A stretch of 64,000 nucleotides of DNA from contig CAJTEM010000002.1 of the NCBI GenBank assembly GCA_910575255.1, positions 62,001 to 126,000 of the forward strand, written 5' to 3'. Positions 1 through 64,000 of the stretch are shown one piece after another. Both the position numbers and the translations under genes were made by a program. Numbering within the stretch: position 1 is the stretch's first letter; every line of letters starts with the position of its first letter. The notes below the pieces were generated by a model. The model saw only the letters and a list, made by a program, of their open reading frames with translations, did not search any database and had not been told where the DNA came from. This stretch comes from Lachnospiraceae bacterium (GTDB taxonomy: Bacteria > Bacillota > Clostridia > Lachnospirales > Lachnospiraceae).

Positions 1-753
1 CACAGTTCCCATGGTCACCTGCTGCAGATACTCCTTCATAAACGGCATAAAAATATGCTCCAAACCGTAATGCCCTGCATCAATCACTGCCATCCCGCAA
101 GCTGCCGCATCGATTCCCTCATGATGTCCGATATCCCCGGTAATCAGCACCTGTACCCCGCAGGCAAGGCCGTGTCGGATCATACTGCCTCCGGCCCCCG
201 GAGAAACCGCTACCCGCATGACCGGCTCCGTCACCCGCTCCAGCCCATATACGGTCACAAAAGGCAGGTCAAACCGCTCCTTCACCAGCTTAGCCAGCTT
301 TTCCACAGTCATCGCCCGCTCCAGTATTCCGATCTTTCCGATCCCCACCGGCTTTCCCTCGTATTCCCCGGTCACCTGAAGCGGCGCCTCGGCCCGCAGC
401 CCCAGACGCTCTGCCGCCAGATCTGCCATACAGCCCGGCGCAATGTCAAAATTGGTATGCATGGCCACATAACAGATGTCCGCCTGAATCAGTCTTAATA
501 TCCTCCGGCTGATAAAATCCTCGTCGTTCACTTTTTTCAGAGGTTTAAAAATCAGCGGATGATGGGTCAGAAGCAGGTCTGTTCCCGTTCCAATGGCCTG
601 ATCCACCTGCTCATCCGTGGCATCCAGTGCAATCCGTATCCTGCGAATCTCTTTGTCTGCACGGCCCGCCAGAAAGCCAGGATTATCCCATTCACAAGCG
701 TAGGAAACCGGCGCCAGTGCCTCCAGCTTCTCCATCAGTTCTTTACATCTCAT
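1..753 (-). CDS. Nif3-like dinuclear metal-centre protein (3' end outside window)
   Basis: Read on the minus strand from an ATG at 753; the frame stays open to base 1, so about 251 codons are visible and only the C-terminus is missing. The protein starts MRCKELMEKLEALAP and carries the family's metal-binding signatures: a THHP motif followed by a HTNFD motif, and near the window edge EHIFMPF, typical of the last third of Nif3/YqfO proteins. These form toroidal hexamers with a two-metal site; the family is often mislabelled GTP cyclohydrolase I type 2 and its physiological role is unsettled. It lies 19 bp downstream of trmK, and the trmK-nif3 pair next to rpoD is common in Firmicutes. The family call is firm; the function is not. 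Confidence 0.9.
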   Translation of the reverse strand, partial: MRCKELMEKLEALAPVSYACEWDNPGFLAGRADKEIRRIRIALDATDEQVDQAIGTGTDLLLTHHPLIFKPLKKVNDEDFISRRILRLIQADICYVAMHTNFDIAPGCMADLAAERLGLRAEAPLQVTGEYEGKPVGIGKIGILERAMTVEKLAKLVKERFDLPFVTVYGLERVTEPVMRVAVSPGAGGSMIRHGLACGVQVLITGDIGHHEGIDAAACGMAVIDAGHYGLEHIFMPFMKEYLQQVTMGTV

Positions 754-772
754 AATTCCCTTCTCCTGTTCT

Positions 773-1510
773 TCATTTTAATAACTGCTGCTTTGCCATC
801 CTGACCTCTTCAAGATCTCTCTCCACCTCCTTCAAACGCTGCTTTGCCGCACCGTTCCCTTTTTTTATATTCTCCAAAAGCTGTCTTCGAATCCCCTCCA
901 GCTTTCCCGTCTCCTGCTCCAAATATTCCTTCTGCACCGCAGGCTGCCTCTGAATCTCTCCCGCCCCGTAGCGATACGAATACTCCAATGGATAATGCAT
1001 CCTGCCAGGCTCTGCCATCATGACGGTATAGTATTTCCCGTCCTCCTTGATCATCTCCTCCTCGCGGATTGCCAGCCCCAGATCCTCCAGGCCGTGCCGG
1101 AACAACGCCTGTTCCGACTGCGGCGAGAAAATAAAACCTCTGACCGACTTCCTGACCTGCGCATTCTCTCTGAGGATCCGCAGCATCAGCTCTCCTCCCA
1201 TACCTGTCAGAATCACCAGCTGCGCTTCCGTCGGCTCGATCGGGCTCAGTCCATCTCCCAGCCGCAGCTCGATCCGTTCCTGCAATCCCCGTTCCCGCAC
1301 ATGTTCCTGCGCCCGAAGAAGAGGCCCCGTTCTCACATCCAGAGCCAATGCCCGGCCAACAATCCCCCGTTCCACCAGACAAATCGGCACAAATCCGTGA
1401 TCCGTCCCTACATCCGCCGCACAGATCTCATTTTGGCCTTCCGCTTCCTGACCAGACACCCAACGCTTGGCCATATCCAGGATCGTTTCCAGGCGTTTTG
1501 ATAATTTCAT
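773..1510 (-). CDS. trmK: tRNA (adenine(22)-N1)-methyltransferase TrmK
   Basis: A 245-residue class I SAM-dependent methyltransferase that methylates N1 of A22 in tRNA. The SAM-binding loop is ADVGTDHGFVPI (about residues 32-43). It is followed by ALDVRTGPLLRA, LRLGDGLSPI and ILTGMGGELM, the order seen in the YqfN/TrmK family. The C-terminal third is rich in charged residues and probably coiled coil (about 185-245), as in Bacillus TrmK. Its ATG is 6 bp past the kinase stop codon, with AAGAGGAA upstream overlapping that stop, so translation is probably coupled to the gene in front. It is followed at once by the Nif3-like gene. I see no missing motif. Confidence 0.92.
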   Translation of the reverse strand: MKLSKRLETILDMAKRWVSGQEAEGQNEICAADVGTDHGFVPICLVERGIVGRALALDVRTGPLLRAQEHVRERGLQERIELRLGDGLSPIEPTEAQLVILTGMGGELMLRILRENAQVRKSVRGFIFSPQSEQALFRHGLEDLGLAIREEEMIKEDGKYYTVMMAEPGRMHYPLEYSYRYGAGEIQRQPAVQKEYLEQETGKLEGIRRQLLENIKKGNGAAKQRLKEVERDLEEVRMAKQQLLK

Positions 1511-1516
1511 CCGTTT

Positions 1517-4192
1517 TCATTCCTCTTTGTCCTTTTCCTGAGGCCGGACATCCCTTTCCAGTGTATTACCGCTTTTCAGCACATACCGTTCCAGCATTCT
1601 TGTCACTTCACGCATATCGATCGGCTTGGCAATATGCGCGTTCATTCCACAGGCCAGACATTTCTGAATGTCCTCGGAAAATGCATCTGCACTCATGGCT
1701 ATAATCGGAATCTCTGCGGCATCCCTCCGGTTAAGCGCCCGAATCGCCCGGGTAGCTTCATAGCCTGTCATCACCGGCATCCGGATATCCATCAACACCG
1801 CGTCATAAGTCCCTTCCGGAGCATCCGCAAACTTGTCCACGCAGATCTGACCGTTCTCTGCCCAATCCAGCTCCAGGCCCAGTTCTGATAAAAGCTCCTC
1901 GGCAATCTCCCAATTGAGTTCATTATCTTCCGCAAGCAGGATACGCTTTCCGGTAAAGTCAGGACCAGATGTCTGCTCTGCCAGCTTCGGCGTTTCATCC
2001 TCCCCGGCAAACCTTCTCAGCCCATAATAAAGCGTGGACTTAAACAATGGCTTGGCGATAAAACCAGAAATCCCCGCCTCCCTGGCTTCCTTCTCGATCT
2101 CACTCCAGTCATAGGCTGAAATCAGGAGAATCGGGAGCTCTGACCCATAGATTTTCTGAAGCTTCCTGGCGGTCTCGATTCCATCCATCCCCGGCAGTCT
2201 CCAGTCCATAAGAACAATATCATATTGCCGCCCCTGCTGCATTCGCTGCTCCACCGCACAGATTGCGCTCTCACCGTCCATTGCCCATTCAGTCCGGACA
2301 CCAATGGACTTCAGTGCCTCTGCCGCCCCTTCATACAGCTGCTCATCATCATCCACAATCAGCATATCCCATGCCGGGAGTCTCATATCCGCCTCCGGCG
2401 TCACAGATCTCTCCAGATCCAGAGATACATGGAATTCGGTTCCCTTCCCTGACTCACTGTTAACAACAATCGTTCCTCCCATGGCATCCACAATATACTT
2501 GGTGATCGCCATTCCCAGGCCGGTGCCCTCTGTTTTCTGCACACGGGTGCTGTCCTCTCTGGAAAACGACTCAAAAAGCTTCTTCTGGAACTCCTTTGAC
2601 ATCCCGATGCCATTGTCACTCACCCGCAGATGGACTCTCACATACGCATCTCCCCGCGGAGATTCCTCCTCGCACAAAAACAGGCGGATTGTCCCTTCCT
2701 CTGGTGTGAATTTCACAGCATTGCCAAGGAAATTAATCAGAACCTGATTCAGCCTCACACTGTCACAACAGATATTTTCCTCAAAAACATTATGTACATG
2801 AACCTCAAAGTTCTGATTTTTAGCCTTGATCTGAGGCTGAATGATATTCACAATTCCCTCCACGATCTCGCTCAGGGAAACCTGCTCCATATGAAGCGTC
2901 AGCTTTCCGCTCTCGATCTTGGACATATCCAGGATGTTGTTAATCAATCCCAGCAGATGGCGGCTGGAAAGCGAAATCTTCTTCAGGCTGTTCAGAACCT
3001 GCTGACGGTTATCAATATTGGCCATGGCAATACTGTTCATGCCCACAATCGCGTTCATCGGCGTACGAATATCATGGCTCATATTGGATAAGAACTCACT
3101 CTTTGCCCTGCTGGCATGCTCCGCCGCCTGCCTTGCCTCATCCAGCTCCAGCATCTGTTTTTGGGTCAGGCGGAAATACTTGGCAAACACAATCATCAGC
3201 GCCAGAAGAATCACTGCACATCCGCACAAAGCCGTAAGGATCCATTCTCCTCCCAGCTTGGCGATTGTCTCGTCCAAAATTCCGTAGGGTATAAAGATCA
3301 GAAGATACCACTCGGAGTAAGAAAGACTGGTACAATACAGATGCCGGCGTTCTCCCTCAATCACAAACTCCGTGCTAAAATCCCTCTGTGCATCCATAGC
3401 TGTCCCGAGATTCTTCAGATATTCCTCTGCCGTCTGTCCGTTGATCTCCTCATAGCGGTTCCATACCCTCTCGAAATAGCTCTCATCCTCCACATCATCT
3501 GGCCGGATAATAAAGCTTCCGTCCCGACGGATGATAAAATAATATTCCATCGAGGATTCTGTATTCAGAAATAGTGTCTCCTCAATATAACTCACCGGAA
3601 ATCCGGCCACCAATGCACCATAATCTTTATCGCCCTGAATCTGGCCGTCCATGGGAATCCCCATCAGCACAATATCCTTGTCCAATGCATCCTTCCCCAC
3701 TGCCGCCTTTTTCTCACCCAGGTTCAAAGAGCGCAGAAACGGCGGCGGATCCATCAGCCTTACCTGATCGCCGTAAATCATCTCAAAATCGCCCTCCCGG
3801 GAATAGAGAGCCAGATATTCAAAGTCTCTGAGCCTGGCCTGCTCTGCCAGCTGCTTTCGCAAAGCAGGCCCGTCCGCAGAATCGCGCGGCAGCATCTTCA
3901 CTACTTCCTCCAGCTGAGACAGCCGCATTCCGATGGTTGTCTCAAAATGCATGGCAACCTGTTCGCTCATTCCCGACATGTAGATCTTTCCGATCTCACT
4001 GATCGTCTCTGAACTTTTATAGTTCATATGGACAGCAAAATAAGTAAAAACCGTGACACAAAGAACCGACACTGCCAGGAGACTGGTAATCAGAAAGCGG
4101 GTTGTCCGATCTCTGATCCCTTCTATAACCTCTTGACCAAAAAACCTCTTTTTATCGTTCCTGTTCCTTTTGGCAGAATCCTTTGTTTCCAT
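1517..4192 (-). CDS. Hybrid sensor histidine kinase with two receiver domains
   Basis: An 891-residue membrane sensor. Order seen: TM1 about 32-54, an extracytoplasmic sensing region of about 255 residues (probably Cache-like, judged only by size and layout), TM2 about 315-338, HisKA with the H box SNMSHDIRTPMNAI (phospho-acceptor H373), an HATPase domain with N box (N491), DNGIGM and GTGLGM, then two receiver domains with phospho-acceptor aspartates near D663 and D802. No Hpt domain or DNA-binding output follows, so the phosphate must leave through another protein or the output is by contact. The gene sits between rpoD and trmK with gaps of 28 and 6 bp, so it is likely cotranscribed with housekeeping genes, an unusual place for a sensor. 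The ATG has AAAGGAGG 13 nt upstream. Confidence 0.93.
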   Translation of the reverse strand: METKDSAKRNRNDKKRFFGQEVIEGIRDRTTRFLITSLLAVSVLCVTVFTYFAVHMNYKSSETISEIGKIYMSGMSEQVAMHFETTIGMRLSQLEEVVKMLPRDSADGPALRKQLAEQARLRDFEYLALYSREGDFEMIYGDQVRLMDPPPFLRSLNLGEKKAAVGKDALDKDIVLMGIPMDGQIQGDKDYGALVAGFPVSYIEETLFLNTESSMEYYFIIRRDGSFIIRPDDVEDESYFERVWNRYEEINGQTAEEYLKNLGTAMDAQRDFSTEFVIEGERRHLYCTSLSYSEWYLLIFIPYGILDETIAKLGGEWILTALCGCAVILLALMIVFAKYFRLTQKQMLELDEARQAAEHASRAKSEFLSNMSHDIRTPMNAIVGMNSIAMANIDNRQQVLNSLKKISLSSRHLLGLINNILDMSKIESGKLTLHMEQVSLSEIVEGIVNIIQPQIKAKNQNFEVHVHNVFEENICCDSVRLNQVLINFLGNAVKFTPEEGTIRLFLCEEESPRGDAYVRVHLRVSDNGIGMSKEFQKKLFESFSREDSTRVQKTEGTGLGMAITKYIVDAMGGTIVVNSESGKGTEFHVSLDLERSVTPEADMRLPAWDMLIVDDDEQLYEGAAEALKSIGVRTEWAMDGESAICAVEQRMQQGRQYDIVLMDWRLPGMDGIETARKLQKIYGSELPILLISAYDWSEIEKEAREAGISGFIAKPLFKSTLYYGLRRFAGEDETPKLAEQTSGPDFTGKRILLAEDNELNWEIAEELLSELGLELDWAENGQICVDKFADAPEGTYDAVLMDIRMPVMTGYEATRAIRALNRRDAAEIPIIAMSADAFSEDIQKCLACGMNAHIAKPIDMREVTRMLERYVLKSGNTLERDVRPQEKDKEE

Positions 4193-4220
4193 CGTTCACC
4201 CCAGTCCTCCTTTGGTGTCT

Positions 4221-5339
4221 TTAATCCAGGTAGTCCTTTAGTTTCTTACTCCGGCTGGGATGGCGCAGCTTCCGCAGCGCCTTGGCCTCAATCTGACGGA
4301 TACGTTCTCTCGTCACGTGGAATTCCCTGCCTACCTCCTCCAAGGTTCTTGGCCTTCCGTCATCTAATCCGAAACGCAGACGCAGCACCTTCTGCTCCCG
4401 TTCTGTCAGTGTCTCCAGCGCTTCCATCAGCTGCTCCCGCAAGAGTGTAAAGGTAGCCTGATCCACGGGCACTGCCACCTGGTCATCCTGAATAAAATCT
4501 CCCAGATGGCTGTCCTCCTCCTCCCCGATCGGGGTCTCCAGAGAAACCGGCTCCTGAGAGATCTTGCGGATCTCCTGTACCCTCTCGGGCGGCAGATCCA
4601 TCCTCGCAGCGATCTCCTCCTCCGTGGGTTCCCGTCCCATCTCCTGCACCAGCTGACGCTGTGTCCGGATCAGACGGTTGATGGTCTCCACCATGTGCAC
4701 CGGAATGCGGATGGTTCTGGCCTGATCCGCAATGGAACGGGTGATTGCCTGGCGAATCCACCAGGTCGCATACGTACTGAACTTATATCCCTTCCGATAA
4801 TCAAACTTTTCCACCGCTTTGATCAGTCCCAGATTGCCCTCCTGAATCAGATCGAGAAGCTGCATTCCTCTCCCCACATAACGCTTGGCAATGCTTACCA
4901 CGAGCCGCAGATTAGCCTCTGCAAGCTGTTTTCTGGCTTCACTGTCTCCTAGCTCCATCTTCTTGGCAAGCTCAATCTCCTCCTCTGTAGACAGAAGCGG
5001 GATCTTTCCGATCTCCTTCAGATACATACGGACCGGATCTTCAATGCTGACTCCCTCCGGTACGGACAGATCCATCTCTTCGATATTAATCTCCTCACCG
5101 TCCTGCAGCTCCTCCTCCAGAAACAGATCCGGATCCATATCGTCTTCTTCGCCCACCCGCAACACGTCTACCTTATTCCGGTCAAGAAATTCATAGATGC
5201 GGTCCAGCTTGTCCGGGTCCAGAATCTCCCCTCGGAAAAAATCCAGAATTTCCCGGTTCTCTAACACATTTTTCTTCTTTTTCGCTGTTTCCAGCAACAG
5301 AATCAGCTTTTCCTCCAAAGTATGATTGTGCTCTTCCAT
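4221..5339 (-). CDS. rpoD: RNA polymerase primary sigma factor RpoD (SigA)
   Basis: A 372-residue sigma-70. I start it at the ATG at 5339 ([12 protein letters not shown]), behind AAAGGCGGG and 34 bp after the dnaG stop; a longer frame to 5462 would overlap dnaG and has no family counterpart. Region 1.2 is [17 protein letters not shown], region 2 has the core-binding and -10 helices ([20 protein letters not shown], then [15 protein letters not shown]), and region 4 ends with [15 protein letters not shown] and the -35-binding helix [20 protein letters not shown]. Like other clostridial and Bacillus SigA proteins it lacks the large non-conserved insert of E. coli RpoD. The dnaG-rpoD pair is conserved across Firmicutes. 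Confidence 0.97.
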
Positions 5340-5373
5340 GTCTGCCCGCCTTTCTGCTCCTTTCAAACCGCTC

Positions 5374-7173
5374 TCATTGCCTTTTCGGATCCATTTCCTG
5401 GTCAATGGTAATCGAAAGCTTTTTAAGCGCTGCCTGCTCCCGGATAATCCGCTGTAGCTCATTCAGATTCGTTGCCTGCTGTCTGGCATGATCCAGACTA
5501 TTGTTCTTTACCCGGTATACCATATCCGAAAAAGCCTTCCTCTGTCCGTCATTGTTCAGCGATTCCTCAAGTCTGGCATGAAACAATGCCGCTACTTCTC
5601 TGTATTGTTCTTCATCATTAATAAAATGATTCAAAATCTCGGCCGGATTCAGATTCCCCTGCCGGTATCCCTCAAATACCAGCTGTGCCGTCTGATGATA
5701 CAGAGGCTCCACAAAATCCTCCTCTGTAATGATTCCCTCAATCCTGCCAAATAGCTCCGGACGCTCGATCAGCCAGGTCAGCAGCAGGCGCTGTGCCCGG
5801 CGGTTCCCGTCATCCTTCTCTCCCCCCCGTGTTCCTCTCTGTCCCCGCCTCTCCTGATGCGCTGACTCTGCCCGAAGCGCCGCTCCTGGCACATTGCCCA
5901 GCCGGTTCACCAGACGCCGCAGATTCTCATAGGGTATCATGTGTTCCCGGGCTACCGCCTGAATATAATTATCCCTCTCCAGTTCTTCCCCGAACTCCAG
6001 AAGCTTCTGCGCCGCCGCATGATAGAACCGGGTCTTCTGCTCCGGATCCTCCAGCTGATAATCCCGTTTCATCACCTCAATCTCAAAAAGAAAACTGTTC
6101 TGCGCTTCAGAAATCCGCTCCCGGAAGGCATCTGCTCCCAAATTCCTGATAAACTCATCCGGATCCTTATGCGGACGCATATTGAGTACTTTGGCGGAAA
6201 GCCCTGCCTCCTTCAGAATCGGGATCGCCCGTAATGCCGCTTTTACCCCTGCATTGTCACTGTCATACGTCAGAATTACCAGCCCGGTATAACGCTTCAA
6301 AAGTACAGCATGCTGCGCTGTCAGCGCCGTCCCCAATGAGGCCACCGCATTCAAAAAACCAGCCTGCTGCAAGGCAATCACATCCATATATCCCTCACAG
6401 ACCAGCATATATTTTTCCCGGCTGGTCCGCGCATAATTCAGTCCGTAAAGATTCCTGCTCTTATCAAACACCAGTGTCTCCGGAGAGTTCAGGTATTTCG
6501 GTTCCCCGTCCCCCATGACCCGACCGCCGAAGCCCACGACCCGACTGTTGACATCCATGATCGGAAACATCACCCGGTTCCAGAATTTGTCATACGTTCC
6601 CCGCTCCTCTATCGTCACCAGACCGCTGTCTTTGAGTATTTCATCCGGATATCCCTTGGATCTCAAATACTGATAGAGATCATTGCTCGTCTTATTCGCA
6701 TACCCCAGCCCAAACCGTCGGATCGTCTCCTCTGTCAGCTCTCTCTTTTTAAAATACTCGTATCCATACCTCCCTTGCGGCTGATGAAGCTGGTAATAAA
6801 AATAGTTCGCTGCCGCCTTATTGATCATCAAAAGCTCCTGACGGCGATCCGCCCTCACTTTCTCTTCCTGAGAATATTCCGCCTCAGGCAGCCGGACACC
6901 AGCACGATCCGCCAGCATCTTCAACGCCTCCGGAAAGCTGTAATTCTCATATTCCATTACAAAGGTGATCGCATTCCCGCCTGCCCCGCAGCCAAAGCAG
7001 TAATACATCTGCTTCTGAGGCGACACGGAAAAGGACGGAGACTTTTCATTATGGAACGGGCACAGGCCGAAATAGTTGCTGCCCTTTTTCTGCAGCTTCA
7101 CATACCCCGAAATGATATCCACGATATCGTTTCTCGTTCTCACTTCCTCCACGATCTCTTCCGGATAATACAT
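5374..7173 (-). CDS. dnaG: DNA primase DnaG
   Basis: A 599-residue primase that makes RNA primers at the replication fork. The start at 7173 ([12 protein letters not shown]) has a perfect AAAGGAGG at proper distance; the 21 extra codons further upstream are not family-like. Domains: CHC2 zinc finger at the N-terminus ([15 protein letters not shown], then [10 protein letters not shown]), RNA polymerase domain with TOPRIM motifs ([14 protein letters not shown], then LTYDSDNAG), and a divergent C-terminal helicase-binding domain from about residue 430. Middle gene of dgt-dnaG-rpoD: 50 bp after dgt and 34 bp before rpoD. All expected metal-binding acidic residues are visible. Confidence 0.97.
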
Positions 7174-7223
7174 GAACTCCAGCCTCCTTTCCCGTATCTT
7201 ATCGTATTCCATTCCTTTGTATT

Positions 7224-8231
7224 CTATGCTTTCCATGACTGCGGTACAAACAGCTCTTCGAATTTGCAGATCGCATAGCTGTCGCTCATTCCCGCAATAT
7301 AGTCACAGACCACCCGTTCCTTCTTCTCTCCCCGCTGCTCCATCATCAGGCGATACTCCGTCGGCATCTCGGTGGCATGATCCAGATAATAGTGATACAA
7401 AGATGCGATTAGTTGCTGTGCTTTTTTCTCTTCTGCCTTGGGAACTTCATTCAGATACATATTCTCGAACAGCCAGGCACGCAGTCCCTGCATTGCCTCC
7501 TGCATTCCCGGCGACATCTCAATCCGCGGCTTCTCCCTGCTACTCTCAATAATATCATGAATCATCGTGTTCAGCCGCTCCCGCACACTATGTCCCAAAA
7601 GGGAAGTATAACACTCCGGAATATCCGTCTCCTTAAAGATCTTCCCTCGAATCGCATCGTCAATATCATGATTTATGTAGGCAATCTTATCCGACAGACG
7701 CACAATACAGCCCTCCAGCGTGGACGGACTTCCGCTGGTCCGATGATTCAAAATTCCGTCCCGTACCTCTTTCGTCAGATTCAGCCCCTTTCCGTCCTTC
7801 TCCAGAAGCTCCACCACCCGCACACTCTGCTGATAATGCGCAAAACCGTCCGGGCACAGCGCATCCAGTATCTTCTCTCCGGAGTGTCCGAAAGGAGTAT
7901 GTCCCAGATCATGTCCCAGCGCAATCGCCTCTGTCAGATTCTCATTCATCTGCAGGGCACGCGCAATCGTGCGCGCAATCTGCGACACCTCCAACGTATG
8001 AGTCAGTCTTGTCCGGTAATGATCGCCCTCCGGAGCCAGAAACACCTGCGTCTTATGCTTCAGCCTTCGAAATGCTTTGCAGTGCAGGATCCGATCCCTA
8101 TCCCGCTGATACTCCGGGCGGATATCGCACAATGGTTCCGGGACATCCCTCCCTTTTGTATTCCGGCTCAAAGATGCATATGGACTCAAATACTGGGCTT
8201 CCCAGGCCTCCTGGGCCTCTCTGATCGTCAT
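7224..8231 (-). CDS. dgt: dGTP triphosphohydrolase-like HD-domain protein
   Basis: A 335-residue HD-superfamily enzyme of the Dgt family, which cleaves dNTPs to deoxynucleoside and triphosphate. Visible motifs are the N-terminal DRDRILHCKAFRRLKHKTQVF block with RTRLTHTLEV, the HD pair in IALGHDLGHTPFGHSGE, and the later LSDKIAYINHDIDDA. I use the ATG at 8231 (MTIREAQEAW), preceded by AAGGGGG. The frame extends to 8279, but a -10 box at 8287-8292 would put the transcription start near 8280 and leave no leader for that start. First gene of the dgt-dnaG-rpoD unit. Substrate preference among dNTPs cannot be read from the sequence. Confidence 0.93.
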   Translation of the reverse strand: MTIREAQEAWEAQYLSPYASLSRNTKGRDVPEPLCDIRPEYQRDRDRILHCKAFRRLKHKTQVFLAPEGDHYRTRLTHTLEVSQIARTIARALQMNENLTEAIALGHDLGHTPFGHSGEKILDALCPDGFAHYQQSVRVVELLEKDGKGLNLTKEVRDGILNHRTSGSPSTLEGCIVRLSDKIAYINHDIDDAIRGKIFKETDIPECYTSLLGHSVRERLNTMIHDIIESSREKPRIEMSPGMQEAMQGLRAWLFENMYLNEVPKAEEKKAQQLIASLYHYYLDHATEMPTEYRLMMEQRGEKKERVVCDYIAGMSDSYAICKFEELFVPQSWKA

Positions 8232-8286
8232 CTGCCTGCCCCCTTTTGTACCCTCTGCCCTCAGGGCATATTTTCTCATTTATGTT

Positions 8287-8295
8287 ATTATATCA
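8287..8295 (-). promoter_or_regulatory. Extended -10 promoter for dgt-dnaG-rpoD
   Basis: On the minus strand the sequence reads TGATATAAT, a perfect -10 hexamer with a TGN extension. No good -35 box is seen 17 nt upstream. It would start transcription about 50 nt before the dgt ATG. Confidence 0.6.
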
Positions 8296-8361
8296 TGCTT
8301 CCTGCAATTTTAGTACTGTTTTTTCATACCTGTTTTTACATTCATAACTGCATGGTTACTT

Positions 8362-8423
8362 TTCATGGGCAATGTCAGTTAGGTAAGCGTTTCTGAAAGG
8401 TACGCTCTGGAAAAAGGGTTCCT
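8362..8423 (+). repeat. Fragment of the long inverted-repeat element family
   Basis: Contains CAATGTCAGTTAGGTAAG followed by a TCTGAAAGGTACGC block, which matches almost base for base the reverse complement of the right end of the element at 32038-32328. The match ends in CTCTGGAAAAAGGG, a motif also found beside the 52.3-kb element. Only one arm is present, so this is a truncated copy. It abuts the broken Fic gene and may have replaced that gene's own start region. Confidence 0.6.
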
Positions 8424-8431
8424 CATTCTTC

Positions 8432-8870
8432 ATTGACTGTTGGACACCTGAAATCAAAGAACATGGTGATGGAAAATACCTCTATGTGAGAAAGCGTGTC
8501 GCAGGCAAACAGACCTCTACTTATGTAGGGGCATATACCGAGAAACTGTATCATCTGCTTCTTCGAAACGCCAGAGAAATCCGCCAAATCAGGAAATCAC
8601 TCCGCAGTATTGAAAAACAACTTGCTGCAGTTGGTTATTCTGAAGACGAACTTTCTGCTGATGTTGTCAACAACATCGCATTCGCACGTGCCGGCTTCTG
8701 TTATTTTTGCAAATCATTATCTTATTTCGCATGGTGGAGGTTTCCTGGTAATTCCTGAAAAGGAGGTGCCGGAATACAGACAACTGCTTGCAAAATACTA
8801 TGAAGGTGAAGATATCGCTGTTATTGCGGCTTTTATGAAAGAACGTTGCCGGAAAACAACAGAGCTTTGA
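8432..8870 (+). pseudogene. Fic-family protein remnant with internal deletion
   Basis: Two parts of one Fic-family protein lie in different frames. The 5' part (to about 8693) encodes WTPEIKEHGDGKYLYVRKR, then KQTSTYVGAYTEKLY and SADVVNNIAFARA, the usual N-terminus of clostridial Fic proteins. The 3' part (from about 8695, shifted one frame) encodes ASVIFANHYLISHGGGFLVI and ends MKERCRKTTEL, the usual C-terminus. The middle, roughly 120 residues including the catalytic HxFx(D/E)GN(K/R)R motif, is missing, so no AMP-transferase activity is possible. No start codon with a ribosome binding site is seen upstream. Family assignment is from memory of homologous sequences. Confidence 0.75.
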
Positions 8871-8924
8871 GTGGCAACCCCATTTCAAATCAAATAAAAA
8901 TAACGTGAAAATTTTCAGATTTTA

Positions 8925-8953
8925 TTTACACTAACTGCGCTTTGTGGTAAAAT
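8925..8953 (+). promoter_or_regulatory. Sigma-A promoter for darA
   Basis: TTTACA (8925-8930), 17-nt spacer, TAAAAT (8948-8953), with a TGG just before the -10 box. It lies 33 bp before the darA ATG and after the Fic remnant, so darA has its own transcript. Confidence 0.8.
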
Positions 8954-8986
8954 ATGAGTAAATTTTTGACAAATGGAGGGGTATTT

Positions 8987-9322
8987 ATGAAAATCATTTA
9001 CGCAATAGTCAGCTCCGATGACGGCAATCGGGTAACCGATGTTCTCAATAAAAATCAGTTTAGCGTGACCAAGCTCGCAACCACCGGCGGTTTTCTGAAA
9101 AAAGGGAATGCCACTCTGATGGTCGGCACGGATGAGGATCGGGTAGATACCGCCATCGAACTGATCCGGGAAACCTGCGGAAAGCGGCAGAAAATCACCT
9201 GCGACATCCCTTCTCCCAACATCGGCTCCATCTCCGCCGGCTATGTCATGATGCCCGTGACCGTAGAACTGGGCGGCGCTACCATTTTTGTCACGGACGT
9301 GGAACGCTTCGAGAAATTCTAG
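8987..9322 (+). CDS. darA: Cyclic-di-AMP receptor DarA/PstA (PII-like)
   Basis: A 111-residue PII-like signal protein that binds c-di-AMP as a trimer. MKIIYAIVSSDDGNRVTDVL, then TKLATTGGFLKKGNATLMVG and the C-terminal AGYVMMPVTVELGGATIFV match the PstA/DarA family (DUF970). The TGGFL loop and the VGTDEDRVDTAIELI helix are in their usual places. The start at 8987 has GGAGGGG 6 nt upstream; an 11-codon upstream extension lacks a site. The enzyme that would make its ligand, CdaA, is encoded at 21842-22735, so the window holds both maker and receptor. Monocistronic by position: promoter in front, palindrome and terminator behind. The downstream partner of DarA is not known. Confidence 0.93.
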   Translation: MKIIYAIVSSDDGNRVTDVLNKNQFSVTKLATTGGFLKKGNATLMVGTDEDRVDTAIELIRETCGKRQKITCDIPSPNIGSISAGYVMMPVTVELGGATIFVTDVERFEKF

Positions 9323-9484
9323 TATAACCCGTTTTAAATACCTTTCTGTTTCGGCAAGGATACTTTTCCGAGAGTGCAGAGGGAAAAGCGGAGGCGTAGT
9401 GGGGCTACGTTGAGCATTTTCCCTCTGTGCTATCGGGAAAGCAGACTGGCGAAACGGAAGGTTATTTAAAACGGGTTATACTAG
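9319..9484. repeat. 166-bp near-palindrome overlapping the darA stop codon
   Basis: Left arm 9319-9387 and right arm 9417-9484 are inverted repeats. The outer 22 bp (CTAGTATAACCCGTTTTAAA and on) match perfectly; the inner part has scattered mismatches but ends in a perfect GAGGGAAAA/TTTTCCCTC pair. The 29-nt loop holds its own CGTAG-TGGGG-CTACG hairpin. The TAG stop of darA is part of the left end. It could be a MITE-like insertion or a very large RNA hairpin. Confidence 0.85.
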
Positions 9485-9504
9485 TACAACGAATACAAAG
9501 AAAG

Positions 9505-9554
9505 GAGCACTCTCCTGACAGGTCTTTTGCTTCTGTGGGAGAATGCTTCTTTTT
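9505..9554 (+). terminator. Rho-independent terminator after darA
   Basis: GAGCACTCTCC pairs with GGAGAATGCTT across a 22-nt loop and is followed by CTTCTTTTTA. It lies beyond the 166-bp palindrome. Confidence 0.6.
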
Positions 9555-9676
9555 AGGAACTTTTCACAGGAAATCAATTTTCTAACATATCAATTTTTGC
9601 GGAATAAGTTGAGTGAATAAATTCAAATCGTACGAGGAGCAGGAGCTCTTTTATAGGTTGCAGAACTCAGCCTTGG

Positions 9677-9701
9677 AAAAAGGGGAGAGAGGCCCTCCCC
9701 C
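9677..9701 (-). terminator. Terminator for the flavodiiron gene
   Basis: On the minus strand a GGGGGAG/CTCTCCCC stem is followed directly by TTTTT, 17 bp after the stop codon at 9718. Confidence 0.65.
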
Positions 9702-9717
9702 GCGAAAAGCAACCTTT

Positions 9718-10884
9718 TTATGCTTCGGCCAATTTCTTTGCCAGCTCCTTCATGGCAGCCAGATCCGCATCCTTTACCGCTGACTTCACCGTCACCACAG
9801 GTTCCAGAATCTCGACATTTTTCATGCTCTCCAAAAGACCCCGCATCACCTTTCCGGCCATCGGAGCCCAGCTTCCGTTTTCCAGGATCCCCACTGTGCG
9901 CTTCTGGTAATTCTTCGAACGGATATGCAGCAGAAACTCTTCCATACACGGGAATACGCCACCGTCATAAGTAGCAGCAGCCACCACCATCCGATCATAA
10001 TAAAATGCCTTGCGCACTGCCACGGATATGTCGGTCCGGGACAGATCCAGAACCTCCACGGATTCTTCCCCTTGTTCTCTTAGAATCTCCGCCAGATGCT
10101 TTGCCGCCTTTGCTGTGTTGCCATGAATCGAGGCACAGGCCACCAACACCCCATGCTTCTCTGGCTGGTACGTACTCCAAAGCTGATATTTCTCCAGATA
10201 ATATTCCAGATTCTCTCTCAGAACTGGTCCATGCAAAGGACAGATCATGCGGATATCCAAACCCGCCGCTTTTTTCAGCAGAGTCTGTACCTGTGCTCCG
10301 TATTTGCCTACAATGTTCAGGTAATAACGGGCCGCCTCTTCGGACCACTCCTCTGCGCTGTCCATGGTGCCAAACCGCCCGAAGCCGTCTGCGGAAAACA
10401 GAATCTTTTCCGTCTGCTCATAAGTTACCATCACCTCCGGCCAATGTACCATCGGTGCCATGAAAAACTGCAGGATATGCGTTCCGAGGCTGAGGGTGTC
10501 TCCCTCTTTAACCTCCACGGTCCTGCCCTCCAGATCCAGATCAAAGAACTGCCGGATCATGCCAAAGGTCTTGGCATTGCCTACCAGCTTTGCCTCCGGA
10601 TGGATCCTTACAAACTGTTCGATATTCGCCGCGTGATCCGGCTCCATATGGGAAATCACCAGATAGTCCGCTGGTTTTCCGGCCAGGCTCTGATCCAGGT
10701 TCGCAAACCATTGTTCGGATCCCCGGACATCCACGGTATCCAATACGGCATTTTTCTCATCCAGTATCAAGTAGGAATTATAGGTCACTCCGTTCGGAAC
10801 CGGATACTGACTTTCAAACAAGTCCAAGGTCATATCACTGGCTCCGATATAAAAAACAGATTCCGAAATATATGTGTCGCTCAT
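9718..10884 (-). CDS. Flavodiiron protein (A-type flavoprotein, FprA-like)
   Basis: A 388-residue cytoplasmic oxygen (or NO) reductase. The N-terminal beta-lactamase-like domain keeps the diiron ligands: SHMEPDHAAN (H-x-E-x-D-H), MVHWPEVMVTY, SADGFGRFG and CPLHGPVLR. The C-terminal flavodoxin domain (from about 250) has the FMN loop CASIHGNTAKAAKHL and AAATYDGGVFPCMEEFL. There is no fused rubredoxin domain, so electrons must come from a separate carrier. Two adjacent ATGs exist; the second (10884) sits at better distance from GAGGAG. It has its own promoter (10934-10962) and terminator. Expected role is oxygen protection in a strict anaerobe. Confidence 0.95.
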   Translation of the reverse strand: MSDTYISESVFYIGASDMTLDLFESQYPVPNGVTYNSYLILDEKNAVLDTVDVRGSEQWFANLDQSLAGKPADYLVISHMEPDHAANIEQFVRIHPEAKLVGNAKTFGMIRQFFDLDLEGRTVEVKEGDTLSLGTHILQFFMAPMVHWPEVMVTYEQTEKILFSADGFGRFGTMDSAEEWSEEAARYYLNIVGKYGAQVQTLLKKAAGLDIRMICPLHGPVLRENLEYYLEKYQLWSTYQPEKHGVLVACASIHGNTAKAAKHLAEILREQGEESVEVLDLSRTDISVAVRKAFYYDRMVVAAATYDGGVFPCMEEFLLHIRSKNYQKRTVGILENGSWAPMAGKVMRGLLESMKNVEILEPVVTVKSAVKDADLAAMKELAKKLAEA

Positions 10885-10933
10885 CATTGCTCCTCGCTTT
10901 CAGAAAATTGGGGCATTCTGCCGCCTTTTGCCC

Positions 10934-10962
10934 ATTCTATCACAGGAATCCATCATTTTCCA
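10934..10962 (-). promoter_or_regulatory. Promoter of the flavodiiron gene
   Basis: On the minus strand: TGGAAA (10957-10962), 17-nt spacer, TAGAAT (10934-10939), about 50 bp before the start codon. Confidence 0.65.
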
Positions 10963-11045
10963 TTAGCAATCCTGACAAAAATACCCGGTTCTTGTCCCTT
11001 AAATTTGCACGCACAATCCTGAATTCCCTGCTTTTTCGTTCCTGC

Positions 11046-11426
11046 TCAGACACAGATGTCATTCCTCTCCTTCTCATATTTTTCCACCATCTTTGCCACA
11101 TCGAGGCGGGTATAGGGCTTTTCTATAAAACCAAACGCCTGAATTTTCCACGCCTCCAACGAAAATCCGGGAATGCTGGACATCAAAACAACGGCCGGCG
11201 GCTCTGCCAGCCGTTGCAGCACGGATGCCAGGCTGATCCCGCTGATATCCGGCATCACGATATCCGTAAACACCATATCTACCGGGTTCTCTTTGACAAA
11301 GTCCACCACTGTCACTGCCTCTTCAAAGCAGCCGACCAGCTCTACCCTCTCCATGTTCCGAAAAATCCCTCTCATCTTTGTTAACAGCTCTGGTGCGTTA
11401 TCCACAACCACAACCCTGACTCCCAT
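11046..11426 (-). CDS. Stand-alone response-regulator receiver protein
   Basis: A 126-residue CheY-like receiver domain with no output domain. It starts MGVRVVVVDNAPELL at 11426, behind AAGGTGGAAAGG; 17 upstream in-frame codons lack a site. The phospho-acceptor aspartate is in MVFTDIVMPDISG, the switch Ser in VLMSSIPG, and the conserved Lys in FIEKPY. Only one acidic residue is clear in the first acidic pocket (VVDN rather than DD), so metal binding may be weaker. It follows the fliB-like gene by 55 bp. The hybrid kinase in this window is a conceivable but unproven partner. Confidence 0.85.
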   Translation of the reverse strand: MGVRVVVVDNAPELLTKMRGIFRNMERVELVGCFEEAVTVVDFVKENPVDMVFTDIVMPDISGISLASVLQRLAEPPAVVLMSSIPGFSLEAWKIQAFGFIEKPYTRLDVAKMVEKYEKERNDICV

Positions 11427-11481
11427 ATTCCTTTCCACCTTATCTTTGTATTTTCCGCTGCCATCCGGCAACAGCAAGCTC

Positions 11482-12675
11482 TCAGATTCCCTTCAGCATC
11501 TCTTCCAGCCCAAACAGCGGATTCTGTCCAAGCTCTTCTTCCAGCAGATCCAGGTTCTCATCGCAGTTCTCCACCTCGCGTGAATAGCGGTAAGCTGCAC
11601 CCGCCAGTTCCTCTCTGTTGATTTTTCCGCTTGTCCCATACCGGAACAGACACCACTCCCGAATGATCCGTGTCCCAAAGACAGCCAGCTTCACTTTGGT
11701 ATATACATCCCCGTCATAGACAGCTCCCAGTACATACGTATTCACAAAATACAGCATCAGATTCTCCCATTCCTGTTCCAGACTTGCTGCTGCTTCATCA
11801 AAATCCAGGCAAAGGAGCTGATATTCAGCGGCACTGCGCTGATGGTACAGGCTGCTGCACATCCGCGCCGCCTTTTGCTCCCAGCCAAAAAGCACCGGCT
11901 CCATCCTTTGCATCAGCCGCATCCAGGCTGCAATACGGATTCTCTGCTCTTTTCCTGCCCCCTGCAGATGCTCCAGACGTCTGGCAAACCGCCCTGCTGC
12001 CTCCCGGGCCAGGTAACGTTTCGAGAGCCGCTTCCCCCATTGCCGCCTTCTCTGTCTGGAATAAGGGTACCCCGCCTCCCGGATCTTATTCCAGTGTCTC
12101 TGAAAATCATGTGCCAATGCCAAAAGCATGGCCTGGCGCTGACGCCAATCCACCGAACGATCCTTGATCAAACACACCATGGTACGCCGCAACTCCTCCA
12201 GATCCTCAAGAAGCTCTGGCTTTGGCCAGTTCTTCCGGACTGCTGTCTGCTGTTCCCAAAAAACTGCAGGCCGTTTCTTTTCCTTCCACATTCCCTGGGT
12301 TTCGTCTTCCAGAATCAGGCGGGCTGCCTCCGGACAAGAGAGGGACAGCATCACTTCCTGGAGCTGTCCATAATTCTCCCGGTGTCTGGGATACTCCCGG
12401 CATCCTCTGCACAGACCTTTGCGCCCAAGCTCTTTATAGATATCACAGAATCCCTCACGGTTAAGGAAGGCACAGGCTCTCCCCCTCATCCGGAAGCTTC
12501 GTCTTCCATGATCGATTTCCCAAAAAAGACGATGGCCAAATGCGCCGCTTACCTGCAGATAATTCCGATAGCTCTGTCTGTCGATTCGAATGCGCCATCC
12601 CTTGCAGCAGGTATCCTCGCATTCCGCCCCGGTACATATAAAATGATGAAAGCATGTCTGTATATGATAGTTCAT
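11482..12675 (-). CDS. fliB: FliB-like lysine-N-methylase family protein
   Basis: A 397-residue protein of the flagellin lysine-N-methylase (FliB) family. The N-terminal cysteine cluster FICTGAECEDTCCKGWRI is followed by CAFLNREGFCDIY, GLCRGCREYPRH and LSLSCPEAARLIL; these cysteines probably bind an Fe-S cluster. In Salmonella FliB methylates flagellin lysines. No flagellar gene is seen in the window, and many non-motile clostridia carry this family, so another substrate is possible. Start at 12675 with AAAGGA in front; nth ends 63 bp upstream. C-terminal two thirds have no motif I recognise. Confidence 0.85.
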   Translation of the reverse strand: MNYHIQTCFHHFICTGAECEDTCCKGWRIRIDRQSYRNYLQVSGAFGHRLFWEIDHGRRSFRMRGRACAFLNREGFCDIYKELGRKGLCRGCREYPRHRENYGQLQEVMLSLSCPEAARLILEDETQGMWKEKKRPAVFWEQQTAVRKNWPKPELLEDLEELRRTMVCLIKDRSVDWRQRQAMLLALAHDFQRHWNKIREAGYPYSRQRRRQWGKRLSKRYLAREAAGRFARRLEHLQGAGKEQRIRIAAWMRLMQRMEPVLFGWEQKAARMCSSLYHQRSAAEYQLLCLDFDEAAASLEQEWENLMLYFVNTYVLGAVYDGDVYTKVKLAVFGTRIIREWCLFRYGTSGKINREELAGAAYRYSREVENCDENLDLLEEELGQNPLFGLEEMLKGI

Positions 12676-12738
12676 TTTTGTGTCCTTTCTGTCAGAAGGT
12701 ATCTATTACTCCCATGCCGGAAAAGGCAGAGGTTCTTC

Positions 12739-13374
12739 TTACACCCCTGCCCTTTTACATATATCTGCAAGACAACATCTGTCACAATAAGGCTTTGTCC
12801 TTGCCGTACAGACCTCCCGTCCGTGAAACACCAGGCGATGGCAAAAATCACTGCCCTCCTCCTGCGGAATCAGCTTCCAAAGCTCCATTTCCACCTTCTT
12901 CGGCTCTTTTATTCCATCCACCAGCCCCATCCGGTTCACCAGACGGATACAATGGGTATCTGTCACGATCGCCGGCTTTCCAAACACATCTCCCATAATG
13001 AGATTGGCGCTCTTTCTTCCTACTCCCGGAAGTTTCAAAATCGCGTCAAAGTCCTCCGGAATCCTGCCTCCGTAATCATCGCGCAGCATCCTCATACAGG
13101 CACTGATATCCCGCGCCTTACTGTGGCCCAGACCGCAGGGCCGGACGATCTCTTCGATATCCTCCACTGATGCCTCTGCCAGTGCATTGACATCCGGATA
13201 CTTCTCATACAGCCCTTCTGCCACAACATTCACCCTCGCGTCCGTACACTGTGCCGCCAGACGTACACTGACCAAAAGCTTCCATGCCTGATCATAGTCC
13301 AATGTACAGCCTGCTTCCGGATACTCCTTCTTCAGTCTCTCAATAATCTCCAAAGCCCGCTGTTTTTTTGTCAT
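12739..13374 (-). CDS. nth: Endonuclease III (DNA glycosylase/AP lyase)
   Basis: A 211-residue base-excision-repair enzyme that removes oxidised pyrimidines. The helix-hairpin-helix LPGVGRKSANLIMG contains the catalytic Lys and the downstream VTDTHCIRLVNR holds the catalytic Asp. The C-terminal [4Fe-4S] site is CTARTKPYCDRCCLADIC, spacing C-x7-C-x2-C-x5-C; the textbook first spacing is x6, so one residue is extra here. Start taken at 13374 (MTKKQRALEII) behind GAGGAG; the frame reaches 13428, which would nearly touch the gene upstream. It follows the AI-2E-family gene by 60 bp. Confidence 0.95.
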   Translation of the reverse strand: MTKKQRALEIIERLKKEYPEAGCTLDYDQAWKLLVSVRLAAQCTDARVNVVAEGLYEKYPDVNALAEASVEDIEEIVRPCGLGHSKARDISACMRMLRDDYGGRIPEDFDAILKLPGVGRKSANLIMGDVFGKPAIVTDTHCIRLVNRMGLVDGIKEPKKVEMELWKLIPQEEGSDFCHRLVFHGREVCTARTKPYCDRCCLADICKRAGV

Positions 13375-13434
13375 TCTCCTTATACTCCTCTTCTTTTGCT
13401 CTGCCCGGCACCTTCCTTCGGACAACATTCTTTC

Positions 13435-14559
13435 TTATTCTCCTCTGCGGAATTGCCCGATCTCCCTGACCAGAAGCTTCACATTCTCAATCAGAGAATC
13501 GAACATGCCATATTCATACAGACGCATAGCCAGAATCCCCAGCGGCACCGCCAGAATCATCCCGGAGATTCCCCGTGCCTTAAAACCCAGATACAAAAGA
13601 AACAAGGTCAGCAAGGGGGGCAGGCCCATGGAATCTCCCACGATCTTAGGCTGAACCATCTGCCTGGTCACCTGGCTCACGACATAAAGCATCGCCAGAC
13701 CGGCTGCCAGCATATATTCCCCGGACAAAAGCTTCACTGCTGCCCAGGGCAGCAGCACGGTCCCTGTGCCAAAAAGGGGCAGAAAATCCAGAACCGCAAT
13801 CAACACTGCCAGCAGAAACGCGTAGCGGATTCCCAGCACCAGAAAACCGGCCAGCAAAATCAGGGCTACCATAAACATGATTTTAAACTGCGCCATAAAA
13901 TATCCGCTCACCAGCTGTATCAGGTCTTCCCGCAGCTTCCTGCAATAACGGTTTCCTCCTTCCGGAAGATACCTCTGCCACAGTTCCAGGATCCGCTCCC
14001 GCTCGGCAAGAAAAAAATATGCAGAAAGAATAGTCACGATCACATTGACCATAGCATTGGGGATCCTCATTGCAACATTCCCCGCCGCCTCCACAGTGGG
14101 AGATGCCGCCTTTTGCAGAAGCAGACCGATCATCTGCCCGACATTCCCAGTGAAATCGCTCCAGGCCTGCATCACATTCGGAGGCAGGAAACGATAAAAC
14201 TCATCAAAGCGTCGGAAAAAATCCTCCAGAACCGCTGAGACCGCCGCATACATCTCCGGCAAATCCTTTACCAGACCAAAAGCCTGATAAAGCAGCCGGG
14301 AAACCAGAAAATACCCCAGCCCGATCACCAGTACCAATGCCAGAACCATAATCAGCACCGACCCATGCTTCCGCACAAGCTTCATCCGGCTTTCCAGAAA
14401 GCGGACCAGCGGATTGGCGATCATTGCAATCAGCCACCCGATCACAAACGGCATAAAATATCCCAGCAGTCTGGGAATCACCCAGCACGCCAGAAGAATT
14501 CCCGCAAGCGGAATCCCGATATTCAAAAGAATCCTTGCATATTTTCTTACACTGTCCAT
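13435..14559 (-). CDS. AI-2E family (PerM/YtvI-like) membrane transporter
   Basis: A 374-residue integral membrane protein with about eight hydrophobic segments: two near 12-50, one near 60-85, a soluble stretch about 90-150, and a C-terminal cluster from about 155 to 355. The C-terminal DFLPLFGTGTVLLPWA, then PKIVGDSMGLPPLLTLF and GISGMILAVPLGI are hallmarks of the PF01594 family, now called AI-2E transporters; Firmicute members (YtvI) have no proven AI-2 role. Neighbours are hisC upstream (65 bp gap) and nth downstream. Substrate unknown. Confidence 0.9.
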   Translation of the reverse strand: MDSVRKYARILLNIGIPLAGILLACWVIPRLLGYFMPFVIGWLIAMIANPLVRFLESRMKLVRKHGSVLIMVLALVLVIGLGYFLVSRLLYQAFGLVKDLPEMYAAVSAVLEDFFRRFDEFYRFLPPNVMQAWSDFTGNVGQMIGLLLQKAASPTVEAAGNVAMRIPNAMVNVIVTILSAYFFLAERERILELWQRYLPEGGNRYCRKLREDLIQLVSGYFMAQFKIMFMVALILLAGFLVLGIRYAFLLAVLIAVLDFLPLFGTGTVLLPWAAVKLLSGEYMLAAGLAMLYVVSQVTRQMVQPKIVGDSMGLPPLLTLFLLYLGFKARGISGMILAVPLGILAMRLYEYGMFDSLIENVKLLVREIGQFRRGE

Positions 14560-14624
14560 CCTCTCGTCTGCCTCCGTTTTCCCCAGAGCACATCTGCGGC
14601 AAAAGACCTGAATGCAATGCTGCG

Positions 14625-15683
14625 CTAAGATGCCAGATACTCCTTCAAAAACGCGAACAATGCTTCCATCTCCTCATCTGTGCCAATGGTAATCCGAAGA
14701 TAATTCCTCAGCCGCTTCTGATTAAAATACCGCACATAAATCTGCTTTGCCCGCAATGCCTCATAAATCAGCCTTGCCGGCACGTGCTCATGCGTAACGA
14801 ACAGAAAGTTTGCCATAGAATCCGGAAACGAAAATCCCAATTCCCGGAATCTCTTTTTAGCTCTTTCCCTGGTATCCGTAATCTTTTTTAACGTTTCCCG
14901 AAAATATCTTTCGTTTCTCACTGCCTCCGCTCCCAGAACCAGGGACGGCAGATTCATCGTATAGGAATTATAGGAATATTTTACATCATTCAAAGCCCGG
15001 ATCAACAGAGGACTTCCGATCGCAAAGCCAATCCGCATCCCGGCCATGGAACGGGCCTTGCTAAAGGTCTGCACGATCAAAAGATTCTCGTAACGGTCCA
15101 GCAACTCCAGCGCTGACCTGCCTCCAAAATCAATATATGCTTCATCCACAAGGACAATCACATCCGGATTATGGCAAAGGATATTCTCCACTTGTTCCAA
15201 AGGCATCAAAAGCCCGGTCGGGGCATTGGGGTTGGGGAAAACAATACCGCCGTTCTCACGGTAATAATCCTCCGGGCAGATGGCAAAATCCGCATCCAGC
15301 GCCGGTGTCTCATACAAAATCCCGAACAGTTCCGCCCAAACCTTGTAAAAAGAATAGCTGATATCCGGAAACAGAATCGGCTTTTGGGAATGAAAGAAGG
15401 TCAGAAAAGCCATCGCCAGCACATCATCCGAACCCACTCCCACAAACACCTGATCCCTTCCCACACCATAGTAATCCGCCAGACAGGCCGTCAGCTCCGT
15501 TGCTGCCGGATCCGGATATTTCCTCAGCTGGTCATAATCCATCTCCCGCAGCGCCTGCGCCGCCTCTGGTGCCGGAGGGTAAGGATTCTCATTCGTGTTC
15601 AGTTTGATCAGGTTCTCTCCTTTCGGCTGTTCCCCCGGCACATAAGGAACCACCCTTCTGATATTCGCCTCCCATGCTCTCAT
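14625..15683 (-). CDS. hisC: Histidinol-phosphate aminotransferase
   Basis: A 352-residue PLP enzyme of aminotransferase class II that converts imidazole-acetol phosphate to histidinol phosphate with glutamate. Visible: LIKLNTNENPYPPAP near the N-terminus, VFPNPNAPTG, VDEAYIDFGG, and the PLP lysine in TFSKARSMAGMRIGFA, all typical of HisC. Its ATG overlaps the stop of the preceding aminotransferase by 4 nt (ATGA), so the two are translationally coupled. No other his gene is nearby, so it may also serve aromatic amino acids, as some HisC proteins do. Confidence 0.93.
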   Translation of the reverse strand: MRAWEANIRRVVPYVPGEQPKGENLIKLNTNENPYPPAPEAAQALREMDYDQLRKYPDPAATELTACLADYYGVGRDQVFVGVGSDDVLAMAFLTFFHSQKPILFPDISYSFYKVWAELFGILYETPALDADFAICPEDYYRENGGIVFPNPNAPTGLLMPLEQVENILCHNPDVIVLVDEAYIDFGGRSALELLDRYENLLIVQTFSKARSMAGMRIGFAIGSPLLIRALNDVKYSYNSYTMNLPSLVLGAEAVRNERYFRETLKKITDTRERAKKRFRELGFSFPDSMANFLFVTHEHVPARLIYEALRAKQIYVRYFNQKRLRNYLRITIGTDEEMEALFAFLKEYLAS

Positions 15684-16888
15684 GCCTTATCCTCCGTCAG
15701 TCCGTATTCCTCCGCCAGCTTTCCAAATGCCGGCATCGACCGCTCGATCTGCTCATAGGATACGCAATAAGCAATGCGGACATACCCCGGACAGGCAAAA
15801 GACGTGCCCGGCACCAGCAGCAGCCGGTATTTGGCTGCCTGTCTGCAAAACTCCTGCTCATCCGGGATCGGAGATTTCACAAAAAGATAAAAAGCTCCCT
15901 CCGGACGAATACAGGAAAATCCCCAATCCTTTAGCCCCTCATACAGTCGGTTCCGATTGCGGTCATAGGCAGCCAGATTCACATGAGCCCCCTTTTCGAT
16001 GCAGCGTTTAATCACCCGTTGCATCAGGGACGGCGCATTTACGCTTCCCAGAACCCGGTTGGCAATGGTAGCTGCCGTAAATACCTCACTGCTATCCTGC
16101 AGTTCATCCGGAATCACCAGATATCCGATCCGCTCTCCCGGCAGAGACAATGACTTGCTATAGGAATAACAGATCACCGTATCTTCATAGTAGCGGGTCA
16201 CATAAGGGACCTCCGCCCCGTCATAGGCCAGCTCCCGGTATGGTTCATCGGAAATAAGCAGGATCTCTGTGCCAAACTCTTCTTTCTTCTGTCTGAGAAT
16301 CTCCGCCAGCCTCTCCAGCGTCTGTGCGGAATATACAACCCCGGTCGGATTATTCGGTGTATTGATGATCACAGCCCTGGTTCTGAGCGTGATCTTTTCT
16401 TTCAGTTCCTCAAGATTCGGCTGAAAGTCTTCCGTATTCGGTGAAATCACGACCAGCGTTCCGTCATAATTACGCACATAATTCCCGTACTCTACAAAAT
16501 AGGGAGCAAAAACGATCACTTCATCGCCTGGCTCCAGCACAGTTTTTAAAATCACATTCAGTCCGCTGGCTGCCCCTACGGTCATCAAAATATTATTCAC
16601 CCCAAAGGATGTGCCAAACCGCGCATTCAAAGAATCCGCTATGGTCTCTCTCACATCCTCATAACCGGCATTGCTCATATAGCCATGGACAAAGGCAGAC
16701 TCCTCTTCCTCCAGGATTTCCAAAATGGACTCCTTCACCTCATCCGGGGCCGGAACATTCGGATTCCCCAGACTGAAATCGTATACATTCTCCGCCCCGT
16801 AAATGGCAGCGAGACGTTTGCCCTCTTCGAACATCACCCGGATCACGGAGTTATTCTCTGCCAACGGCCTCATCTTTTCTGAAATCAT
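15680..16888 (-). CDS. Aspartate aminotransferase-like class I aminotransferase
   Basis: A 402-residue PLP-dependent enzyme. Markers: YDFSLGNPNVPAPDEV, TVGAASGLNVILKTVL, INTPNNPTGVVY, ISDEPYRELAYD and the PLP lysine in YSYSKSLSLPGERIGYL; the C-terminal arginine that holds the substrate carboxylate lies in YVRIAYCVS. The family makes aspartate or aromatic amino acids from 2-oxo acids; the exact substrate is not readable. Start has AAAGGAG 6 nt upstream. Coupled to hisC by an ATGA overlap. Confidence 0.9.
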   Translation of the reverse strand: MISEKMRPLAENNSVIRVMFEEGKRLAAIYGAENVYDFSLGNPNVPAPDEVKESILEILEEEESAFVHGYMSNAGYEDVRETIADSLNARFGTSFGVNNILMTVGAASGLNVILKTVLEPGDEVIVFAPYFVEYGNYVRNYDGTLVVISPNTEDFQPNLEELKEKITLRTRAVIINTPNNPTGVVYSAQTLERLAEILRQKKEEFGTEILLISDEPYRELAYDGAEVPYVTRYYEDTVICYSYSKSLSLPGERIGYLVIPDELQDSSEVFTAATIANRVLGSVNAPSLMQRVIKRCIEKGAHVNLAAYDRNRNRLYEGLKDWGFSCIRPEGAFYLFVKSPIPDEQEFCRQAAKYRLLLVPGTSFACPGYVRIAYCVSYEQIERSMPAFGKLAEEYGLTEDKA

Positions 16889-16925
16889 ATCATTCTCCTT
16901 TTTCAGTCATTCCTTTTTTGCGTAA

Positions 16926-18212
16926 TTAATGTCGCTCGTTTAAGTAATAGTAAATTGCCATCAGCCCGGTCAGAATCAGATAAAACCAGGTGGTTGTATT
17001 GCTGAACCAGGTTGTAAAAAAGGACAGCATCAGATAAGCTCCCATCTGAGCATAAAGAAGATAACCGATCGGATTGCGCATCTCCCGCAGCTTGAGCACC
17101 AGCACATACGCAGCCAGACCCAACAGGCAGGAAAATATCAGCACTCCTGACCATCCGAAATCATAATAGGCATCATAGAAAAGAGTCAGGGTAGTCAGCT
17201 CCTTTTTATCCACATAGATCGGAAAATTAATCAGCTGGGGAAATACGAACTTCAGTCCGGTCAGGGCCCACAGCGGGAACAACCCCCGCAATCCGAACGT
17301 ATGGCGGGGGAGCGCCTCCACCAGACAGTTAAAATTGTCATAATTGTTGGCAATATACATATAGGGCTGGGTAATGAATATCGGCATCCGGGCATATCTC
17401 ATCTCAAAAATCCCATTCAGATATTCCACATCATGGCTTCTGGCTACCGTCAGAAGCAGGTATACCGGAAGAATCACTGCCGCCAGTCCGATCAAATACA
17501 GAGGCTGAAAACGTCTCTGAAGGGAAATGTAAGTAAACCCAGCCAATATCACAGCAAAGACAAACTGAAACCGCGATACACATAATATAGGAAGAATCAG
17601 AGAAATCCCGGTCATAAGAGATGCCAGCAGCATACGCCGCTCACTTCCCCGCCCCCGTTCCATGTGAAAATACAATACTGCCACAGAAGGCACAAGCACA
17701 CAGGACACGGTAATATAATGAATGCCTGTCAGATGGAATTCCGAATAAGCATGCGGCACTCCCCGCACAAACAGCGGCACATAGCCCAACGCCACTGCCT
17801 CTGTCACAAAAGCTGCCAGAGAAGCTGCCGTCAGAGCACAGACCATATGAAACATGGGTTTGGGATTGCCGGTAAAGCTCCGCCAGCGGCTATGGCTGTC
17901 ATACCCCGTTCCGTACAGACGGCTCATCACCTCAAACACCACCCAAAAGCCCGCAAACGCCAGCCCCAGGCAGATCCATGTCATCATCATCCAGTCCTTC
18001 TGCAAATGGCTCAGCTTCAGACATGCCAGTCCCTGTCCGCCTACCCAGAACAAAGAAAACAGTCCGCGCAGATGAATCAGATTCCCGAATTGCCGGTAAT
18101 CCTTCAGATACAGCCATAATGCTGCCAGTATCAGCAATATCCCTGACAGATAATAGTGCTCTCCCCGCGCCAGAGCATAACTGCCTGCATAAGCGATCAG
18201 ATAAACAATCAT
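16926..18212 (-). CDS. O-antigen/oligosaccharide polymerase-like membrane protein
   Basis: A 428-residue protein with about ten to twelve membrane segments and a larger external loop (about 300-345), the layout of Wzy-like oligosaccharide repeat-unit polymerases. Motif-like pieces are CVSRFQFVFAVIL, LTVARSHDVEYLNG and the C-terminal LFYDAYYDFGWSGVLI, which resemble that family. Start taken at 18212 (MIVYLIAYAGSYALARG) because the 35 codons in front are polar and lack a good site. No glycosyltransferase or flippase genes are next to it, so the substrate and even the polymerase role are inference. Confidence 0.65.
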   Translation of the reverse strand: MIVYLIAYAGSYALARGEHYYLSGILLILAALWLYLKDYRQFGNLIHLRGLFSLFWVGGQGLACLKLSHLQKDWMMMTWICLGLAFAGFWVVFEVMSRLYGTGYDSHSRWRSFTGNPKPMFHMVCALTAASLAAFVTEAVALGYVPLFVRGVPHAYSEFHLTGIHYITVSCVLVPSVAVLYFHMERGRGSERRMLLASLMTGISLILPILCVSRFQFVFAVILAGFTYISLQRRFQPLYLIGLAAVILPVYLLLTVARSHDVEYLNGIFEMRYARMPIFITQPYMYIANNYDNFNCLVEALPRHTFGLRGLFPLWALTGLKFVFPQLINFPIYVDKKELTTLTLFYDAYYDFGWSGVLIFSCLLGLAAYVLVLKLREMRNPIGYLLYAQMGAYLMLSFFTTWFSNTTTWFYLILTGLMAIYYYLNERH

Positions 18213-18313
18213 ACAATCACCCGTCCTATCCTTGTGTCTTTTGTTCTCCCTCTGCGGAAATGGCTGCTGCACGCCAAAGCGCACGGCAGCCATAACGTCT
18301 ATCCTCTCTCGTA

Positions 18314-20029
18314 TCAAAGTTCTGCAATGAATTCACGCATATAATTTTCCACCTCTTTGGTAGTGGTAAAGCTCATTACCTTATCCGCCACGCTCTGCAG
18401 CTCCTCGGTACTTAAGCTGGTAATCATCTTTCTGGAATACAGAATCGCGGAAGCGCTCATACTGAATTCATTCAGCCCGAATGCCAGAAGCAGCGGAATC
18501 ATCATCGGATCACTGGCTGCTTCCCCACACATTCCCACCATGATCCCGGCCTCCCGGGCACAGGTGATGATCCGCCGGATACTGCGCAGAACCGCAGGGT
18601 TAAAGGGAGAATACAGATAAGAAACCTTGTCATTGCCCCGATCCACGGACATCGTGTACTGTGTCAGGTCATTGGTGCCGATACTGAAGAAGTCCACCTC
18701 CCTGGCAAAAATATCAGCAATCAGAGAAGCGGCGGCCGTCTCCACCATGATCCCCACCTGAATATCCTTATTGTATGCGATCCCCTGACGATCCATCTCC
18801 AGCTTCAGCTCGCCTATCAGCATCTTAGCCTCCCGATATTCGTCAATACAGGTCACCATCGGAATCATAATCTTGATATTGCCATATGCACTGGCACGCA
18901 GCAATGCCCGCAGCTGCGGCTTATAGATATCCTCTTTGCGGTCCAGACAGAGACGAATCGCACGATACCCCAGGAAGGGATTCTCGTCCTTCTCCAGGCC
19001 CATATAAGGGATCTCCTTGTCACCGCCGATATCCAGCGTACGAATGATCACCGGCTTGCCGGCCAGCGCTTCCGCCACCTTCTTATAAGCCTCAAACTGT
19101 TCCTCCTCTGTAGGCATGGAATTACGATCCATAAACAAGAATTCTGTCCGGAACAGGCCCACACCCTCACCGTCATACTGCAATACCTTTTCCACATCCT
19201 TAGGCTTGCCGATATTAGCCACCAGCTCTACCGTCACACCATCCCTGGTAGTCGTCGGCTTGCCGATATATTTCTCCAGCTCTTTCTTCTCTGCCAGGAA
19301 CGCATCTCTCTTCGCAGTATATTCCTTCTCAATCTCAGGATCCGGATTGACATAGACCACACCGGCATCACCGTCAAGAATCACAAAATCACCGTTTTTC
19401 ACCTCAGACAGGAAATCACTCACTGCTACCACGGCCGGGATCTCCAGAGCACGGGCCAGAATGGCGCTGTGTGAAGTCTTCCCGCCCAGCTCGGTCACAA
19501 TACCTGTCACATTCTTCGGATTAATTCCCGCTGTCATGGAAGGAGTCAGATCCTTTGCCACCAGTATACTTCCCTCCGGCAGAGAGGCAATATCCACAGA
19601 ATCCACGCCCAGCAATACCCTCTGCATACGCGTCTTGATATCCCGCATATCCGTGGCACGCTGCTGCATCAGCTCATCATCCATACCGGCGAATACATTG
19701 GCATACATGGTACATACCATCTCCACCGCAAATTCACTGCAGATGTTCTCCCCCTTGATGGTATTCTCAATCTCTCCTGTGAGTGCCGGATCCATCAAAA
19801 GCATCATATGTCCCTGCAGGATCTCGGCCTCTTTCTCCCCTACACGAGTGGCCAGATCTGCTGCCAATGCCTCCGTATCCTTCATTGTCTTGTCCAGCGC
19901 CCCCTTAAAGCGCGTGACCTCGGCGTCAGCATCTGCGACCGTCTTCTTCTCGATCACCAGATCCGCCTCTTCTACGACCCTGGCAGTCCCGATGCCGATG
20001 CCGGAAGAAGCATTTGTTCCCTTAAACAT
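18314..20029 (-). CDS. ptsI: PTS enzyme I (phosphoenolpyruvate-protein phosphotransferase)
   Basis: A 571-residue cytosolic enzyme that moves phosphate from PEP to HPr. The phospho-histidine is in GGKTSHSAILARALEIPAV; the PEP-binding domain shows GVGLFRTEFLFMDR, IRTLDIGGDKEIPYMG, ENPFLGYRAIR, SIGTNDLTQY, and the C-terminal MVGMCGEAASDPMM with the catalytic Cys. Full length for the family. It lies 132 bp downstream of ptsH, in the usual order. It would drive the sucrose-type EIIBCA at 57677-59632, which carries its own EIIA. Confidence 0.97.
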   Translation of the reverse strand: MFKGTNASSGIGIGTARVVEEADLVIEKKTVADADAEVTRFKGALDKTMKDTEALAADLATRVGEKEAEILQGHMMLLMDPALTGEIENTIKGENICSEFAVEMVCTMYANVFAGMDDELMQQRATDMRDIKTRMQRVLLGVDSVDIASLPEGSILVAKDLTPSMTAGINPKNVTGIVTELGGKTSHSAILARALEIPAVVAVSDFLSEVKNGDFVILDGDAGVVYVNPDPEIEKEYTAKRDAFLAEKKELEKYIGKPTTTRDGVTVELVANIGKPKDVEKVLQYDGEGVGLFRTEFLFMDRNSMPTEEEQFEAYKKVAEALAGKPVIIRTLDIGGDKEIPYMGLEKDENPFLGYRAIRLCLDRKEDIYKPQLRALLRASAYGNIKIMIPMVTCIDEYREAKMLIGELKLEMDRQGIAYNKDIQVGIMVETAAASLIADIFAREVDFFSIGTNDLTQYTMSVDRGNDKVSYLYSPFNPAVLRSIRRIITCAREAGIMVGMCGEAASDPMMIPLLLAFGLNEFSMSASAILYSRKMITSLSTEELQSVADKVMSFTTTKEVENYMREFIAEL

Positions 20030-20161
20030 AGCAAGTCCCTCCTTATTAATTATTAAAATCTTCTATGTAACCATCCGGCCGCACATCCCACAGCTTATCC
20101 CGAAAGCCATAAGGATGCACACACCAAATCGTTGCCCTGTTTATCCTCTTCGCAGAAAACG

Positions 20162-20425
20162 TCATTCCCCCAGACCGCTTTCCACAAGCCGGATCATTGC
20201 CTCCAACGCCTCCTCTTCGTCCGGACCCTCACACACAAACTCGATCTCATCCCCACATTTGATGCAGGCGCCCAGCACACTCAATACACTTTTCGCATTC
20301 GTCAGATTATTGCGGGACAGGAACTTCACCGATGACTGGTATTTTATCGCCTCATTGCACAGCATGCCGGTTGGACGCAGATGCAAGCCAGATGCGTTTT
20401 TGATCGTAATATTTCTGCTAACCAC
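20162..20425 (-). CDS. ptsH: Phosphocarrier protein HPr
   Basis: An 87-residue HPr. I start it at a GTG at 20425 (V-V-S-R-N-I-T-I), because HPr proteins begin there and GAGGG lies 5 nt upstream; the frame reaches an ATG at 20458 that overlaps the end of cdaR. The EI phosphorylation site is His in ASGLHLRPTG; the HPr-kinase site is Ser in NAKSVLSVLG, so it can act in catabolite control. The usual Ala after HLRP is Thr here. Between cdaR (32 bp gap) and ptsI. Confidence 0.94.
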   Translation of the reverse strand: MVSRNITIKNASGLHLRPTGMLCNEAIKYQSSVKFLSRNNLTNAKSVLSVLGACIKCGDEIEFVCEGPDEEEALEAMIRLVESGLGE

Positions 20426-20457
20426 TTTATCCCTCTTTTCCTTTCTGAATCCTTGCA

Positions 20458-21864
20458 TTATTCTGATGTCTCCGGAATCACTGCTCCGGAATCTGCTCCT
20501 GCCTCCACTGCAGGTCCCGGAAGTCCCGGTCCCTGTGCAGAAGATGACGGCGGTTCCGGCATACTCTCTCCCTGACCGGTTTCCCCGGTCTCCTGCGGCT
20601 GCGTTCCTGCCTCAACCACTCCGCTGAGAGGCGTTATCTCAACCTGAAATTCCGACTGGGCGGTCACGGCGAACCTGTCGCTCTCTGCAAAGTTAAGAGC
20701 TACCGTATGCACTCCGACTCCCAGTCCGTCAAGTTCCAACGATGCTTCCAGATCCCTTTCTGAAAGATATCCCAGCTCTTCACTCAGCCCGCGGAGCGTC
20801 ACTTCAATCCGGGAAGGTATCAGACGGTAATTCCGGTCATCCGCCCTGCCAGTCATCGTAATATCCCGCTCTGTCAGCTCCATAGTCCTGGTTCCCAGCT
20901 CTTCCACACACAGACGAATCTCCAGATTTGGTTCTTCGGACTCAGCCAGCTCTATTCCCAATGGCAGATACTCCCGAATATCCACCATCACAATCCGATC
21001 CTCTGTCGCCCCGCTGATATCCAGCACAGAGGAAGGGATCACAATGGTATTCACAGAGGCCAGCCCAGAATCTCCGCCGGTTACGAACACACTCGTCTGG
21101 GAACACTCCGCCCCTGTATAACGGTATCCTGGCGCCGCATTCCCCGTAACCTGAACTTCCAGCGGCAATTCCTTCTTTTTATCCACCGAAACCCGGTAAG
21201 CCACCCCTGTCTCATCCACATCCGTGTGAACCCGGTCATCTGCCTCCAGCTCATTGCCATTGGCATCATAGAATACCAGACTGGCATGCCCCTCAAAATC
21301 GGCAGATGGCTTCTCTGCCTGGATCCTTACTCCCACCTGACTGATCAGTCCCACTTGGGACATCGGTCCTTCTACGGTCACGATATCCGGAGAAAGGCGG
21401 ACCTCCCCTAACACATAGCCGGCTGCCGCTTCCCCGGAAATACTGGTCTGCAGTTCAAATGGCTTACTCTGCAAATCCTCCGTCGTCACCCGCACCACGC
21501 CCGGACGGGAGGTAACATTCTCATAGATATCACTGTTATTCAGGACTTCAACCTTCACCGGCACGGAACCGGTCACATCATAAAGCTCGGAAAGATCAAT
21601 ATAGGCACGAAAATCCGAAAGCCGGATCCGATACTCATCCCTGGTGTGAACATCAAAGCTCACGGTTACCGTATTCTTACCGCTGATCTCATAAGCCCGC
21701 CTGGCCGCTGTCAGAACCTCACTGTTCTCAATCTCCAGTGTCACCTCTCTGCGGCGGTTCACCAGAGGATTCGAGACATTCACCACAACCAGCCAGATAA
21801 TAAACGCTAAAAAGAGCGAAAGAATCTTCAACCCCAGATTGTTACTTATCAGCCTTTCTTTCAT
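20458..21864 (-). CDS. cdaR: YbbR-domain protein CdaR, regulator of the diadenylate cyclase
   Basis: A 468-residue protein with one N-terminal membrane anchor (LGLKILSLFLAFIIWLVVVN, about 9-30) and an extracytoplasmic region of about four YbbR repeats, ending in a low-complexity Pro/Gly/Ser tail. YbbR proteins bind and modulate CdaA. Start set at 21864 (MKERLISNNLGLK) behind GGAAGGG; it overlaps the end of cdaA by 23 nt, so the two are coupled. The first repeat begins near EVTLEIENSEV. Its conserved place after cdaA makes the call strong despite low sequence conservation. Confidence 0.92.
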   Translation of the reverse strand: MKERLISNNLGLKILSLFLAFIIWLVVVNVSNPLVNRRREVTLEIENSEVLTAARRAYEISGKNTVTVSFDVHTRDEYRIRLSDFRAYIDLSELYDVTGSVPVKVEVLNNSDIYENVTSRPGVVRVTTEDLQSKPFELQTSISGEAAAGYVLGEVRLSPDIVTVEGPMSQVGLISQVGVRIQAEKPSADFEGHASLVFYDANGNELEADDRVHTDVDETGVAYRVSVDKKKELPLEVQVTGNAAPGYRYTGAECSQTSVFVTGGDSGLASVNTIVIPSSVLDISGATEDRIVMVDIREYLPLGIELAESEEPNLEIRLCVEELGTRTMELTERDITMTGRADDRNYRLIPSRIEVTLRGLSEELGYLSERDLEASLELDGLGVGVHTVALNFAESDRFAVTAQSEFQVEITPLSGVVEAGTQPQETGETGQGESMPEPPSSSAQGPGLPGPAVEAGADSGAVIPETSE

Positions 21865-22735
21865 TCTTCTTGATTCCCTTCCATATCTTAAAGCGGTTGC
21901 CTCCGGCCTCCTCCTGCTTTTCCATCTGCTCCAGCGCCTGGCGCAGATTCTCCGCATCACTGATCCGGCGCAGCATGCCGCCCTCCACCAGAGAAACCCT
22001 GCCGGTTTCCTCCGACACCACGATTGTGAGACTGTCTGTCACCTCACTGATTCCCACTGCGGCCCGGTGTCTCGTACCCAGATCCTTGCTGATCATCATA
22101 TTGTCGGAAAGCGGCAAATAACAGGTGGCTGCCGTCACCCGGTTTCCGCGTATCACTACCGCACCGTCGTGAAGCGGCGTGTTATGTTCGAAAATATTAA
22201 TCAGAAGCTGGCTGCTGACCAGTCCGTTGATCTCGATTCCGGTACGCTCGGTCTCCTTAAGAGGCATATTCCTCTCCAAAACGATGAGCGCCCCTGTCTT
22301 CACCTTCGCCATCTCAAAGACTGCCTTCACAATCTCATTGGCAGTACGGGCTGTGAATGCCGTTTCCTCTTTGCCGTCATCAAAATCAAAAATCCCGGAA
22401 AAAAGATTCCGGCTTCCCAGCTGTTCCAGAGCCTTCCTGAGCTCCGGCTGAAAGATAATCACCAACGCTGTCACCGCAATCGTCGTGGTTTTCTCCAGAA
22501 GCCACAGAATTGTGGTCAGCCGCAGAATCGCCGCCATCGCTGCAAACAGGCCTATCACCAACAGCCCCTTTAACAGAGTCCAGGCGCGGGTATTCATAAT
22601 CCAGTACAAAATCTCATACACCAGAAAGGCTATAATAATAATCTCAAAAATATTAGAAAGGGTTATTCTCGGAAGGAAAGAAAACCAGGCCTGAATATTG
22701 CGCCATATATCCTCCAGACGAAAAACACCGGTCAT
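21842..22735 (-). CDS. cdaA: Diadenylate cyclase CdaA
   Basis: A 297-residue membrane enzyme making c-di-AMP from two ATP. Three N-terminal membrane helices (about 28-100) precede the DAC domain, which shows both active-site motifs: TPLHDGAVVI (DGA) and LGTRHRAAVGISE (RHR). The signal controls potassium and osmolyte balance and cell-wall state in Firmicutes. Upstream are two membrane-protein genes that overlap in series, downstream cdaR. A GlmM gene, often third in this operon, is not seen; ptsHI takes that place. The receptor DarA is encoded at 8987-9322. Confidence 0.97.
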   Translation of the reverse strand: MTGVFRLEDIWRNIQAWFSFLPRITLSNIFEIIIIAFLVYEILYWIMNTRAWTLLKGLLVIGLFAAMAAILRLTTILWLLEKTTTIAVTALVIIFQPELRKALEQLGSRNLFSGIFDFDDGKEETAFTARTANEIVKAVFEMAKVKTGALIVLERNMPLKETERTGIEINGLVSSQLLINIFEHNTPLHDGAVVIRGNRVTAATCYLPLSDNMMISKDLGTRHRAAVGISEVTDSLTIVVSEETGRVSLVEGGMLRRISDAENLRQALEQMEKQEEAGGNRFKIWKGIKKNERKADK

Positions 22736-23703
22736 AATCTGGCCTCACTTTCCCTGCGCCCGCCCCGGCGTGCCTTCTGGGGATTGTTGATCCGCTGGAC
22801 ACGGACATCCGGCCGGGACACTACCACCTTCGGCACAGCTTTGACATAGTAGACATAATCATCGTCCTCAAACTGAGTGTATTCCGTCCTGCTGTAATCC
22901 ACGGCAAACACAAAGAAATGATAGAGCCCTGCTGCCAGAAGAGAAATCAGAAGCCCCACAACCAGTTCCTGCAGCGGCATCTGCACATCAAACAGGTAAT
23001 CCCCTGTAAAGATCACCGCCATCTGACTTATGCTTCCGAACACGATCGCCATAATCCAGGAATAATCCACAGAAAGCAGGCGGATAAAATAGACCACCAG
23101 AATCCCCAGTGCACATACGGCAATCATCACCATCATCTCCTGATTCGATACCAGGCCGCGAATCATCTGGACATATTTCTCCGTGATATCAATGGCAGCA
23201 TCATTCGTCAGCAGACCTGCATTCTGCTTGACATAAAGCATGATATAATACACTGCCACCCCGCAGCTCACCGGAATCACCCCGGCCAGGCCGCCCGAAA
23301 GCCCGGCCAGCAGCGGGATCACAAACGGTATCCGCAAGGCAAAGGCAATCGGAGTCAGGATCAGCCAGTAACTGTCCCTGGGCTGCAATCCATAATACAG
23401 CAAAGCTACCAATACCAGGAACACACCGGCCAGCAGTGCAAATTCCATCGATACGGTATAGATGTGTCCCAAAAGCACGGCTCCCAGCAAAAAGCTGATC
23501 GCTCCATATGGCACAAACGCGCACACAACCGCCAGGCCAACTGTTACCAGCGGGTTCTTAAACTTTGCCAGGTATCCCAGATTCCCATTCATCAGAATCA
23601 ATGCCGCCAGGCTGACGCAAAATCGGATCCCTGCATCCACCGGCGCTGCAAATCGTCCGTAAAATGACTTCAATCTTTCCTTAATTTCGAGAAGTACGAT
23701 CAT
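22732..23703 (-). CDS. Conserved membrane protein upstream of cdaA, unknown function
   Basis: A 323-residue protein with about nine hydrophobic segments between residues 20 and 285 and a basic, soluble C-terminal tail (about 285-323). I do not recognise a named family. Its ATG at 23703 has AGGGAGG 9 nt upstream and lies 23 nt inside the end of the gene before it; its stop overlaps the cdaA start (ATGA-type). Such tight coupling suggests a role linked to CdaA or the envelope. Notable stretches are NGNLGYLAKFKNPLVT, GLAGVIPVSCGVAVYYIMLY and VDYSWIMAIVFGSISQM. It could be a scaffold or permease-like protein, but nothing decides. Confidence 0.8.
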   Translation of the reverse strand: MIVLLEIKERLKSFYGRFAAPVDAGIRFCVSLAALILMNGNLGYLAKFKNPLVTVGLAVVCAFVPYGAISFLLGAVLLGHIYTVSMEFALLAGVFLVLVALLYYGLQPRDSYWLILTPIAFALRIPFVIPLLAGLSGGLAGVIPVSCGVAVYYIMLYVKQNAGLLTNDAAIDITEKYVQMIRGLVSNQEMMVMIAVCALGILVVYFIRLLSVDYSWIMAIVFGSISQMAVIFTGDYLFDVQMPLQELVVGLLISLLAAGLYHFFVFAVDYSRTEYTQFEDDDYVYYVKAVPKVVVSRPDVRVQRINNPQKARRGGRRESEARL

Positions 23704-24127
23704 GGCGGCTGCCCTCCCTTGATAATTCTCTGGCACGATTCTGAAATTCGTACCGCTTCTCCAGACGCTTCAGCTTAGCCACATAGACCTTCATGCCTCG
23801 TTTGGAATACTCATATCTTTTGCGATATACCAGCCAGGTGATGATCAGGTAGAGAAACAGTCCTGAAACATAGAAAAAAACAGCATACTTCCCTGCTTCT
23901 ATCAATTCGCCGATATCCAGGGTGTTCAGAAGCCGCTCCATATAATATAAAACCCAAATCATAGCGCACAACAAATAACAGATCGTGTAGGAAAAGAATG
24001 AACGAAACATATGTCTGCTGATATAATCGCTTCGAAAATAACGGTTCACCGGAAAAATCCGCTTCCCTTCTCTTTTTTCAAACATCGCAATTCCGGTCAT
24101 CAACTTAATCTTATCCTCGTTCAGCAT
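23681..24127 (-). CDS. Small membrane protein, unknown, first gene of the cdaA operon
   Basis: A 148-residue protein with two clear membrane helices (about 43-65 and 80-102) and basic flanks; the C-terminus (from about 105) is highly charged. I start at 24127 (MLNEDKIKLMTG), where GGTGGAAG lies in front; an ATG five codons earlier has no site. It overlaps the next gene by 23 nt. No family recognised. An extended -10 promoter (24180-24188) directly upstream makes it the first gene of the unit running into cdaA, cdaR, ptsH and ptsI. Confidence 0.75.
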   Translation of the reverse strand: MLNEDKIKLMTGIAMFEKREGKRIFPVNRYFRSDYISRHMFRSFFSYTICYLLCAMIWVLYYMERLLNTLDIGELIEAGKYAVFFYVSGLFLYLIITWLVYRKRYEYSKRGMKVYVAKLKRLEKRYEFQNRARELSREGSRHDRTSRN

Positions 24128-24179
24128 ATTATCTTCCACCATCCATCATTTGGTTCCGTCATACATAGAGTATCTGGTT

Positions 24180-24188
24180 ATTATACCA
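24180..24188 (-). promoter_or_regulatory. Extended -10 promoter of the cdaA operon
   Basis: Minus-strand TGGTATAAT: perfect -10 with TGN extension; the -35 region (TAGCCT at 17 nt) is poor. About 50 bp before the first ATG at 24127. Confidence 0.65.
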
Positions 24189-24304
24189 TATTTTACTTTA
24201 TTAGGCTACACTTCCTCAATATATTTTTTTCAAATATTCCTTCCGGCGTTGTTTTCACGGGGCATAGTTCCGAAGGGCACGCTCTGTTCAGTATACCACA
24301 AAAT

Positions 24305-24329
24305 GTCCGCCATGTAAAATATGGCGGAC
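24305..24329 (-). terminator. Likely terminator after guaB
   Basis: GTCCGCCAT and ATGGCGGAC form a perfect 9-bp stem with a 7-nt loop. On the minus strand it is followed by ATTTTG, about 95 bp past the guaB stop. The rest of the 24143-24421 gap holds the promoter above and nothing else I can name. Confidence 0.6.
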
Positions 24330-24421
24330 GCAAAATTATCGTCAATATTCGTCTTTTATCGCTCGTCTCTTATTGCTTGTCTTTTGCTCTTGTACCACTG
24401 TCTGCGGATCCGCTGAATCCA

Positions 24422-25924
<1,503 letters not shown>

Positions 25925-25941
25925 TCACTTATTAGTATCAT

Positions 25942-25970
25942 AGTGTAGCAAATTTCTGTACGCTTGTCAA
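25942..25970 (-). promoter_or_regulatory. Sigma-A promoter of guaB
   Basis: Minus strand: perfect TTGACA (25965-25970), 17-nt spacer, TACACT (25942-25947). About 65 bp before the ATG. I see no purine riboswitch in the short leader. Confidence 0.8.
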
Positions 25971-26155
25971 ATACATTTTTCGCAAAAGTCCGCCGAAAAA
26001 AACTCTTTGAAAGTATCTGAAATTCTCCCGTTTTAAACGGCAAAAAGCATCCCTGACGTGTTTTGACGGATCCTCTGCAAAACAAAAAGACCATGGCATT
26101 TATCGTGCCACAGCCTTTAAAACAGCCTTTCTTTCTCTTGAATCACGGTTTTGGC

Positions 26156-26653
26156 CTACTGAACTATTTTTCTTGGCGCTGTCTGTCGAAAACACTGAAT
26201 CATCTTGTCATCCGGTTCAAAAACAATCCACATGATCTCCGATCCGGTCCGGACTACTGCCGTATAGGTCTTTGCGCCAGGCAGCTGAGAAGAAAAATCC
26301 ATGGTTTTGGAATTTGGGGACTGATAATCATTGAGCACATGAGACCCCGACGGCGCAATCACCTGAATATCGTCCATTTTTCCTTCCCAGGCTTTTTTCC
26401 GTTTTGATTTTCCCAGAATCTTGTCTATAGACAAGGTTTTTTCTACATAGAGATATTCGAACTCCACGCGGGAATTGCGGTATAAAATATAGCAGGCAAA
26501 TCCTGACACAAACATCAGAATCAATCCGATGATATTGGTGGTCAATGCCAGCAGGACACAGATAGCCGTGACAACTCCCATTATAATGTTGACAATGTTG
26601 GAATACATCGGGACACGGCGCCTTACCAGGCATTCGGCATATGATTCATTCAT
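26156..26653 (-). CDS. Small membrane protein, DUF6106-like
   Basis: A 165-residue protein beginning MNESYAECLVRRR at 26653, with AAGGAG 10 nt upstream. Two adjacent hydrophobic segments (about 20-62) form a membrane hairpin; the rest is a soluble domain with EYLYVEKTLSIDKILGKSKRKK and FEPDDKMIQCFRQ. The start and layout resemble the Lachnospiraceae family DUF6106, but this is from memory and weak. Its ribosome binding site lies in CTCCTTCTCGCT, a string that recurs in the tandem repeat just upstream, so repeat expansion may have touched its leader. Function unknown. Confidence 0.65.
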   Translation of the reverse strand: MNESYAECLVRRRVPMYSNIVNIIMGVVTAICVLLALTTNIIGLILMFVSGFACYILYRNSRVEFEYLYVEKTLSIDKILGKSKRKKAWEGKMDDIQVIAPSGSHVLNDYQSPNSKTMDFSSQLPGAKTYTAVVRTGSEIMWIVFEPDDKMIQCFRQTAPRKIVQ

Positions 26654-26681
26654 TGGTGTTTTGCTCCTTCTCGCTATCGGC

Positions 26682-27004
26682 CAGGCAGTCCGCGCTGCTT
26701 CGCATCGCGGCAACGTTAGCTCGATTCCGCTTCGCTCCTTCTCGCTATCGTTGCTCGTCAGATCAGGACTCTGTCTCATCTGGAAACAAACAGTCGGTGG
26801 GGCTGACTGTTTGTTTCCGGATGAGCCGGAATCCTGACCTGGCCCAGGCAGTCCGCGCTGCTTCGCATCGCGGCAACGTTAGCTCGATTCCGCTTCGCTC
26901 CTTCTCGCTATCGTTGCTCGTCAGATCAGGACTCTGTCTCATCTGGAAACAAACAGTCGGTAGGGCTGACTGTTTGTTTCCGGATGAGCCGGAATCCTGA
27001 CCTG
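26682..27004. repeat. 163-bp tandem duplication with long hairpins
   Basis: Two units, 26682-26844 and from 26845, differ at only one visible base (GGTGGGGCT versus GGTAGGGCT), so the duplication is recent. Each unit has a GC-rich CGCTTCGCTCCTTCTCGC tract and a 33-bp stem hairpin with a GACTGTTTGTTTCC core arm (first copy about 26764-26838). It fills the space between the groEL stop and the next gene. No T-run follows, so it is not a classical terminator. Confidence 0.92.
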
Positions 27005-27017
27005 ACTCTGCCTTACG

Positions 27018-28667
<1,650 letters not shown>

Positions 28668-28803
28668 CTAAAATTCTGAAATTCCGTTTTCTGATCTTTT
28701 CTTAATCGGTTTTTCCAATTCCTTTGATCTCCTGATCTTTGGTTCTCTGGATTTACCAATCTTTTATCTGCTTCTTTAGGCAATCCGGATATTCCGCAAC
28801 CCT

Positions 28804-29088
28804 TTATTCGATTACTGCCAGAATATCGTTCTGCTTCACAACCACATATTTTTCTTCGTCCACTTCTACCTCGGTTCCTGAATATTTGGAGAAAATAACC
28901 TTATCTCCTGTCTTTACCTGCATGGTAACTTCCTTGCCGTCCACAACCCCGCCCGGACCTACTGCAATGACCTCGGCCTGCTGAGGCTTCTCCTTGGCCT
29001 GCCCCGGAAGTACGATTCCTGACTTGGTGGTCTCCTCTGCTACCAGCTGCTTCAACACAACCCGGTCGAATAATGGTACTAATTTCAT
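28804..29088 (-). CDS. groS: Co-chaperonin GroES
   Basis: A 94-residue GroES: MKLVPLFDRVVLKQL, the mobile loop TTKSGIVLPGQAKEKPQ, then AEVIAVGPGG and VIFSKYSGTEVEVDEEKYVVV. AAGGAGG is 8 nt before the ATG at 29088; the frame extends to 29205 but that stretch contains the promoter leader. It caps the GroEL ring. Gap of 163 bp to groEL. Confidence 0.97.
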   Translation of the reverse strand: MKLVPLFDRVVLKQLVAEETTKSGIVLPGQAKEKPQQAEVIAVGPGGVVDGKEVTMQVKTGDKVIFSKYSGTEVEVDEEKYVVVKQNDILAVIE

Positions 29089-29176
29089 GGATAATTCCTC
29101 CTTGTTCAATCTTTTCGTTTCTATTTTTTCCTTTATCGGGACCCGGTAAAAGGTTCCTTTTTGATGTACATTACCA

Positions 29177-29219
29177 TTTATACCACGAGTTGTTAGCACT
29201 GTCAAGAGGCGAGTGCTAA
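29177..29219 (-). promoter_or_regulatory. groESL promoter with CIRCE (HrcA) operator
   Basis: CIRCE inverted repeat at 29193-29219: TTAGCACT(G) - 9 nt - GAGTGCTAA, one base off consensus. The minus-strand promoter TTGACA (29200-29205), 17-nt spacer, TATAAA (29177-29182) lies with its -35 box inside the operator, so HrcA would block RNA polymerase directly. Confidence 0.93.
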
Positions 29220-29347
29220 TTTTATTATTTTTTTACAGTTCCCCTCTTTCTTTTTTCCTCATTTCAGGTTAAAATGATTTTAGCTCAACATAATCATTTC
29301 CCATTCGGCAGGAAATAATAACCCCGTTGACAGAAAGGAGTGCTGAT

Positions 29348-29857
29348 ATGGCAAAAAAGGCAGGTAAGATTCTTGCATTGGCTGCTGTCGCAGGTGTCGC
29401 GGCTGCAGGAATCTCCTATTTTCGGAAATACCGTTCCTTCAGCAAAGAACTGGACGAAGATTTCCGTGATTTCGAAGAGGACGAGGAGTCCCCGATCCCC
29501 GACAGTACGATGAACCGCAACTATGTCTCCCTTCACGCGGACAAGGATGAATTCCTGGTTGCCGCCGGAGATGTGCTCAACGCAGTAAAAGATGCTGCCG
29601 GCGCCGCCAAGAATGTTGTCAGAGATGCCGCTGCCATCATGACAGATACGGCACGCGATGCCATGAACGCCGCCGCTGATACTGCCGCGGCTGCGAAATC
29701 CACCCTGACCGGTTCCGCCGCCAATGCCGCCGAAGAGGCAGAGGAGATGTCCGATGATATCGGGGCTCTTGCTGACCAAGCAGAAGAAGAGGCAAGGAAG
29801 GAAGCCGACACAGCTACCATTATTACAGAAGAAGATATAGAGCCGAACGATCCCTGA
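29348..29857 (+). CDS. Small Ala-rich anchored protein, unknown
   Basis: A 169-residue protein starting MAKKAGKILALAAVAG at 29348 with AAAGGAG 7 nt upstream. An N-terminal hydrophobic stretch (about 7-24) is followed by an acidic segment (KELDEDFRDFEEDEE) and a long Ala-rich amphipathic helix region (about 70-150) made of AAxxAxDAA-type heptads, ending in an acidic tail. This is a YtxH- or phasin-like layout, probably a membrane-anchored coiled coil. No family assigned. It is a single gene between groESL (divergent) and glnS (convergent), closed by a bidirectional terminator. Confidence 0.75.
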   Translation: MAKKAGKILALAAVAGVAAAGISYFRKYRSFSKELDEDFRDFEEDEESPIPDSTMNRNYVSLHADKDEFLVAAGDVLNAVKDAAGAAKNVVRDAAAIMTDTARDAMNAAADTAAAAKSTLTGSAANAAEEAEEMSDDIGALADQAEEEARKEADTATIITEEDIEPNDP

Positions 29858-29885
29858 TTCGGAACTTGTCAGTAAATCAGACGGA

Positions 29886-29915
29886 GCTGCCGCACTGATT
29901 TTTCGGTACGGCAGC
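29886..29915. terminator. Bidirectional terminator between the Ala-rich gene and glnS
   Basis: GCTGCCGCAC pairs with GTACGGCAGC (one wobble) across a 10-nt loop containing TTTTT. It lies between the convergent stop codons at 29857 and 29962. Confidence 0.6.
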
Positions 29916-29961
29916 CCTGATTCTGTCTCTGATTTTATTCTCATTGCAAAGCCGTTCTTCC

Positions 29962-31659
29962 TTACTGCTTCGGCAGCTTAAACGAACTCTTCAGCGAAAC
30001 GATCCGGTTAAACACCGGCGCTCCTTCCCTGCTGTCCTTGCAATCCGCACAGAAGAATCCATTGCGCACAAACTGAAAGCTGTCATATGCCTTTGCCTCT
30101 GCCAGCGCCGGTTCCACATAGCAGTTCTTCAGCACAGTCAGCGAATTGGGATTCAGATTCAGGGTCCCGTCTTCATTCAGCTTCCCCTTTTCCTCATCGA
30201 CAATATTCTCATACAGCCGGCATTCCACGGTCTTTGCCGTATCTGCCAGCACCCAGTGAATCGTTCCTTTCACCTTTCTTTCACAAAAGCCCGAGCCGCT
30301 CTTCGTCGCGGGATCATAGGTGGCATGAATCACCGTCACCCTGCCTGTCTCATCTTTCTCATATCCGGTACATGTCACAAAATACGCACTCATCAGGCGG
30401 ACCTCATTGCCGGGAAACAGCCGGAAGTATTTCTTCGGCGGCTCCTCCATAAAGTCCTCCCTCTCAATATATAATTCTCTGCCAAACGGCACCATGCGCG
30501 AACCAAGCTCAGGATTCTCCAGATTATTCGGCACCTCAAGAAGCTCGGTCTCTCCCTCCGGGTAGTTGTCGATCACCAGCTTCACCGGATCCAGAATTGC
30601 CATCATCCGCGGCTTCTTCAACTTCAGATCCTCACGGATGCAATATTCCAGCATGGCATAATCCACCGAACTGTTGGCTTTGGCAACCCCTACCAGTTCC
30701 ACGAACATACGGATGGATTCCGGCGTATAGCCCCGGCGGCGCAGGGCAGCAATCGATACCAGACGCGGATCATCCCAGCCGTCTACAATCCCATCCTCCA
30801 CCAGCTTCTTAATATATCGCTTGCCGGTGACCACATTGGTCAGATACAGCTTGGCAAATTCTATCTGCCGCGGCGGATTCTCAAACTCGCACTCCCGCAC
30901 CACCCAGTCATATAGGGGGCGGTGATCTTCGAACTCCAACGTACAGATCGAGTGTGTAATATGCTCAATCGCATCCTCGATCGGATGGGCAAAATCATAC
31001 ATCGGATAGATGCACCACTGATCACCGGTATTGTGATGGCTCATCCTGGCCACACGATAAATAACCGGGTCTCTCATATTGATATTCGGACTTGCCATAT
31101 CGATCCGGGCCCGCAAAACCTTCTCTCCATCCTGAAATCTGCCGGCACGCATCTGTTCAAAAAGCTCCAGATTCTCTTCTATGGAGCGGTTTCTGAAAGG
31201 GCTTTCCTTCCCCGGGGTCTTAAAATCTCCGCGATATTCACGGATTTCTTCCGCACTCAGATCGCAGACGAATGCCTTGCCCTTTTTGATCAGCAGCACG
31301 GCACATTCATACATCTGTTCAAAATAATCGGAGGCAAAAAACAGGCGGTCCTCATAATCAGCCCCCAGCCAGTGGATGTCATCCAGAATCGACTGTACGA
31401 ATTCCGTCTTTTCCTTTGTGGGGTTGGTATCATCGAAACGCATGTTGAATTTGCCGTTGTATTTTTGAGCCAGCCCATAGTTGAGCAAAATGGATTTGGC
31501 ATGTCCGATATGAAGATAACCGTTCGGCTCTGGGGGAAAGCGGGTCTGAACATGATCATACACTCCCTCCGCCAGGTCCTTCTCAATCTCCTGCTCGATA
31601 AAATTTCTCGAAACCACTTCCTTTTCCGCTGTTTCTGGTATTATCTTTTCTTTTTCCAT
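29962..31659 (-). CDS. glnS: Glutaminyl-tRNA synthetase
   Basis: A 565-residue class I synthetase. Signatures: [18 protein letters not shown] (HIGH), [34 protein letters not shown], the KMSKS-equivalent [15 protein letters not shown] and [20 protein letters not shown], then the anticodon-binding beta-barrels with [11 protein letters not shown] and [16 protein letters not shown] direct GlnRS in a clostridium usually reflects an ancient transfer from proteobacteria or eukaryotes; whether GatCAB is also present cannot be told here. Start at 31659 with AAAGGAAAGGACC upstream. Its 5' flank is filled with repeats. Confidence 0.96.
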
Positions 31660-31772
31660 GTTTCCGGTCCTTTCCTTTACCGCCCGGCATGGGGCCGGGA
31701 AGCTGATGTTGTTATAAAAATATATCTTTTTCGCTCACGCGGTGGCTTTGGTTTTCGCTCCGCTGCTCCGCA

Positions 31773-31816
31773 GGGCGCTCTCCTGCGCTCCGCTGGGCGC
31801 TCTCCTGCGCTCCGCT
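31773..31816. repeat. 22-bp tandem repeat in a GC-rich tract before glnS
   Basis: Two exact copies of a unit starting GGGCGCTCTCCTGCGC, with degenerate neighbours from about 31755 to 31855. Short frames across it on both strands are Arg/Ala/Leu-rich and not protein-like. Confidence 0.85.
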
Positions 31817-31880
31817 GGGCTACTCCGCAGTGCGCTCTCCTCCGCTGCGCTCCGGCTCGCTCACGGGCCCTTGGCCCTAT

Positions 31881-31945
31881 GGAAAAAGGCAGGGAAGAAT
31901 CCGCTTTTGTGCAAGCACAACGCGGATTCTTCCCTGCCTTTTTCC
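31881..31945. repeat. 65-bp near-perfect palindrome upstream of glnS
   Basis: Arms 31881-31904 and 31922-31945 are perfect 24-bp inverted repeats (outer ends GGAAAAAGGCAGG and CCTGCCTTTTTCC). The 17-nt loop contains TTGTGC-AA-GCACAA, so the pairing continues to the centre. It could stop transcripts reading either way. Confidence 0.9.
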
Positions 31946-32037
31946 GCACTGCTCTTTGCTTTCGTGGACATTATACCACACGTTTTTGTTCTTAACAATA
32001 TAAAGGTGGTAGGGCTTAACAGTAAACGCAAAGTTTG

Positions 32038-32328
32038 TGTTATTGTTCACAATCAATGTCAGTTAGTTAAGGAATCGCGAAGCACAGCCAAGGAAACGGG
32101 GAGAGCAGCCATCAGAAATGGTTTGCGAATTTTGACTTTGCAGAGATTTAGAGGTCCTTAAAGTTTGTGAATTTTCGTTTCGTTTTTAGCAAAAATCGGA
32201 AATTTTAGGAATTCTTGATCTCGAAACCGGAAAAAGCAGCAAACCATTTCTGATGGCTGCTCTCCCCGTTTCCTTGGCGTACCTTTCAGAGACGCTTAAC
32301 TAACTGACATTGGGTGTGAACAGTAACA
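32038..32328. repeat. Long inverted-repeat element, copy 1
   Basis: Left arm 32038-32126 and right arm 32239-32328 (about 90 bp each). Ends match as TGTTAYTGTTCACA plus CAATGTCAGTTAGTTAAG; a 20-nt stretch differs between arms; then 39 bp from CCAAGGAAACGGGGAGAG to GGTTTGC match perfectly. The 112-nt core is itself an imperfect inverted repeat (GAGAT...TCCT with AGGA...ATCTC). No reading frame for a transposase. It sits between the reductase-GntR fusion and glnS. Related to 52324-52565. Confidence 0.92.
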
Positions 32329-32360
32329 AGTTTTGGTTTCCTCTGGACAGGACTTTTTTC

Positions 32361-33947
32361 TCAGACAGATGCCCCCAACAGGGATTTTGTGATAATCTCC
32401 GCATCCATGATATGCTTTTCCAGCTCCTGGAAGCATTGGGCGCCGTCGGACAGGCAAAGCTCATACAGACGTTTGTGTTTATCAAAAAAAGTATCTGCAT
32501 ATTCCTGTGCGTAGCCTGCAGAGGTGTTGAAGTTCATCAGGGTGTAAACCAGTTGTGCGTTGCTTTCCCAGGCATTGACCAGAAACATATTGCCTGAGGT
32601 ACGAACCCATGCTCTGTGGAACTGGACATCCAGGTCGTACCAGTCTGTATCGGCGTTTTCCTCCAGGCAGGCCTTCTCGATCTTTGCCAGCACTTCTGCA
32701 ATCAGCGGAAATATCGAATTCTTCTGACTCAGCATCCGCTTTAAGGCCTCCTGCTCCAGCAGCCAGCGGAAATGATAAAGCTCGATTACCTGCTTCTCGG
32801 TAAATTCCACTGCCTCTCTCCGGCCATTCTCATGCGTAAGAATCAATCCCTCATTCGAAAGTATCTGCAATGCCGTCCTCACAGAACTCCTGCTGGCAGA
32901 AAAACGTTTCGCCAGCTGATTTTCCGCCATCTTGTCTCCTTTTTTAATCTTCTGATGCAAAATATCCATCCGCAGCTGATTGGCAATCTTATCCGGAGTG
33001 GCCGGCGAACCCCGATTGACCAGATTGCGTTCGAGAATCATCTCATGAATCTTCTCATTGAGTTCCCTGTTGACCGGCACAGGGATGCCCGCCTCTGCTG
33101 CCATTGCTGTCACGGCATCCCCCAATATCTCAGTCTCCAGCGGTCTTCCCTGCCAGTAATCATGCAGCATGGAAGATCTGCCATGCGGTGTCAGCCGCTG
33201 CAAATCCTCCTCCCAGGCTTTGATATTCTCCTCCCCTAAGGCTACCCCATAATACCTGGCCAGCAGAATCACCTCACGCTGCGCACTCCGCATCTTCTCC
33301 ATCGCCTCAGCGCTTTCCCGCAGCTTCCCATAGTTCATCTGATAAACCGTGCTCGTCTGATTGCAGCCGACATTAATCAAAAATTTCTCCCAAAGCTTAT
33401 ACTCCATATCTGCCGGTACCTGATACGCAATCCCACTCTGCTCCAGAAACCCCGCCACCCGTTTCACTCTGGGAGACCACGTCTCGTTTTTCTTTTCTCC
33501 GAAGTAAAGACAGCCGCACCGGTTGCAGGTAACCTGGCTCTCCTTTCTGTTGGTATCTGCTCCGGTAACTGTCGCATAAAGCACATGCTCACTGCCGAAG
33601 GCTTCCGTCAACCGTCTCTCGCTATCCAGTCCGTTCAGCAAAGAAAGCAAAATCGTATTCTCATCGATCCATACTGCCAGATTCTGCACCGCCTCCTGCA
33701 GATGATATGACTTTACTGCCAGAATCACCAGATCCACCGGCCCATTTCTGCCCTCTTTCCATGAAACATAATCAATATTCAGCCTCTCTCCGTTAACGAA
33801 AATCGGATCCTTTTTATATTTTTGCAGATTTCTGACAATCCCATACAATCTGACCTCCCGGTTATTCTTTGCAATCTGTCTCGCATATCCGGCCCCCATA
33901 GCACCCAGCCCGACAATCGCCACACTCCGGATTCCATCCTTTTCCAT
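32361..33947 (-). CDS. Fusion of ketopantoate-reductase-like enzyme and GntR/FCD regulator
   Basis: A single uninterrupted 528-residue frame. Residues 9-310 form an ApbA/PanE-type reductase: Rossmann motif VAIVGLGAMGAG, ILAVKSYH (K79), LLNGLD (N105), and the C-terminal domain with the catalytic-type Lys in YKLWEKFLINVGCNQ (K188). Residues about 318-382 form a GntR winged helix (MAENQLAKRFSASRSSVRTAL). About 385-519 is an FCD ligand domain with metal-type residues D440, H444, H491 and H512. Start set at 33947 (MEKDGIRSVAIVG) behind AGAGAGG; other in-frame starts lie up to 8 codons earlier. It follows the TRAP/kinase/aldolase genes with its own promoter and probably controls them. A separate reductase role in the same pathway is likely too. 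Confidence 0.9.
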   Translation of the reverse strand: MEKDGIRSVAIVGLGAMGAGYARQIAKNNREVRLYGIVRNLQKYKKDPIFVNGERLNIDYVSWKEGRNGPVDLVILAVKSYHLQEAVQNLAVWIDENTILLSLLNGLDSERRLTEAFGSEHVLYATVTGADTNRKESQVTCNRCGCLYFGEKKNETWSPRVKRVAGFLEQSGIAYQVPADMEYKLWEKFLINVGCNQTSTVYQMNYGKLRESAEAMEKMRSAQREVILLARYYGVALGEENIKAWEEDLQRLTPHGRSSMLHDYWQGRPLETEILGDAVTAMAAEAGIPVPVNRELNEKIHEMILERNLVNRGSPATPDKIANQLRMDILHQKIKKGDKMAENQLAKRFSASRSSVRTALQILSNEGLILTHENGRREAVEFTEKQVIELYHFRWLLEQEALKRMLSQKNSIFPLIAEVLAKIEKACLEENADTDWYDLDVQFHRAWVRTSGNMFLVNAWESNAQLVYTLMNFNTSAGYAQEYADTFFDKHKRLYELCLSDGAQCFQELEKHIMDAEIITKSLLGASV

Positions 33948-34001
33948 CCTCCCCATCCTCTCTCTGGACAAGTCTGTGTCACCACTCTTTTCAACAAAAA
34001 T

Positions 34002-34030
34002 ATTTTACGAGGAAAAACGGGATTCCGCAA
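34002..34030 (-). promoter_or_regulatory. Promoter of the reductase-GntR fusion gene
   Basis: Minus strand: TTGCGG (34025-34030), 17-nt spacer, TAAAAT (34002-34007), 55 bp before the start. About 85 bp further upstream AACCGACATTG resembles a half of the dctP palindrome (CGACATT). Confidence 0.6.
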
Positions 34031-34208
34031 GAATTATTTTAGAAATACACAACAGAATTTTATGCTGACCGCTGCTTTTCATGGAGTGGGGCGGAGCTCG
34101 AATATCCCTTCCCTAAATGAACCGACATTGTTTCACAGGTTGGTTCCAGATTGATTCTTTCGATGCCGGCGGGTGCCAGCTCTGAAAAAGGGTACTTTTT
34201 TGTAAAAC

Positions 34209-34958
34209 TCATTGCACCTGCTCCCGCATCGCAAGTATCCCCTTTTTCAGTAACCCCATCTCGCTGTCACAGCTAAACATCGTCATTCCCATCCTCCGGC
34301 ATTTCCGGATCAGATCCGCCCTGGAGCTGATGATCCCGCACGGCAGCCCACATGCTTTCGCCGCATCCGTCACCTGCACCATACTCTCCTCCAGACCCGG
34401 AACCGCGAAATCACCGATCCCTCCCAGATCACATGCCAGATCATTGGGACCGATCCAGACCCCGTCCAGGCCGGAAATACTCAGAATTTCTCTGATTTGC
34501 TTCACCCCTCTTTTCGTCTCAATCTGGACAAAAAGCATGACACGCTCATTGGCCTGCCTCGTATATTCTGTCAGCACGCCGGGATTGTAATTGCTGTGGG
34601 GGCGCATGGTGGAAATCCCCCTTTTTCCCTCAGGCGCATATCTCCCGAACCGAACCAGCTGTTCCGCCTGTTTTACACTCTCCGTCATGGGTACCAGAAG
34701 CCCGTCCGCTCCCGCATCCAGATATTTCTGAATACATTCCCGATCAGCCGACGGAATTCGTACGATCATCGGAAAACGGATTCCGTTAGCAACCGCCGCG
34801 AGCGCAGATACCTGCGAATAATCGAAACTTCCATGCTCACAATCGACAATTACATAATCAAGACCAGCCGCCTGCATGAGGCGCAGCAGATTCGGTGCTG
34901 CCACCTCTGATAAAAACATGCCTGTCAACTCTTCACCTGCCCGAATCCGCTGTCTCAT
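34209..34958 (-). CDS. HpcH/HpaI-type aldolase (2-oxo-3-deoxy acid aldolase)
   Basis: A 249-residue class II aldolase of the RhmA/GarL/HpaI family, which splits 2-oxo-3-deoxy sugar acids (or 4-hydroxy-2-oxo acids) to pyruvate plus an aldehyde using a divalent metal. Motifs: VIVDCEHGSFDY with the catalytic base His, RIPSADRECIQKYLDAGADGLLVPM, MLFVQIETKRGVKQI (metal Glu) and DGVWIGPNDLACDLG (metal Asp). The start codon lies 26 nt inside the end of the kinase gene, with GGAGGAAAGG in front. With the TRAP transporter and kinase it forms a catabolic set; the exact substrate is not readable. Confidence 0.9.
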   Translation of the reverse strand: MRQRIRAGEELTGMFLSEVAAPNLLRLMQAAGLDYVIVDCEHGSFDYSQVSALAAVANGIRFPMIVRIPSADRECIQKYLDAGADGLLVPMTESVKQAEQLVRFGRYAPEGKRGISTMRPHSNYNPGVLTEYTRQANERVMLFVQIETKRGVKQIREILSISGLDGVWIGPNDLACDLGGIGDFAVPGLEESMVQVTDAAKACGLPCGIISSRADLIRKCRRMGMTMFSCDSEMGLLKKGILAMREQVQ

Positions 34959-36318
34959 TTCCTTTCCTCCCTGGATTTTCCTTTTTGTCTATGCAGTGCA
35001 GAATCAGCTTCTGCATGCCGGCGAACACCTCATCCTCCTGTGCACAGACAATCCGCTCCGCGCCGAACTGCCGGCAGATTGCTTCCTGCAGCAGGGGATT
35101 TTTCAACAAGGCGCCGCCTGTGAAATAGATCCGTCCTGAGAATGCCTTCGGACCCCGAAGTACCTGAGCGTACTTGTGGTACGCCCTTCCAAAGTCCGCC
35201 GCTGTCGCTCCGATCACCGTTTGAAGTGTAAAATTCTCATGAGTGATATGGCGGATGCTCCCATCTGCCAGCCGATCCGGCAGTTCATAAAATCCACAGT
35301 CCACCTCCAGACCTCTGGTTTCTCCCCAGCCCTCCTGAAGATAGATCTGCTGCCAGACCTCCTCGCGCTTCAGAGAAACATGAAAGATCTTTTCGCCCAC
35401 ATCCCGGATATAATCAATCTGTACGTCAAAATTCCTCCCGCCTGGCATACAGGATATGACATTACAGAAATTTCCGTCATAAAAAGGCCGTATTTCATAA
35501 TTCCCAGGTACAAATTCATCCGACAGATAAATCAGCTGTCCGCTGGTGCCGATATTCATCACCAGATCCCCTGACCTGGCACTCGTCCCGTAAACGCTGG
35601 TCTGCACATCTCCCACATCCGGAAATACCTGAACACAAATATTCCCTTCCTCATAAGTACCGCAGCATTCCAGTTCCTTCGTGATCCTGGGAAGCCGGAT
35701 AAAATCCAGACCGATCTCTTCCAGCATATCTCTCCTCCAGGTATTGGTCAAAATATCGGCAAATCCCAGCGGCGCCGCATTGGTAATATGGCACACCCCA
35801 TTTCCTGTCAATTTCCGGATAATGTAAGATCCCAGCGTATCAATCCTGGTACTTTGCTTTCTGGACAGCTTCTCCTCCTCAAACAGAGCATACAGATTGC
35901 AAAAGGCCATCGCAGGTTTGATATAAACGCCATTCGCAAGCATATCCGCTCTGGAAAATCTGGCTCTGAGTTCCTCCAGATAGCTGATTCCTGTATCTGC
36001 TCTTGTTTTTAAGCAACGGGTATCCTGCCATGAGATATACATATCCTCTGCCAGCTGCGGATGTGATATCACGCATCCGTGCTGCTGAGTGGAAAGCAGA
36101 ATTCCGGCCGTATCCGAAGCAATGCCGCAGAACTCCCGGATAATTCTCTGCACAATTTCTACAAATTCCCGGGCATGGTTCTCATAATACAAACGGCCCC
36201 TGTCCGATCTTTTCTCAGGTGTAGGATATTTTTTTCTGGCAATCTGCCGGTTTTCTTCCGCATCAAAGAGTCCGGCCTTTATAAAGGTACTGCCCAAATC
36301 TACTGTTATGTATTTCAT
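34933..36318 (-). CDS. FGGY-family carbohydrate kinase
   Basis: A 461-residue sugar kinase. N-terminal phosphate loop YITVDLGSTFIKAGLFD, STQQHGCVI, WQDTR with the catalytic-type Asp region, the second ATP site NIGTSGQLIYL and the FTGGALLKNPLLQEAI adenosine motif are all present. It resembles the sedoheptulokinase-like branch of FGGY more than xylulo- or glycerol kinase, but this is an impression. Start 9 bp after the dctM stop, with GAGGG 6 nt upstream. It likely phosphorylates the imported compound or its reduced product before aldol cleavage. Confidence 0.88.
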   Translation of the reverse strand: MKYITVDLGSTFIKAGLFDAEENRQIARKKYPTPEKRSDRGRLYYENHAREFVEIVQRIIREFCGIASDTAGILLSTQQHGCVISHPQLAEDMYISWQDTRCLKTRADTGISYLEELRARFSRADMLANGVYIKPAMAFCNLYALFEEEKLSRKQSTRIDTLGSYIIRKLTGNGVCHITNAAPLGFADILTNTWRRDMLEEIGLDFIRLPRITKELECCGTYEEGNICVQVFPDVGDVQTSVYGTSARSGDLVMNIGTSGQLIYLSDEFVPGNYEIRPFYDGNFCNVISCMPGGRNFDVQIDYIRDVGEKIFHVSLKREEVWQQIYLQEGWGETRGLEVDCGFYELPDRLADGSIRHITHENFTLQTVIGATAADFGRAYHKYAQVLRGPKAFSGRIYFTGGALLKNPLLQEAICRQFGAERIVCAQEDEVFAGMQKLILHCIDKKENPGRKGNETADSGR

Positions 36319-36327
36319 TTCTGCCCT

Positions 36328-37623
36328 CTATCGCATCAACATGTCGGGAATCCCGGTTACAATTCCCGGAAATGCCCACAAAACTACCACCTCTGCCATC
36401 AGAACCGCCAAAAACGGCCAAAGCTTTTTGCATACCTGTTCCATAGATAAATGTTCAATGCTGCAGGTTGTCATAAGCACCACCCCGACCGGAGGGGTAA
36501 TATTCCCGATCATGGCGATTACAATGATACAGATCCCGGCATGAACCGGATCAAAGCCAGCAGCATTTAAAAGCGGCAGAACCATGGGCACAAATACCAT
36601 GATGTTGACATTGGGATCGCTTAAGCATCCCAGAACCAAAAATAATATCGTAATACACAAAGCCACGAGAAATCTGCTGTCTCCGGCAAATGCAGTCAGA
36701 AGCGCATACAGCTTCATCTGCAGATTCTCCGCCGTCATGACAAAGCTGAAGCACTTGGCCGCCGGAATCACTAAAAGTACGGACCCACTGGTGACAAATA
36801 CGCTCTTCAGGCTTTCGATAAAATCCGAAGGCTTCATCGTCCGATAAACCAAAATCCCCAAAATAAGCGCGTATAATACTGCCAGTGCCGCCGCCTCCGT
36901 GGTTGTCACAATCCCCAGATAGATTCCGCCCAGCAGAATCACCGGAGTCAGAAGCGGCAGAATACAGGACAAAAAGGAACCCAAAAGCTGCGCCAGATAA
37001 AACCGCCACCCCTGCCACTGCAGTCCGGACGAATGATTCCGGACGGAATACAGCCATACATAAGCCATCAGAATCAGCCCCATGATAAAACCGGGCAGAA
37101 TTCCTCCAAAAAGCAGACGTCCCACAGACACATTGGCAACCATAGCGTAGACGACTGCCGGAATACTCGGCGGAATAATCGGTCCTACCGTGGAGGACGC
37201 TACCGTCGTTGCGGCACTGAAGCCTTCGTCAAATCCTTCATCCACCATCGCCTGATAGGCCAGATGGCCGATTCCTCCGGCATCAGCCACCGCACTTCCC
37301 GACATTCCGGCAAAAATAATGCTGGTCGTGATATTCACGTGCCCCATTCCTCCGGGAATATATCCCACCAGATCCCGGCAAAATTTAAAAATCCGGTCTG
37401 CCACTGAGGTCCGGTTCATCACCTCGGCGGTCAGAATAAACAAAGGGATCGCCACCAGGGCAAAATTATTCAGGCCCGTGAACATCTTCGTTCCCATAAT
37501 GGCAAGCCCCATCCCACTGCTCAGGGCATAGAGAAAGGAGGACACAATCATGGCAGCGGCAATCGGCATTCCCAACAGAAAAAACATCAGAAAGCTGACT
37601 AAAAACAAAGCCATATCAGACAT
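36328..37623 (-). CDS. dctM: TRAP transporter large permease DctM
   Basis: A 431-residue protein with about twelve membrane segments, the transport subunit of a tripartite ATP-independent periplasmic transporter. Family marks: FFLLGMPIAAAMIV near the N-terminus, FAGMSGSAVADAGGIGHL, SSTVGPIIPPSIPAVVYAM, and SDPNVNIMVFVPMVLPLL. These systems use an ion gradient to import organic or sugar acids. One base separates its start from the dctQ stop. Confidence 0.95.
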   Translation of the reverse strand: MSDMALFLVSFLMFFLLGMPIAAAMIVSSFLYALSSGMGLAIMGTKMFTGLNNFALVAIPLFILTAEVMNRTSVADRIFKFCRDLVGYIPGGMGHVNITTSIIFAGMSGSAVADAGGIGHLAYQAMVDEGFDEGFSAATTVASSTVGPIIPPSIPAVVYAMVANVSVGRLLFGGILPGFIMGLILMAYVWLYSVRNHSSGLQWQGWRFYLAQLLGSFLSCILPLLTPVILLGGIYLGIVTTTEAAALAVLYALILGILVYRTMKPSDFIESLKSVFVTSGSVLLVIPAAKCFSFVMTAENLQMKLYALLTAFAGDSRFLVALCITILFLVLGCLSDPNVNIMVFVPMVLPLLNAAGFDPVHAGICIIVIAMIGNITPPVGVVLMTTCSIEHLSMEQVCKKLWPFLAVLMAEVVVLWAFPGIVTGIPDMLMR

Positions 37624-37624
37624 A

Positions 37625-38137
37625 TCAGATTCCCCTCCTCTTATTATCCCTGTTCTTCATCCATTCCCTGGTGTCAGAAATCAGATTGCATAGAATATGA
37701 AAGCTCATCAGTCCAAAACTGACCGGCAGAATCGCATACACATATTTCAGAGGAATCCGCATCACATTGGATATGGCAAGCTGTCCTAACAATGTGATCA
37801 ATTCCGGAAGATACCGAACAAAAAATACAATCATAATCCCATTCATCACCTGCCGGATAAAAAAACGAACCGTACTCGGAAACATTCCGGTCAAAGCTGT
37901 CACATTCAGATGCTTGTCCTCACCTGCCGTATAAGCAGCTGCCAGAAATCCCATCCACACAAATAGAAACTGATTCAGCTCGTCCGACCAGTTCAGTCCG
38001 CTTTGCAGACAATAGCGCAATGCCGCATTACTGATCATCACAATAAACAGCACCCCCAGACAGATACAGCCCAACGCCTTCTCTGCCCGCTTCAGCCGGG
38101 TATTCAGCCAAACCATCCCTCTAAAGGCCTGTTCCAT
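37625..38137 (-). CDS. dctQ: TRAP transporter small permease DctQ
   Basis: A 170-residue protein with four membrane helices (about 21-42, 53-72, 90-112, 130-155) and the DctQ signature SGLNWSDELNQFLFVWMGFLAA. GAAGGAGG stands before the ATG. It pairs with DctM; both are needed to accept solute from the binding protein. Confidence 0.95.
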   Translation of the reverse strand: MEQAFRGMVWLNTRLKRAEKALGCICLGVLFIVMISNAALRYCLQSGLNWSDELNQFLFVWMGFLAAAYTAGEDKHLNVTALTGMFPSTVRFFIRQVMNGIMIVFFVRYLPELITLLGQLAISNVMRIPLKYVYAILPVSFGLMSFHILCNLISDTREWMKNRDNKRRGI

Positions 38138-38165
38138 ATTTGCCTTCCTCCTTCATCGTAATTCC

Positions 38166-39254
38166 TTATTTCATTTCCTGAATCTGACTGTACCAATCCT
38201 GCCAGGCCGGATAGTCAGCCACCACCTGCCTGGCATTTTCCTGAAACGGAGCAGTGTCAATATCCTCCAGCAAGGTCATGCCATTCATTACACACTCTTC
38301 TATCAGCGTCGCTTCATTCTCCACAACCATCTGATCCACATAGTCTCCCATATTGAGGAATACCTCCTCAAAAATCGCCCGATCTTCATCCGACAAAGAA
38401 TCCCACAGCTTTTCATTGATAATCGTCGAGGAACAGGCCAGCATATGGCGGGTCATAATCAGGTATTTCTGCACCTCATAAAATTTCATGGTCACAATCT
38501 GGGTCACCGGATTCTCCTGGCAGTCCGCCACCCCTGTCTGCAGAGACATATACACATCTTCAATAGGAATCGAGGTAATCGCCACACGAAATACATCTTT
38601 CAGGGTAGAATAAGGTTCAAAATTCACACATCGAAGCGTCAGGCCGTTAAAATCCTCCAGGGTGCGGATCTCCTTATTCGCCGTCAGATTGCGGAAGCCA
38701 AAATTATACATATTCAGCTGACGGACTCCGCCCACTGCCTTGCCGATCTCCTCTCTCATCTCACTGCAGAGTTCGCTTTCCTTAAATGTCCGCCAGTGCT
38801 CATAACTGTCAAAACAATAAGGCGCAAACAGTACTCCCCCTGACTCAAGCCAGTCCGATGCACTGTCCAGACAGGCGATATCAAGCGTTCCCATCTGACA
38901 GGCCGTAATACTGTCTGCATAGTTGCCATACGTTCCATTCGCAAATATCGTCAGCTGGTAACGTCCCCCTGTCTTCTCATAAAGCTCCCCGGATGCCTGC
39001 AGATATGCCTGATGAACCGGATGCGTCTCCGCAAAAACATGAGACACCTTGAGATTTACCGTCTCGCTGTCGGCCTCCTCCACTGCCTTTGTCGTCTCCG
39101 CTTCTTCCTCTCCAGAAACATCCTCACTTTCCTTCTTGCCTTCACTCGCGGTATTCTCTGCCCTCTTTGTCTGTGAAACTGCCTCCCCTCCCTTACATCC
39201 TGCAAGCCCCACTGCCATTGCCAGAATCAATCCCATAGCTGCTAGCCTTTTCAT
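38166..39254 (-). CDS. dctP: TRAP transporter solute-binding lipoprotein DctP
   Basis: A 362-residue lipoprotein. The signal peptide MKRLAAMGLILAMAVGLAGC ends in a lipobox (LAGC), followed by a Glu/Ser/Thr-rich spacer (about 25-60) that tethers it outside the cytoplasmic membrane. The DctP domain begins VNLKVSHVFAETHPVHQAYLQ and contains the carboxylate-binding Arg region NGLTLRCVNFEPY, then QTGVADCQENPV. Start at the ATG 39254, 8 nt after AAGGAG; a TTG two codons earlier is unlikely. First gene of the operon, behind a promoter with a palindromic operator. Confidence 0.95.
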   Translation of the reverse strand: MKRLAAMGLILAMAVGLAGCKGGEAVSQTKRAENTASEGKKESEDVSGEEEAETTKAVEEADSETVNLKVSHVFAETHPVHQAYLQASGELYEKTGGRYQLTIFANGTYGNYADSITACQMGTLDIACLDSASDWLESGGVLFAPYCFDSYEHWRTFKESELCSEMREEIGKAVGGVRQLNMYNFGFRNLTANKEIRTLEDFNGLTLRCVNFEPYSTLKDVFRVAITSIPIEDVYMSLQTGVADCQENPVTQIVTMKFYEVQKYLIMTRHMLACSSTIINEKLWDSLSDEDRAIFEEVFLNMGDYVDQMVVENEATLIEECVMNGMTLLEDIDTAPFQENARQVVADYPAWQDWYSQIQEMK

Positions 39255-39301
39255 ACGCAATTCTCCTTTTTCCTTTAGAATTTCAGTTATTTCCTGTATT
39301 T

Positions 39302-39355
39302 AATGTAGCACATATCAATTCAAATGTCAACTTATATTTATAAATGTCGACATTT
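39302..39355 (-). promoter_or_regulatory. dctP promoter and probable GntR operator
   Basis: Minus-strand promoter: TTGACA (39325-39330), 17-nt spacer, TACATT (39302-39307). Upstream at 39342-39355 is a perfect 14-bp palindrome AAATGTCGACATTT. A related GTTGACATTTGAA overlaps the -35 box, giving a direct repeat of the right half-site. Likely target of the fused GntR protein. Confidence 0.7.
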
Positions 39356-39564
39356 TGTTTTTTGAATACTACAATTATAGAAAAAAATGCATCCTCTTCC
39401 CCTCAAGCCAAGGCATCCCCCTCTTCTAAGACCTGCCCTACGGATTACAAAAGCCGTATGCTTGCGACCATTACGTTTTCTTACGGTCAGCGCGGTGAAC
39501 GCGCAGACTTATCTGAACTGTTACCGAAAACCCGCATTTACCGCAAAAGTTTCCTCCCGTCCTC

Positions 39565-39593
39565 TGGACAGCCCGCCCTTCTTCTACTATAAT
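39565..39593 (+). promoter_or_regulatory. Promoter for the C_GCAxxG_C_C gene
   Basis: TGGACA (39565-39570), 17-nt spacer, perfect TATAAT (39588-39593), 55 bp before the ATG at 39649. The rest of the 39255-39648 gap holds the dctP promoter and no other clear signal. Confidence 0.75.
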
Positions 39594-39648
39594 GATTTCA
39601 GTCTCCTGCCGAGACTCCCTTCATAATCCCAACAGAAAGGAGAATCTT

Positions 39649-40146
39649 ATGAATCATCACAAAGAACTGGCAAAATCCTATTTTCTCAAAGGCTACAATT
39701 GTGCGCAGTCTGTCGTTCTGGCCTTCCATGAAGAGCTGGGCTTAGATGAAGAGACGGCTGCCCGCATGGCATCAGCCTTTGGCGGCGGTATGGGCCGCCT
39801 GCGCGAAGTCTGCGGAACCGTCAGCGGAATGTTCCTGGTTCTGGGGCTTTTAAAAGGCTACCATGAACCCAAAGACCAGGACGGGAAGAAGGCCCTTTAC
39901 GCACAGGTACAGCAGCTGGCACATACCTTTCAGGAGCAGAACGGAAGCATCATCTGCCGGGAGCTTCTGGGCCTCGATCATCCTGCTGACTCTCCCATTC
40001 CCTCTGCCCGTACCCCAGAGTATTACCGGAAACGCCCCTGTGCCGACCTGGCTGCTGACGCAGCAGATATCCTGGAAAAACACCTGAGGCAGGAAAATAT
40101 ACAGATGACGGGAAACCCTCCTGATTTTCATCATTTTCCACAATAA
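39649..40146 (+). CDS. C_GCAxxG_C_C family redox-type protein
   Basis: A 165-residue protein starting MNHHKELAKSYFLKGYNCAQSV at 39649 (AAAGGAG 6 nt upstream). The family is named for its cysteines: here YNCAQSV, the central AFGGGMGRLREVCGTVSGMFLVLG, a Cys in GSIICRELLG, and CADLAADAADIL. It belongs to the split-Soret/C_GCAxxG_C_C group, thought to hold a redox cofactor; function is not established. It stands alone with its own promoter, divergent from the TRAP operon. Confidence 0.88.
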   Translation: MNHHKELAKSYFLKGYNCAQSVVLAFHEELGLDEETAARMASAFGGGMGRLREVCGTVSGMFLVLGLLKGYHEPKDQDGKKALYAQVQQLAHTFQEQNGSIICRELLGLDHPADSPIPSARTPEYYRKRPCADLAADAADILEKHLRQENIQMTGNPPDFHHFPQ

Positions 40147-40251
40147 TCCGATAACTTTGATTTCCTTTTCCCCTCAATCCTGCTCTGTCTGTCAAAATAT
40201 CTACAAATTATTATTTTTTTACACAAAGCACTACCCGTTTTCCCTGTTTTG

Positions 40252-40260
40252 TGGTACAAT
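40252..40260 (+). promoter_or_regulatory. Extended -10 promoter of glgCD
   Basis: TGGTACAAT: -10 box TACAAT (40255-40260) with a TGG extension. It implies a start near 40267 and a leader of about 218 nt before glgC. Confidence 0.6.
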
Positions 40261-40271
40261 TTCAATATCAT

Positions 40272-40455
40272 GTCCGGGAAGCCTGCCCTGCAGGCTTTCC
40301 GGACCGGTGAAGATACAATATGGGGACAGACAATCCCGTCCGGCCAAATCTTGTAACTTTTCACCAGTCAGATATCCCCGCTTTCAAGCGGTACGGTATC
40401 TGGCACTCGCGGCAATGGCCAATGCATGCAAGCATATCGCCTGCCCATTGCCCGC
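40272..40455 (+). ncRNA. Structured 5' leader of glgCD, class unknown
   Basis: Three strong hairpins in about 185 nt. First, GTCCGGGAAGCCTGC (40272-40286) pairs with GCAGGCTTTCCGGAC (40290-40304) over a 3-nt loop. Second, CAGATA (40369-40374) pairs with TATCTG (40397-40402) around an inner CCGCTT-TC-AAGCGG. Third, 40409-40455 pairs its ends (GCGGCAATGG with CCCATTGCCCGC). GGTGAA near 40305 can also pair with TTCACC near 40359. It fits a cis-acting RNA, but I match it to no known riboswitch. Confidence 0.55.
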
Positions 40456-40484
40456 GGGAATCAAATAATCAGGGGGAGATTAAT

Positions 40485-41693
40485 ATGGCAAAAGAAATGA
40501 TTGCAATGCTTCTTGCCGGCGGACAGGGTTCACGTCTGTATGCACTGACCCAGAAGCTGGCAAAACCTGCAGTTCCTTTCGGCGGCAAATACCGAATCAT
40601 CGATTTTCCGCTGTCGAACTGCGTCAATTCCGGCATTGATACGGTCGGTATCCTGACCCAGTATCAGCCACTGGTTCTGAACGAATATATCGGCAATGGC
40701 CAGCCGTGGGATCTGGACCGTCTGCATGGCGGCGTCCATGTACTGCCTCCTTATCAGCAGGCCTCCGGCTCGGATTGGTATAAGGGAACCGCCAATGCCA
40801 TCTATCAGAACATTTCATTTATCGAGCGTTACAATCCGCAGTATGTGATCATCCTTTCCGGTGACCAGATCTGCAAGCAGGATTACAGTGACTTTCTGCG
40901 CTTCCACAAGGAAAAGGGCGCCGAATTCAGCGTGGCTGTCATGGAAGTTCCGTGGGATGAGGCTTCCCGTTTCGGCCTGATGGTTGCAGACGAGAATGAC
41001 AAGATCACGGAATTCCAGGAGAAGCCGAAGAATCCCAAGTCCAACCTGGCTTCCATGGGAATCTACATCTTCAACTGGGACGTCCTGAAAAAATACCTCA
41101 TCGAGGACGAGGCTGACCCCAACTCCGAGAACGATTTCGGCAACAATATTATCCCCAATCTGCTTCGCGACGAACGGCAGATGTACGCCTATCATTTCAG
41201 CGGCTACTGGAAGGATGTGGGCACCATCTCCTCTCTCTGGGAGGCCAACATGGAGGTCCTGGATCCGGAGCACAGCGGCATCAACCTGTTCGATGAGAAC
41301 TGGAAGATCTACAGCCGCAACAGCGGTATGACCGGCCATCGGATCAGCAATGAAGCAGTGGTTGAGAACTGTATGATCACCGACGGCTGCCGGATCTCCG
41401 GGAATGTCAAGCATTCTATTCTTTTTGCCGGGGTTACCGTGGAACCGGGCGCTGTTGTGGAAGACGCTGTCGTCATGGGCGGCACTACAATCAAGGCAGG
41501 CGCTTCGGTGAAGCACTGTATCGTGGCGGAAAATGTAGTGATTGGTGAGAATGCCGTAGTGGGCGCTATGCCTACGGACGGTGAAAAGGGTGTTGCCACG
41601 ATCGGTTCCGGCGTGTATATTGGCGACGGCGCCAAGATCGGCCCCAATGCCATGGTCAACAGCAACGTGAAAGGCGGTGAAGAACAATGGTAA
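40485..41693 (+). CDS. glgC: Glucose-1-phosphate adenylyltransferase, catalytic subunit GlgC
   Basis: A 402-residue enzyme making ADP-glucose from glucose-1-phosphate and ATP, the first step of glycogen synthesis. Start at 40485 ([19 protein letters not shown]) behind GGGGGAG. Nucleotidyltransferase motifs: [53 protein letters not shown] and [16 protein letters not shown]; the C-terminal left-handed beta-helix (from about 290) has repeated hexapeptides. Its end overlaps glgD by 7 nt. In Firmicutes GlgC works with GlgD. Confidence 0.97.
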
Positions 41694-42829
41694 ATTCCAA
41701 TGCAGATGCTCTGGGCATCATTTTCCCTAATACCTATGACAGCCTGATTCCGGAGCTGGTCAGTGAACGTCTGATGGCTTCCATTCCCTTCGCAGGACGT
41801 TACCGGATGGTGGATTTTGTTCTCTCCAGTATGGTTAACAGCGGAATCGGCAATGTATCCCTGATCGTCCGCAAGAATTATCATTCTCTGATGGATCATC
41901 TGGGATCCGGCCGTGAGTGGGATCTGACCCGCAAGAACGGCGGCCTGAACATTGTTCCTCCGTTTGCGCAGAAGAATATCAAGATGTACACCGGACGGGT
42001 AGAGGCTCTGGCAAGCATCCTGGAGTTTCTGAAAGCCCAGAAGGAAAAATATGTGGTAATGTCTGATGCCAACATTGCGGTAAATTTTGATTTCAAGGCA
42101 TTTATGGATGCCCATATCGCCAGCGGTGCGGATGTAACCGTGGCTTACAGTAAGGAAGAGCTTCCTGCCAGCGCCATGAAGAAGAATGATATCGGCACCA
42201 ACATGTACTATTCCTTTGTCATTGAAGACAGACGCGTTGTGAAGCTGGATATCTGCTCCAAGGAAAGCGGAGTTCAGAACTTCTCCATGAATATTTACAT
42301 CATGGATCGTGAGCTTTTGATCGAGCAGATCAGCACAGCCTATCTGCATGGCCACTCCTATTTCGAGAGAGACATTCTGGCTCCGCAGCTTGATACACTG
42401 AATGTACAGGCTTATCAATATGACGGCTATCTGGCACGGATCTGTGATCTCAAGAGCTACTTTGACGAGAACATGAAGCTGTTGGATGAGAAGAACCTGG
42501 ATGGCCTGTTTGCCAGAGATTCCATCTATACCAAGATCCGTGACGACAACCCGACCCGTTATATCGGCGGGGCAAAGGTGAAGAACACTATGTCCGCCGA
42601 CGGCTGCATAATTGAAGGCGAAGTGGAGAATTGCGTGTTGTTCCGTGGCGTCCGGATTGCCAAAGGCGCCAAGGTGAAGAATTGTGTGCTGATGCAGGAT
42701 ACTGTAGTAGAGGAAGGTGCGAATCTGGAGTACATCATTACAGATAAGAATGTGACCTTCACTGCAGGCAAGGAGCTTAAGGGCAGCGACAGCTTCCCGG
42801 TATATGTAGCAAAGCACCAGACCGTATAG
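41687..42829 (+). CDS. glgD: ADP-glucose pyrophosphorylase regulatory subunit GlgD
   Basis: A 380-residue GlgC paralogue. It keeps the fold but has lost the catalytic GGxGxRL loop: the N-terminus reads [20 protein letters not shown]. Other marks are [24 protein letters not shown] and the beta-helix (about 290-370). In Bacillus-type systems GlgD boosts GlgC activity as a heterotetramer. Coupled to glgC by a 7-nt overlap. A terminator follows. No glgA or glgB is in the window. Confidence 0.95.
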
Positions 42830-42896
42830 ACAGTCCTGTGCTTTCGCATCATCCATTGACAGGAGACAGCGGCTTCTTTTGCCGTTTCCTGATAAG

Positions 42897-42927
42897 AGAG
42901 GGCAGACTGTCTTACAGCCTGCCCTCT
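42897..42927 (+). terminator. Rho-independent terminator after glgD
   Basis: AGAGGGCAG and CTGCCCTCT form a 9-bp stem (extended by ACTGT/ACAG) followed by TTT, 68 bp past the glgD stop. Confidence 0.75.
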
Positions 42928-42946
42928 TTCCAGACAGGAGGCAGTT

Positions 42947-43489
42947 ATGATTACCTATTTACCATCGCTTAGCAATCTTAGCTTTAGTTCCCTATCCCCT
43001 GCTGCCATGGGCTCCCCCCAGACTCCCGTGGCACGCGGGATGTCCGGACAATCCGCGTCATCTCCCATACCGGCGGATGCTGCCCATGTCCCTGGTCGGT
43101 TCCCAATTGCAGGTACCGATAACCAGGCAAAGATTCCCGGAAAGCCGGATAACGACACCTATGAATGCGAGACCTGCAAGAACCGCAGATATCAGGACGG
43201 ATCCAATGATCCCGGTGTATCCTTCAAGACCCCTACCAGGCTCAGCCCGGAAAAAGCCGCCTTTGCCATCCGTGCCCATGAAGCCGAACACGTGGCTCAT
43301 GCCCGGGTCAAAGCACTGAAGGAAGACCAGGAGATCGTGTCACAGTCAGTCAGCTACCGCACCGGGGTCTGTCCTGAATGCGGAAGAGTTTACATGGCAG
43401 GCGGAACCACCCGAACCACCTTTCGAAGCGCTCCGGTTGTGGAGGAAAATCCGGTGGAAAAAGGCCGGTATGTGGATGTCAGTGTCTGA
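42947..43489 (+). CDS. Small HExxH protein with two CxxC pairs, putative metallopeptidase
   Basis: A 180-residue protein starting at 42947 (AGGAGG 5 nt upstream). The first 60 residues are Ser/Pro-rich and look disordered. Then CETCKNRRYQDG, SPEKAAFAIRAHEAEHVAHAR (HExxH), and CPECGRVYMAGGTTRTTF. The order CxxC - HExxH - CxxC resembles SprA-related putative metallopeptidases, in which RAHE(x)AH is conserved; that link is from memory. No signal peptide. The cysteines may bind zinc or a cluster. It lies between glgD and hydE, with a terminator before it; no promoter is obvious, so a short transcript of its own is assumed. Confidence 0.75.
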   Translation: MITYLPSLSNLSFSSLSPAAMGSPQTPVARGMSGQSASSPIPADAAHVPGRFPIAGTDNQAKIPGKPDNDTYECETCKNRRYQDGSNDPGVSFKTPTRLSPEKAAFAIRAHEAEHVAHARVKALKEDQEIVSQSVSYRTGVCPECGRVYMAGGTTRTTFRSAPVVEENPVEKGRYVDVSV

Positions 43490-43516
43490 CCGCAGAGAAT
43501 GTATGAAAATCACAGT

Positions 43517-43603
43517 ATCATGACAAAATATCATGACCGGCATTTGCCTAATGTCAGAGCATTGCAAGTACGGCACTTGACTCATTGCCCGCGGAATGGA
43601 TAA
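43517..43603 (+). repeat. Possible REP-like sequence before hydE
   Basis: Contains TATCATGAC twice (about 43521 and 43535), a CAAGT-ACGGC-ACTTG hairpin, and CATTGCCCGCGG, a 12-mer also present in the glgC leader (40446-40457). It may be a repeated intergenic element or a small regulatory hairpin upstream of hydE. Confidence 0.4.
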
Positions 43604-43645
43604 CCAGCCGATGATTGTCCTCAATATGGAAAAGGATCCGAAATT

Positions 43646-44698
43646 ATGAATGTAACAGAAAAACTATTGCACAGGCAGAAAATGACCAAAGAAGATTTCA
43701 TTACCCTGTTAGGCTTCTCTGAAAATCCAGAGATCAAAGAACAGTTAAGAGAAGAGGCCTTGCGGCTTAGAAAAAAATATTATGGCACCAAAGTCTTCAC
43801 CCGTGGGCTAATTGAATTCACGAATTATTGTAAAAACAATTGCTACTACTGTGGTATCCGGGGCGGTAACCGGAATGCTGTCCGCTATCGTCTGAGCCGG
43901 GAAGAGATTCTTGCCTGCTGCCAGGAGGGCTATGGCCTGGGCTTCCGCACCTTTGTATTGCAGGGCGGCGAGGATCCCTTCTATACCGATGATGTCATCG
44001 CCTCTCTTGTCCGGGAAATCAAAAAAAGCTATCCGGATTGTGCCCTGACTCTCTCGATTGGGGAGAAATCCCTGGAAAGCTATCGCTTGTTCCGTGAGGC
44101 CGGGGCCGACCGCTACCTGCTTCGCCATGAAACAGCAGACGAGGAACATTACCGGCAGCTGCACCCGGACAAAATGCGTCTTGAAAACCGCAAGCGCTGC
44201 CTTTGGAATCTGAAGTCTCTGGGCTATCAGGTGGGCGCCGGCATGATGGTGGGAAGTCCCGGCCAGAGCATCCATACACTGGCAGAGGATCTGCTGTTTC
44301 TCCAGGATCTTCAGCCTCAGATGGCGGGACTCGGTCCCTTTATCCCCCACCATGATACCGTCTTTGCCAAGGAACCGGCCGGAAGCGTGGAGCTGACTCT
44401 CTATCTCCTCTCCCTTGTCCGGATTCTTCTGCCAGAGGTTCTCCTTCCGGCTACCACTGCCCTGGGAACCCTCGATCCCTCCGGGCGGGAAAAGGGACTG
44501 ATGTATGGAGCCAATGTGGTCATGCCCAATCTTTCGCCCCTCAAGAACCGCAGGCAATATGAACTGTATGATCATAAGATCTGTACCGGAGAAGAGGCTG
44601 CCGAATGCCGCAGCTGCCTTGAGCGGCGGGTAAATGCAGCCGGTTTTACCCTGGTGTCAGAGCGAGGCGATGCCTGGCAGCCGGCAGAGGAGGTCTGA
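43646..44698 (+). CDS. hydE: [FeFe] hydrogenase maturase radical-SAM enzyme HydE
   Basis: A 350-residue radical SAM protein. The cluster motif is EFTNYCKNNCYYCGIRGGN (C-x3-C-x2-C), followed by CQEGYGLGFRTFVLQGGEDPFY, RHETADEEHYRQLHP and GAGMMVGSPGQSIHTLAEDL, as in HydE; PylB and BioB differ at these places. HydE helps build the H-cluster dithiolate ligand. HydF and HydG are not in the window. The C-terminal CRSCLERRVNAAG holds extra cysteines seen in many HydE proteins. It ends only 7 bp from the convergent addA stop, with no terminator between. Confidence 0.93.
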   Translation: MNVTEKLLHRQKMTKEDFITLLGFSENPEIKEQLREEALRLRKKYYGTKVFTRGLIEFTNYCKNNCYYCGIRGGNRNAVRYRLSREEILACCQEGYGLGFRTFVLQGGEDPFYTDDVIASLVREIKKSYPDCALTLSIGEKSLESYRLFREAGADRYLLRHETADEEHYRQLHPDKMRLENRKRCLWNLKSLGYQVGAGMMVGSPGQSIHTLAEDLLFLQDLQPQMAGLGPFIPHHDTVFAKEPAGSVELTLYLLSLVRILLPEVLLPATTALGTLDPSGREKGLMYGANVVMPNLSPLKNRRQYELYDHKICTGEEAAECRSCLERRVNAAGFTLVSERGDAWQPAEEV

Positions 44699-44705
44699 CT
44701 CTGAC

Positions 44706-47700
44706 TCACATCCAGACCTCCCGCTGCATAGCCAGGGAGTAGATCACGGCTTCCTTTACCGCCTTTCCCGTCATCTGTGTCAGTGCACGGCTGTAATAAT
44801 CCAGCTGAGTTTTATACCGCTCTGCCAGCAATCCGGGATGAGCGATCCGATCCGTCTTATAATCAATCACCACCAACCCGTCCTTTTCCTCAATATAAGC
44901 ATCGATAATCCCCTGAACAACCACCAGCTCATCGGAAGCTCCTGCGCCCATCTCCCGCGCAGGAATCCCGATAACAAACTGTTGTTCCTTATGAAGACGC
45001 CCCTCTTTCTCTGCCTCTCTCATTCTCCTTCCCAGCTCCGACTGCAAAAAACGCCAGATGACCTCGCAGTCGATCAGAGCCAGGCTTTCCTTTCCGAATC
45101 TCTCCTGTACATTCAGGTCCTGCAGATACTCCCGGATATCCTCCATGCTCTCCATCTGCGCAAACGGGATCAGCTCCAGCGCCCGGTGATAGGCGGTTCC
45201 GCGGGTCGCCCCATAGCCATTCCCTGATGGCAGATTCTCCATCTGCACCTTTATCAGCTCTTTCCCGATCAAGGCTGCACTCTCCTCATCGTCTGCAGCC
45301 TGTCCCTGTTTTTTCAGCTCGGATACTGTCATTTTCGTATGAAGACGGATGTCCGCCTCATAGGGGTATTGATAATTCAGATGTCGGATCAGCTGCTTGC
45401 GGTATTCTCCCTGATACTCCTGGTCTGTCTTCCCATTCAGCAAACGTTCCTTGGCATTTTGATGCCTCACCTGGCGGAGCATCTCCTCTCCCATCACCCC
45501 GGCCAGAGGAAGCTCGGTCAAAGTGACCCGGGCAGCGCCGTCGCTGACACTCATCAAAAGCCAGTCCAGATACGACCCTGCAGAGGCCAGAACCGTATAG
45601 GGAATCTGACCATCCGTCAGCGGGATATGGGCATATTTCTCCAGGCTTTTTGCCAGACTGCGGCTGGTTCCGGTCATAATCAGCTGTTCCTTTGCCCGTG
45701 TCATGGCTACATAAAGGACCCGCAGTTCTTCCCCCAGACTGTCCAGCTCCAGCTTGCGGCGCAGCGCGTTCTTTTTGATCGTCGTTGTTTTCAGACGATT
45801 CTGCAAATCCAGATAATCGGTGGCAATCCCCAGCTCCGGATCAATCAGGATCCTTCCATAGACATCCTGTTTGTTGAATTTCTTTCCCATCCCAGCCAGG
45901 AACACAACCGCAAATTCCAGCCCCTTGCTCTTGTGGATGCTCATAATCCGTACCGTATTGTCCTCTTCTCCGCTGACCGATGCCTCTCCGAAATCCGTGT
46001 GATACCGCTTCAGATTCTCGATATAGCGAATAAAATGAAACAGGCCCTTGTAGCTGGTCTTCTCATAATCTGCCGCCTTCTCCACCAGCATATCCAGATT
46101 GGCCCGCCGGGTCTCCCCGGCCGGCATCGCTGACACATAATGATAATACCCGGTCTCCTCGTATACCCGGTATATCAGCTCATGAATGGGCAGATACGTA
46201 CTCTCCGTACGGAAACGCTCCAGCAGGGACAGAAAATGCTGCAGCTTTTCTCCCAGACTCTGGTTCGGATGTTCCTCTGTCCCGGCAGGCTCTTTTTGCC
46301 CCGCCGGCCCTTTTCCCTCCGCCGGCCCTTCTTGCTCCGCAGGCTCCTCCTTCACTTCCTCCAAAAAACTCATAACCGCTGCATAAATCCCGCGATCCTG
46401 TCTCTTTTTTGCGTTTCTCCGATAACGGGCCATCAGCTGCGCAAGCTCCGAATCCGTCACCCCTGCCACCGGAGATTTCAGTACCGCTGCCAGAGGAATA
46501 TCCTGTATCGGATTATCAATCAATGCCAGCAGGCTCAGTACAGTCTCCACCTCCCTGGTGGAAAAATATCCCATCCGTGACTCTGCACAGGCAGGAATTC
46601 CTTCATTCATCAGCACGGAAAGGAAATTCTCTGTCCAGCCGGCTGTGCTCCGCAGCAGAATCACCATATCCCGGTACTGTGCGGTCCGGTATCCCCCGGT
46701 TCCGTTAAGTCTCTTGTCCCAGATTAACAGTCCGTGATCCGGATCTGTCATTTCCCGGATCTTTTCGGCAATCAGCTTTGCCTCCAGCTCCCTGGCCGTA
46801 AAATCAGCCGCCTCCTCATCCAGGCCGGCCAATGCCTCCGCCCCGGTATCCATTACCAGAAGCTTGGGGAAGCCGGCAATCCGCTCTGATCTGATCTCCG
46901 GCTCTCCCGGGATCTTTTCACTTTCCTGAGTCTTTGGGCCTTCCCGGAACCCTTCACTTTCCGGGGCCTTTGGGCCTTCCGGGGATCCTTCACTTTTCAG
47001 GGGCTTTCGACCTTCCCGGTTCTCTGCTTCCGGAAGCGTTGCCTTGGGAAATACCGCCCCCGGATGCAGAGCTGTTTCTTCCGTATAGCGGATGTTCCCC
47101 AAACTCTCCGTCATCACCCGGTAAAACACGTCGTTGATTCCTGTCAGTACCTCTGCCCGGCTCCGGAAATTCTGATGCAGCTCGATCTTTTTGTCCGTAC
47201 CGACTGCCTGATCATACGCCTCATAGGTGTGATATTTCTCCAGAAACAACTCTGGCCGCGCCAGACGGAACTTATAGATGCTCTGCTTGACATCTCCCAC
47301 CATAAATACATTCGGCCTGCCAAACCGTTCCTGCGACACGGCCTGCAAGAGGGCCTCCTGCACCAGGTTGCTGTCCTGGTACTCATCCACCAGCACCTCG
47401 TCGAACTGACGGCTGAGTTCATCCGCCGCCTCCGTATATTCTGTCTTCCCATCCTCCAGCCGGATCAGAACCTTCAAAGCTTCATGCTCCAGATCATTGA
47501 AATCCACCAGGTTGCGCTCCCGCTTCTTCTCCTGATAGCGCCGGGCAAACTCCTCTGCCAGATCCAGAAGCGTCTCCACCGGCTCCCGTGTCTTGGCCAG
47601 GTCCAGAAACATTTCCTCCGGCGATGCAAAGCAGACCAGCTCCTTCATTTTCGTGACTGCCTTTTTTGCACGGTCCCGGCAATCCGCCACATATGCCTTC

Positions 47701-48800
47701 TTTTCCGGATCCGCCTCCTTGCTGCGCACCGATGCCAGCCTCGCCCAGGCCACCGCAGACAAGCGGCTGTGCAGATCCGAAAAGCTCTCCGCCAGAGCAA
47801 CACTCTCCAGCTGTCTCACATCCTGATCCAGCATAGGAGCATAGGCATTTAAAAGCTCGTCCTCACGACACACATAGAGCGCCTCCCCAAGCTGCCGGGC
47901 AAGCTCCCCTGCCTGTCTGCGGATATCTGCGGTAAGAAACCGCATCCACGGCAGGGAGCCGATCTTCTTTTCCGCCATGCCCGGCCCGTTTTCCGCGGCA
48001 TACACCTCATCCGGCCCGCTCTCTGCAGCATGCGCCTCATCCGGCCCGCTCTCTGCAGCATGCGCCTCATCCGGCCTGCTCTCTGCAGCATGCGCTTCAT
48101 CCGGCCCATTCTCCGCGGCATACACCTCATCCGGCCCGCTCTCCACCGCATGCACGGCATACGCCTCATCCGGCCCTTCCTGCACCGCTCCTTCAGCAGC
48201 CTTCAGTTCCTGGCGGCATTGCCGGAACCATTCTCCGGGATACGGATTGCTCTGCGAGAACGTATAGACCTGGAGAATGAGATCTTCGATCCCCGCATCG
48301 CTCTTCCCGCGGGCATAGGTTTCTACAAACCGTACAAACCGCTCCCCGCCCTCGGTATAGGAATCCTCCAGAAGCTCCTGCATCACATCTCTCCGCAGCA
48401 GCAAAAGCTCCCCCTCATCTCCGATCCGAAACGCCGGATCCAGATCCAGCAGGTTAAAATGATTGCGGATCAAATCCAGGCAGAAGCTGTCAATCGTGGT
48501 AATCCGCGCATGATGAACCAAAGCCGCCTGCAGCTGCAGATGCTCGTCCTCCGGCCGTTCATCCAGCCTTTGCTCGATGGCTGCCCCGATCCTCTCCCGC
48601 ATTTCGGAAGCTGCCGCATTGGTAAAGGTCATTACCAGCAGACGGTCAATGTCAAGAGGATGCTCTCCCTCTGTAACCATACGGATGATACGCTCCACCA
48701 GAACCGCCGTCTTACCGCTGCCGGCTGCCGCACTGACCAGCAGATTGCTCCCCCGGCTCTCAATCACCTGCAGCTGCTCTCTTGTCCAATTCACTGACAT
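44706..48800 (-). CDS. addA: ATP-dependent helicase/nuclease subunit AddA
   Basis: A 1364-residue UvrD-type helicase plus nuclease, partner of AddB in double-strand break repair. Walker A SAAAGSGKTAVLVERI near the N-terminus, Walker B VLVDEYQDSNLVQEALL, HQNFRSRAEVL, VRIMSIHKSKGLEFAVVF, LRVLYVAMTRAKEQL, and the nuclease motif LVVIDYKTDRI near the C-terminus. Longer than most clostridial AddA (about 1200-1250) because of three low-complexity insertions: decapeptide repeats at about 208-276, an EGxK/P-rich segment at about 595-640 and a PAEQEGPAEGKG-type segment at about 806-840. Its start overlaps the addB stop by 10 nt. Confidence 0.97.
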   Translation of the reverse strand: MSVNWTREQLQVIESRGSNLLVSAAAGSGKTAVLVERIIRMVTEGEHPLDIDRLLVMTFTNAAASEMRERIGAAIEQRLDERPEDEHLQLQAALVHHARITTIDSFCLDLIRNHFNLLDLDPAFRIGDEGELLLLRRDVMQELLEDSYTEGGERFVRFVETYARGKSDAGIEDLILQVYTFSQSNPYPGEWFRQCRQELKAAEGAVQEGPDEAYAVHAVESGPDEVYAAENGPDEAHAAESRPDEAHAAESGPDEAHAAESGPDEVYAAENGPGMAEKKIGSLPWMRFLTADIRRQAGELARQLGEALYVCREDELLNAYAPMLDQDVRQLESVALAESFSDLHSRLSAVAWARLASVRSKEADPEKKAYVADCRDRAKKAVTKMKELVCFASPEEMFLDLAKTREPVETLLDLAEEFARRYQEKKRERNLVDFNDLEHEALKVLIRLEDGKTEYTEAADELSRQFDEVLVDEYQDSNLVQEALLQAVSQERFGRPNVFMVGDVKQSIYKFRLARPELFLEKYHTYEAYDQAVGTDKKIELHQNFRSRAEVLTGINDVFYRVMTESLGNIRYTEETALHPGAVFPKATLPEAENREGRKPLKSEGSPEGPKAPESEGFREGPKTQESEKIPGEPEIRSERIAGFPKLLVMDTGAEALAGLDEEAADFTARELEAKLIAEKIREMTDPDHGLLIWDKRLNGTGGYRTAQYRDMVILLRSTAGWTENFLSVLMNEGIPACAESRMGYFSTREVETVLSLLALIDNPIQDIPLAAVLKSPVAGVTDSELAQLMARYRRNAKKRQDRGIYAAVMSFLEEVKEEPAEQEGPAEGKGPAGQKEPAGTEEHPNQSLGEKLQHFLSLLERFRTESTYLPIHELIYRVYEETGYYHYVSAMPAGETRRANLDMLVEKAADYEKTSYKGLFHFIRYIENLKRYHTDFGEASVSGEEDNTVRIMSIHKSKGLEFAVVFLAGMGKKFNKQDVYGRILIDPELGIATDYLDLQNRLKTTTIKKNALRRKLELDSLGEELRVLYVAMTRAKEQLIMTGTSRSLAKSLEKYAHIPLTDGQIPYTVLASAGSYLDWLLMSVSDGAARVTLTELPLAGVMGEEMLRQVRHQNAKERLLNGKTDQEYQGEYRKQLIRHLNYQYPYEADIRLHTKMTVSELKKQGQAADDEESAALIGKELIKVQMENLPSGNGYGATRGTAYHRALELIPFAQMESMEDIREYLQDLNVQERFGKESLALIDCEVIWRFLQSELGRRMREAEKEGRLHKEQQFVIGIPAREMGAGASDELVVVQGIIDAYIEEKDGLVVIDYKTDRIAHPGLLAERYKTQLDYYSRALTQMTGKAVKEAVIYSLAMQREVWM
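47971..48175. repeat. 30-bp tandem repeat (about seven units) inside addA
   Basis: In-frame units of 30 bp encode variants of GPDEAHAAES / GPDEVYAAEN. Adjacent units differ by a few bases; two middle units are nearly identical. Units sit back to back without spacers, so this is a minisatellite and not a CRISPR array. Confidence 0.93.
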
Positions 48801-51800
48801 AGTTCCTCCCAGATCTCCTCTGTCTTCTTTCCCTTCAGCCTCCGATACTCATAGCCAGAAGCCTTTTTGTCAAACCCGCACACCGCATGATAAGGACAGT
48901 AATCGCAGGCGGTCCTCGTACCGCTCTTATACGGCACTGCACCGATCTCTCCGTCCAGGATCTCAAGACCTGCTTTTCTTACCTTTTCCTGTACATACCG
49001 GCGCAGCCGGTCAAAACGCTCCCGGTTGGCAACCGATGACTTTCCCTCCTGCACGGCTCCGTCCTTTAATACCACAGGAATGATGTCTGACTCCTTTTCA
49101 ATCGTGTTGTCCAGATGGCGGATTGCTTCCAGCTCGCTGTTAATCAGCCCGTTCATCCGCAGCCTGCGCAGGATCTCCGCATTGACCTCATCCTCGTCCG
49201 GCTGCCCGTTCTTTTCCGCCAGCGGATCGGCAATATTATAGTAGAGGATTCCTGCAGGAATCACCTCTTTTTGGGGATATTTCCGCTCCGTCATCTCGAT
49301 CACGGCGTCCATATAGACCACCAGCTGCAGCTGCAGGCCATAGTAAATCGCCGCCAGATCAAAGTTTGTGCTGCCCGATTTATAGTCAATAATTTTCACA
49401 TAAACCTTTTCCCCGTCCTCACACTGATCCAGGCGGTCTATCCGCCCCCGCAGATGCAGTTCCTCGTCCGCGGACAGCGGGATCCGCATCGCCTTCAGAT
49501 TATCTGCTGCCGAAAAGGTCACCTCAAAGCCTGCCGGCGAAAAATCCCCCCTGATAATCTGCTGCTGCAATGCCCAGACCGTCCTTTGCGTGATGTGCTC
49601 CACCCGACGTGCCAGATAAGCATTCCGGGAGGTGCTTTTCAGAATCGTATTCCCGTACTCCTCTGTCACCTGCCCCACACAGTCTCTCACCAGGCTGGTC
49701 CGCTCTTCCTCTGTAATGGTGCGCCAGTCCCTTCCCTCTTCCAGTACTCTCCGGAAGCACAGATCTATGGAATCGTGGAACAGATTGCCGATATCTGCCG
49801 CTGCCAGCTCGTAACGCCTCCGCTCAGTCAGCTCAAGCCCGTACTGAAGGAAATGGGCATAGGCACAGGCCGCGTACTGCTCCAGCCTGGTCACGCTGCC
49901 GCTCAAAATATTCCCATAAAGGGCACGTGCCACCGCATGGCCGATCCCCTGATTCTCATAGCAGCAAAAAGCAGCTTCCGCCAGCCTTATTGCCTCCTCC
50001 CGGTGCTTTTCGGACTGCAGAAACCAGCGGAATAATTCCAGGAATTCCTCTTCCGGACCCTCCGCAGCCTGTGCCGCCATACCCGGCTCCATGGCTCCTG
50101 CCGGCCTGTCCCGATACCGCCGCAGCCCGGCCACCAGCTGCTGCCTGGCCTCTTCCGCCGAATAGATCTCTTCCAGACTGCCGCCTTCCCAGACCTTACC
50201 TTCCAGCTTCGGGAACATTTTGCAGATCTCCCCGATCAGATAAGAAGGTCTCCGGCTCCTCCCGTCCCCTCCCACATTCGCGTACGAAAGAATCAGCTTT
50301 TTCGAAGGCTTTGTCATCATCAGATACAAGTAAAATCTCTGCCGGAAGCTGTCTTCCCTGGCAGTAGGCGCCAGCTCCAGCCGATGCTTTCCAAAAAATT
50401 CCCGTTCCTGATCGGAAAGAAGGCTGCCTTTGTCCTTTTTCATCGGCACGATCCCGTCATTGACTCCCACAAAAAACAGAACCTTGATATGAGCCAGGCG
50501 GGTGCGGGTAATGTCTCCTACCACCACCCGGTCCACGGTCGCCGGAATCACTCCCACAGAGATTTCCCCAAAGCCTGCATCCAGGATCTCCGCGAATTCC
50601 TTCCGGCTTACCTGCTCATCTCCTAACAATTCTGCAAGCCGTGACAAAAGCTCTGTCACCCGCTCGTAGACCTGACCGTATTCCCTGGCCAGCCGGTACT
50701 CCTTCCTTGCAGAGAAATACTCCTGATACGCTTCCAGCTTTTCCCTGACACGGCATGTTTCCAATAAGTCCATCACTGCCTGCACCCTGTCGGCCACAGG
50801 GATCCCTTTCTGCCCAAAGGCCTCCTTCAGCGCAAACAAGGGCTCCATCACCTGATCCCGAAACGCATTCAGCTCCTCCAGATTCAGATCTGCTGCTTCC
50901 CGATACGTCCGGTTCCATGGCTCTCTCCATCGGTTGCTGCCACGGATCCCCATGGCAATCACATAATTCTCCATCCGGTCAAGCATTTCCCGTTCCTCGG
51001 TCACCAGGCCTGTCCGCAGGTAGCGGAATACCCCTTCATAAGAAAAATCCCTTTGAATCGCTTCCAGCGCTCCCCGGATCAGCTCGACCATGGGGTTGTC
51101 CAGCACATTTTTCTTATCATCCATAAAAAAGGGAATCTGATTCTGTTCAAACTGATGGGCAATCTCTTTTCCATAGCCTGCCAGATCTCCGGTAACCACT
51201 GCCAGATCCCGATAGCGCATCCCCTCCTCCCGCAGCAGCTTTTGGATCCGGTGTACCACAAAAGAAATCTCCCCCGTGGGATGATTCCCCTGATACAGCT
51301 CCAGGCTCTGCGTATCCTCTCCTTCATAAGAACTCCGGTAATAGCGGAACAAATGCTGCTCCAGCCATCCCAGCTGAGGACTCGTCCGAAAGCGCGGCCC
51401 GCCGGTCTCCAGCCAGATATCTTCCAGCTTCGTCACCCGGTTATCCTCTGCCAGCTTTGTTAAGTGCTGCACCATCTGGCTGCTCATATAAAACAGATTC
51501 TGCATCCGCGCTGCCTCATAAACCGATGTCTTCCGGTCTGCAGTCACTGTCACTGTTACCTGACGCGCATGGATCAGGCACAGCTCCAGAAGCCGGTACT
51601 GCACTGGCGTAAATCCCGTATAACCATCCAGCGCAATCACACTGTTCTTCACGATGGCCGAACGGGGCATGACAACGCACAGCACGTCCAGAACCTCTTC
51701 CGTGGTGATATAATGTCCGGCAATATACTCCTGAAAGCCCTCAAACATGACAGCAAAGTCCTTCAGCTTCTGCCGGAAAAGAGGGGTCCCTGCCAGCTCT

Positions 51801-52228
51801 GCCATCTCCCTTAGAATCTGCGGAGTAATTCCATACTGATAAAACTCCGACAGCATGGATTTCAGCTGGCTTACAAAGCCCGTCTGATTCAGGTGCCCCT
51901 GAAACAGCACCAGTTCCCGGCGCTTCTGTGCCGCTACCTTCCGCAGCACCATCGACTTGCCCATATCATCCAAAACCTGCAGATTCTCCACTGCCAGCTC
52001 CTCAAACACCCGATAGGCCAGCCTTTGAAAGCTGACAATATCAATATTCATCGTCCCATGATGCGGATGGCGGCTCACGATATCCTTCTGTGCCTGCATG
52101 GTGAACTGCTCCGGAACGATGATAAAATACCTCTGCTTTGGATGCTCCAGGGAAGACTGAATGATCGTATCGTACAGATGGCTGGTCTTCCCGGACCCGG
52201 AACCACCCAAAATCAACTGTAATGCCAT
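48791..52228 (-). CDS. addB: ATP-dependent nuclease subunit AddB
   Basis: A 1145-residue protein. Start at 52228 (MALQLILGGSGSGKTSHLYD) behind GGGAG; the frame runs to 52387, but that part lies in the repeat element. N-terminal Walker A GGSGSGKT, helicase-like core without full motor motifs, and C-terminal nuclease with VKIIDYKSGSTNFD. Four cysteines of the stabilising [4Fe-4S] cluster are expected in YAACAYAHF and CDYCPYHAVC and are present. With AddA it resects DNA ends and loads recombinase. addB-addA order and overlap are standard. Confidence 0.96.
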   Translation of the reverse strand: MALQLILGGSGSGKTSHLYDTIIQSSLEHPKQRYFIIVPEQFTMQAQKDIVSRHPHHGTMNIDIVSFQRLAYRVFEELAVENLQVLDDMGKSMVLRKVAAQKRRELVLFQGHLNQTGFVSQLKSMLSEFYQYGITPQILREMAELAGTPLFRQKLKDFAVMFEGFQEYIAGHYITTEEVLDVLCVVMPRSAIVKNSVIALDGYTGFTPVQYRLLELCLIHARQVTVTVTADRKTSVYEAARMQNLFYMSSQMVQHLTKLAEDNRVTKLEDIWLETGGPRFRTSPQLGWLEQHLFRYYRSSYEGEDTQSLELYQGNHPTGEISFVVHRIQKLLREEGMRYRDLAVVTGDLAGYGKEIAHQFEQNQIPFFMDDKKNVLDNPMVELIRGALEAIQRDFSYEGVFRYLRTGLVTEEREMLDRMENYVIAMGIRGSNRWREPWNRTYREAADLNLEELNAFRDQVMEPLFALKEAFGQKGIPVADRVQAVMDLLETCRVREKLEAYQEYFSARKEYRLAREYGQVYERVTELLSRLAELLGDEQVSRKEFAEILDAGFGEISVGVIPATVDRVVVGDITRTRLAHIKVLFFVGVNDGIVPMKKDKGSLLSDQEREFFGKHRLELAPTAREDSFRQRFYLYLMMTKPSKKLILSYANVGGDGRSRRPSYLIGEICKMFPKLEGKVWEGGSLEEIYSAEEARQQLVAGLRRYRDRPAGAMEPGMAAQAAEGPEEEFLELFRWFLQSEKHREEAIRLAEAAFCCYENQGIGHAVARALYGNILSGSVTRLEQYAACAYAHFLQYGLELTERRRYELAAADIGNLFHDSIDLCFRRVLEEGRDWRTITEEERTSLVRDCVGQVTEEYGNTILKSTSRNAYLARRVEHITQRTVWALQQQIIRGDFSPAGFEVTFSAADNLKAMRIPLSADEELHLRGRIDRLDQCEDGEKVYVKIIDYKSGSTNFDLAAIYYGLQLQLVVYMDAVIEMTERKYPQKEVIPAGILYYNIADPLAEKNGQPDEDEVNAEILRRLRMNGLINSELEAIRHLDNTIEKESDIIPVVLKDGAVQEGKSSVANRERFDRLRRYVQEKVRKAGLEILDGEIGAVPYKSGTRTACDYCPYHAVCGFDKKASGYEYRRLKGKKTEEIWEELCQ

Positions 52229-52323
52229 GATTCTCTCCCTGTATCTTCTCTTTATCTGAAGATTGTACCATTGAATCGGCGTTTTTTCAACTCGGCAAAA
52301 AGAATAAGATTCCGGAAGGTACG

Positions 52324-52565
52324 CCTTGGAACAAGGGGAGGGATGCAGCCGGAACTGGTCTGGTGATTTTTCCGGTTTCGGGATCAAGAATTCCTAAAAT
52401 CCCTGATTTTTGCTAAAAGCAAAACGAAAATTCACAAACTCGCTTCGCTCAGACAGTGTGGATTTTCGTTTCAACGCAAAACTCAGCGATTTAAGGACTT
52501 CTAGATCCCTGCAAAGTCAAAGTCACCAGACCAGTTCCGGCTGCATCCCTCCCCTTGTCCCAAGG
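52324..52565. repeat. Long inverted-repeat element, copy 2
   Basis: Arms 52324-52366 and 52523-52565 (43 bp, one mismatch), reading CCTTGGAACAAGGGGAGGG at the outer end. The 156-nt core shares with copy 1 (in reverse orientation) the blocks GAATTTTCGTTT, TTTTAGCAAAAATC, TTTTAGGAATTCTTGATC and GACTTTGCAG. Its inner stem reads GGGAT/ATCCC where copy 1 reads GAGAT/ATCTC. The core is longer by an insert with GAGCGAAGCGAG. It fills the space between divergent addB and the gene at 52719. Confidence 0.92.
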
Positions 52566-52589
52566 CTGAACATCCCATTCCCCGTTCTT

Positions 52590-52646
52590 TCGAGGCTGGT
52601 AAATATCAGCTCTGGAAAAAGGGTTCCTTTTGGAACCCCGTGAAAA
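52590..52646 (+). repeat. Flank motif with short hairpin
   Basis: ATCAGCTCTGGAAAAAGGG followed by GGTTCC-TTTT-GGAACC. The CTCTGGAAAAAGGG string recurs at about 8406 and, with one change, near 34172, beside or within copies of the inverted-repeat family. Confidence 0.5.
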
Positions 52647-52718
52647 GTAACTGCTAATTTGTTCATAAATACTTCTTGCCGGGAATAGATTATATCAAAT
52701 CTACCCCGGAGGGCACTT

Positions 52719-53159
52719 ATGAGTTCAAGAACCAAAATCGTTGTCCTGCGAATGAAGGAAATCATATATACTGCCATCTTCATTGGCCTGGGCATTCTGC
52801 TGGTCATGCTGCTTTTCATCATGTTTCGGCCTGGAAAGGGAAATGACGCGCCGGCCTCGAGTGACCAGGTTCTCTACATACCCGGCGTCTATTCCGCATC
52901 GCTAAAGCTGGGTTCACAGGAGGTCAATGTGGAAGTGGCTGTGGATAAAGACCGCATCAGCGCCATATCCATGGTATCCTTAAGCGACTCTGTCGCCACC
53001 ATGTATCCGCTGGTTCAGCCGTCTCTGCAGAATCTTACCAGGCAGATCTGTGACACGCAGTCCACCAAAAACCTGACCTACCCGGAAGAAAGCCGTTACA
53101 CCTCCCAGGTACTGCTGCAGGCCATTGAGCGAGCATTGGAAAAAGCAGCAGTCAAATGA
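52719..53159 (+). CDS. Membrane-anchored FMN-binding-like protein
   Basis: A 146-residue protein starting MSSRTKIVVLRMKEI with GGAGGG in front. One membrane helix (about 15-37) and an outside domain: YIPGVYSASLKLGSQEVNVEVAVDKDRISAISMV. This beta-pattern (GxYxAS ... VxVxVDxxxIxxIxxV) is like the FMN-binding domain family, but no clear flavin-attachment S/T-G-A-T/S motif is seen. The tail (SRYTSQVLLQAIERALEKA) is like that domain's last helix. Function unknown. Followed by a strong terminator. Confidence 0.7.
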   Translation: MSSRTKIVVLRMKEIIYTAIFIGLGILLVMLLFIMFRPGKGNDAPASSDQVLYIPGVYSASLKLGSQEVNVEVAVDKDRISAISMVSLSDSVATMYPLVQPSLQNLTRQICDTQSTKNLTYPEESRYTSQVLLQAIERALEKAAVK

Positions 53160-53207
53160 CGGCCTGACTCTGCTTAAACTTCCCGGTCAGAGGAAAAGCA
53201 GCAGTTA

Positions 53208-53242
53208 AAAAATGAGAGCGGCCAAAGCACGCTCTCATTTTT
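53208..53242. terminator. Bidirectional terminator
   Basis: AAAAATGAGAGCG (53208-53220) and CGCTCTCATTTTT (53230-53242) are a perfect 13-bp inverted repeat with A- and T-runs, between the convergent genes ending at 53159 and 53289. Confidence 0.9.
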
Positions 53243-53288
53243 CAACTTAATACTTAATTTACCAAAGACAGGAAATTCTTTGTTCCTT

Positions 53289-54098
53289 TCAATACCTTTG
53301 GCTCCCTTGCCCGGACATCAAAAGCACCTCAGGCTGCATGGCAAGCTGCCCCGCCACATTCCCGGCTGCTGTTCCCACTTCATTGTAAGCCTGCTGATAA
53401 TAATGAAAATCATCCTTCATCAGGCCGCGGCTTTGCATGGTATAAAAATCATCACACACCAGCCAGACATCCGCAAGTTCCTCTGCCAGTTCCCGCTGAG
53501 CATGGCGGATTCCTGAATAATCAAAACCGTCCCTTCCATTGTATTGTCCGATGGTAATCAAAAAACAGGCTTCGATTCCGCTTTCTCTGACCTGTGACAG
53601 CATTCTTTTGAATTTTTCTTTGTAGACAGCAGGTTCCGTGCCCAGATCTCCGTCCGTCTCTCCCTGACACCAGAGCATAAAACGATGCCGGATGGGGATT
53701 CCCTCTTTTTTCAGATAATCCTCTGCCCGCCTCAGGCGCATCCGGGCATCCGAAAGACAGTCATCCTCCCCCTGCCATTCTGCGATAGCCGAGCCGCCCT
53801 TGCTGGCCGAGATCCCGATCACCGGCACCAGGGTCCTGGCATAATAAGCATTGATAAAGGCCGTTACCAGGGAACCGGTTTTCATCCCCGGCTCATAGAT
53901 CCCCTCCGGGTTGTTCTCCTCTGCCCCAAAGGGTTCCTGGACCGGATGCAGGCATTCCGGATCCGAAATCGCACGGTATTCCAGTCCCGCCCCGGGTGTA
54001 ATGGATGGTGCCTCCTCCGGCCATTCCTCTGAAGTGATCCCCCGTCCTGCCATATTGGACTGGCCGCAAAACAGAAACAGATCATATTCTTTTTCCAT
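53289..54098 (-). CDS. SGNH-type carbohydrate acetylesterase (sialate O-acetylesterase/CE6-like)
   Basis: A 269-residue esterase without signal peptide, so cytoplasmic. Catalytic Ser in FCGQSNMAGRG; the oxyanion-type block ISASKGGSAIAEW; LWCQGETDGD; and near the end DDFHYYQQAYNEVGTAAG with the catalytic His. This layout is that of the SASA domain (carbohydrate esterase family 6 and relatives), which removes acetyl groups from xylan or sialic acids. The operon context gives no substrate. GGGAGG is 5 nt before the ATG. About 190 bp of upstream sequence (54099-54290) shows nothing I can name. Confidence 0.87.
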   Translation of the reverse strand: MEKEYDLFLFCGQSNMAGRGITSEEWPEEAPSITPGAGLEYRAISDPECLHPVQEPFGAEENNPEGIYEPGMKTGSLVTAFINAYYARTLVPVIGISASKGGSAIAEWQGEDDCLSDARMRLRRAEDYLKKEGIPIRHRFMLWCQGETDGDLGTEPAVYKEKFKRMLSQVRESGIEACFLITIGQYNGRDGFDYSGIRHAQRELAEELADVWLVCDDFYTMQSRGLMKDDFHYYQQAYNEVGTAAGNVAGQLAMQPEVLLMSGQGSQRY

Positions 54099-54367
54099 AT
54101 CTTCCTCCCATTCTTAAACATTCCCGGAAGCACCTCTTCTCTCATGTGCCAGATACCATTCTCCCTCCGTCTTGCCGTCCGAAGGAATTTTTCGGCGCAG
54201 AATCATGAATCTGTGGTGCAAAACCGTGAGTTTCCTTGTTCAAGGAGAGTATACAAATGCGAGAAAATAATGTCAAGAAAATTCTAAATTTTAACACTTT
54301 TGCATGACAGTCTGTTTTTTACAAATAAAAAACCAAAGATCTTCCCTTTTATCCAGAATAGAAAATG

Positions 54368-54513
54368 TTATAATAATAAATTTTTCTGTTTCCGGTTCAG
54401 ACCTGTCGAAACGTCTCCTTCATCATTGGAGGGAATCTGACTTAAGGAGGGCTGGGATATGTACCGCTTTTTCGCCGCAGCCGTCACGCTTTTACATTCC
54501 GCCACCATCGTCA
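54368..54513 (-). pseudogene. LysR-type regulator fragment (HTH only)
   Basis: Minus-strand frame reads MVAECKSVTAAAKKRYISQPSLSQ, an almost ideal LysR helix-turn-helix, then leaves the family at once (IPSNDEGDVSTG) and stops. No effector domain exists nearby. It lies 30 bp beyond the AEC permease stop. AEC permeases often neighbour LysR genes, so this is probably the stump of its regulator. Confidence 0.7.
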
Positions 54514-54543
54514 CTCTTGTCCCTTTTGTGTTTTTCGCAGCCC

Positions 54544-55464
54544 CTACAAAAACCGGTCCAAAACCATACACCACAATGGCAGCATTCCCACGGACAACAA
54601 TGTGGTCAGGACAATACACTGGGTGGCAAATTTCTCGTCTCCATGATATTTCGCTGCCAGAATCGCGGTTGTGCTCCCGGCAGGCATGGCTGCCAGCACA
54701 ACCGCAATTCCTGCCGCCACCGAATCCACCTGAAACAGAATACACCCTGCTAACACCACTGCCGGAATTGCCGCCAGGCGGATGAAGGAATAAATCACGG
54801 TAGTTTTTGTAACCATATGGTGAAATCCCGCGTCCGCCAGCACCGTTCCGATGAACAACATGGTAATAGCAGTGGTGCAGCCTCCTAAACTGCGAATAGC
54901 CTTTTCCAGAAAAACCGGCAGAGGAAGCTGTGTCACCATGAGGACAATCCCAATCTCAACGGCAATGATACAGGGATGCTTTAAAACCTTTTTTGCCACT
55001 TCCTTTTTGTCCGGACTTTCCGTAAAATAGGAAATCCCCGCTGACCACATAACAATCCTCTGGGGAATCAGATAGATGGAAGCATACAAAAGCCCCAGAG
55101 ATCCATACAGCCCCTCTGCCACCGGGTTTCCCAGAAATCCCGCATTGGAGCAGACCGTGCCATATTGCAGGATCACCCGCTGGCTTTTGGGCACTCTTTT
55201 ATAGCAAAATCCGCTGATCAGCATGCAAAACAGCTGCAGCGCCAGAGAGACCATCAGAATCTGCAGGCCGGAAATCAGCATTTCCTTATCAAAAGCAGTA
55301 TAAAACGCTCCGATAATGTTGCAGGGAAGAATGATATCCACAATCAGATCTGTCAAAACTTTCCTTCCCTCCCCAGTGATAATATTCTTTTTCTTCAAAA
55401 ACACCCCTGCCCCAATGAGCAAAAACATCATTGCCTGAAGGCTCAAAAGTCCGTTCCGTTCCAT
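54544..55464 (-). CDS. AEC family (auxin efflux carrier-like) permease
   Basis: A 306-residue permease with about ten membrane segments. Start at 55464 (MERNGLLSLQAMMFLLIGAG) behind GGGGAGG. Family marks: LLIGAGVFLKKKNIITGEG, LPCNIIGAF, YGTVCSNAGFLGNPVAEGLYG, and FIGTVLAD; the end has LAAMPAGSTTAILAAKY, the usual AEC C-terminal motif. Bacterial members export or import organic acids such as malate or malonate. It stands in a decaying region between a LysR stump and an aspartate dehydrogenase remnant. Confidence 0.9.
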   Translation of the reverse strand: MERNGLLSLQAMMFLLIGAGVFLKKKNIITGEGRKVLTDLIVDIILPCNIIGAFYTAFDKEMLISGLQILMVSLALQLFCMLISGFCYKRVPKSQRVILQYGTVCSNAGFLGNPVAEGLYGSLGLLYASIYLIPQRIVMWSAGISYFTESPDKKEVAKKVLKHPCIIAVEIGIVLMVTQLPLPVFLEKAIRSLGGCTTAITMLFIGTVLADAGFHHMVTKTTVIYSFIRLAAIPAVVLAGCILFQVDSVAAGIAVVLAAMPAGSTTAILAAKYHGDEKFATQCIVLTTLLSVGMLPLWCMVLDRFL

Positions 55465-55515
55465 CTTGCTTCCTCCCCTGTTTTGCCAATTCTTCATGAA
55501 GCGTCTTAGCGCGTA

Positions 55516-55655
55516 GGTCTTGCCCATGCCCGGCCGGTAAACACCCCCATCCCGCGGACGGGCTTGCGGATCCTTTCCCTGGTGGCCAGATATCGTTCCA
55601 GAGGTGTCTGTCCCGTGCCGGAGTGCCCGAAAGACAGACCTCCAATATCCCGGGG
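55516..55655 (-). pseudogene. Unidentified 3' gene remnant
   Basis: A minus-strand frame reads GGLSFGHSGTGQTPLERYLA then RKPVRGMGVFTGRAWARP and stops at about 55515. It looks protein-like in codon use and composition and lacks a start. I do not recognise it. Frames overlapping it are less convincing. Confidence 0.4.
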
Positions 55656-55706
55656 CCAGCATAGTTTTACCAAACCTGTAACTTAGAAAAGCCAGAGCGT
55701 GTTTAA

Positions 55707-55741
55707 ATGGCCTGCAGATTTTGACTTTGCAGAGATTTAGC
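55707..55741 (+). repeat. Short fragment of the inverted-repeat element core
   Basis: AAATGGCCTGCAGATTTTGA and the following CTTTGCAGAGATTTAG match copy 1 at 32116-32151 with a few changes. The rest of the element is missing. It lies directly downstream of the aspartate dehydrogenase remnant. Confidence 0.65.
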
Positions 55742-55755
55742 TGGCCAGCTGCCTC

Positions 55756-56111
55756 CTAAAACACAATGGGGGAGACCAGGTTCCTGAGCAGCGCCACCAC
55801 GCTCCAGGCAGCAATGGCGCTGGTGTCGGAATAAATGTCCACCACGGCCTTCACCCCTTCCGCCTCTGCCGTTATTCTGTGGTCATCCCCTGTCATGCCA
55901 GGAACGCTGACAATGGAAAACCTTGTTTTTTCTGTCCCCGCAGTGGCCAGGGAGGCAGCTACGGATACGTTGACCTTGGTGGGCAAAAGCTTGATGGCTT
56001 CTTTGGTATTCCCGGCAAAGACCTCCTCTTCTTCCATGCATCCATAAGGAAATTTCCCAAAAAACCACAGCCTGCTATGGCAAGCCGCTTTTTTCTCTCT
56101 TCCTGTTTCAT
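55756..56111 (-). pseudogene. Aspartate dehydrogenase (NadX-like) remnant with internal deletion
   Basis: The start is intact: AAAGGAG, then an ATG at 56111 with MKQEERKKRLAIAGCGFLGN, a Rossmann NAD-binding loop, to about residue 26. After about 56033 a second frame gives EEEVFAGNTKEAIKLLPTKV then NVSVAASLATAG and ALLRNL, the C-terminal dehydrogenase domain of the L-aspartate dehydrogenase family. About 140 central residues, including the catalytic part, are gone and the frame is shifted. Its start overlaps the stop of a truncated gene before it (ATGA), so an operon existed here. Confidence 0.75.
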
Positions 56112-56299
56112 TTATGGTCTCTCCTTTTTTCTGTTATCCGTCCCATCCTTTCCTTATCCTCAACAGGCAGGGGAACACATGGCCCATTGAGAAGGATCGG
56201 ATGTTTCCTGAATTTCTGTGCCGCCTCCGTAAAAGCCGTTTCTGCTTTTGTATCTGCCCTTCTTGCTGCAGCCTTTGGCTTTCTTTGACAGTATACCAT
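56108..56299 (-). pseudogene. 3' stump of a gene once coupled to the aspartate dehydrogenase
   Basis: Minus-strand frame ending ILLNGPCVPLPVEDKERMGR then ITEKRRDHK, whose TGA overlaps the next start by 4 nt. The Pro/Leu-rich end recalls dihydrodipicolinate-synthase-family C-termini, but this is weak. The beginning is not protein-like, so the gene is truncated. The remaining space to 56793 holds only the hairpin at 56667-56693. Confidence 0.4.
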
Positions 56300-56666
56300 A
56301 AAATGCCTTGTTTTTCTATTATCATCTTATACCCGCTTTTAACCGGAATGTATTTTTATCTTCTGCAGAACTTTCAGAGCTTCAAACAGAACTCCCTGCC
56401 CTCTGAGAACAGTGCATCGAGCGGCTGTCCGAATATATGGAATCCAGCGGAAAAGGATATAAAAACCATGCCGCCGCAATCCGGTCGGGCGAACGCCGAC
56501 AAAAAGAAAGAGGAACCGCCTGCCCGAAACCGTGATTACAGCGTAGAGAAAGGATAAACAAATACAAAAATATTGACAGTTTCTTCCAAAAGGCAGATTT
56601 CACTGCCCGTCAGCATCCGAAAACTTCTGTCGATTGATAACGGTAATAAACTGGCGGCATATGCAA

Positions 56667-56693
56667 GGAGGAAAGTCCTATTGACTTTCCTCC
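56667..56693. terminator. Hairpin downstream of the MBL hydrolase gene
   Basis: GGAGGAAAGTC and GACTTTCCTCC form a perfect 11-bp stem with a 5-nt loop, about 100 bp past the stop at 56794. No clear T-run on the minus strand, so terminator function is a guess. Confidence 0.45.
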
Positions 56694-56793
56694 GAAATTT
56701 TATACAGACATCTGCTGATTATTCCCGTTACGCAATCGAAACCCATTGGGGCACAGACCTTGTTTGCCATCTATTGCCTCCAATCGCTTTCCG

Positions 56794-57627
56794 TCAAAAC
56801 TCCACTTCCATCCCGTCATAAGCGGCCAATATGCCCCGCTCCTGGCCCCAAAGAGCCAGCTGGTCGTAGGTCATTTCCCCGTTATGGCTGAAATGGTTGA
56901 CTACTTTTACCGTCCGGCCGCTGATGCATCCCATACCGGCCAGCTTCTCAAACATATCTTCCGCATCCGGAAGCCCCATGTGGTATTCCCTGACGGATTT
57001 GGTTCCCATGGTTGCGTCTAAGCTGACCAGGTCAAAGCTTTCTTTTTCTATCAGTTCCCAGGCCTTCCGGGACAGGTTGCGGCCTGTGTCATGGCCGTAA
57101 AAAACGGTTTTCCCCTCCTTTTTACAGAGATAGACCAGACATTCCTCCCGTTTATCATGGTCAGCAGGAACTGCTGTGATCTCCCAGCCGTTGGAGCGGA
57201 TAAGATCGCCTCCGTGGGTTACGTGGAAATGGACGGTATCGTCAATGGGATGGGGCTTGAAACGGTCAATCAGGATATGTTCATCAAAGGCTTTTCTCAC
57301 TGCCTCATTGCCATACACCTCCAATACCCCCTTTGCGCCGTGGCCGAAATGCTCATGCCGATGAATCAGGTCCGTGGGAAACCAGTGGTCCATATGGCTG
57401 TGGGTGACCAGCAAGGTGTGGACTGCGGCAAGGTTCAGTCCGTATTGCAATGCGTGGGCATAGGTATCCGGCGGAAAGTCAATCAGCAGGCTATTGTCCA
57501 AAAGAGCCTGTGTCCGGGTGCGCAGATTCCGTCCCCCCGCCTTCCGGGCATGGGTGCAGACCGGGCAGGAGCAGAACAGTCCCGGCCAGCCCTCAGCCGC
57601 TGCTGTTCCCATATATAATATTTTCAT
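56794..57627 (-). CDS. MBL-fold metallo-hydrolase, PhnP-like
   Basis: A 277-residue metallo-beta-lactamase-fold hydrolase. It starts MKILYMGTAAAEGWPGLFC at 57627 (AGGTGG 6 nt upstream). The CSCPVCTHARKAGGRNLRTR segment is typical of the PhnP/PqqB-like branch. Metal ligands: THSHMDHW (HxHxDH), VPADHD, FYGHDTGR and VNHFSHNG. PhnP cleaves cyclic phosphodiesters, but here no phosphonate genes are near, so the substrate is open. It lies 49 bp downstream of the PTS gene and could be its last operon member. Confidence 0.85.
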   Translation of the reverse strand: MKILYMGTAAAEGWPGLFCSCPVCTHARKAGGRNLRTRTQALLDNSLLIDFPPDTYAHALQYGLNLAAVHTLLVTHSHMDHWFPTDLIHRHEHFGHGAKGVLEVYGNEAVRKAFDEHILIDRFKPHPIDDTVHFHVTHGGDLIRSNGWEITAVPADHDKREECLVYLCKKEGKTVFYGHDTGRNLSRKAWELIEKESFDLVSLDATMGTKSVREYHMGLPDAEDMFEKLAGMGCISGRTVKVVNHFSHNGEMTYDQLALWGQERGILAAYDGMEVEF

Positions 57628-57676
57628 AAACAACCACCTCTCCTCTCTCGTTTTCCAGCATGCAGATTTTATTTTA

Positions 57677-59632
57677 TCAGACCTGGATTACTTTGTCTAG
57701 GGCATGGCAAGGACCCTCCTGAACGGATAAATCCGGATAATCCGCAGAGTTGGAAAGGAGCACGGCAACGCAGTCCGGGTGTCCTGCCTGTTTGATTTTT
57801 TCCCGGTCAAAGGTAAGGAGCCGGTCTCCTGCCTTCACCTTCTGCCCCATCTGGACAAAGCATGCAAAGCCCTCCCCTGCCATGGCTACGGTATCCACTC
57901 CCACATGAATCAGCAGTTCCATACCGTCAGCAGAGACCACGCCCACCGCGTGCCTGGTATCGGTAACAAAGGATATTTCCCCGTCAAAGGGCGCTACGAC
58001 CATCCCTTCCGTGGGATTGATTCCGATGCCCCGTCCCAATACCCCTGCGGCAAAGGTGGGATCCGGGATTTGTTCCGAGCAAATTACGGTGCCGGACACA
58101 GGGGCGTAGACTGTGCCGGGCTGGCACTGGATTGTCTGAGGCCGGGAACCGGCTGTTTCGGTCTCGCTTTGGGTTGCCTGGGGCCGGGAACCTGCTGTTT
58201 CGGTCCCACTCTGAGTTGTCTGGGACTCAGGATTCTTCTCCCCGGCAGGTTCTTCATCCTTAAAGCCGAAGAACCATGTAAGGGCAAAGGCCACTCCCAC
58301 AGAAACAGCCATCATGATGATGTAATTCAGGGAATCATGAAGGCACAGCAACAGGCCAAAGATTCCGGTTACCCCTGTACCGCTGGCTCCCAAGCCCACC
58401 AGGGAGGCATACATGGCGCCTGCCGCACCGCCCAGGGCTCCGCAGACAAAGGGCTTAAAATAGCGCAGGTTCACGCCGAAAATGGCAGGCTCTGTGATTC
58501 CCATAAAGCAGGACAGGGAAGAGGGAAGCGCCACGGATTTGATTTTGGTGTTTTTGGTTTTCAGTGCAACCGCCAGGGTTGCGGCGCCCTGGGCAAGGTT
58601 GGCGGCAGAAGCCAGGGGCAGCCAGTAGGTAAAGCCGTACTGGGCGATCTGCCCCACATCAATTACCGTGTACATATGATGGATGCCGCCCACCACGGTC
58701 AGGGAATAAAGGCCGCCCATCACCATGCTTCCCAGGCCCAGGGGCAGGGTAAGCAGGGTCAGAATCCCGTTGATAATCCCATTTTCCACAGCAACGAATA
58801 TCGGCCCGATGATCGAGAGTGTCAGATAACCGGCAGCAAACACACTTACCAGTGGTGTTACGAAAAGATCCAGCATGGCAGGAACCACCTTGTGCAAACG
58901 CTTTTCGATAAAGCAGAGGACCCACACGGCAATAATCACCGGGATGACATGCCCCTGGTAACCCACCATATCCACATGGTAAAGCCCGAACCATACGGTT
59001 TGGGTCCGGAGCACCCCTTCTGTTGCCACTGTCCATGCATTTTGCAGGTCGGGATGAATCATAATCATACCGATGACTGCACCCAAAAAGGGATTCCCGC
59101 CAAAAGCCCTGGCCGCGCTGAAAGCAATCAAAATAGGCAGAAAGGTGTAGGCCGTGTTGGCAAACAGGTTGGCAAAGACATAGATAGAGCCGGAGGTATT
59201 GATATCCAGAAACCCGTTGTTGACCATAAAGTTGAGAGCCTCCATGATTCCCATGAGAAAACCGCTGGCCACAATCGCCGGGATAATGGGGACAAAAACA
59301 TCACCCAGGGTTTTGATTGCCCGCTTGAACAGATTCTGTTTGGCGGCGGCTGCCGCCTTCACCTCTTCCTTTGACGCGGCGGTAAGACCGGAAACGGCAA
59401 TAAATTCCTCATAGACCTTATTCACCACCCCGGTTCCCAGAATAATCTGCAGCTGGCCGGAGGCGCTGAACACCCCTTTTACGCCTTCAATGTCCTCCAC
59501 AGCCTTGGCATCACACTTGGCGTTGTCTGCCAGCACCAGACGCAGGCGCGTGGCACAGTGGGCCGCGGAGATAAGGTTTTCCTTTTTCCCCACCTTTTCA
59601 TAAATTTGCTGTGCTGTTTTTGCATAATCCAT
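57677..59632 (-). CDS. PTS sugar transporter EIIBCA, sucrose/beta-glucoside type
   Basis: A 651-residue three-domain permease. EIIB (1-85) has the phospho-Cys in ISAAHCATRLRLVL (C26); EIIC (about 105-460) carries about ten membrane helices with GITEPAIFGVNLRYFKPF; EIIA (about 505-651) has the crr-type order VYAPVSGTVI, GRGIGINPTEG and LLIHVGVDTV with the phospho-His. EIIB and EIIC look closest to sucrose-type ScrA, judged by memory. The BC-A linker has a 14-residue tandem repeat (TQSxTETAGSRPQA). A LacI operator (59693-59706) lies 60 bp upstream. No sucrose hydrolase gene is adjacent. Confidence 0.92.
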   Translation of the reverse strand: MDYAKTAQQIYEKVGKKENLISAAHCATRLRLVLADNAKCDAKAVEDIEGVKGVFSASGQLQIILGTGVVNKVYEEFIAVSGLTAASKEEVKAAAAAKQNLFKRAIKTLGDVFVPIIPAIVASGFLMGIMEALNFMVNNGFLDINTSGSIYVFANLFANTAYTFLPILIAFSAARAFGGNPFLGAVIGMIMIHPDLQNAWTVATEGVLRTQTVWFGLYHVDMVGYQGHVIPVIIAVWVLCFIEKRLHKVVPAMLDLFVTPLVSVFAAGYLTLSIIGPIFVAVENGIINGILTLLTLPLGLGSMVMGGLYSLTVVGGIHHMYTVIDVGQIAQYGFTYWLPLASAANLAQGAATLAVALKTKNTKIKSVALPSSLSCFMGITEPAIFGVNLRYFKPFVCGALGGAAGAMYASLVGLGASGTGVTGIFGLLLCLHDSLNYIIMMAVSVGVAFALTWFFGFKDEEPAGEKNPESQTTQSGTETAGSRPQATQSETETAGSRPQTIQCQPGTVYAPVSGTVICSEQIPDPTFAAGVLGRGIGINPTEGMVVAPFDGEISFVTDTRHAVGVVSADGMELLIHVGVDTVAMAGEGFACFVQMGQKVKAGDRLLTFDREKIKQAGHPDCVAVLLSNSADYPDLSVQEGPCHALDKVIQV

Positions 59633-59692
59633 AATTTTTTCCTCTCTGATAAATTATTCTATCCCCGATCCGGGGTAATGCACACAAGATTT

Positions 59693-59706
59693 TGAATACG
59701 TATTCA
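59693..59706. promoter_or_regulatory. LacI operator O1 before the PTS gene
   Basis: Perfect 14-bp palindrome TGAATACGTATTCA, 60 bp before the PTS start. Same GAATACGTATTC core as the other two sites. Confidence 0.85.
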
Positions 59707-59848
59707 CAAACAGGCAAACGTGAATGCCATGCCTTGAAAAAATAAGCGCGGCACTGAAGTCTTCACTCCGTTCCGGTCCGTTCAGAACAAGCGCCAGTGG
59801 CGCTTAAGACCATTTCCCATGGAACTCAACAGGGACTCTTTTCGATGA

Positions 59849-59860
59849 GAATACGTATTC
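59849..59860. promoter_or_regulatory. LacI operator O2 between the PTS and lacI genes
   Basis: GAATACGTATTC, 12-bp palindrome, 156 bp from O1 (centre to centre about 155 bp), spacing that would allow looping. The gap 59707-59901 otherwise shows only an AAGCGCC-AGT-GGCGCTT hairpin near 59790. Confidence 0.8.
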
Positions 59861-59901
59861 ACATGGCTTCTAAAAAAAGAACCTTGTTTTTTGGCTCTCT
59901 T

Positions 59902-60870
59902 TTAGGAACTTTGCCTCGGGACAATCTGTCCATGAAGGGGACAGTCCCAGAGGGGGTGCTCCCCTGGATTTTCCATGCGGTACACCAGGCGGGAGACTGC
60001 TTTTTGCGCCATATGTCCAATGGGCTGGGAAACGCTGCTCAGGCCAGGATTCAGGTACCGGGCCATCATTGTGTCGTCAAAACCGATCACTCCCGCTTCT
60101 GCGGGAACAGCAAACTGCAATTCCCGCAGAAAACTAAGAATCCGCAGGGCATAAATATCATTTCCCGCAAAGACTCCCAGCCGCAGCTTCCGGCGGGGAA
60201 GATAAGCCCTCAGTTCCCGCTTCATCTGTGCATCATCCTGGTATACCATATTGGTGACAGCTTCTGCCTGCCCCCATTCCGATAATGCCTGGCGAAAGCC
60301 CACATATTTGCGGTCATAGTCCTTACCGATAAAGAGGAACTGCCGATATCCCTGCTGAATCAAATACCCGGCCACCATCTTTCCCGCTTCCGCGTGGTCT
60401 ACATACACAGAATCCAGCCCCCTAGCCTGTCGCGTCACGGCTACCGCGGGCACCTCCAGTTCTTTGGCATATTCCTGCCATGCCTCGCTGGTTTCCCGGA
60501 TAGGGACCGCCAGGATCCCGTCAACCCGGTACCTGCACATAACATCCAGATATTCCCGCTCGCTGTCTGTGTTGTAATTGCTGTTAAAAAGAATGATGCT
60601 GTAGCCTTGCTTCCTGGCTTCCGTCTCGATTGCCTTTGCCACATCTGCAAAAAATCCGTTGGAAATGTCCGTCAGCAGCACTCCTAACAGATGGGTCTTG
60701 CTGCCCTGCAGGCCCTTTGCCAGAATATTGGGCTGGTAATTGTGTTCCCTGGCACAGGCCAGAACACGTTCACGGATATCCGGAGCCACATTCATATTCC
60801 CATTCAGCACCCGGGAAACCGTTGGCTGGGAAACCTTGGTTAATCTTGCAATCTCTGTCATTGTAATCAT
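59902..60870 (-). CDS. LacI-family transcriptional regulator of the PTS
   Basis: A 322-residue repressor. Start at 60870 (MITMTEIARLTKVSQPTVSRVLNG) behind AAGGTG; a frame to 60906 would run through the operator. HTH at 5-25, hinge helix with ILAKGLQGSKTHLLGVLLTD, then a periplasmic-binding-type ligand domain (LFNSNYNTDSEREYLDVM, GVIGFDDTMMARYLNPGL, SVSQPIGHMAQKAV). Hinge Leu-type residue is LQ, so it probably recognises a CG-centred palindrome, matching GAATACGTATTC. The palindrome lies just in front of the gene, so it represses itself. Confidence 0.93.
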   Translation of the reverse strand: MITMTEIARLTKVSQPTVSRVLNGNMNVAPDIRERVLACAREHNYQPNILAKGLQGSKTHLLGVLLTDISNGFFADVAKAIETEARKQGYSIILFNSNYNTDSEREYLDVMCRYRVDGILAVPIRETSEAWQEYAKELEVPAVAVTRQARGLDSVYVDHAEAGKMVAGYLIQQGYRQFLFIGKDYDRKYVGFRQALSEWGQAEAVTNMVYQDDAQMKRELRAYLPRRKLRLGVFAGNDIYALRILSFLRELQFAVPAEAGVIGFDDTMMARYLNPGLSSVSQPIGHMAQKAVSRLVYRMENPGEHPLWDCPLHGQIVPRQSS

Positions 60871-60892
60871 GTGCTGCACCTTAGAATACGTA

Positions 60893-60906
60893 TTCTCAAC
60901 AAGCAA
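60893..60906. promoter_or_regulatory. LacI operator O3 in its own leader
   Basis: AGAATACGTATTCT, perfect 14-bp palindrome, just downstream of a minus-strand promoter TGGAAA - 17 nt - TATAGT (about 60911-60941). A bound repressor would block initiation. Confidence 0.85.
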
Positions 60907-61018
60907 ATTTACTATATCACACTTGATGTGAAGTTTCCATTCACTTGATTCACAAAAAAATGAGGGGGAATTTGTGAATATTGCTGATAGAAGATCGATA
61001 CCTTCGGAAAAACGAAAG

Positions 61019-61055
61019 CCTGGCGGGAATCGGGTTCACCCTGTCTCCCGCCAGG
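61019..61055 (-). terminator. Terminator after the 3D-domain gene
   Basis: CCTGGCGGGA/TCCCGCCAGG 10-bp stem with a 17-nt loop, followed on the minus strand by CTTTCGTTTTT; 10 bp past the stop at 61065. Confidence 0.85.
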
Positions 61056-61064
61056 CCCGAATAT

Positions 61065-61892
61065 TCAGCGGAGCAGGAATACCTCCTGGCTTGTCCTTCC
61101 ATGGGCAATGGCTTTATCATGGGTATCATAGTAGATATCAATCTTATGTCCCTGAATGGCAGAACCTTTGTCCTCCACCGTATAAACCGTACTGCCGATC
61201 CGCACTCTGCTGCCTAAGGGCAGAACGCTTAAGTCCGCGGCAATCGTGTGGCCTGCCTGAGGAACCTTGCCGGAGTAGGTGACTTTGTGACCGCCGCTGC
61301 ATTTCTCACAGTTGCAGTAGCCGCTGATGGAAAAGACCCCCAGGGACTGACCGGCCTCGGAACCTGCGGAGGCTGTCTGGGAGGCTTCGGAAGAAGAACT
61401 CCCGGAAGCCTTTGCTGCTGTGTTTGCCGCATCCTTTGTTGTGCTTTTTCCTGTATCCCTGGCAGCGTTTTGGACGGCCTTGGAAGAGCCCTTGCTATAG
61501 CTTACCGTCTCGCCTAAGGTATAGTACTTGTCATCCTTTACGGTATATGCCTTTATCTTAAAATCACTGCCCTCAAACTCTGACCAGTCAATCTTTACCG
61601 AAAAACCGTGCCAGCCGTCCTTTAAGTCAGCCGCCAGATCTTCTCTGTACTGGTCCGCCGTCACGTGGAGATATTTGATGGGTTCTGACTTCCCTGAACG
61701 GAATATGTGGAGTTCTACCTGCTGTACATCATTGGTGTCCTCCGGGTTCCAGGCCCAGCCGGATATGGACGCAGAATCCACCCCTGTAATCTTTCCCCTG
61801 GCAGGCGCCCCAGACGAAGGAAATACCATGGCAAGCATGGTGATAAAGGATATGATTGCAAATGACCATTGTTTCCTGAAATTCTTTTTCAT
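61065..61892 (-). CDS. Secreted 3D-domain (MltA-like) cell-wall protein
   Basis: A 275-residue exported protein. Start chosen at 61892 (MKKNFRKQWSFAIISFITML), a good signal peptide; AGGAGG is 13 nt upstream, rather far. After cleavage near SSGA comes a beta domain of about 100 residues (GKITGVDSASISGWAWNPED, DGWHGFSVKIDW), like those that hang on clostridial surface proteins, then a Ser/Ala-rich linker (about 150-195). The C-terminal 3D domain has ISGYCNCEKCSGG, TIAADLSVLPLGSRVRI and the three aspartates (ADLS, VEDKG, KIDIYY). Such domains act as lytic transglycosylases. Own terminator; promoter not clear. Confidence 0.88.
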   Translation of the reverse strand: MKKNFRKQWSFAIISFITMLAMVFPSSGAPARGKITGVDSASISGWAWNPEDTNDVQQVELHIFRSGKSEPIKYLHVTADQYREDLAADLKDGWHGFSVKIDWSEFEGSDFKIKAYTVKDDKYYTLGETVSYSKGSSKAVQNAARDTGKSTTKDAANTAAKASGSSSSEASQTASAGSEAGQSLGVFSISGYCNCEKCSGGHKVTYSGKVPQAGHTIAADLSVLPLGSRVRIGSTVYTVEDKGSAIQGHKIDIYYDTHDKAIAHGRTSQEVFLLR

Positions 61893-62129
61893 TTCGTTTG
61901 TGACACCTCCTGGTATGTGGATTATCATTACTGTTTTGCCGATTCGAGTTTCCTTGCTTACGGCAATGACCGGAACACCTGACATTGCTGTGACAGCCAT
62001 GGTCAGAAGCCGGAACCCTCTCAGTTGTTACAAGATAGTTATTATTATATTACATAATTGTTAAATCGTCAAGTACTCCTCTCTAAGAGCTCACGGTAAA
62101 CGCAAATTTTTCTGTTATCCTCGCCTCCC

Positions 62130-62460
62130 TTATATTTTCAAATCCAGATTTGCACCAACCTGCGTCTTGTCTTTCACAGCGGTTTTGCCCGCATCTTCTT
62201 CCTGAGCAGTTTCGATACTTGTTCGTTTATCTGTGTCATTCAGATAAATTGTTCCGTCTTTTCGCCCGGAGCTTGTCGCTCAACTTTAACGTACCGTCGT
62301 TTCTGGTTTGCATTCTGCAGTGATATTTTCCGTTCTTGTCAATATAACTGTGCTGGTACACTATGGTCCAGCCGCTGGCTTTCGTTAAGCTTTCTGTTTT
62401 GGGATCCTTCTGCATCTTTTCCAAAAGTTGGGGATTAACGGTCAGTGACCTGCCGCTTTT
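62130..62460 (-). pseudogene. C-terminal fragment of a DUF6033-like protein, frameshifted
   Basis: Minus-strand pieces in two frames. One reads LTVNPQLLEKMQKDPKTESL then GWTIVYQHSYIDKNGKYHCR and KLSDKLRAKRR; the other continues GTIYLNDTDKRTSIETAQEE and ends VGANLDLKI* at 62130. The shift is at about 62255-62275. It matches the usual end of a Lachnospiraceae protein family I know as DUF6033 (name from memory). No 5' part; the M56 fragment abuts it. Confidence 0.6.
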
Positions 62461-62647
62461 GGCTGATGAGCAGGAAGGATGGCCATAACAGCCCCCTTAG
62501 GAATGTCCGTCTTGAAAAAAGCATCTTCCGGGCCAGCATCACCAGTCCGAGCAGCAAAAAGGAAAAAGCCGCACACCGCACAATCTGAGTAGTGTAATAT
62601 GCCGCACAAAAATCCAGGAGTCTGCCAATCCTTGACCAGTCAGGCAT
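62435..62647 (-). pseudogene. N-terminal fragment of a BlaR1/M56-like membrane protein
   Basis: Starts MPDWSRIGRLLDFCAAYY at 62647 behind GAGGGTGG. It has one long hydrophobic stretch (AFSFLLLGLVMLARK) and RTFLRGLLWPSFLL, like the first two helices of M56/BlaR1 peptidases. It stops after about 70 codons, where the DUF6033-like fragment begins in another frame, so the rest was deleted. Family call moderate. Confidence 0.5.
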
Positions 62648-62869
62648 GGGATCCACCCTCTTTATCTGTGGATTCTGTCCCCCGCACCCTGCTTTTCTCT
62701 TTCACACATTCCTCCCTTGACCTCTGCAGATGTCAGAGGCTCCCCGCACGCATCGCCATTCGTCCAATATGGAGCTTTCCTGCTTCATACTCTTTTCTTA
62801 TCGGCTGTCTGTTAAACTCTGAGGACCGGCTGTCTGTGGACTGGAAGCTCATGCACCATGACACGATAA

Positions 62870-62930
62870 AAGGCGGGGAAACCGGAAAGCGCACTGTCAA
62901 ATCCTGTACGCTTTCCGGCTTCCCCGCCTT
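62870..62930 (-). terminator. Strong terminator after the YkgJ-like gene
   Basis: Arms 62870-62891 and 62909-62930 form a 22-bp stem with one mismatch (outer AAGGCGGGG, inner CCGGAAAGCG), followed on the minus strand by TTTTAT. It closes the nagB-ykgJ unit. Confidence 0.9.
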
Positions 62931-62963
62931 GATGCTCCTAATGGTTTCCCTGAAAACCAGATA

Positions 62964-63614
62964 TCACCCAAAACTTTGCACCCGCTCCTCAAACTGCTCA
63001 TAAAAATCCCGCCCGCTGTCAAAAGGCTGCAGATAAAACTCCTTCAGAATCTTCATGCATAAGGAACGCGCCAGTTCCCCGTCCGGTGCTCCGCTCACCT
63101 GCTCCTGCCGCTTTTTCAAAAAGCCATGCCACGCCAGCACAAACCCCTCATACCGATTAAACTCCGGCACCCCAATCCATTTGCGCACCTTGATTTTCCC
63201 CCGGTTCTTTCTGCGGCATTCCTGCACCTGCAAAAAATACCAAAACCCATCTTCCTCATAGAACCGTCCCAGAGGAAACATACGGCAAAACCCCGGGCGG
63301 AAGGCATGTACCAGGCAGCGTCCCTGACCGTCCAAAAAACCGCACCGCTCCTTCTCTCCCGCCATCTTTACATTCGGCAGAATCAGCCCGTCCACAACAT
63401 TCAGTTCCAACACCGAAGCCAAAAGCTGCTCAAAGGTCACCGAGAGTCCCTTTACCAATTGATGCACGTCATAGGGATCCAGAACCACTGAGGTTCCCAT
63501 CCCTTCACAGCAGGAAAAACATCCCTCGCAGCCGCCGCAATCTGCTTTCACCATGTCATTGGCACGATAGCGGCGGCCGTCAGAAATCTCTGCCAGGTCT
63601 ATATGCCGTATCAT
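62964..63614 (-). CDS. YkgJ-family cysteine-cluster protein
   Basis: A 216-residue protein with the CxxCxxCC motif: CGGCEGCFSCCEGMGTSVVL near the N-terminus, then CGFLDGQGRCLVHAFRPGFCRMFPLGRF, the usual second half of the PF03692 family, thought to bind zinc or Fe-S. Function unknown. The ATG is 5 bp after the nagB stop; its ribosome site (GGGG) overlaps that stop. So it is cotranscribed with nagB. Confidence 0.88.
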   Translation of the reverse strand: MIRHIDLAEISDGRRYRANDMVKADCGGCEGCFSCCEGMGTSVVLDPYDVHQLVKGLSVTFEQLLASVLELNVVDGLILPNVKMAGEKERCGFLDGQGRCLVHAFRPGFCRMFPLGRFYEEDGFWYFLQVQECRRKNRGKIKVRKWIGVPEFNRYEGFVLAWHGFLKKRQEQVSGAPDGELARSLCMKILKEFYLQPFDSGRDFYEQFEERVQSFG

Positions 63615-63619
63615 CCCGG

Positions 63620-64000
63620 TTATTTCCCCAACAGGCCCGTCAGCTTTGACATGGCAGCCTCATCCCCCACCAGTGTCACATCCGGATGGAACTGCAGGAT
63701 CGATGCCGGGATTTCCGGGGTCACCGGCCCGCAGAATGCCTTTGCCAACGCATCGGCCTTTGCCTCTCCGGACACGATAAGGAGGATCTTCTTTGCCTGC
63801 ATAATATTGCCGATGCCCATCGTATAGGCCTGCCGCGGAACATCCTCTTCCTTCTCAAAGAAACGCTTATTTGCCTCAATCGTGCTTGCCGTCAGGTCAA
63901 CGCAATGGGTCTCCTTCTCAAAAAACGAGGAAGGCTCGTTGAAGCCGATATGCCCATTGTTCCCCAGGCCAAGAAGCTGTAAATCCACCGGCCCTTCCCT
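63620..64000 (-). CDS. nagB: Glucosamine-6-phosphate deaminase, 3' part
   Basis: The frame is open to the right edge, so the gene begins outside. 126 codons are visible. [15 protein letters not shown] with the catalytic Asp-His-Glu type region, then [20 protein letters not shown] and [17 protein letters not shown], are typical of NagB. It turns glucosamine-6-P into fructose-6-P and ammonia, joining amino-sugar use to glycolysis. Length fits a normal C-terminus. Confidence 0.95.

Follow-up and report, generated by a model that had tools for sequence, protein, structure and literature searches.

Described relatives and the fused gene

Trigger enzymes, such as PutA and BirA, are enzymes that also bind the DNA of their own pathway. 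Reductases of the ApbA/PanE family, including D-mandelate dehydrogenase (PDB 5x20, 3wfi), are standalone proteins of about 300 residues in their solved members and in those aligned here. Regulators of the FadR/FCD family, for example DgoR, CitO, LldR and TM0439, combine a winged helix with an FCD domain, carry an Arg and a D/H metal set, and have no enzyme domain. In the MocR regulators, such as PdxR, a GntR DNA-binding domain and an enzyme fold share one chain, which makes them known cases of such a fusion, according to the available parts of two papers (PMC5320631, PMC12915131).

The gene described here lies in a stretch of 64,000 nucleotides from a Lachnospiraceae bacterium (the window, meaning the whole stretch analysed) and joins an ApbA/PanE reductase to a GntR/FCD regulator. 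With the ApbA/PanE family it has in common the fold, the Rossmann loop and seven catalytic or substrate residues, but it adds a regulator of about 220 residues and belongs to a genome without a PanB match. The winged helix, the FCD domain, the Arg and the metal set are those of the FadR/FCD family, as is a candidate site with a GT..AC core at an organic-acid operon; in contrast to DgoR, CitO, LldR and TM0439, a reductase precedes the winged helix. Compared with MocR/PdxR, as far as the two papers describe them in the parts available, the enzyme fold is a different one and N-terminal, and a separate FCD domain is retained. The likeness to PutA and BirA would be that of an enzyme binding the DNA of its own pathway. 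Here the domains are unrelated. The residue sets look intact in both modules, and catalysis, DNA binding and any coupling of the two are putative.

The open frame runs from 33971 to 32361 on the reverse strand without an internal stop. Its likely start, the ATG at 33947, is aligned with the ATG of a related fusion gene (L068, see below), and the product has 528 residues. As the first-pass annotation had it, the frame holds a complete reductase and a complete GntR/FCD regulator, and all four Pfam domains exceeded their cut-offs: ApbA at residues 9-152 (84.1 bits, cut-off 22.2), ApbA_C at 180-302 (79.8, cut-off 22.7), GntR at 319-372 (48, cut-off 27) and FCD at 389-508 (42.9, cut-off 24.3). The NCBIfam model TIGR00745 scored 192.5 bits (cut-off 141.35). 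Standalone reductases match the protein as far as about residues 292-314 and the GntR model matches from 319 onwards, in agreement with a join near residue 312, where that annotation had placed it. The residues it had named are present as well, namely the loop GLGAMG, the WEK motif with K188, and D440, H444, H491 and H512. Among the 16 FCD matches in the host genome, only the open frame of the fusion (547 residues) is longer than 266 residues. No Pfam match to an aminotransferase class I/II-like domain was found in the fusion protein at E 0.01, and the NCBIfam MocR model PdxR matched residues 318-373 only, which is the helix part. Coordinates are collected in Table 1.

Table 1. Features of the fusion gene and of the adjoining cluster, in window coordinates.
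Feature	Coordinates	Strand	Remarks
Fusion gene	32361..33947	-	reductase 1-305, linker 306-318, GntR winged helix 319-388, FCD domain 389-528
Reductase half (ApbA/PanE)	33033..33947	-	residues 1-305; equivalents K79, N105, K188, N192, N196, S259, E271
Regulator half	32361..33032	-	residues 306-528 and stop; R394, D440, H444, H491, H512
Proposed own promoter of fusion gene, TTGCGG-N17-TAAAAT	34002..34030	-	from conservation
HpcH/HpaI aldolase	34209..34958	-	
FGGY-family kinase	34933..36318	-	FGGY_N match only; best PDB E 4e-5
dctM, TRAP large permease	36328..37623	-	
dctQ, TRAP small permease	37625..38137	-	
dctP, TRAP solute-binding protein	38166..39254	-	listed ORF to 39260 (TTG); ATG 39254 conserved
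dctP promoter, TTGACA-N17-TACATT	39302..39330	-	extended -10 (TGnTACATT)
Operator candidate AAATGTCGACATTT, perfect 14-bp palindrome	39342..39355	.	

Residue sets of the two halves

The reductase half was aligned with E. coli PanE and 11 standalone reductases (L104-L113 and L070, of which L111 is from the host genome). The residues listed for it in Table 1 correspond, in the same order, to PanE K72, N98, K176, N180, N184, S244 and E256, and they are identical in the three known fusions and in 11 of the 11 standalone reductases. N184 of PanE is a catalytic or substrate residue, and R31 is its NADPH phosphate Arg. The roles of K176, N98, E256, K72, S244 and N180 are stated in the available part of PMC3478992. 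Three other PanE residues, R31, N194 and N241, are replaced in the window fusion by Y35, Y206 and G256, and therefore neither cofactor nor substrate is fixed by the alignment. Most of the aligned relatives have the Tyr and the Gly in common with it. The R31 column holds Tyr35 in the window and L068 and Phe in the third fusion (L069), with R39 nearby, and varies among the standalone relatives.

A structure model of the fusion, built with five sequences, reached a mean pLDDT of 70.5, with a well predicted reductase half and a weak FCD part (block pLDDT 31-64). Searched with Foldseek, the reductase half of the model matched the Pseudomonas aeruginosa ketopantoate reductase 8iwq_B with an E-value of 4.4e-20 and a TM-score of 0.85 (by target), and D-mandelate dehydrogenase with an E-value of 4.1e-18. 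No match to PanB (PF02548) was found in any of the three fusion genomes, an absence that is weaker for one of them, G161, which is 86% complete; 11 of 14 control genomes were positive. A role of the reductase in vitamin B5 (pantothenate) synthesis thus appears unlikely. It would be natural for this half to handle a 2-oxo or 2-hydroxy acid of the adjacent pathway.

In the regulator half, R394, D440, H444 and H491 align with DgoR R102, D146, H150 and H195 and are kept in all three fusions. These DgoR residues are implicated in D-galactonate or metal binding in the available part of PMC7674646. H512 follows H491 by 21 residues, and a third His at a 22-residue spacing is described for TM0439, LldR and Ps5454 in the available parts of PMC4746285 and PMC7674646. 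Given its DgoR-equivalent residues, the FCD half could plausibly sense an acid alone. Most other ligand contacts of DgoR are missing, as Q173, R179, W181, D184, T191, S221 and R224 are absent from the fusion by alignment. The ligand would therefore differ from that of DgoR, and it is probably another acid.

Conservation, distribution and surroundings

Full-length fusions occur in two other genomes. One (L068) was retrieved by a genus search from the Lachnospiraceae MAG G161 and is 86% identical to the window protein; the other (L069) came from a species-collection scan and belongs to [Clostridium] citroniae WAL-17108 (G173), with 69% identity. The join is thus common to three assemblies that are 68-86% identical. 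Between the window and L068, synonymous change is close to saturation (pS 0.61-0.74 by domain), and dN/dS is 0.002-0.060 across the four domain stretches. The GntR part (319-388) is identical at 70 of 70 residues to L068, with a pS of 0.74, and at 63 of 70 to L069. For the 16 residues of the join (303-318) the counts are 16 of 16 (pS 0.67) and 12 of 16. Judged by these substitution patterns, the join is under purifying selection.

The presence of the fusion in two other genomes, together with this selection, excludes a frameshift, a misassembly or a chance join. An error of this kind at about 33000, merging two genes, had been raised by the first-pass annotation. Nothing was found in its favour, and its probability is negligible. 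The same annotation had allowed that homologues might exist solely as separate genes, which the fused homologues in L068 and L069 answer.

The full-length fusion was found in one of 150 and one of 397 family genomes, one of 398 phylum genomes and one of 291 class genomes, each time the host's own; at most nine, three, three and five first-look candidates per genome were scored in these four surveys, and a divergent fusion could escape them. Two of 24 genus genomes (the host's own and G161) and one of 17 genomes from the genus of G173 (G173 itself) carried it, and the genome sets of all these surveys overlap. The species-collection scan, with six 8-residue patterns, matched 37 stretches, from which four loci were confirmed, two of them fused. 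No match over 80% of the query was found in plasmids (348 records with partial matches) or in phages (12 records), and 31 pattern matches in viral contigs included no relative of the fusion. The idea of a widespread fusion was rejected, as the surveys found three genomes in all within their scoring limits. A second candidate reductase fusion, a frame of 721 residues in G118, was discarded because it is an ORF of 378 residues when counted from its start codon. Among the papers listed by our literature search, none was on an ApbA/PanE-GntR-FCD protein; one study, in its available part, names a reductase and a GntR gene separately, with no fusion. The fusion looks like a rare, new addition to the enzyme-regulator fusions already known.

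Whether the fusion always lies beside TRAP, FGGY kinase and HpcH/HpaI aldolase genes had been posed as a check, and this holds for the three known cases: dctP, dctQ, dctM, the kinase and the aldolase adjoin it in all of them. The fusion gene is the last of the cluster in the window and L068, and the first in L069. The flanking ORFs (at least 120 residues, 4.3-10 kb on each side of the cluster) gave no cross-matches among the three loci at E 1e-20. Therefore, the cluster sits in three unrelated places and yet is kept together. Identities to the window (L068/L069) are 95%/90% for DctM, 85%/74% for DctP, 84%/70% for DctQ, 82%/65% for the aldolase, 80%/62% for the kinase, 94%/78% for the regulator half and 80%/62% for the reductase half. 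In rate of evolution the reductase half keeps pace with the kinase and the aldolase, as would be expected of a working enzyme, and the regulator half is better kept.

An unfused ancestor of the cluster was not found in the family-genome searches. Relatives of the kinase at E 1e-60 are present in three of 299 family genomes, the host included. In the other two (L102, L103) the kinase is paired with an aldolase, and no reductase or GntR-FCD match at E 1e-4 was found within 14-15 kb. The pair in L102 lies in a gene cluster (1034-10397) with a racemase-like gene, which may serve inositol or sugar-acid breakdown. DctM at E 1e-110 was found in one of 397 family genomes, the host's own. In ten stretches with standalone reductases (L104-L113, one from the host genome) the other six cluster parts were absent alongside. 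An unfused GntR-FCD gene of the same genus, 31% identical to that of the fusion, lies beside TRAP genes (L121, 613-4454) and may be a model for the regulator before fusion. Homology gave no substrate for the cluster, since the kinase appears distant from solved members, with no close solved relative (Table 1); the solute-binding protein matches many TRAP proteins with mixed ligands.

Downstream of the fusion, on the same strand, the window holds a glutaminyl-tRNA synthetase gene (29962-31659). In an unrelated genome (L106, 7908-10652) a standalone reductase, 36% identical to that of the fusion, is followed immediately by a glutaminyl-tRNA synthetase that is 60% identical to that of the window; the flanks of L068 and L069 showed no such gene. 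The adjacency could reflect either an ancestral neighbourhood or coincidence. A MITE-like element of about 290 bp (32038-32328) lies directly downstream of the fusion gene; its outer inverted repeats measure 34 nt (91%), its inner arms measure 79 nt (80%), and its core has no other copy in the window. Near it is an inverted repeat at 31881-31945 with 27-nt arms (96%) and an 11-nt loop. Just downstream of groEL (26529-27000), two frames have a run of about 50 residues in common, which points to a direct DNA repeat.

Probable regulation of the operon and possible coupling of the halves

The palindrome AAATGTCGACATTT is identical in front of dctP in all three genomes; it stands on the upstream side of the -35, at a distance of 11 bp in the window and of 12 bp in L068 and L069. 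It is the sole exact copy in each of the three genomes (the host, G161 and G173). With up to one mismatch it is the only site in the host and G161 and one of two in G173, and the reversed control pattern gave one, one and four matches per strand. By these counts alone the palindrome is unremarkable; its position and exact conservation are what is remarkable. With up to two mismatches, the window holds two matches against 0.17 expected. Its core GT-CG-AC fits the GntR consensus yGTM-KACr. A degenerate copy lies over the -35, offset by 20-21 bp (11, 10 and 10 of 14 positions in the window, L068 and L069), and may be due to chance, as L068 has another 10/14 match elsewhere. The three dctP promoters agree in TTGACA, in the 17-bp spacer and in the extended -10. 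Such a conserved, near-consensus promoter suggests one that needs repression.

Position, conservation and the fit to the GntR consensus make the palindrome a candidate site for the fusion regulator. The earlier proposal had the protein sensing through its own catalytic domain and controlling the TRAP, kinase and aldolase genes. Control of the dctP operon via the palindrome appears likely, given a conserved site before dctP that is the sole exact copy per genome, and adjacency in three of three genomes; the sensing is weighed below.

The region upstream of the fusion gene has two blocks, CTTGC and TCGTAA, that are invariant in the three genomes, in the arrangement TTGCnn-N17-TAARAT and without the palindrome. 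A promoter pattern scan picked up all three dctP promoters, each with 10 of 12 positions matching; the L068 promoter was the one fusion promoter it picked up, and there the first hexamer was shifted (TGCACA). The own promoter in the window is therefore proposed on conservation. Promoter-like patterns numbered 12, 18 and 17 in the window, L068 and L069, with no clear excess over shuffle means of 9.1, 17.9 and 10.5. In L069 the fusion gene lies upstream of the palindrome-controlled promoter, and thus the enzyme would not be inducible from the dctP promoter there. The gap between aldolase and fusion in the window and L068 had no terminator-like site among those listed for the coding strand, so that read-through from the operon is possible.

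In the reading we favour, the fusion is a bifunctional reductase-repressor: it controls the operon, its FCD domain senses the pathway acid, and its reductase processes that same acid. The chances of this reading being right or wrong seem to us evenly balanced. The scheme builds on what can be read in the DNA, that is, the fusion, its conservation, the residue sets, the operon linkage, the palindrome and the separate conserved elements upstream. The system would take up and break down a small acid of the hydroxy or oxo type, probably a sugar acid. The fusion protein may be expressed steadily from its own promoter, and the GntR halves of a dimer would occupy AAATGTCGACATTT just upstream of the dctP promoter, presumably repressing dctP-dctQ-dctM-kinase-aldolase. 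Repression would be lifted when the incoming acid, or a form of it made by the reductase half, binds the FCD domain, which may hold it via R394 and a metal on D440, H444, H491 and H512, much as in DgoR. The reductase half would interconvert the 2-oxo and 2-hydroxy forms with NAD(P)H in one direction or the other. A single polypeptide might in this way both process and report the pathway acid.

That the two halves instead work independently, as a pathway reductase and an FCD repressor of the usual kinds that were joined to be co-expressed and do not influence each other, strikes us as somewhat unlikely. Both halves are complete and each resembles its standalone relatives, and the unfused GntR-FCD gene beside TRAP genes in the same genus (L064/L121) fits such a history. 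The perfect match of the join between the window and L068 argues the other way, yet the match to L069 is looser, and a catabolic enzyme outside the palindrome-controlled operon in L069 would be odd. That gene order, with an enzyme not induced there, and a proposed own promoter without the palindrome agree better with a reductase domain acting as a sensor or gate, in which DNA binding is set by bound NAD(P)H, by bound substrate or by conversion of the inducer beside the FCD pocket, by analogy with the aminotransferase-like domain of MocR regulators. The fusion has also been kept despite the changed gene order, and a precedent exists in the MocR regulators, where the GntR helix likewise shares a chain with an enzyme fold (PMC5320631, in its available part). 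However, the FCD half is a plausible sensor by itself, the window and L068 allow for read-through, and none of the seven parts is less conserved than the reductase half, which falls well below the regulator half; sensing or gating by the reductase is thus, in our view, distinctly unlikely. A narrower form, in which the catalytic cycle sets the attached repressor by making or destroying the inducer near the FCD pocket, is rather unlikely. If true, the operon would follow reaction flux or redox state, and not simply metabolite concentration.

The sign of regulation could also be the opposite, with the site upstream of the -35 as an activator site and the regulator activating dctP, like the FCD protein CitO with citrate. 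The position is a common one for activators, and CitO, whose ligand site is linked to a metal, is an activator of the FCD family (PMC4746285, in its available part). Activation nevertheless seems fairly improbable, as the core promoter is near consensus and a degenerate copy of the site lies over the -35, though that copy is near chance. Production of the regulator alone from an internal start codon is very improbable. M303 and M340 are present in all three fusions, and M340 has an SD-like stretch 4-5 bases upstream (five of six positions in the window and L068, four of six in L069), but its product would lose part of the winged helix, and before the winged helix no start with an SD-like stretch is kept in all three.

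With the bifunctional reductase-repressor as the preferred reading, the pairing of an ApbA/PanE reductase with an FCD regulator is added to the enzyme-regulator fusions, together with a 14-bp candidate operator. Whether catalysis gates transcription can be tested directly, with a single protein, a single promoter fragment and a single uptake operon, and the fusion would gain in interest if catalysis gates DNA binding. The locus also suggests an as yet uncharacterised pathway of acid uptake in Lachnospiraceae-like Clostridia.
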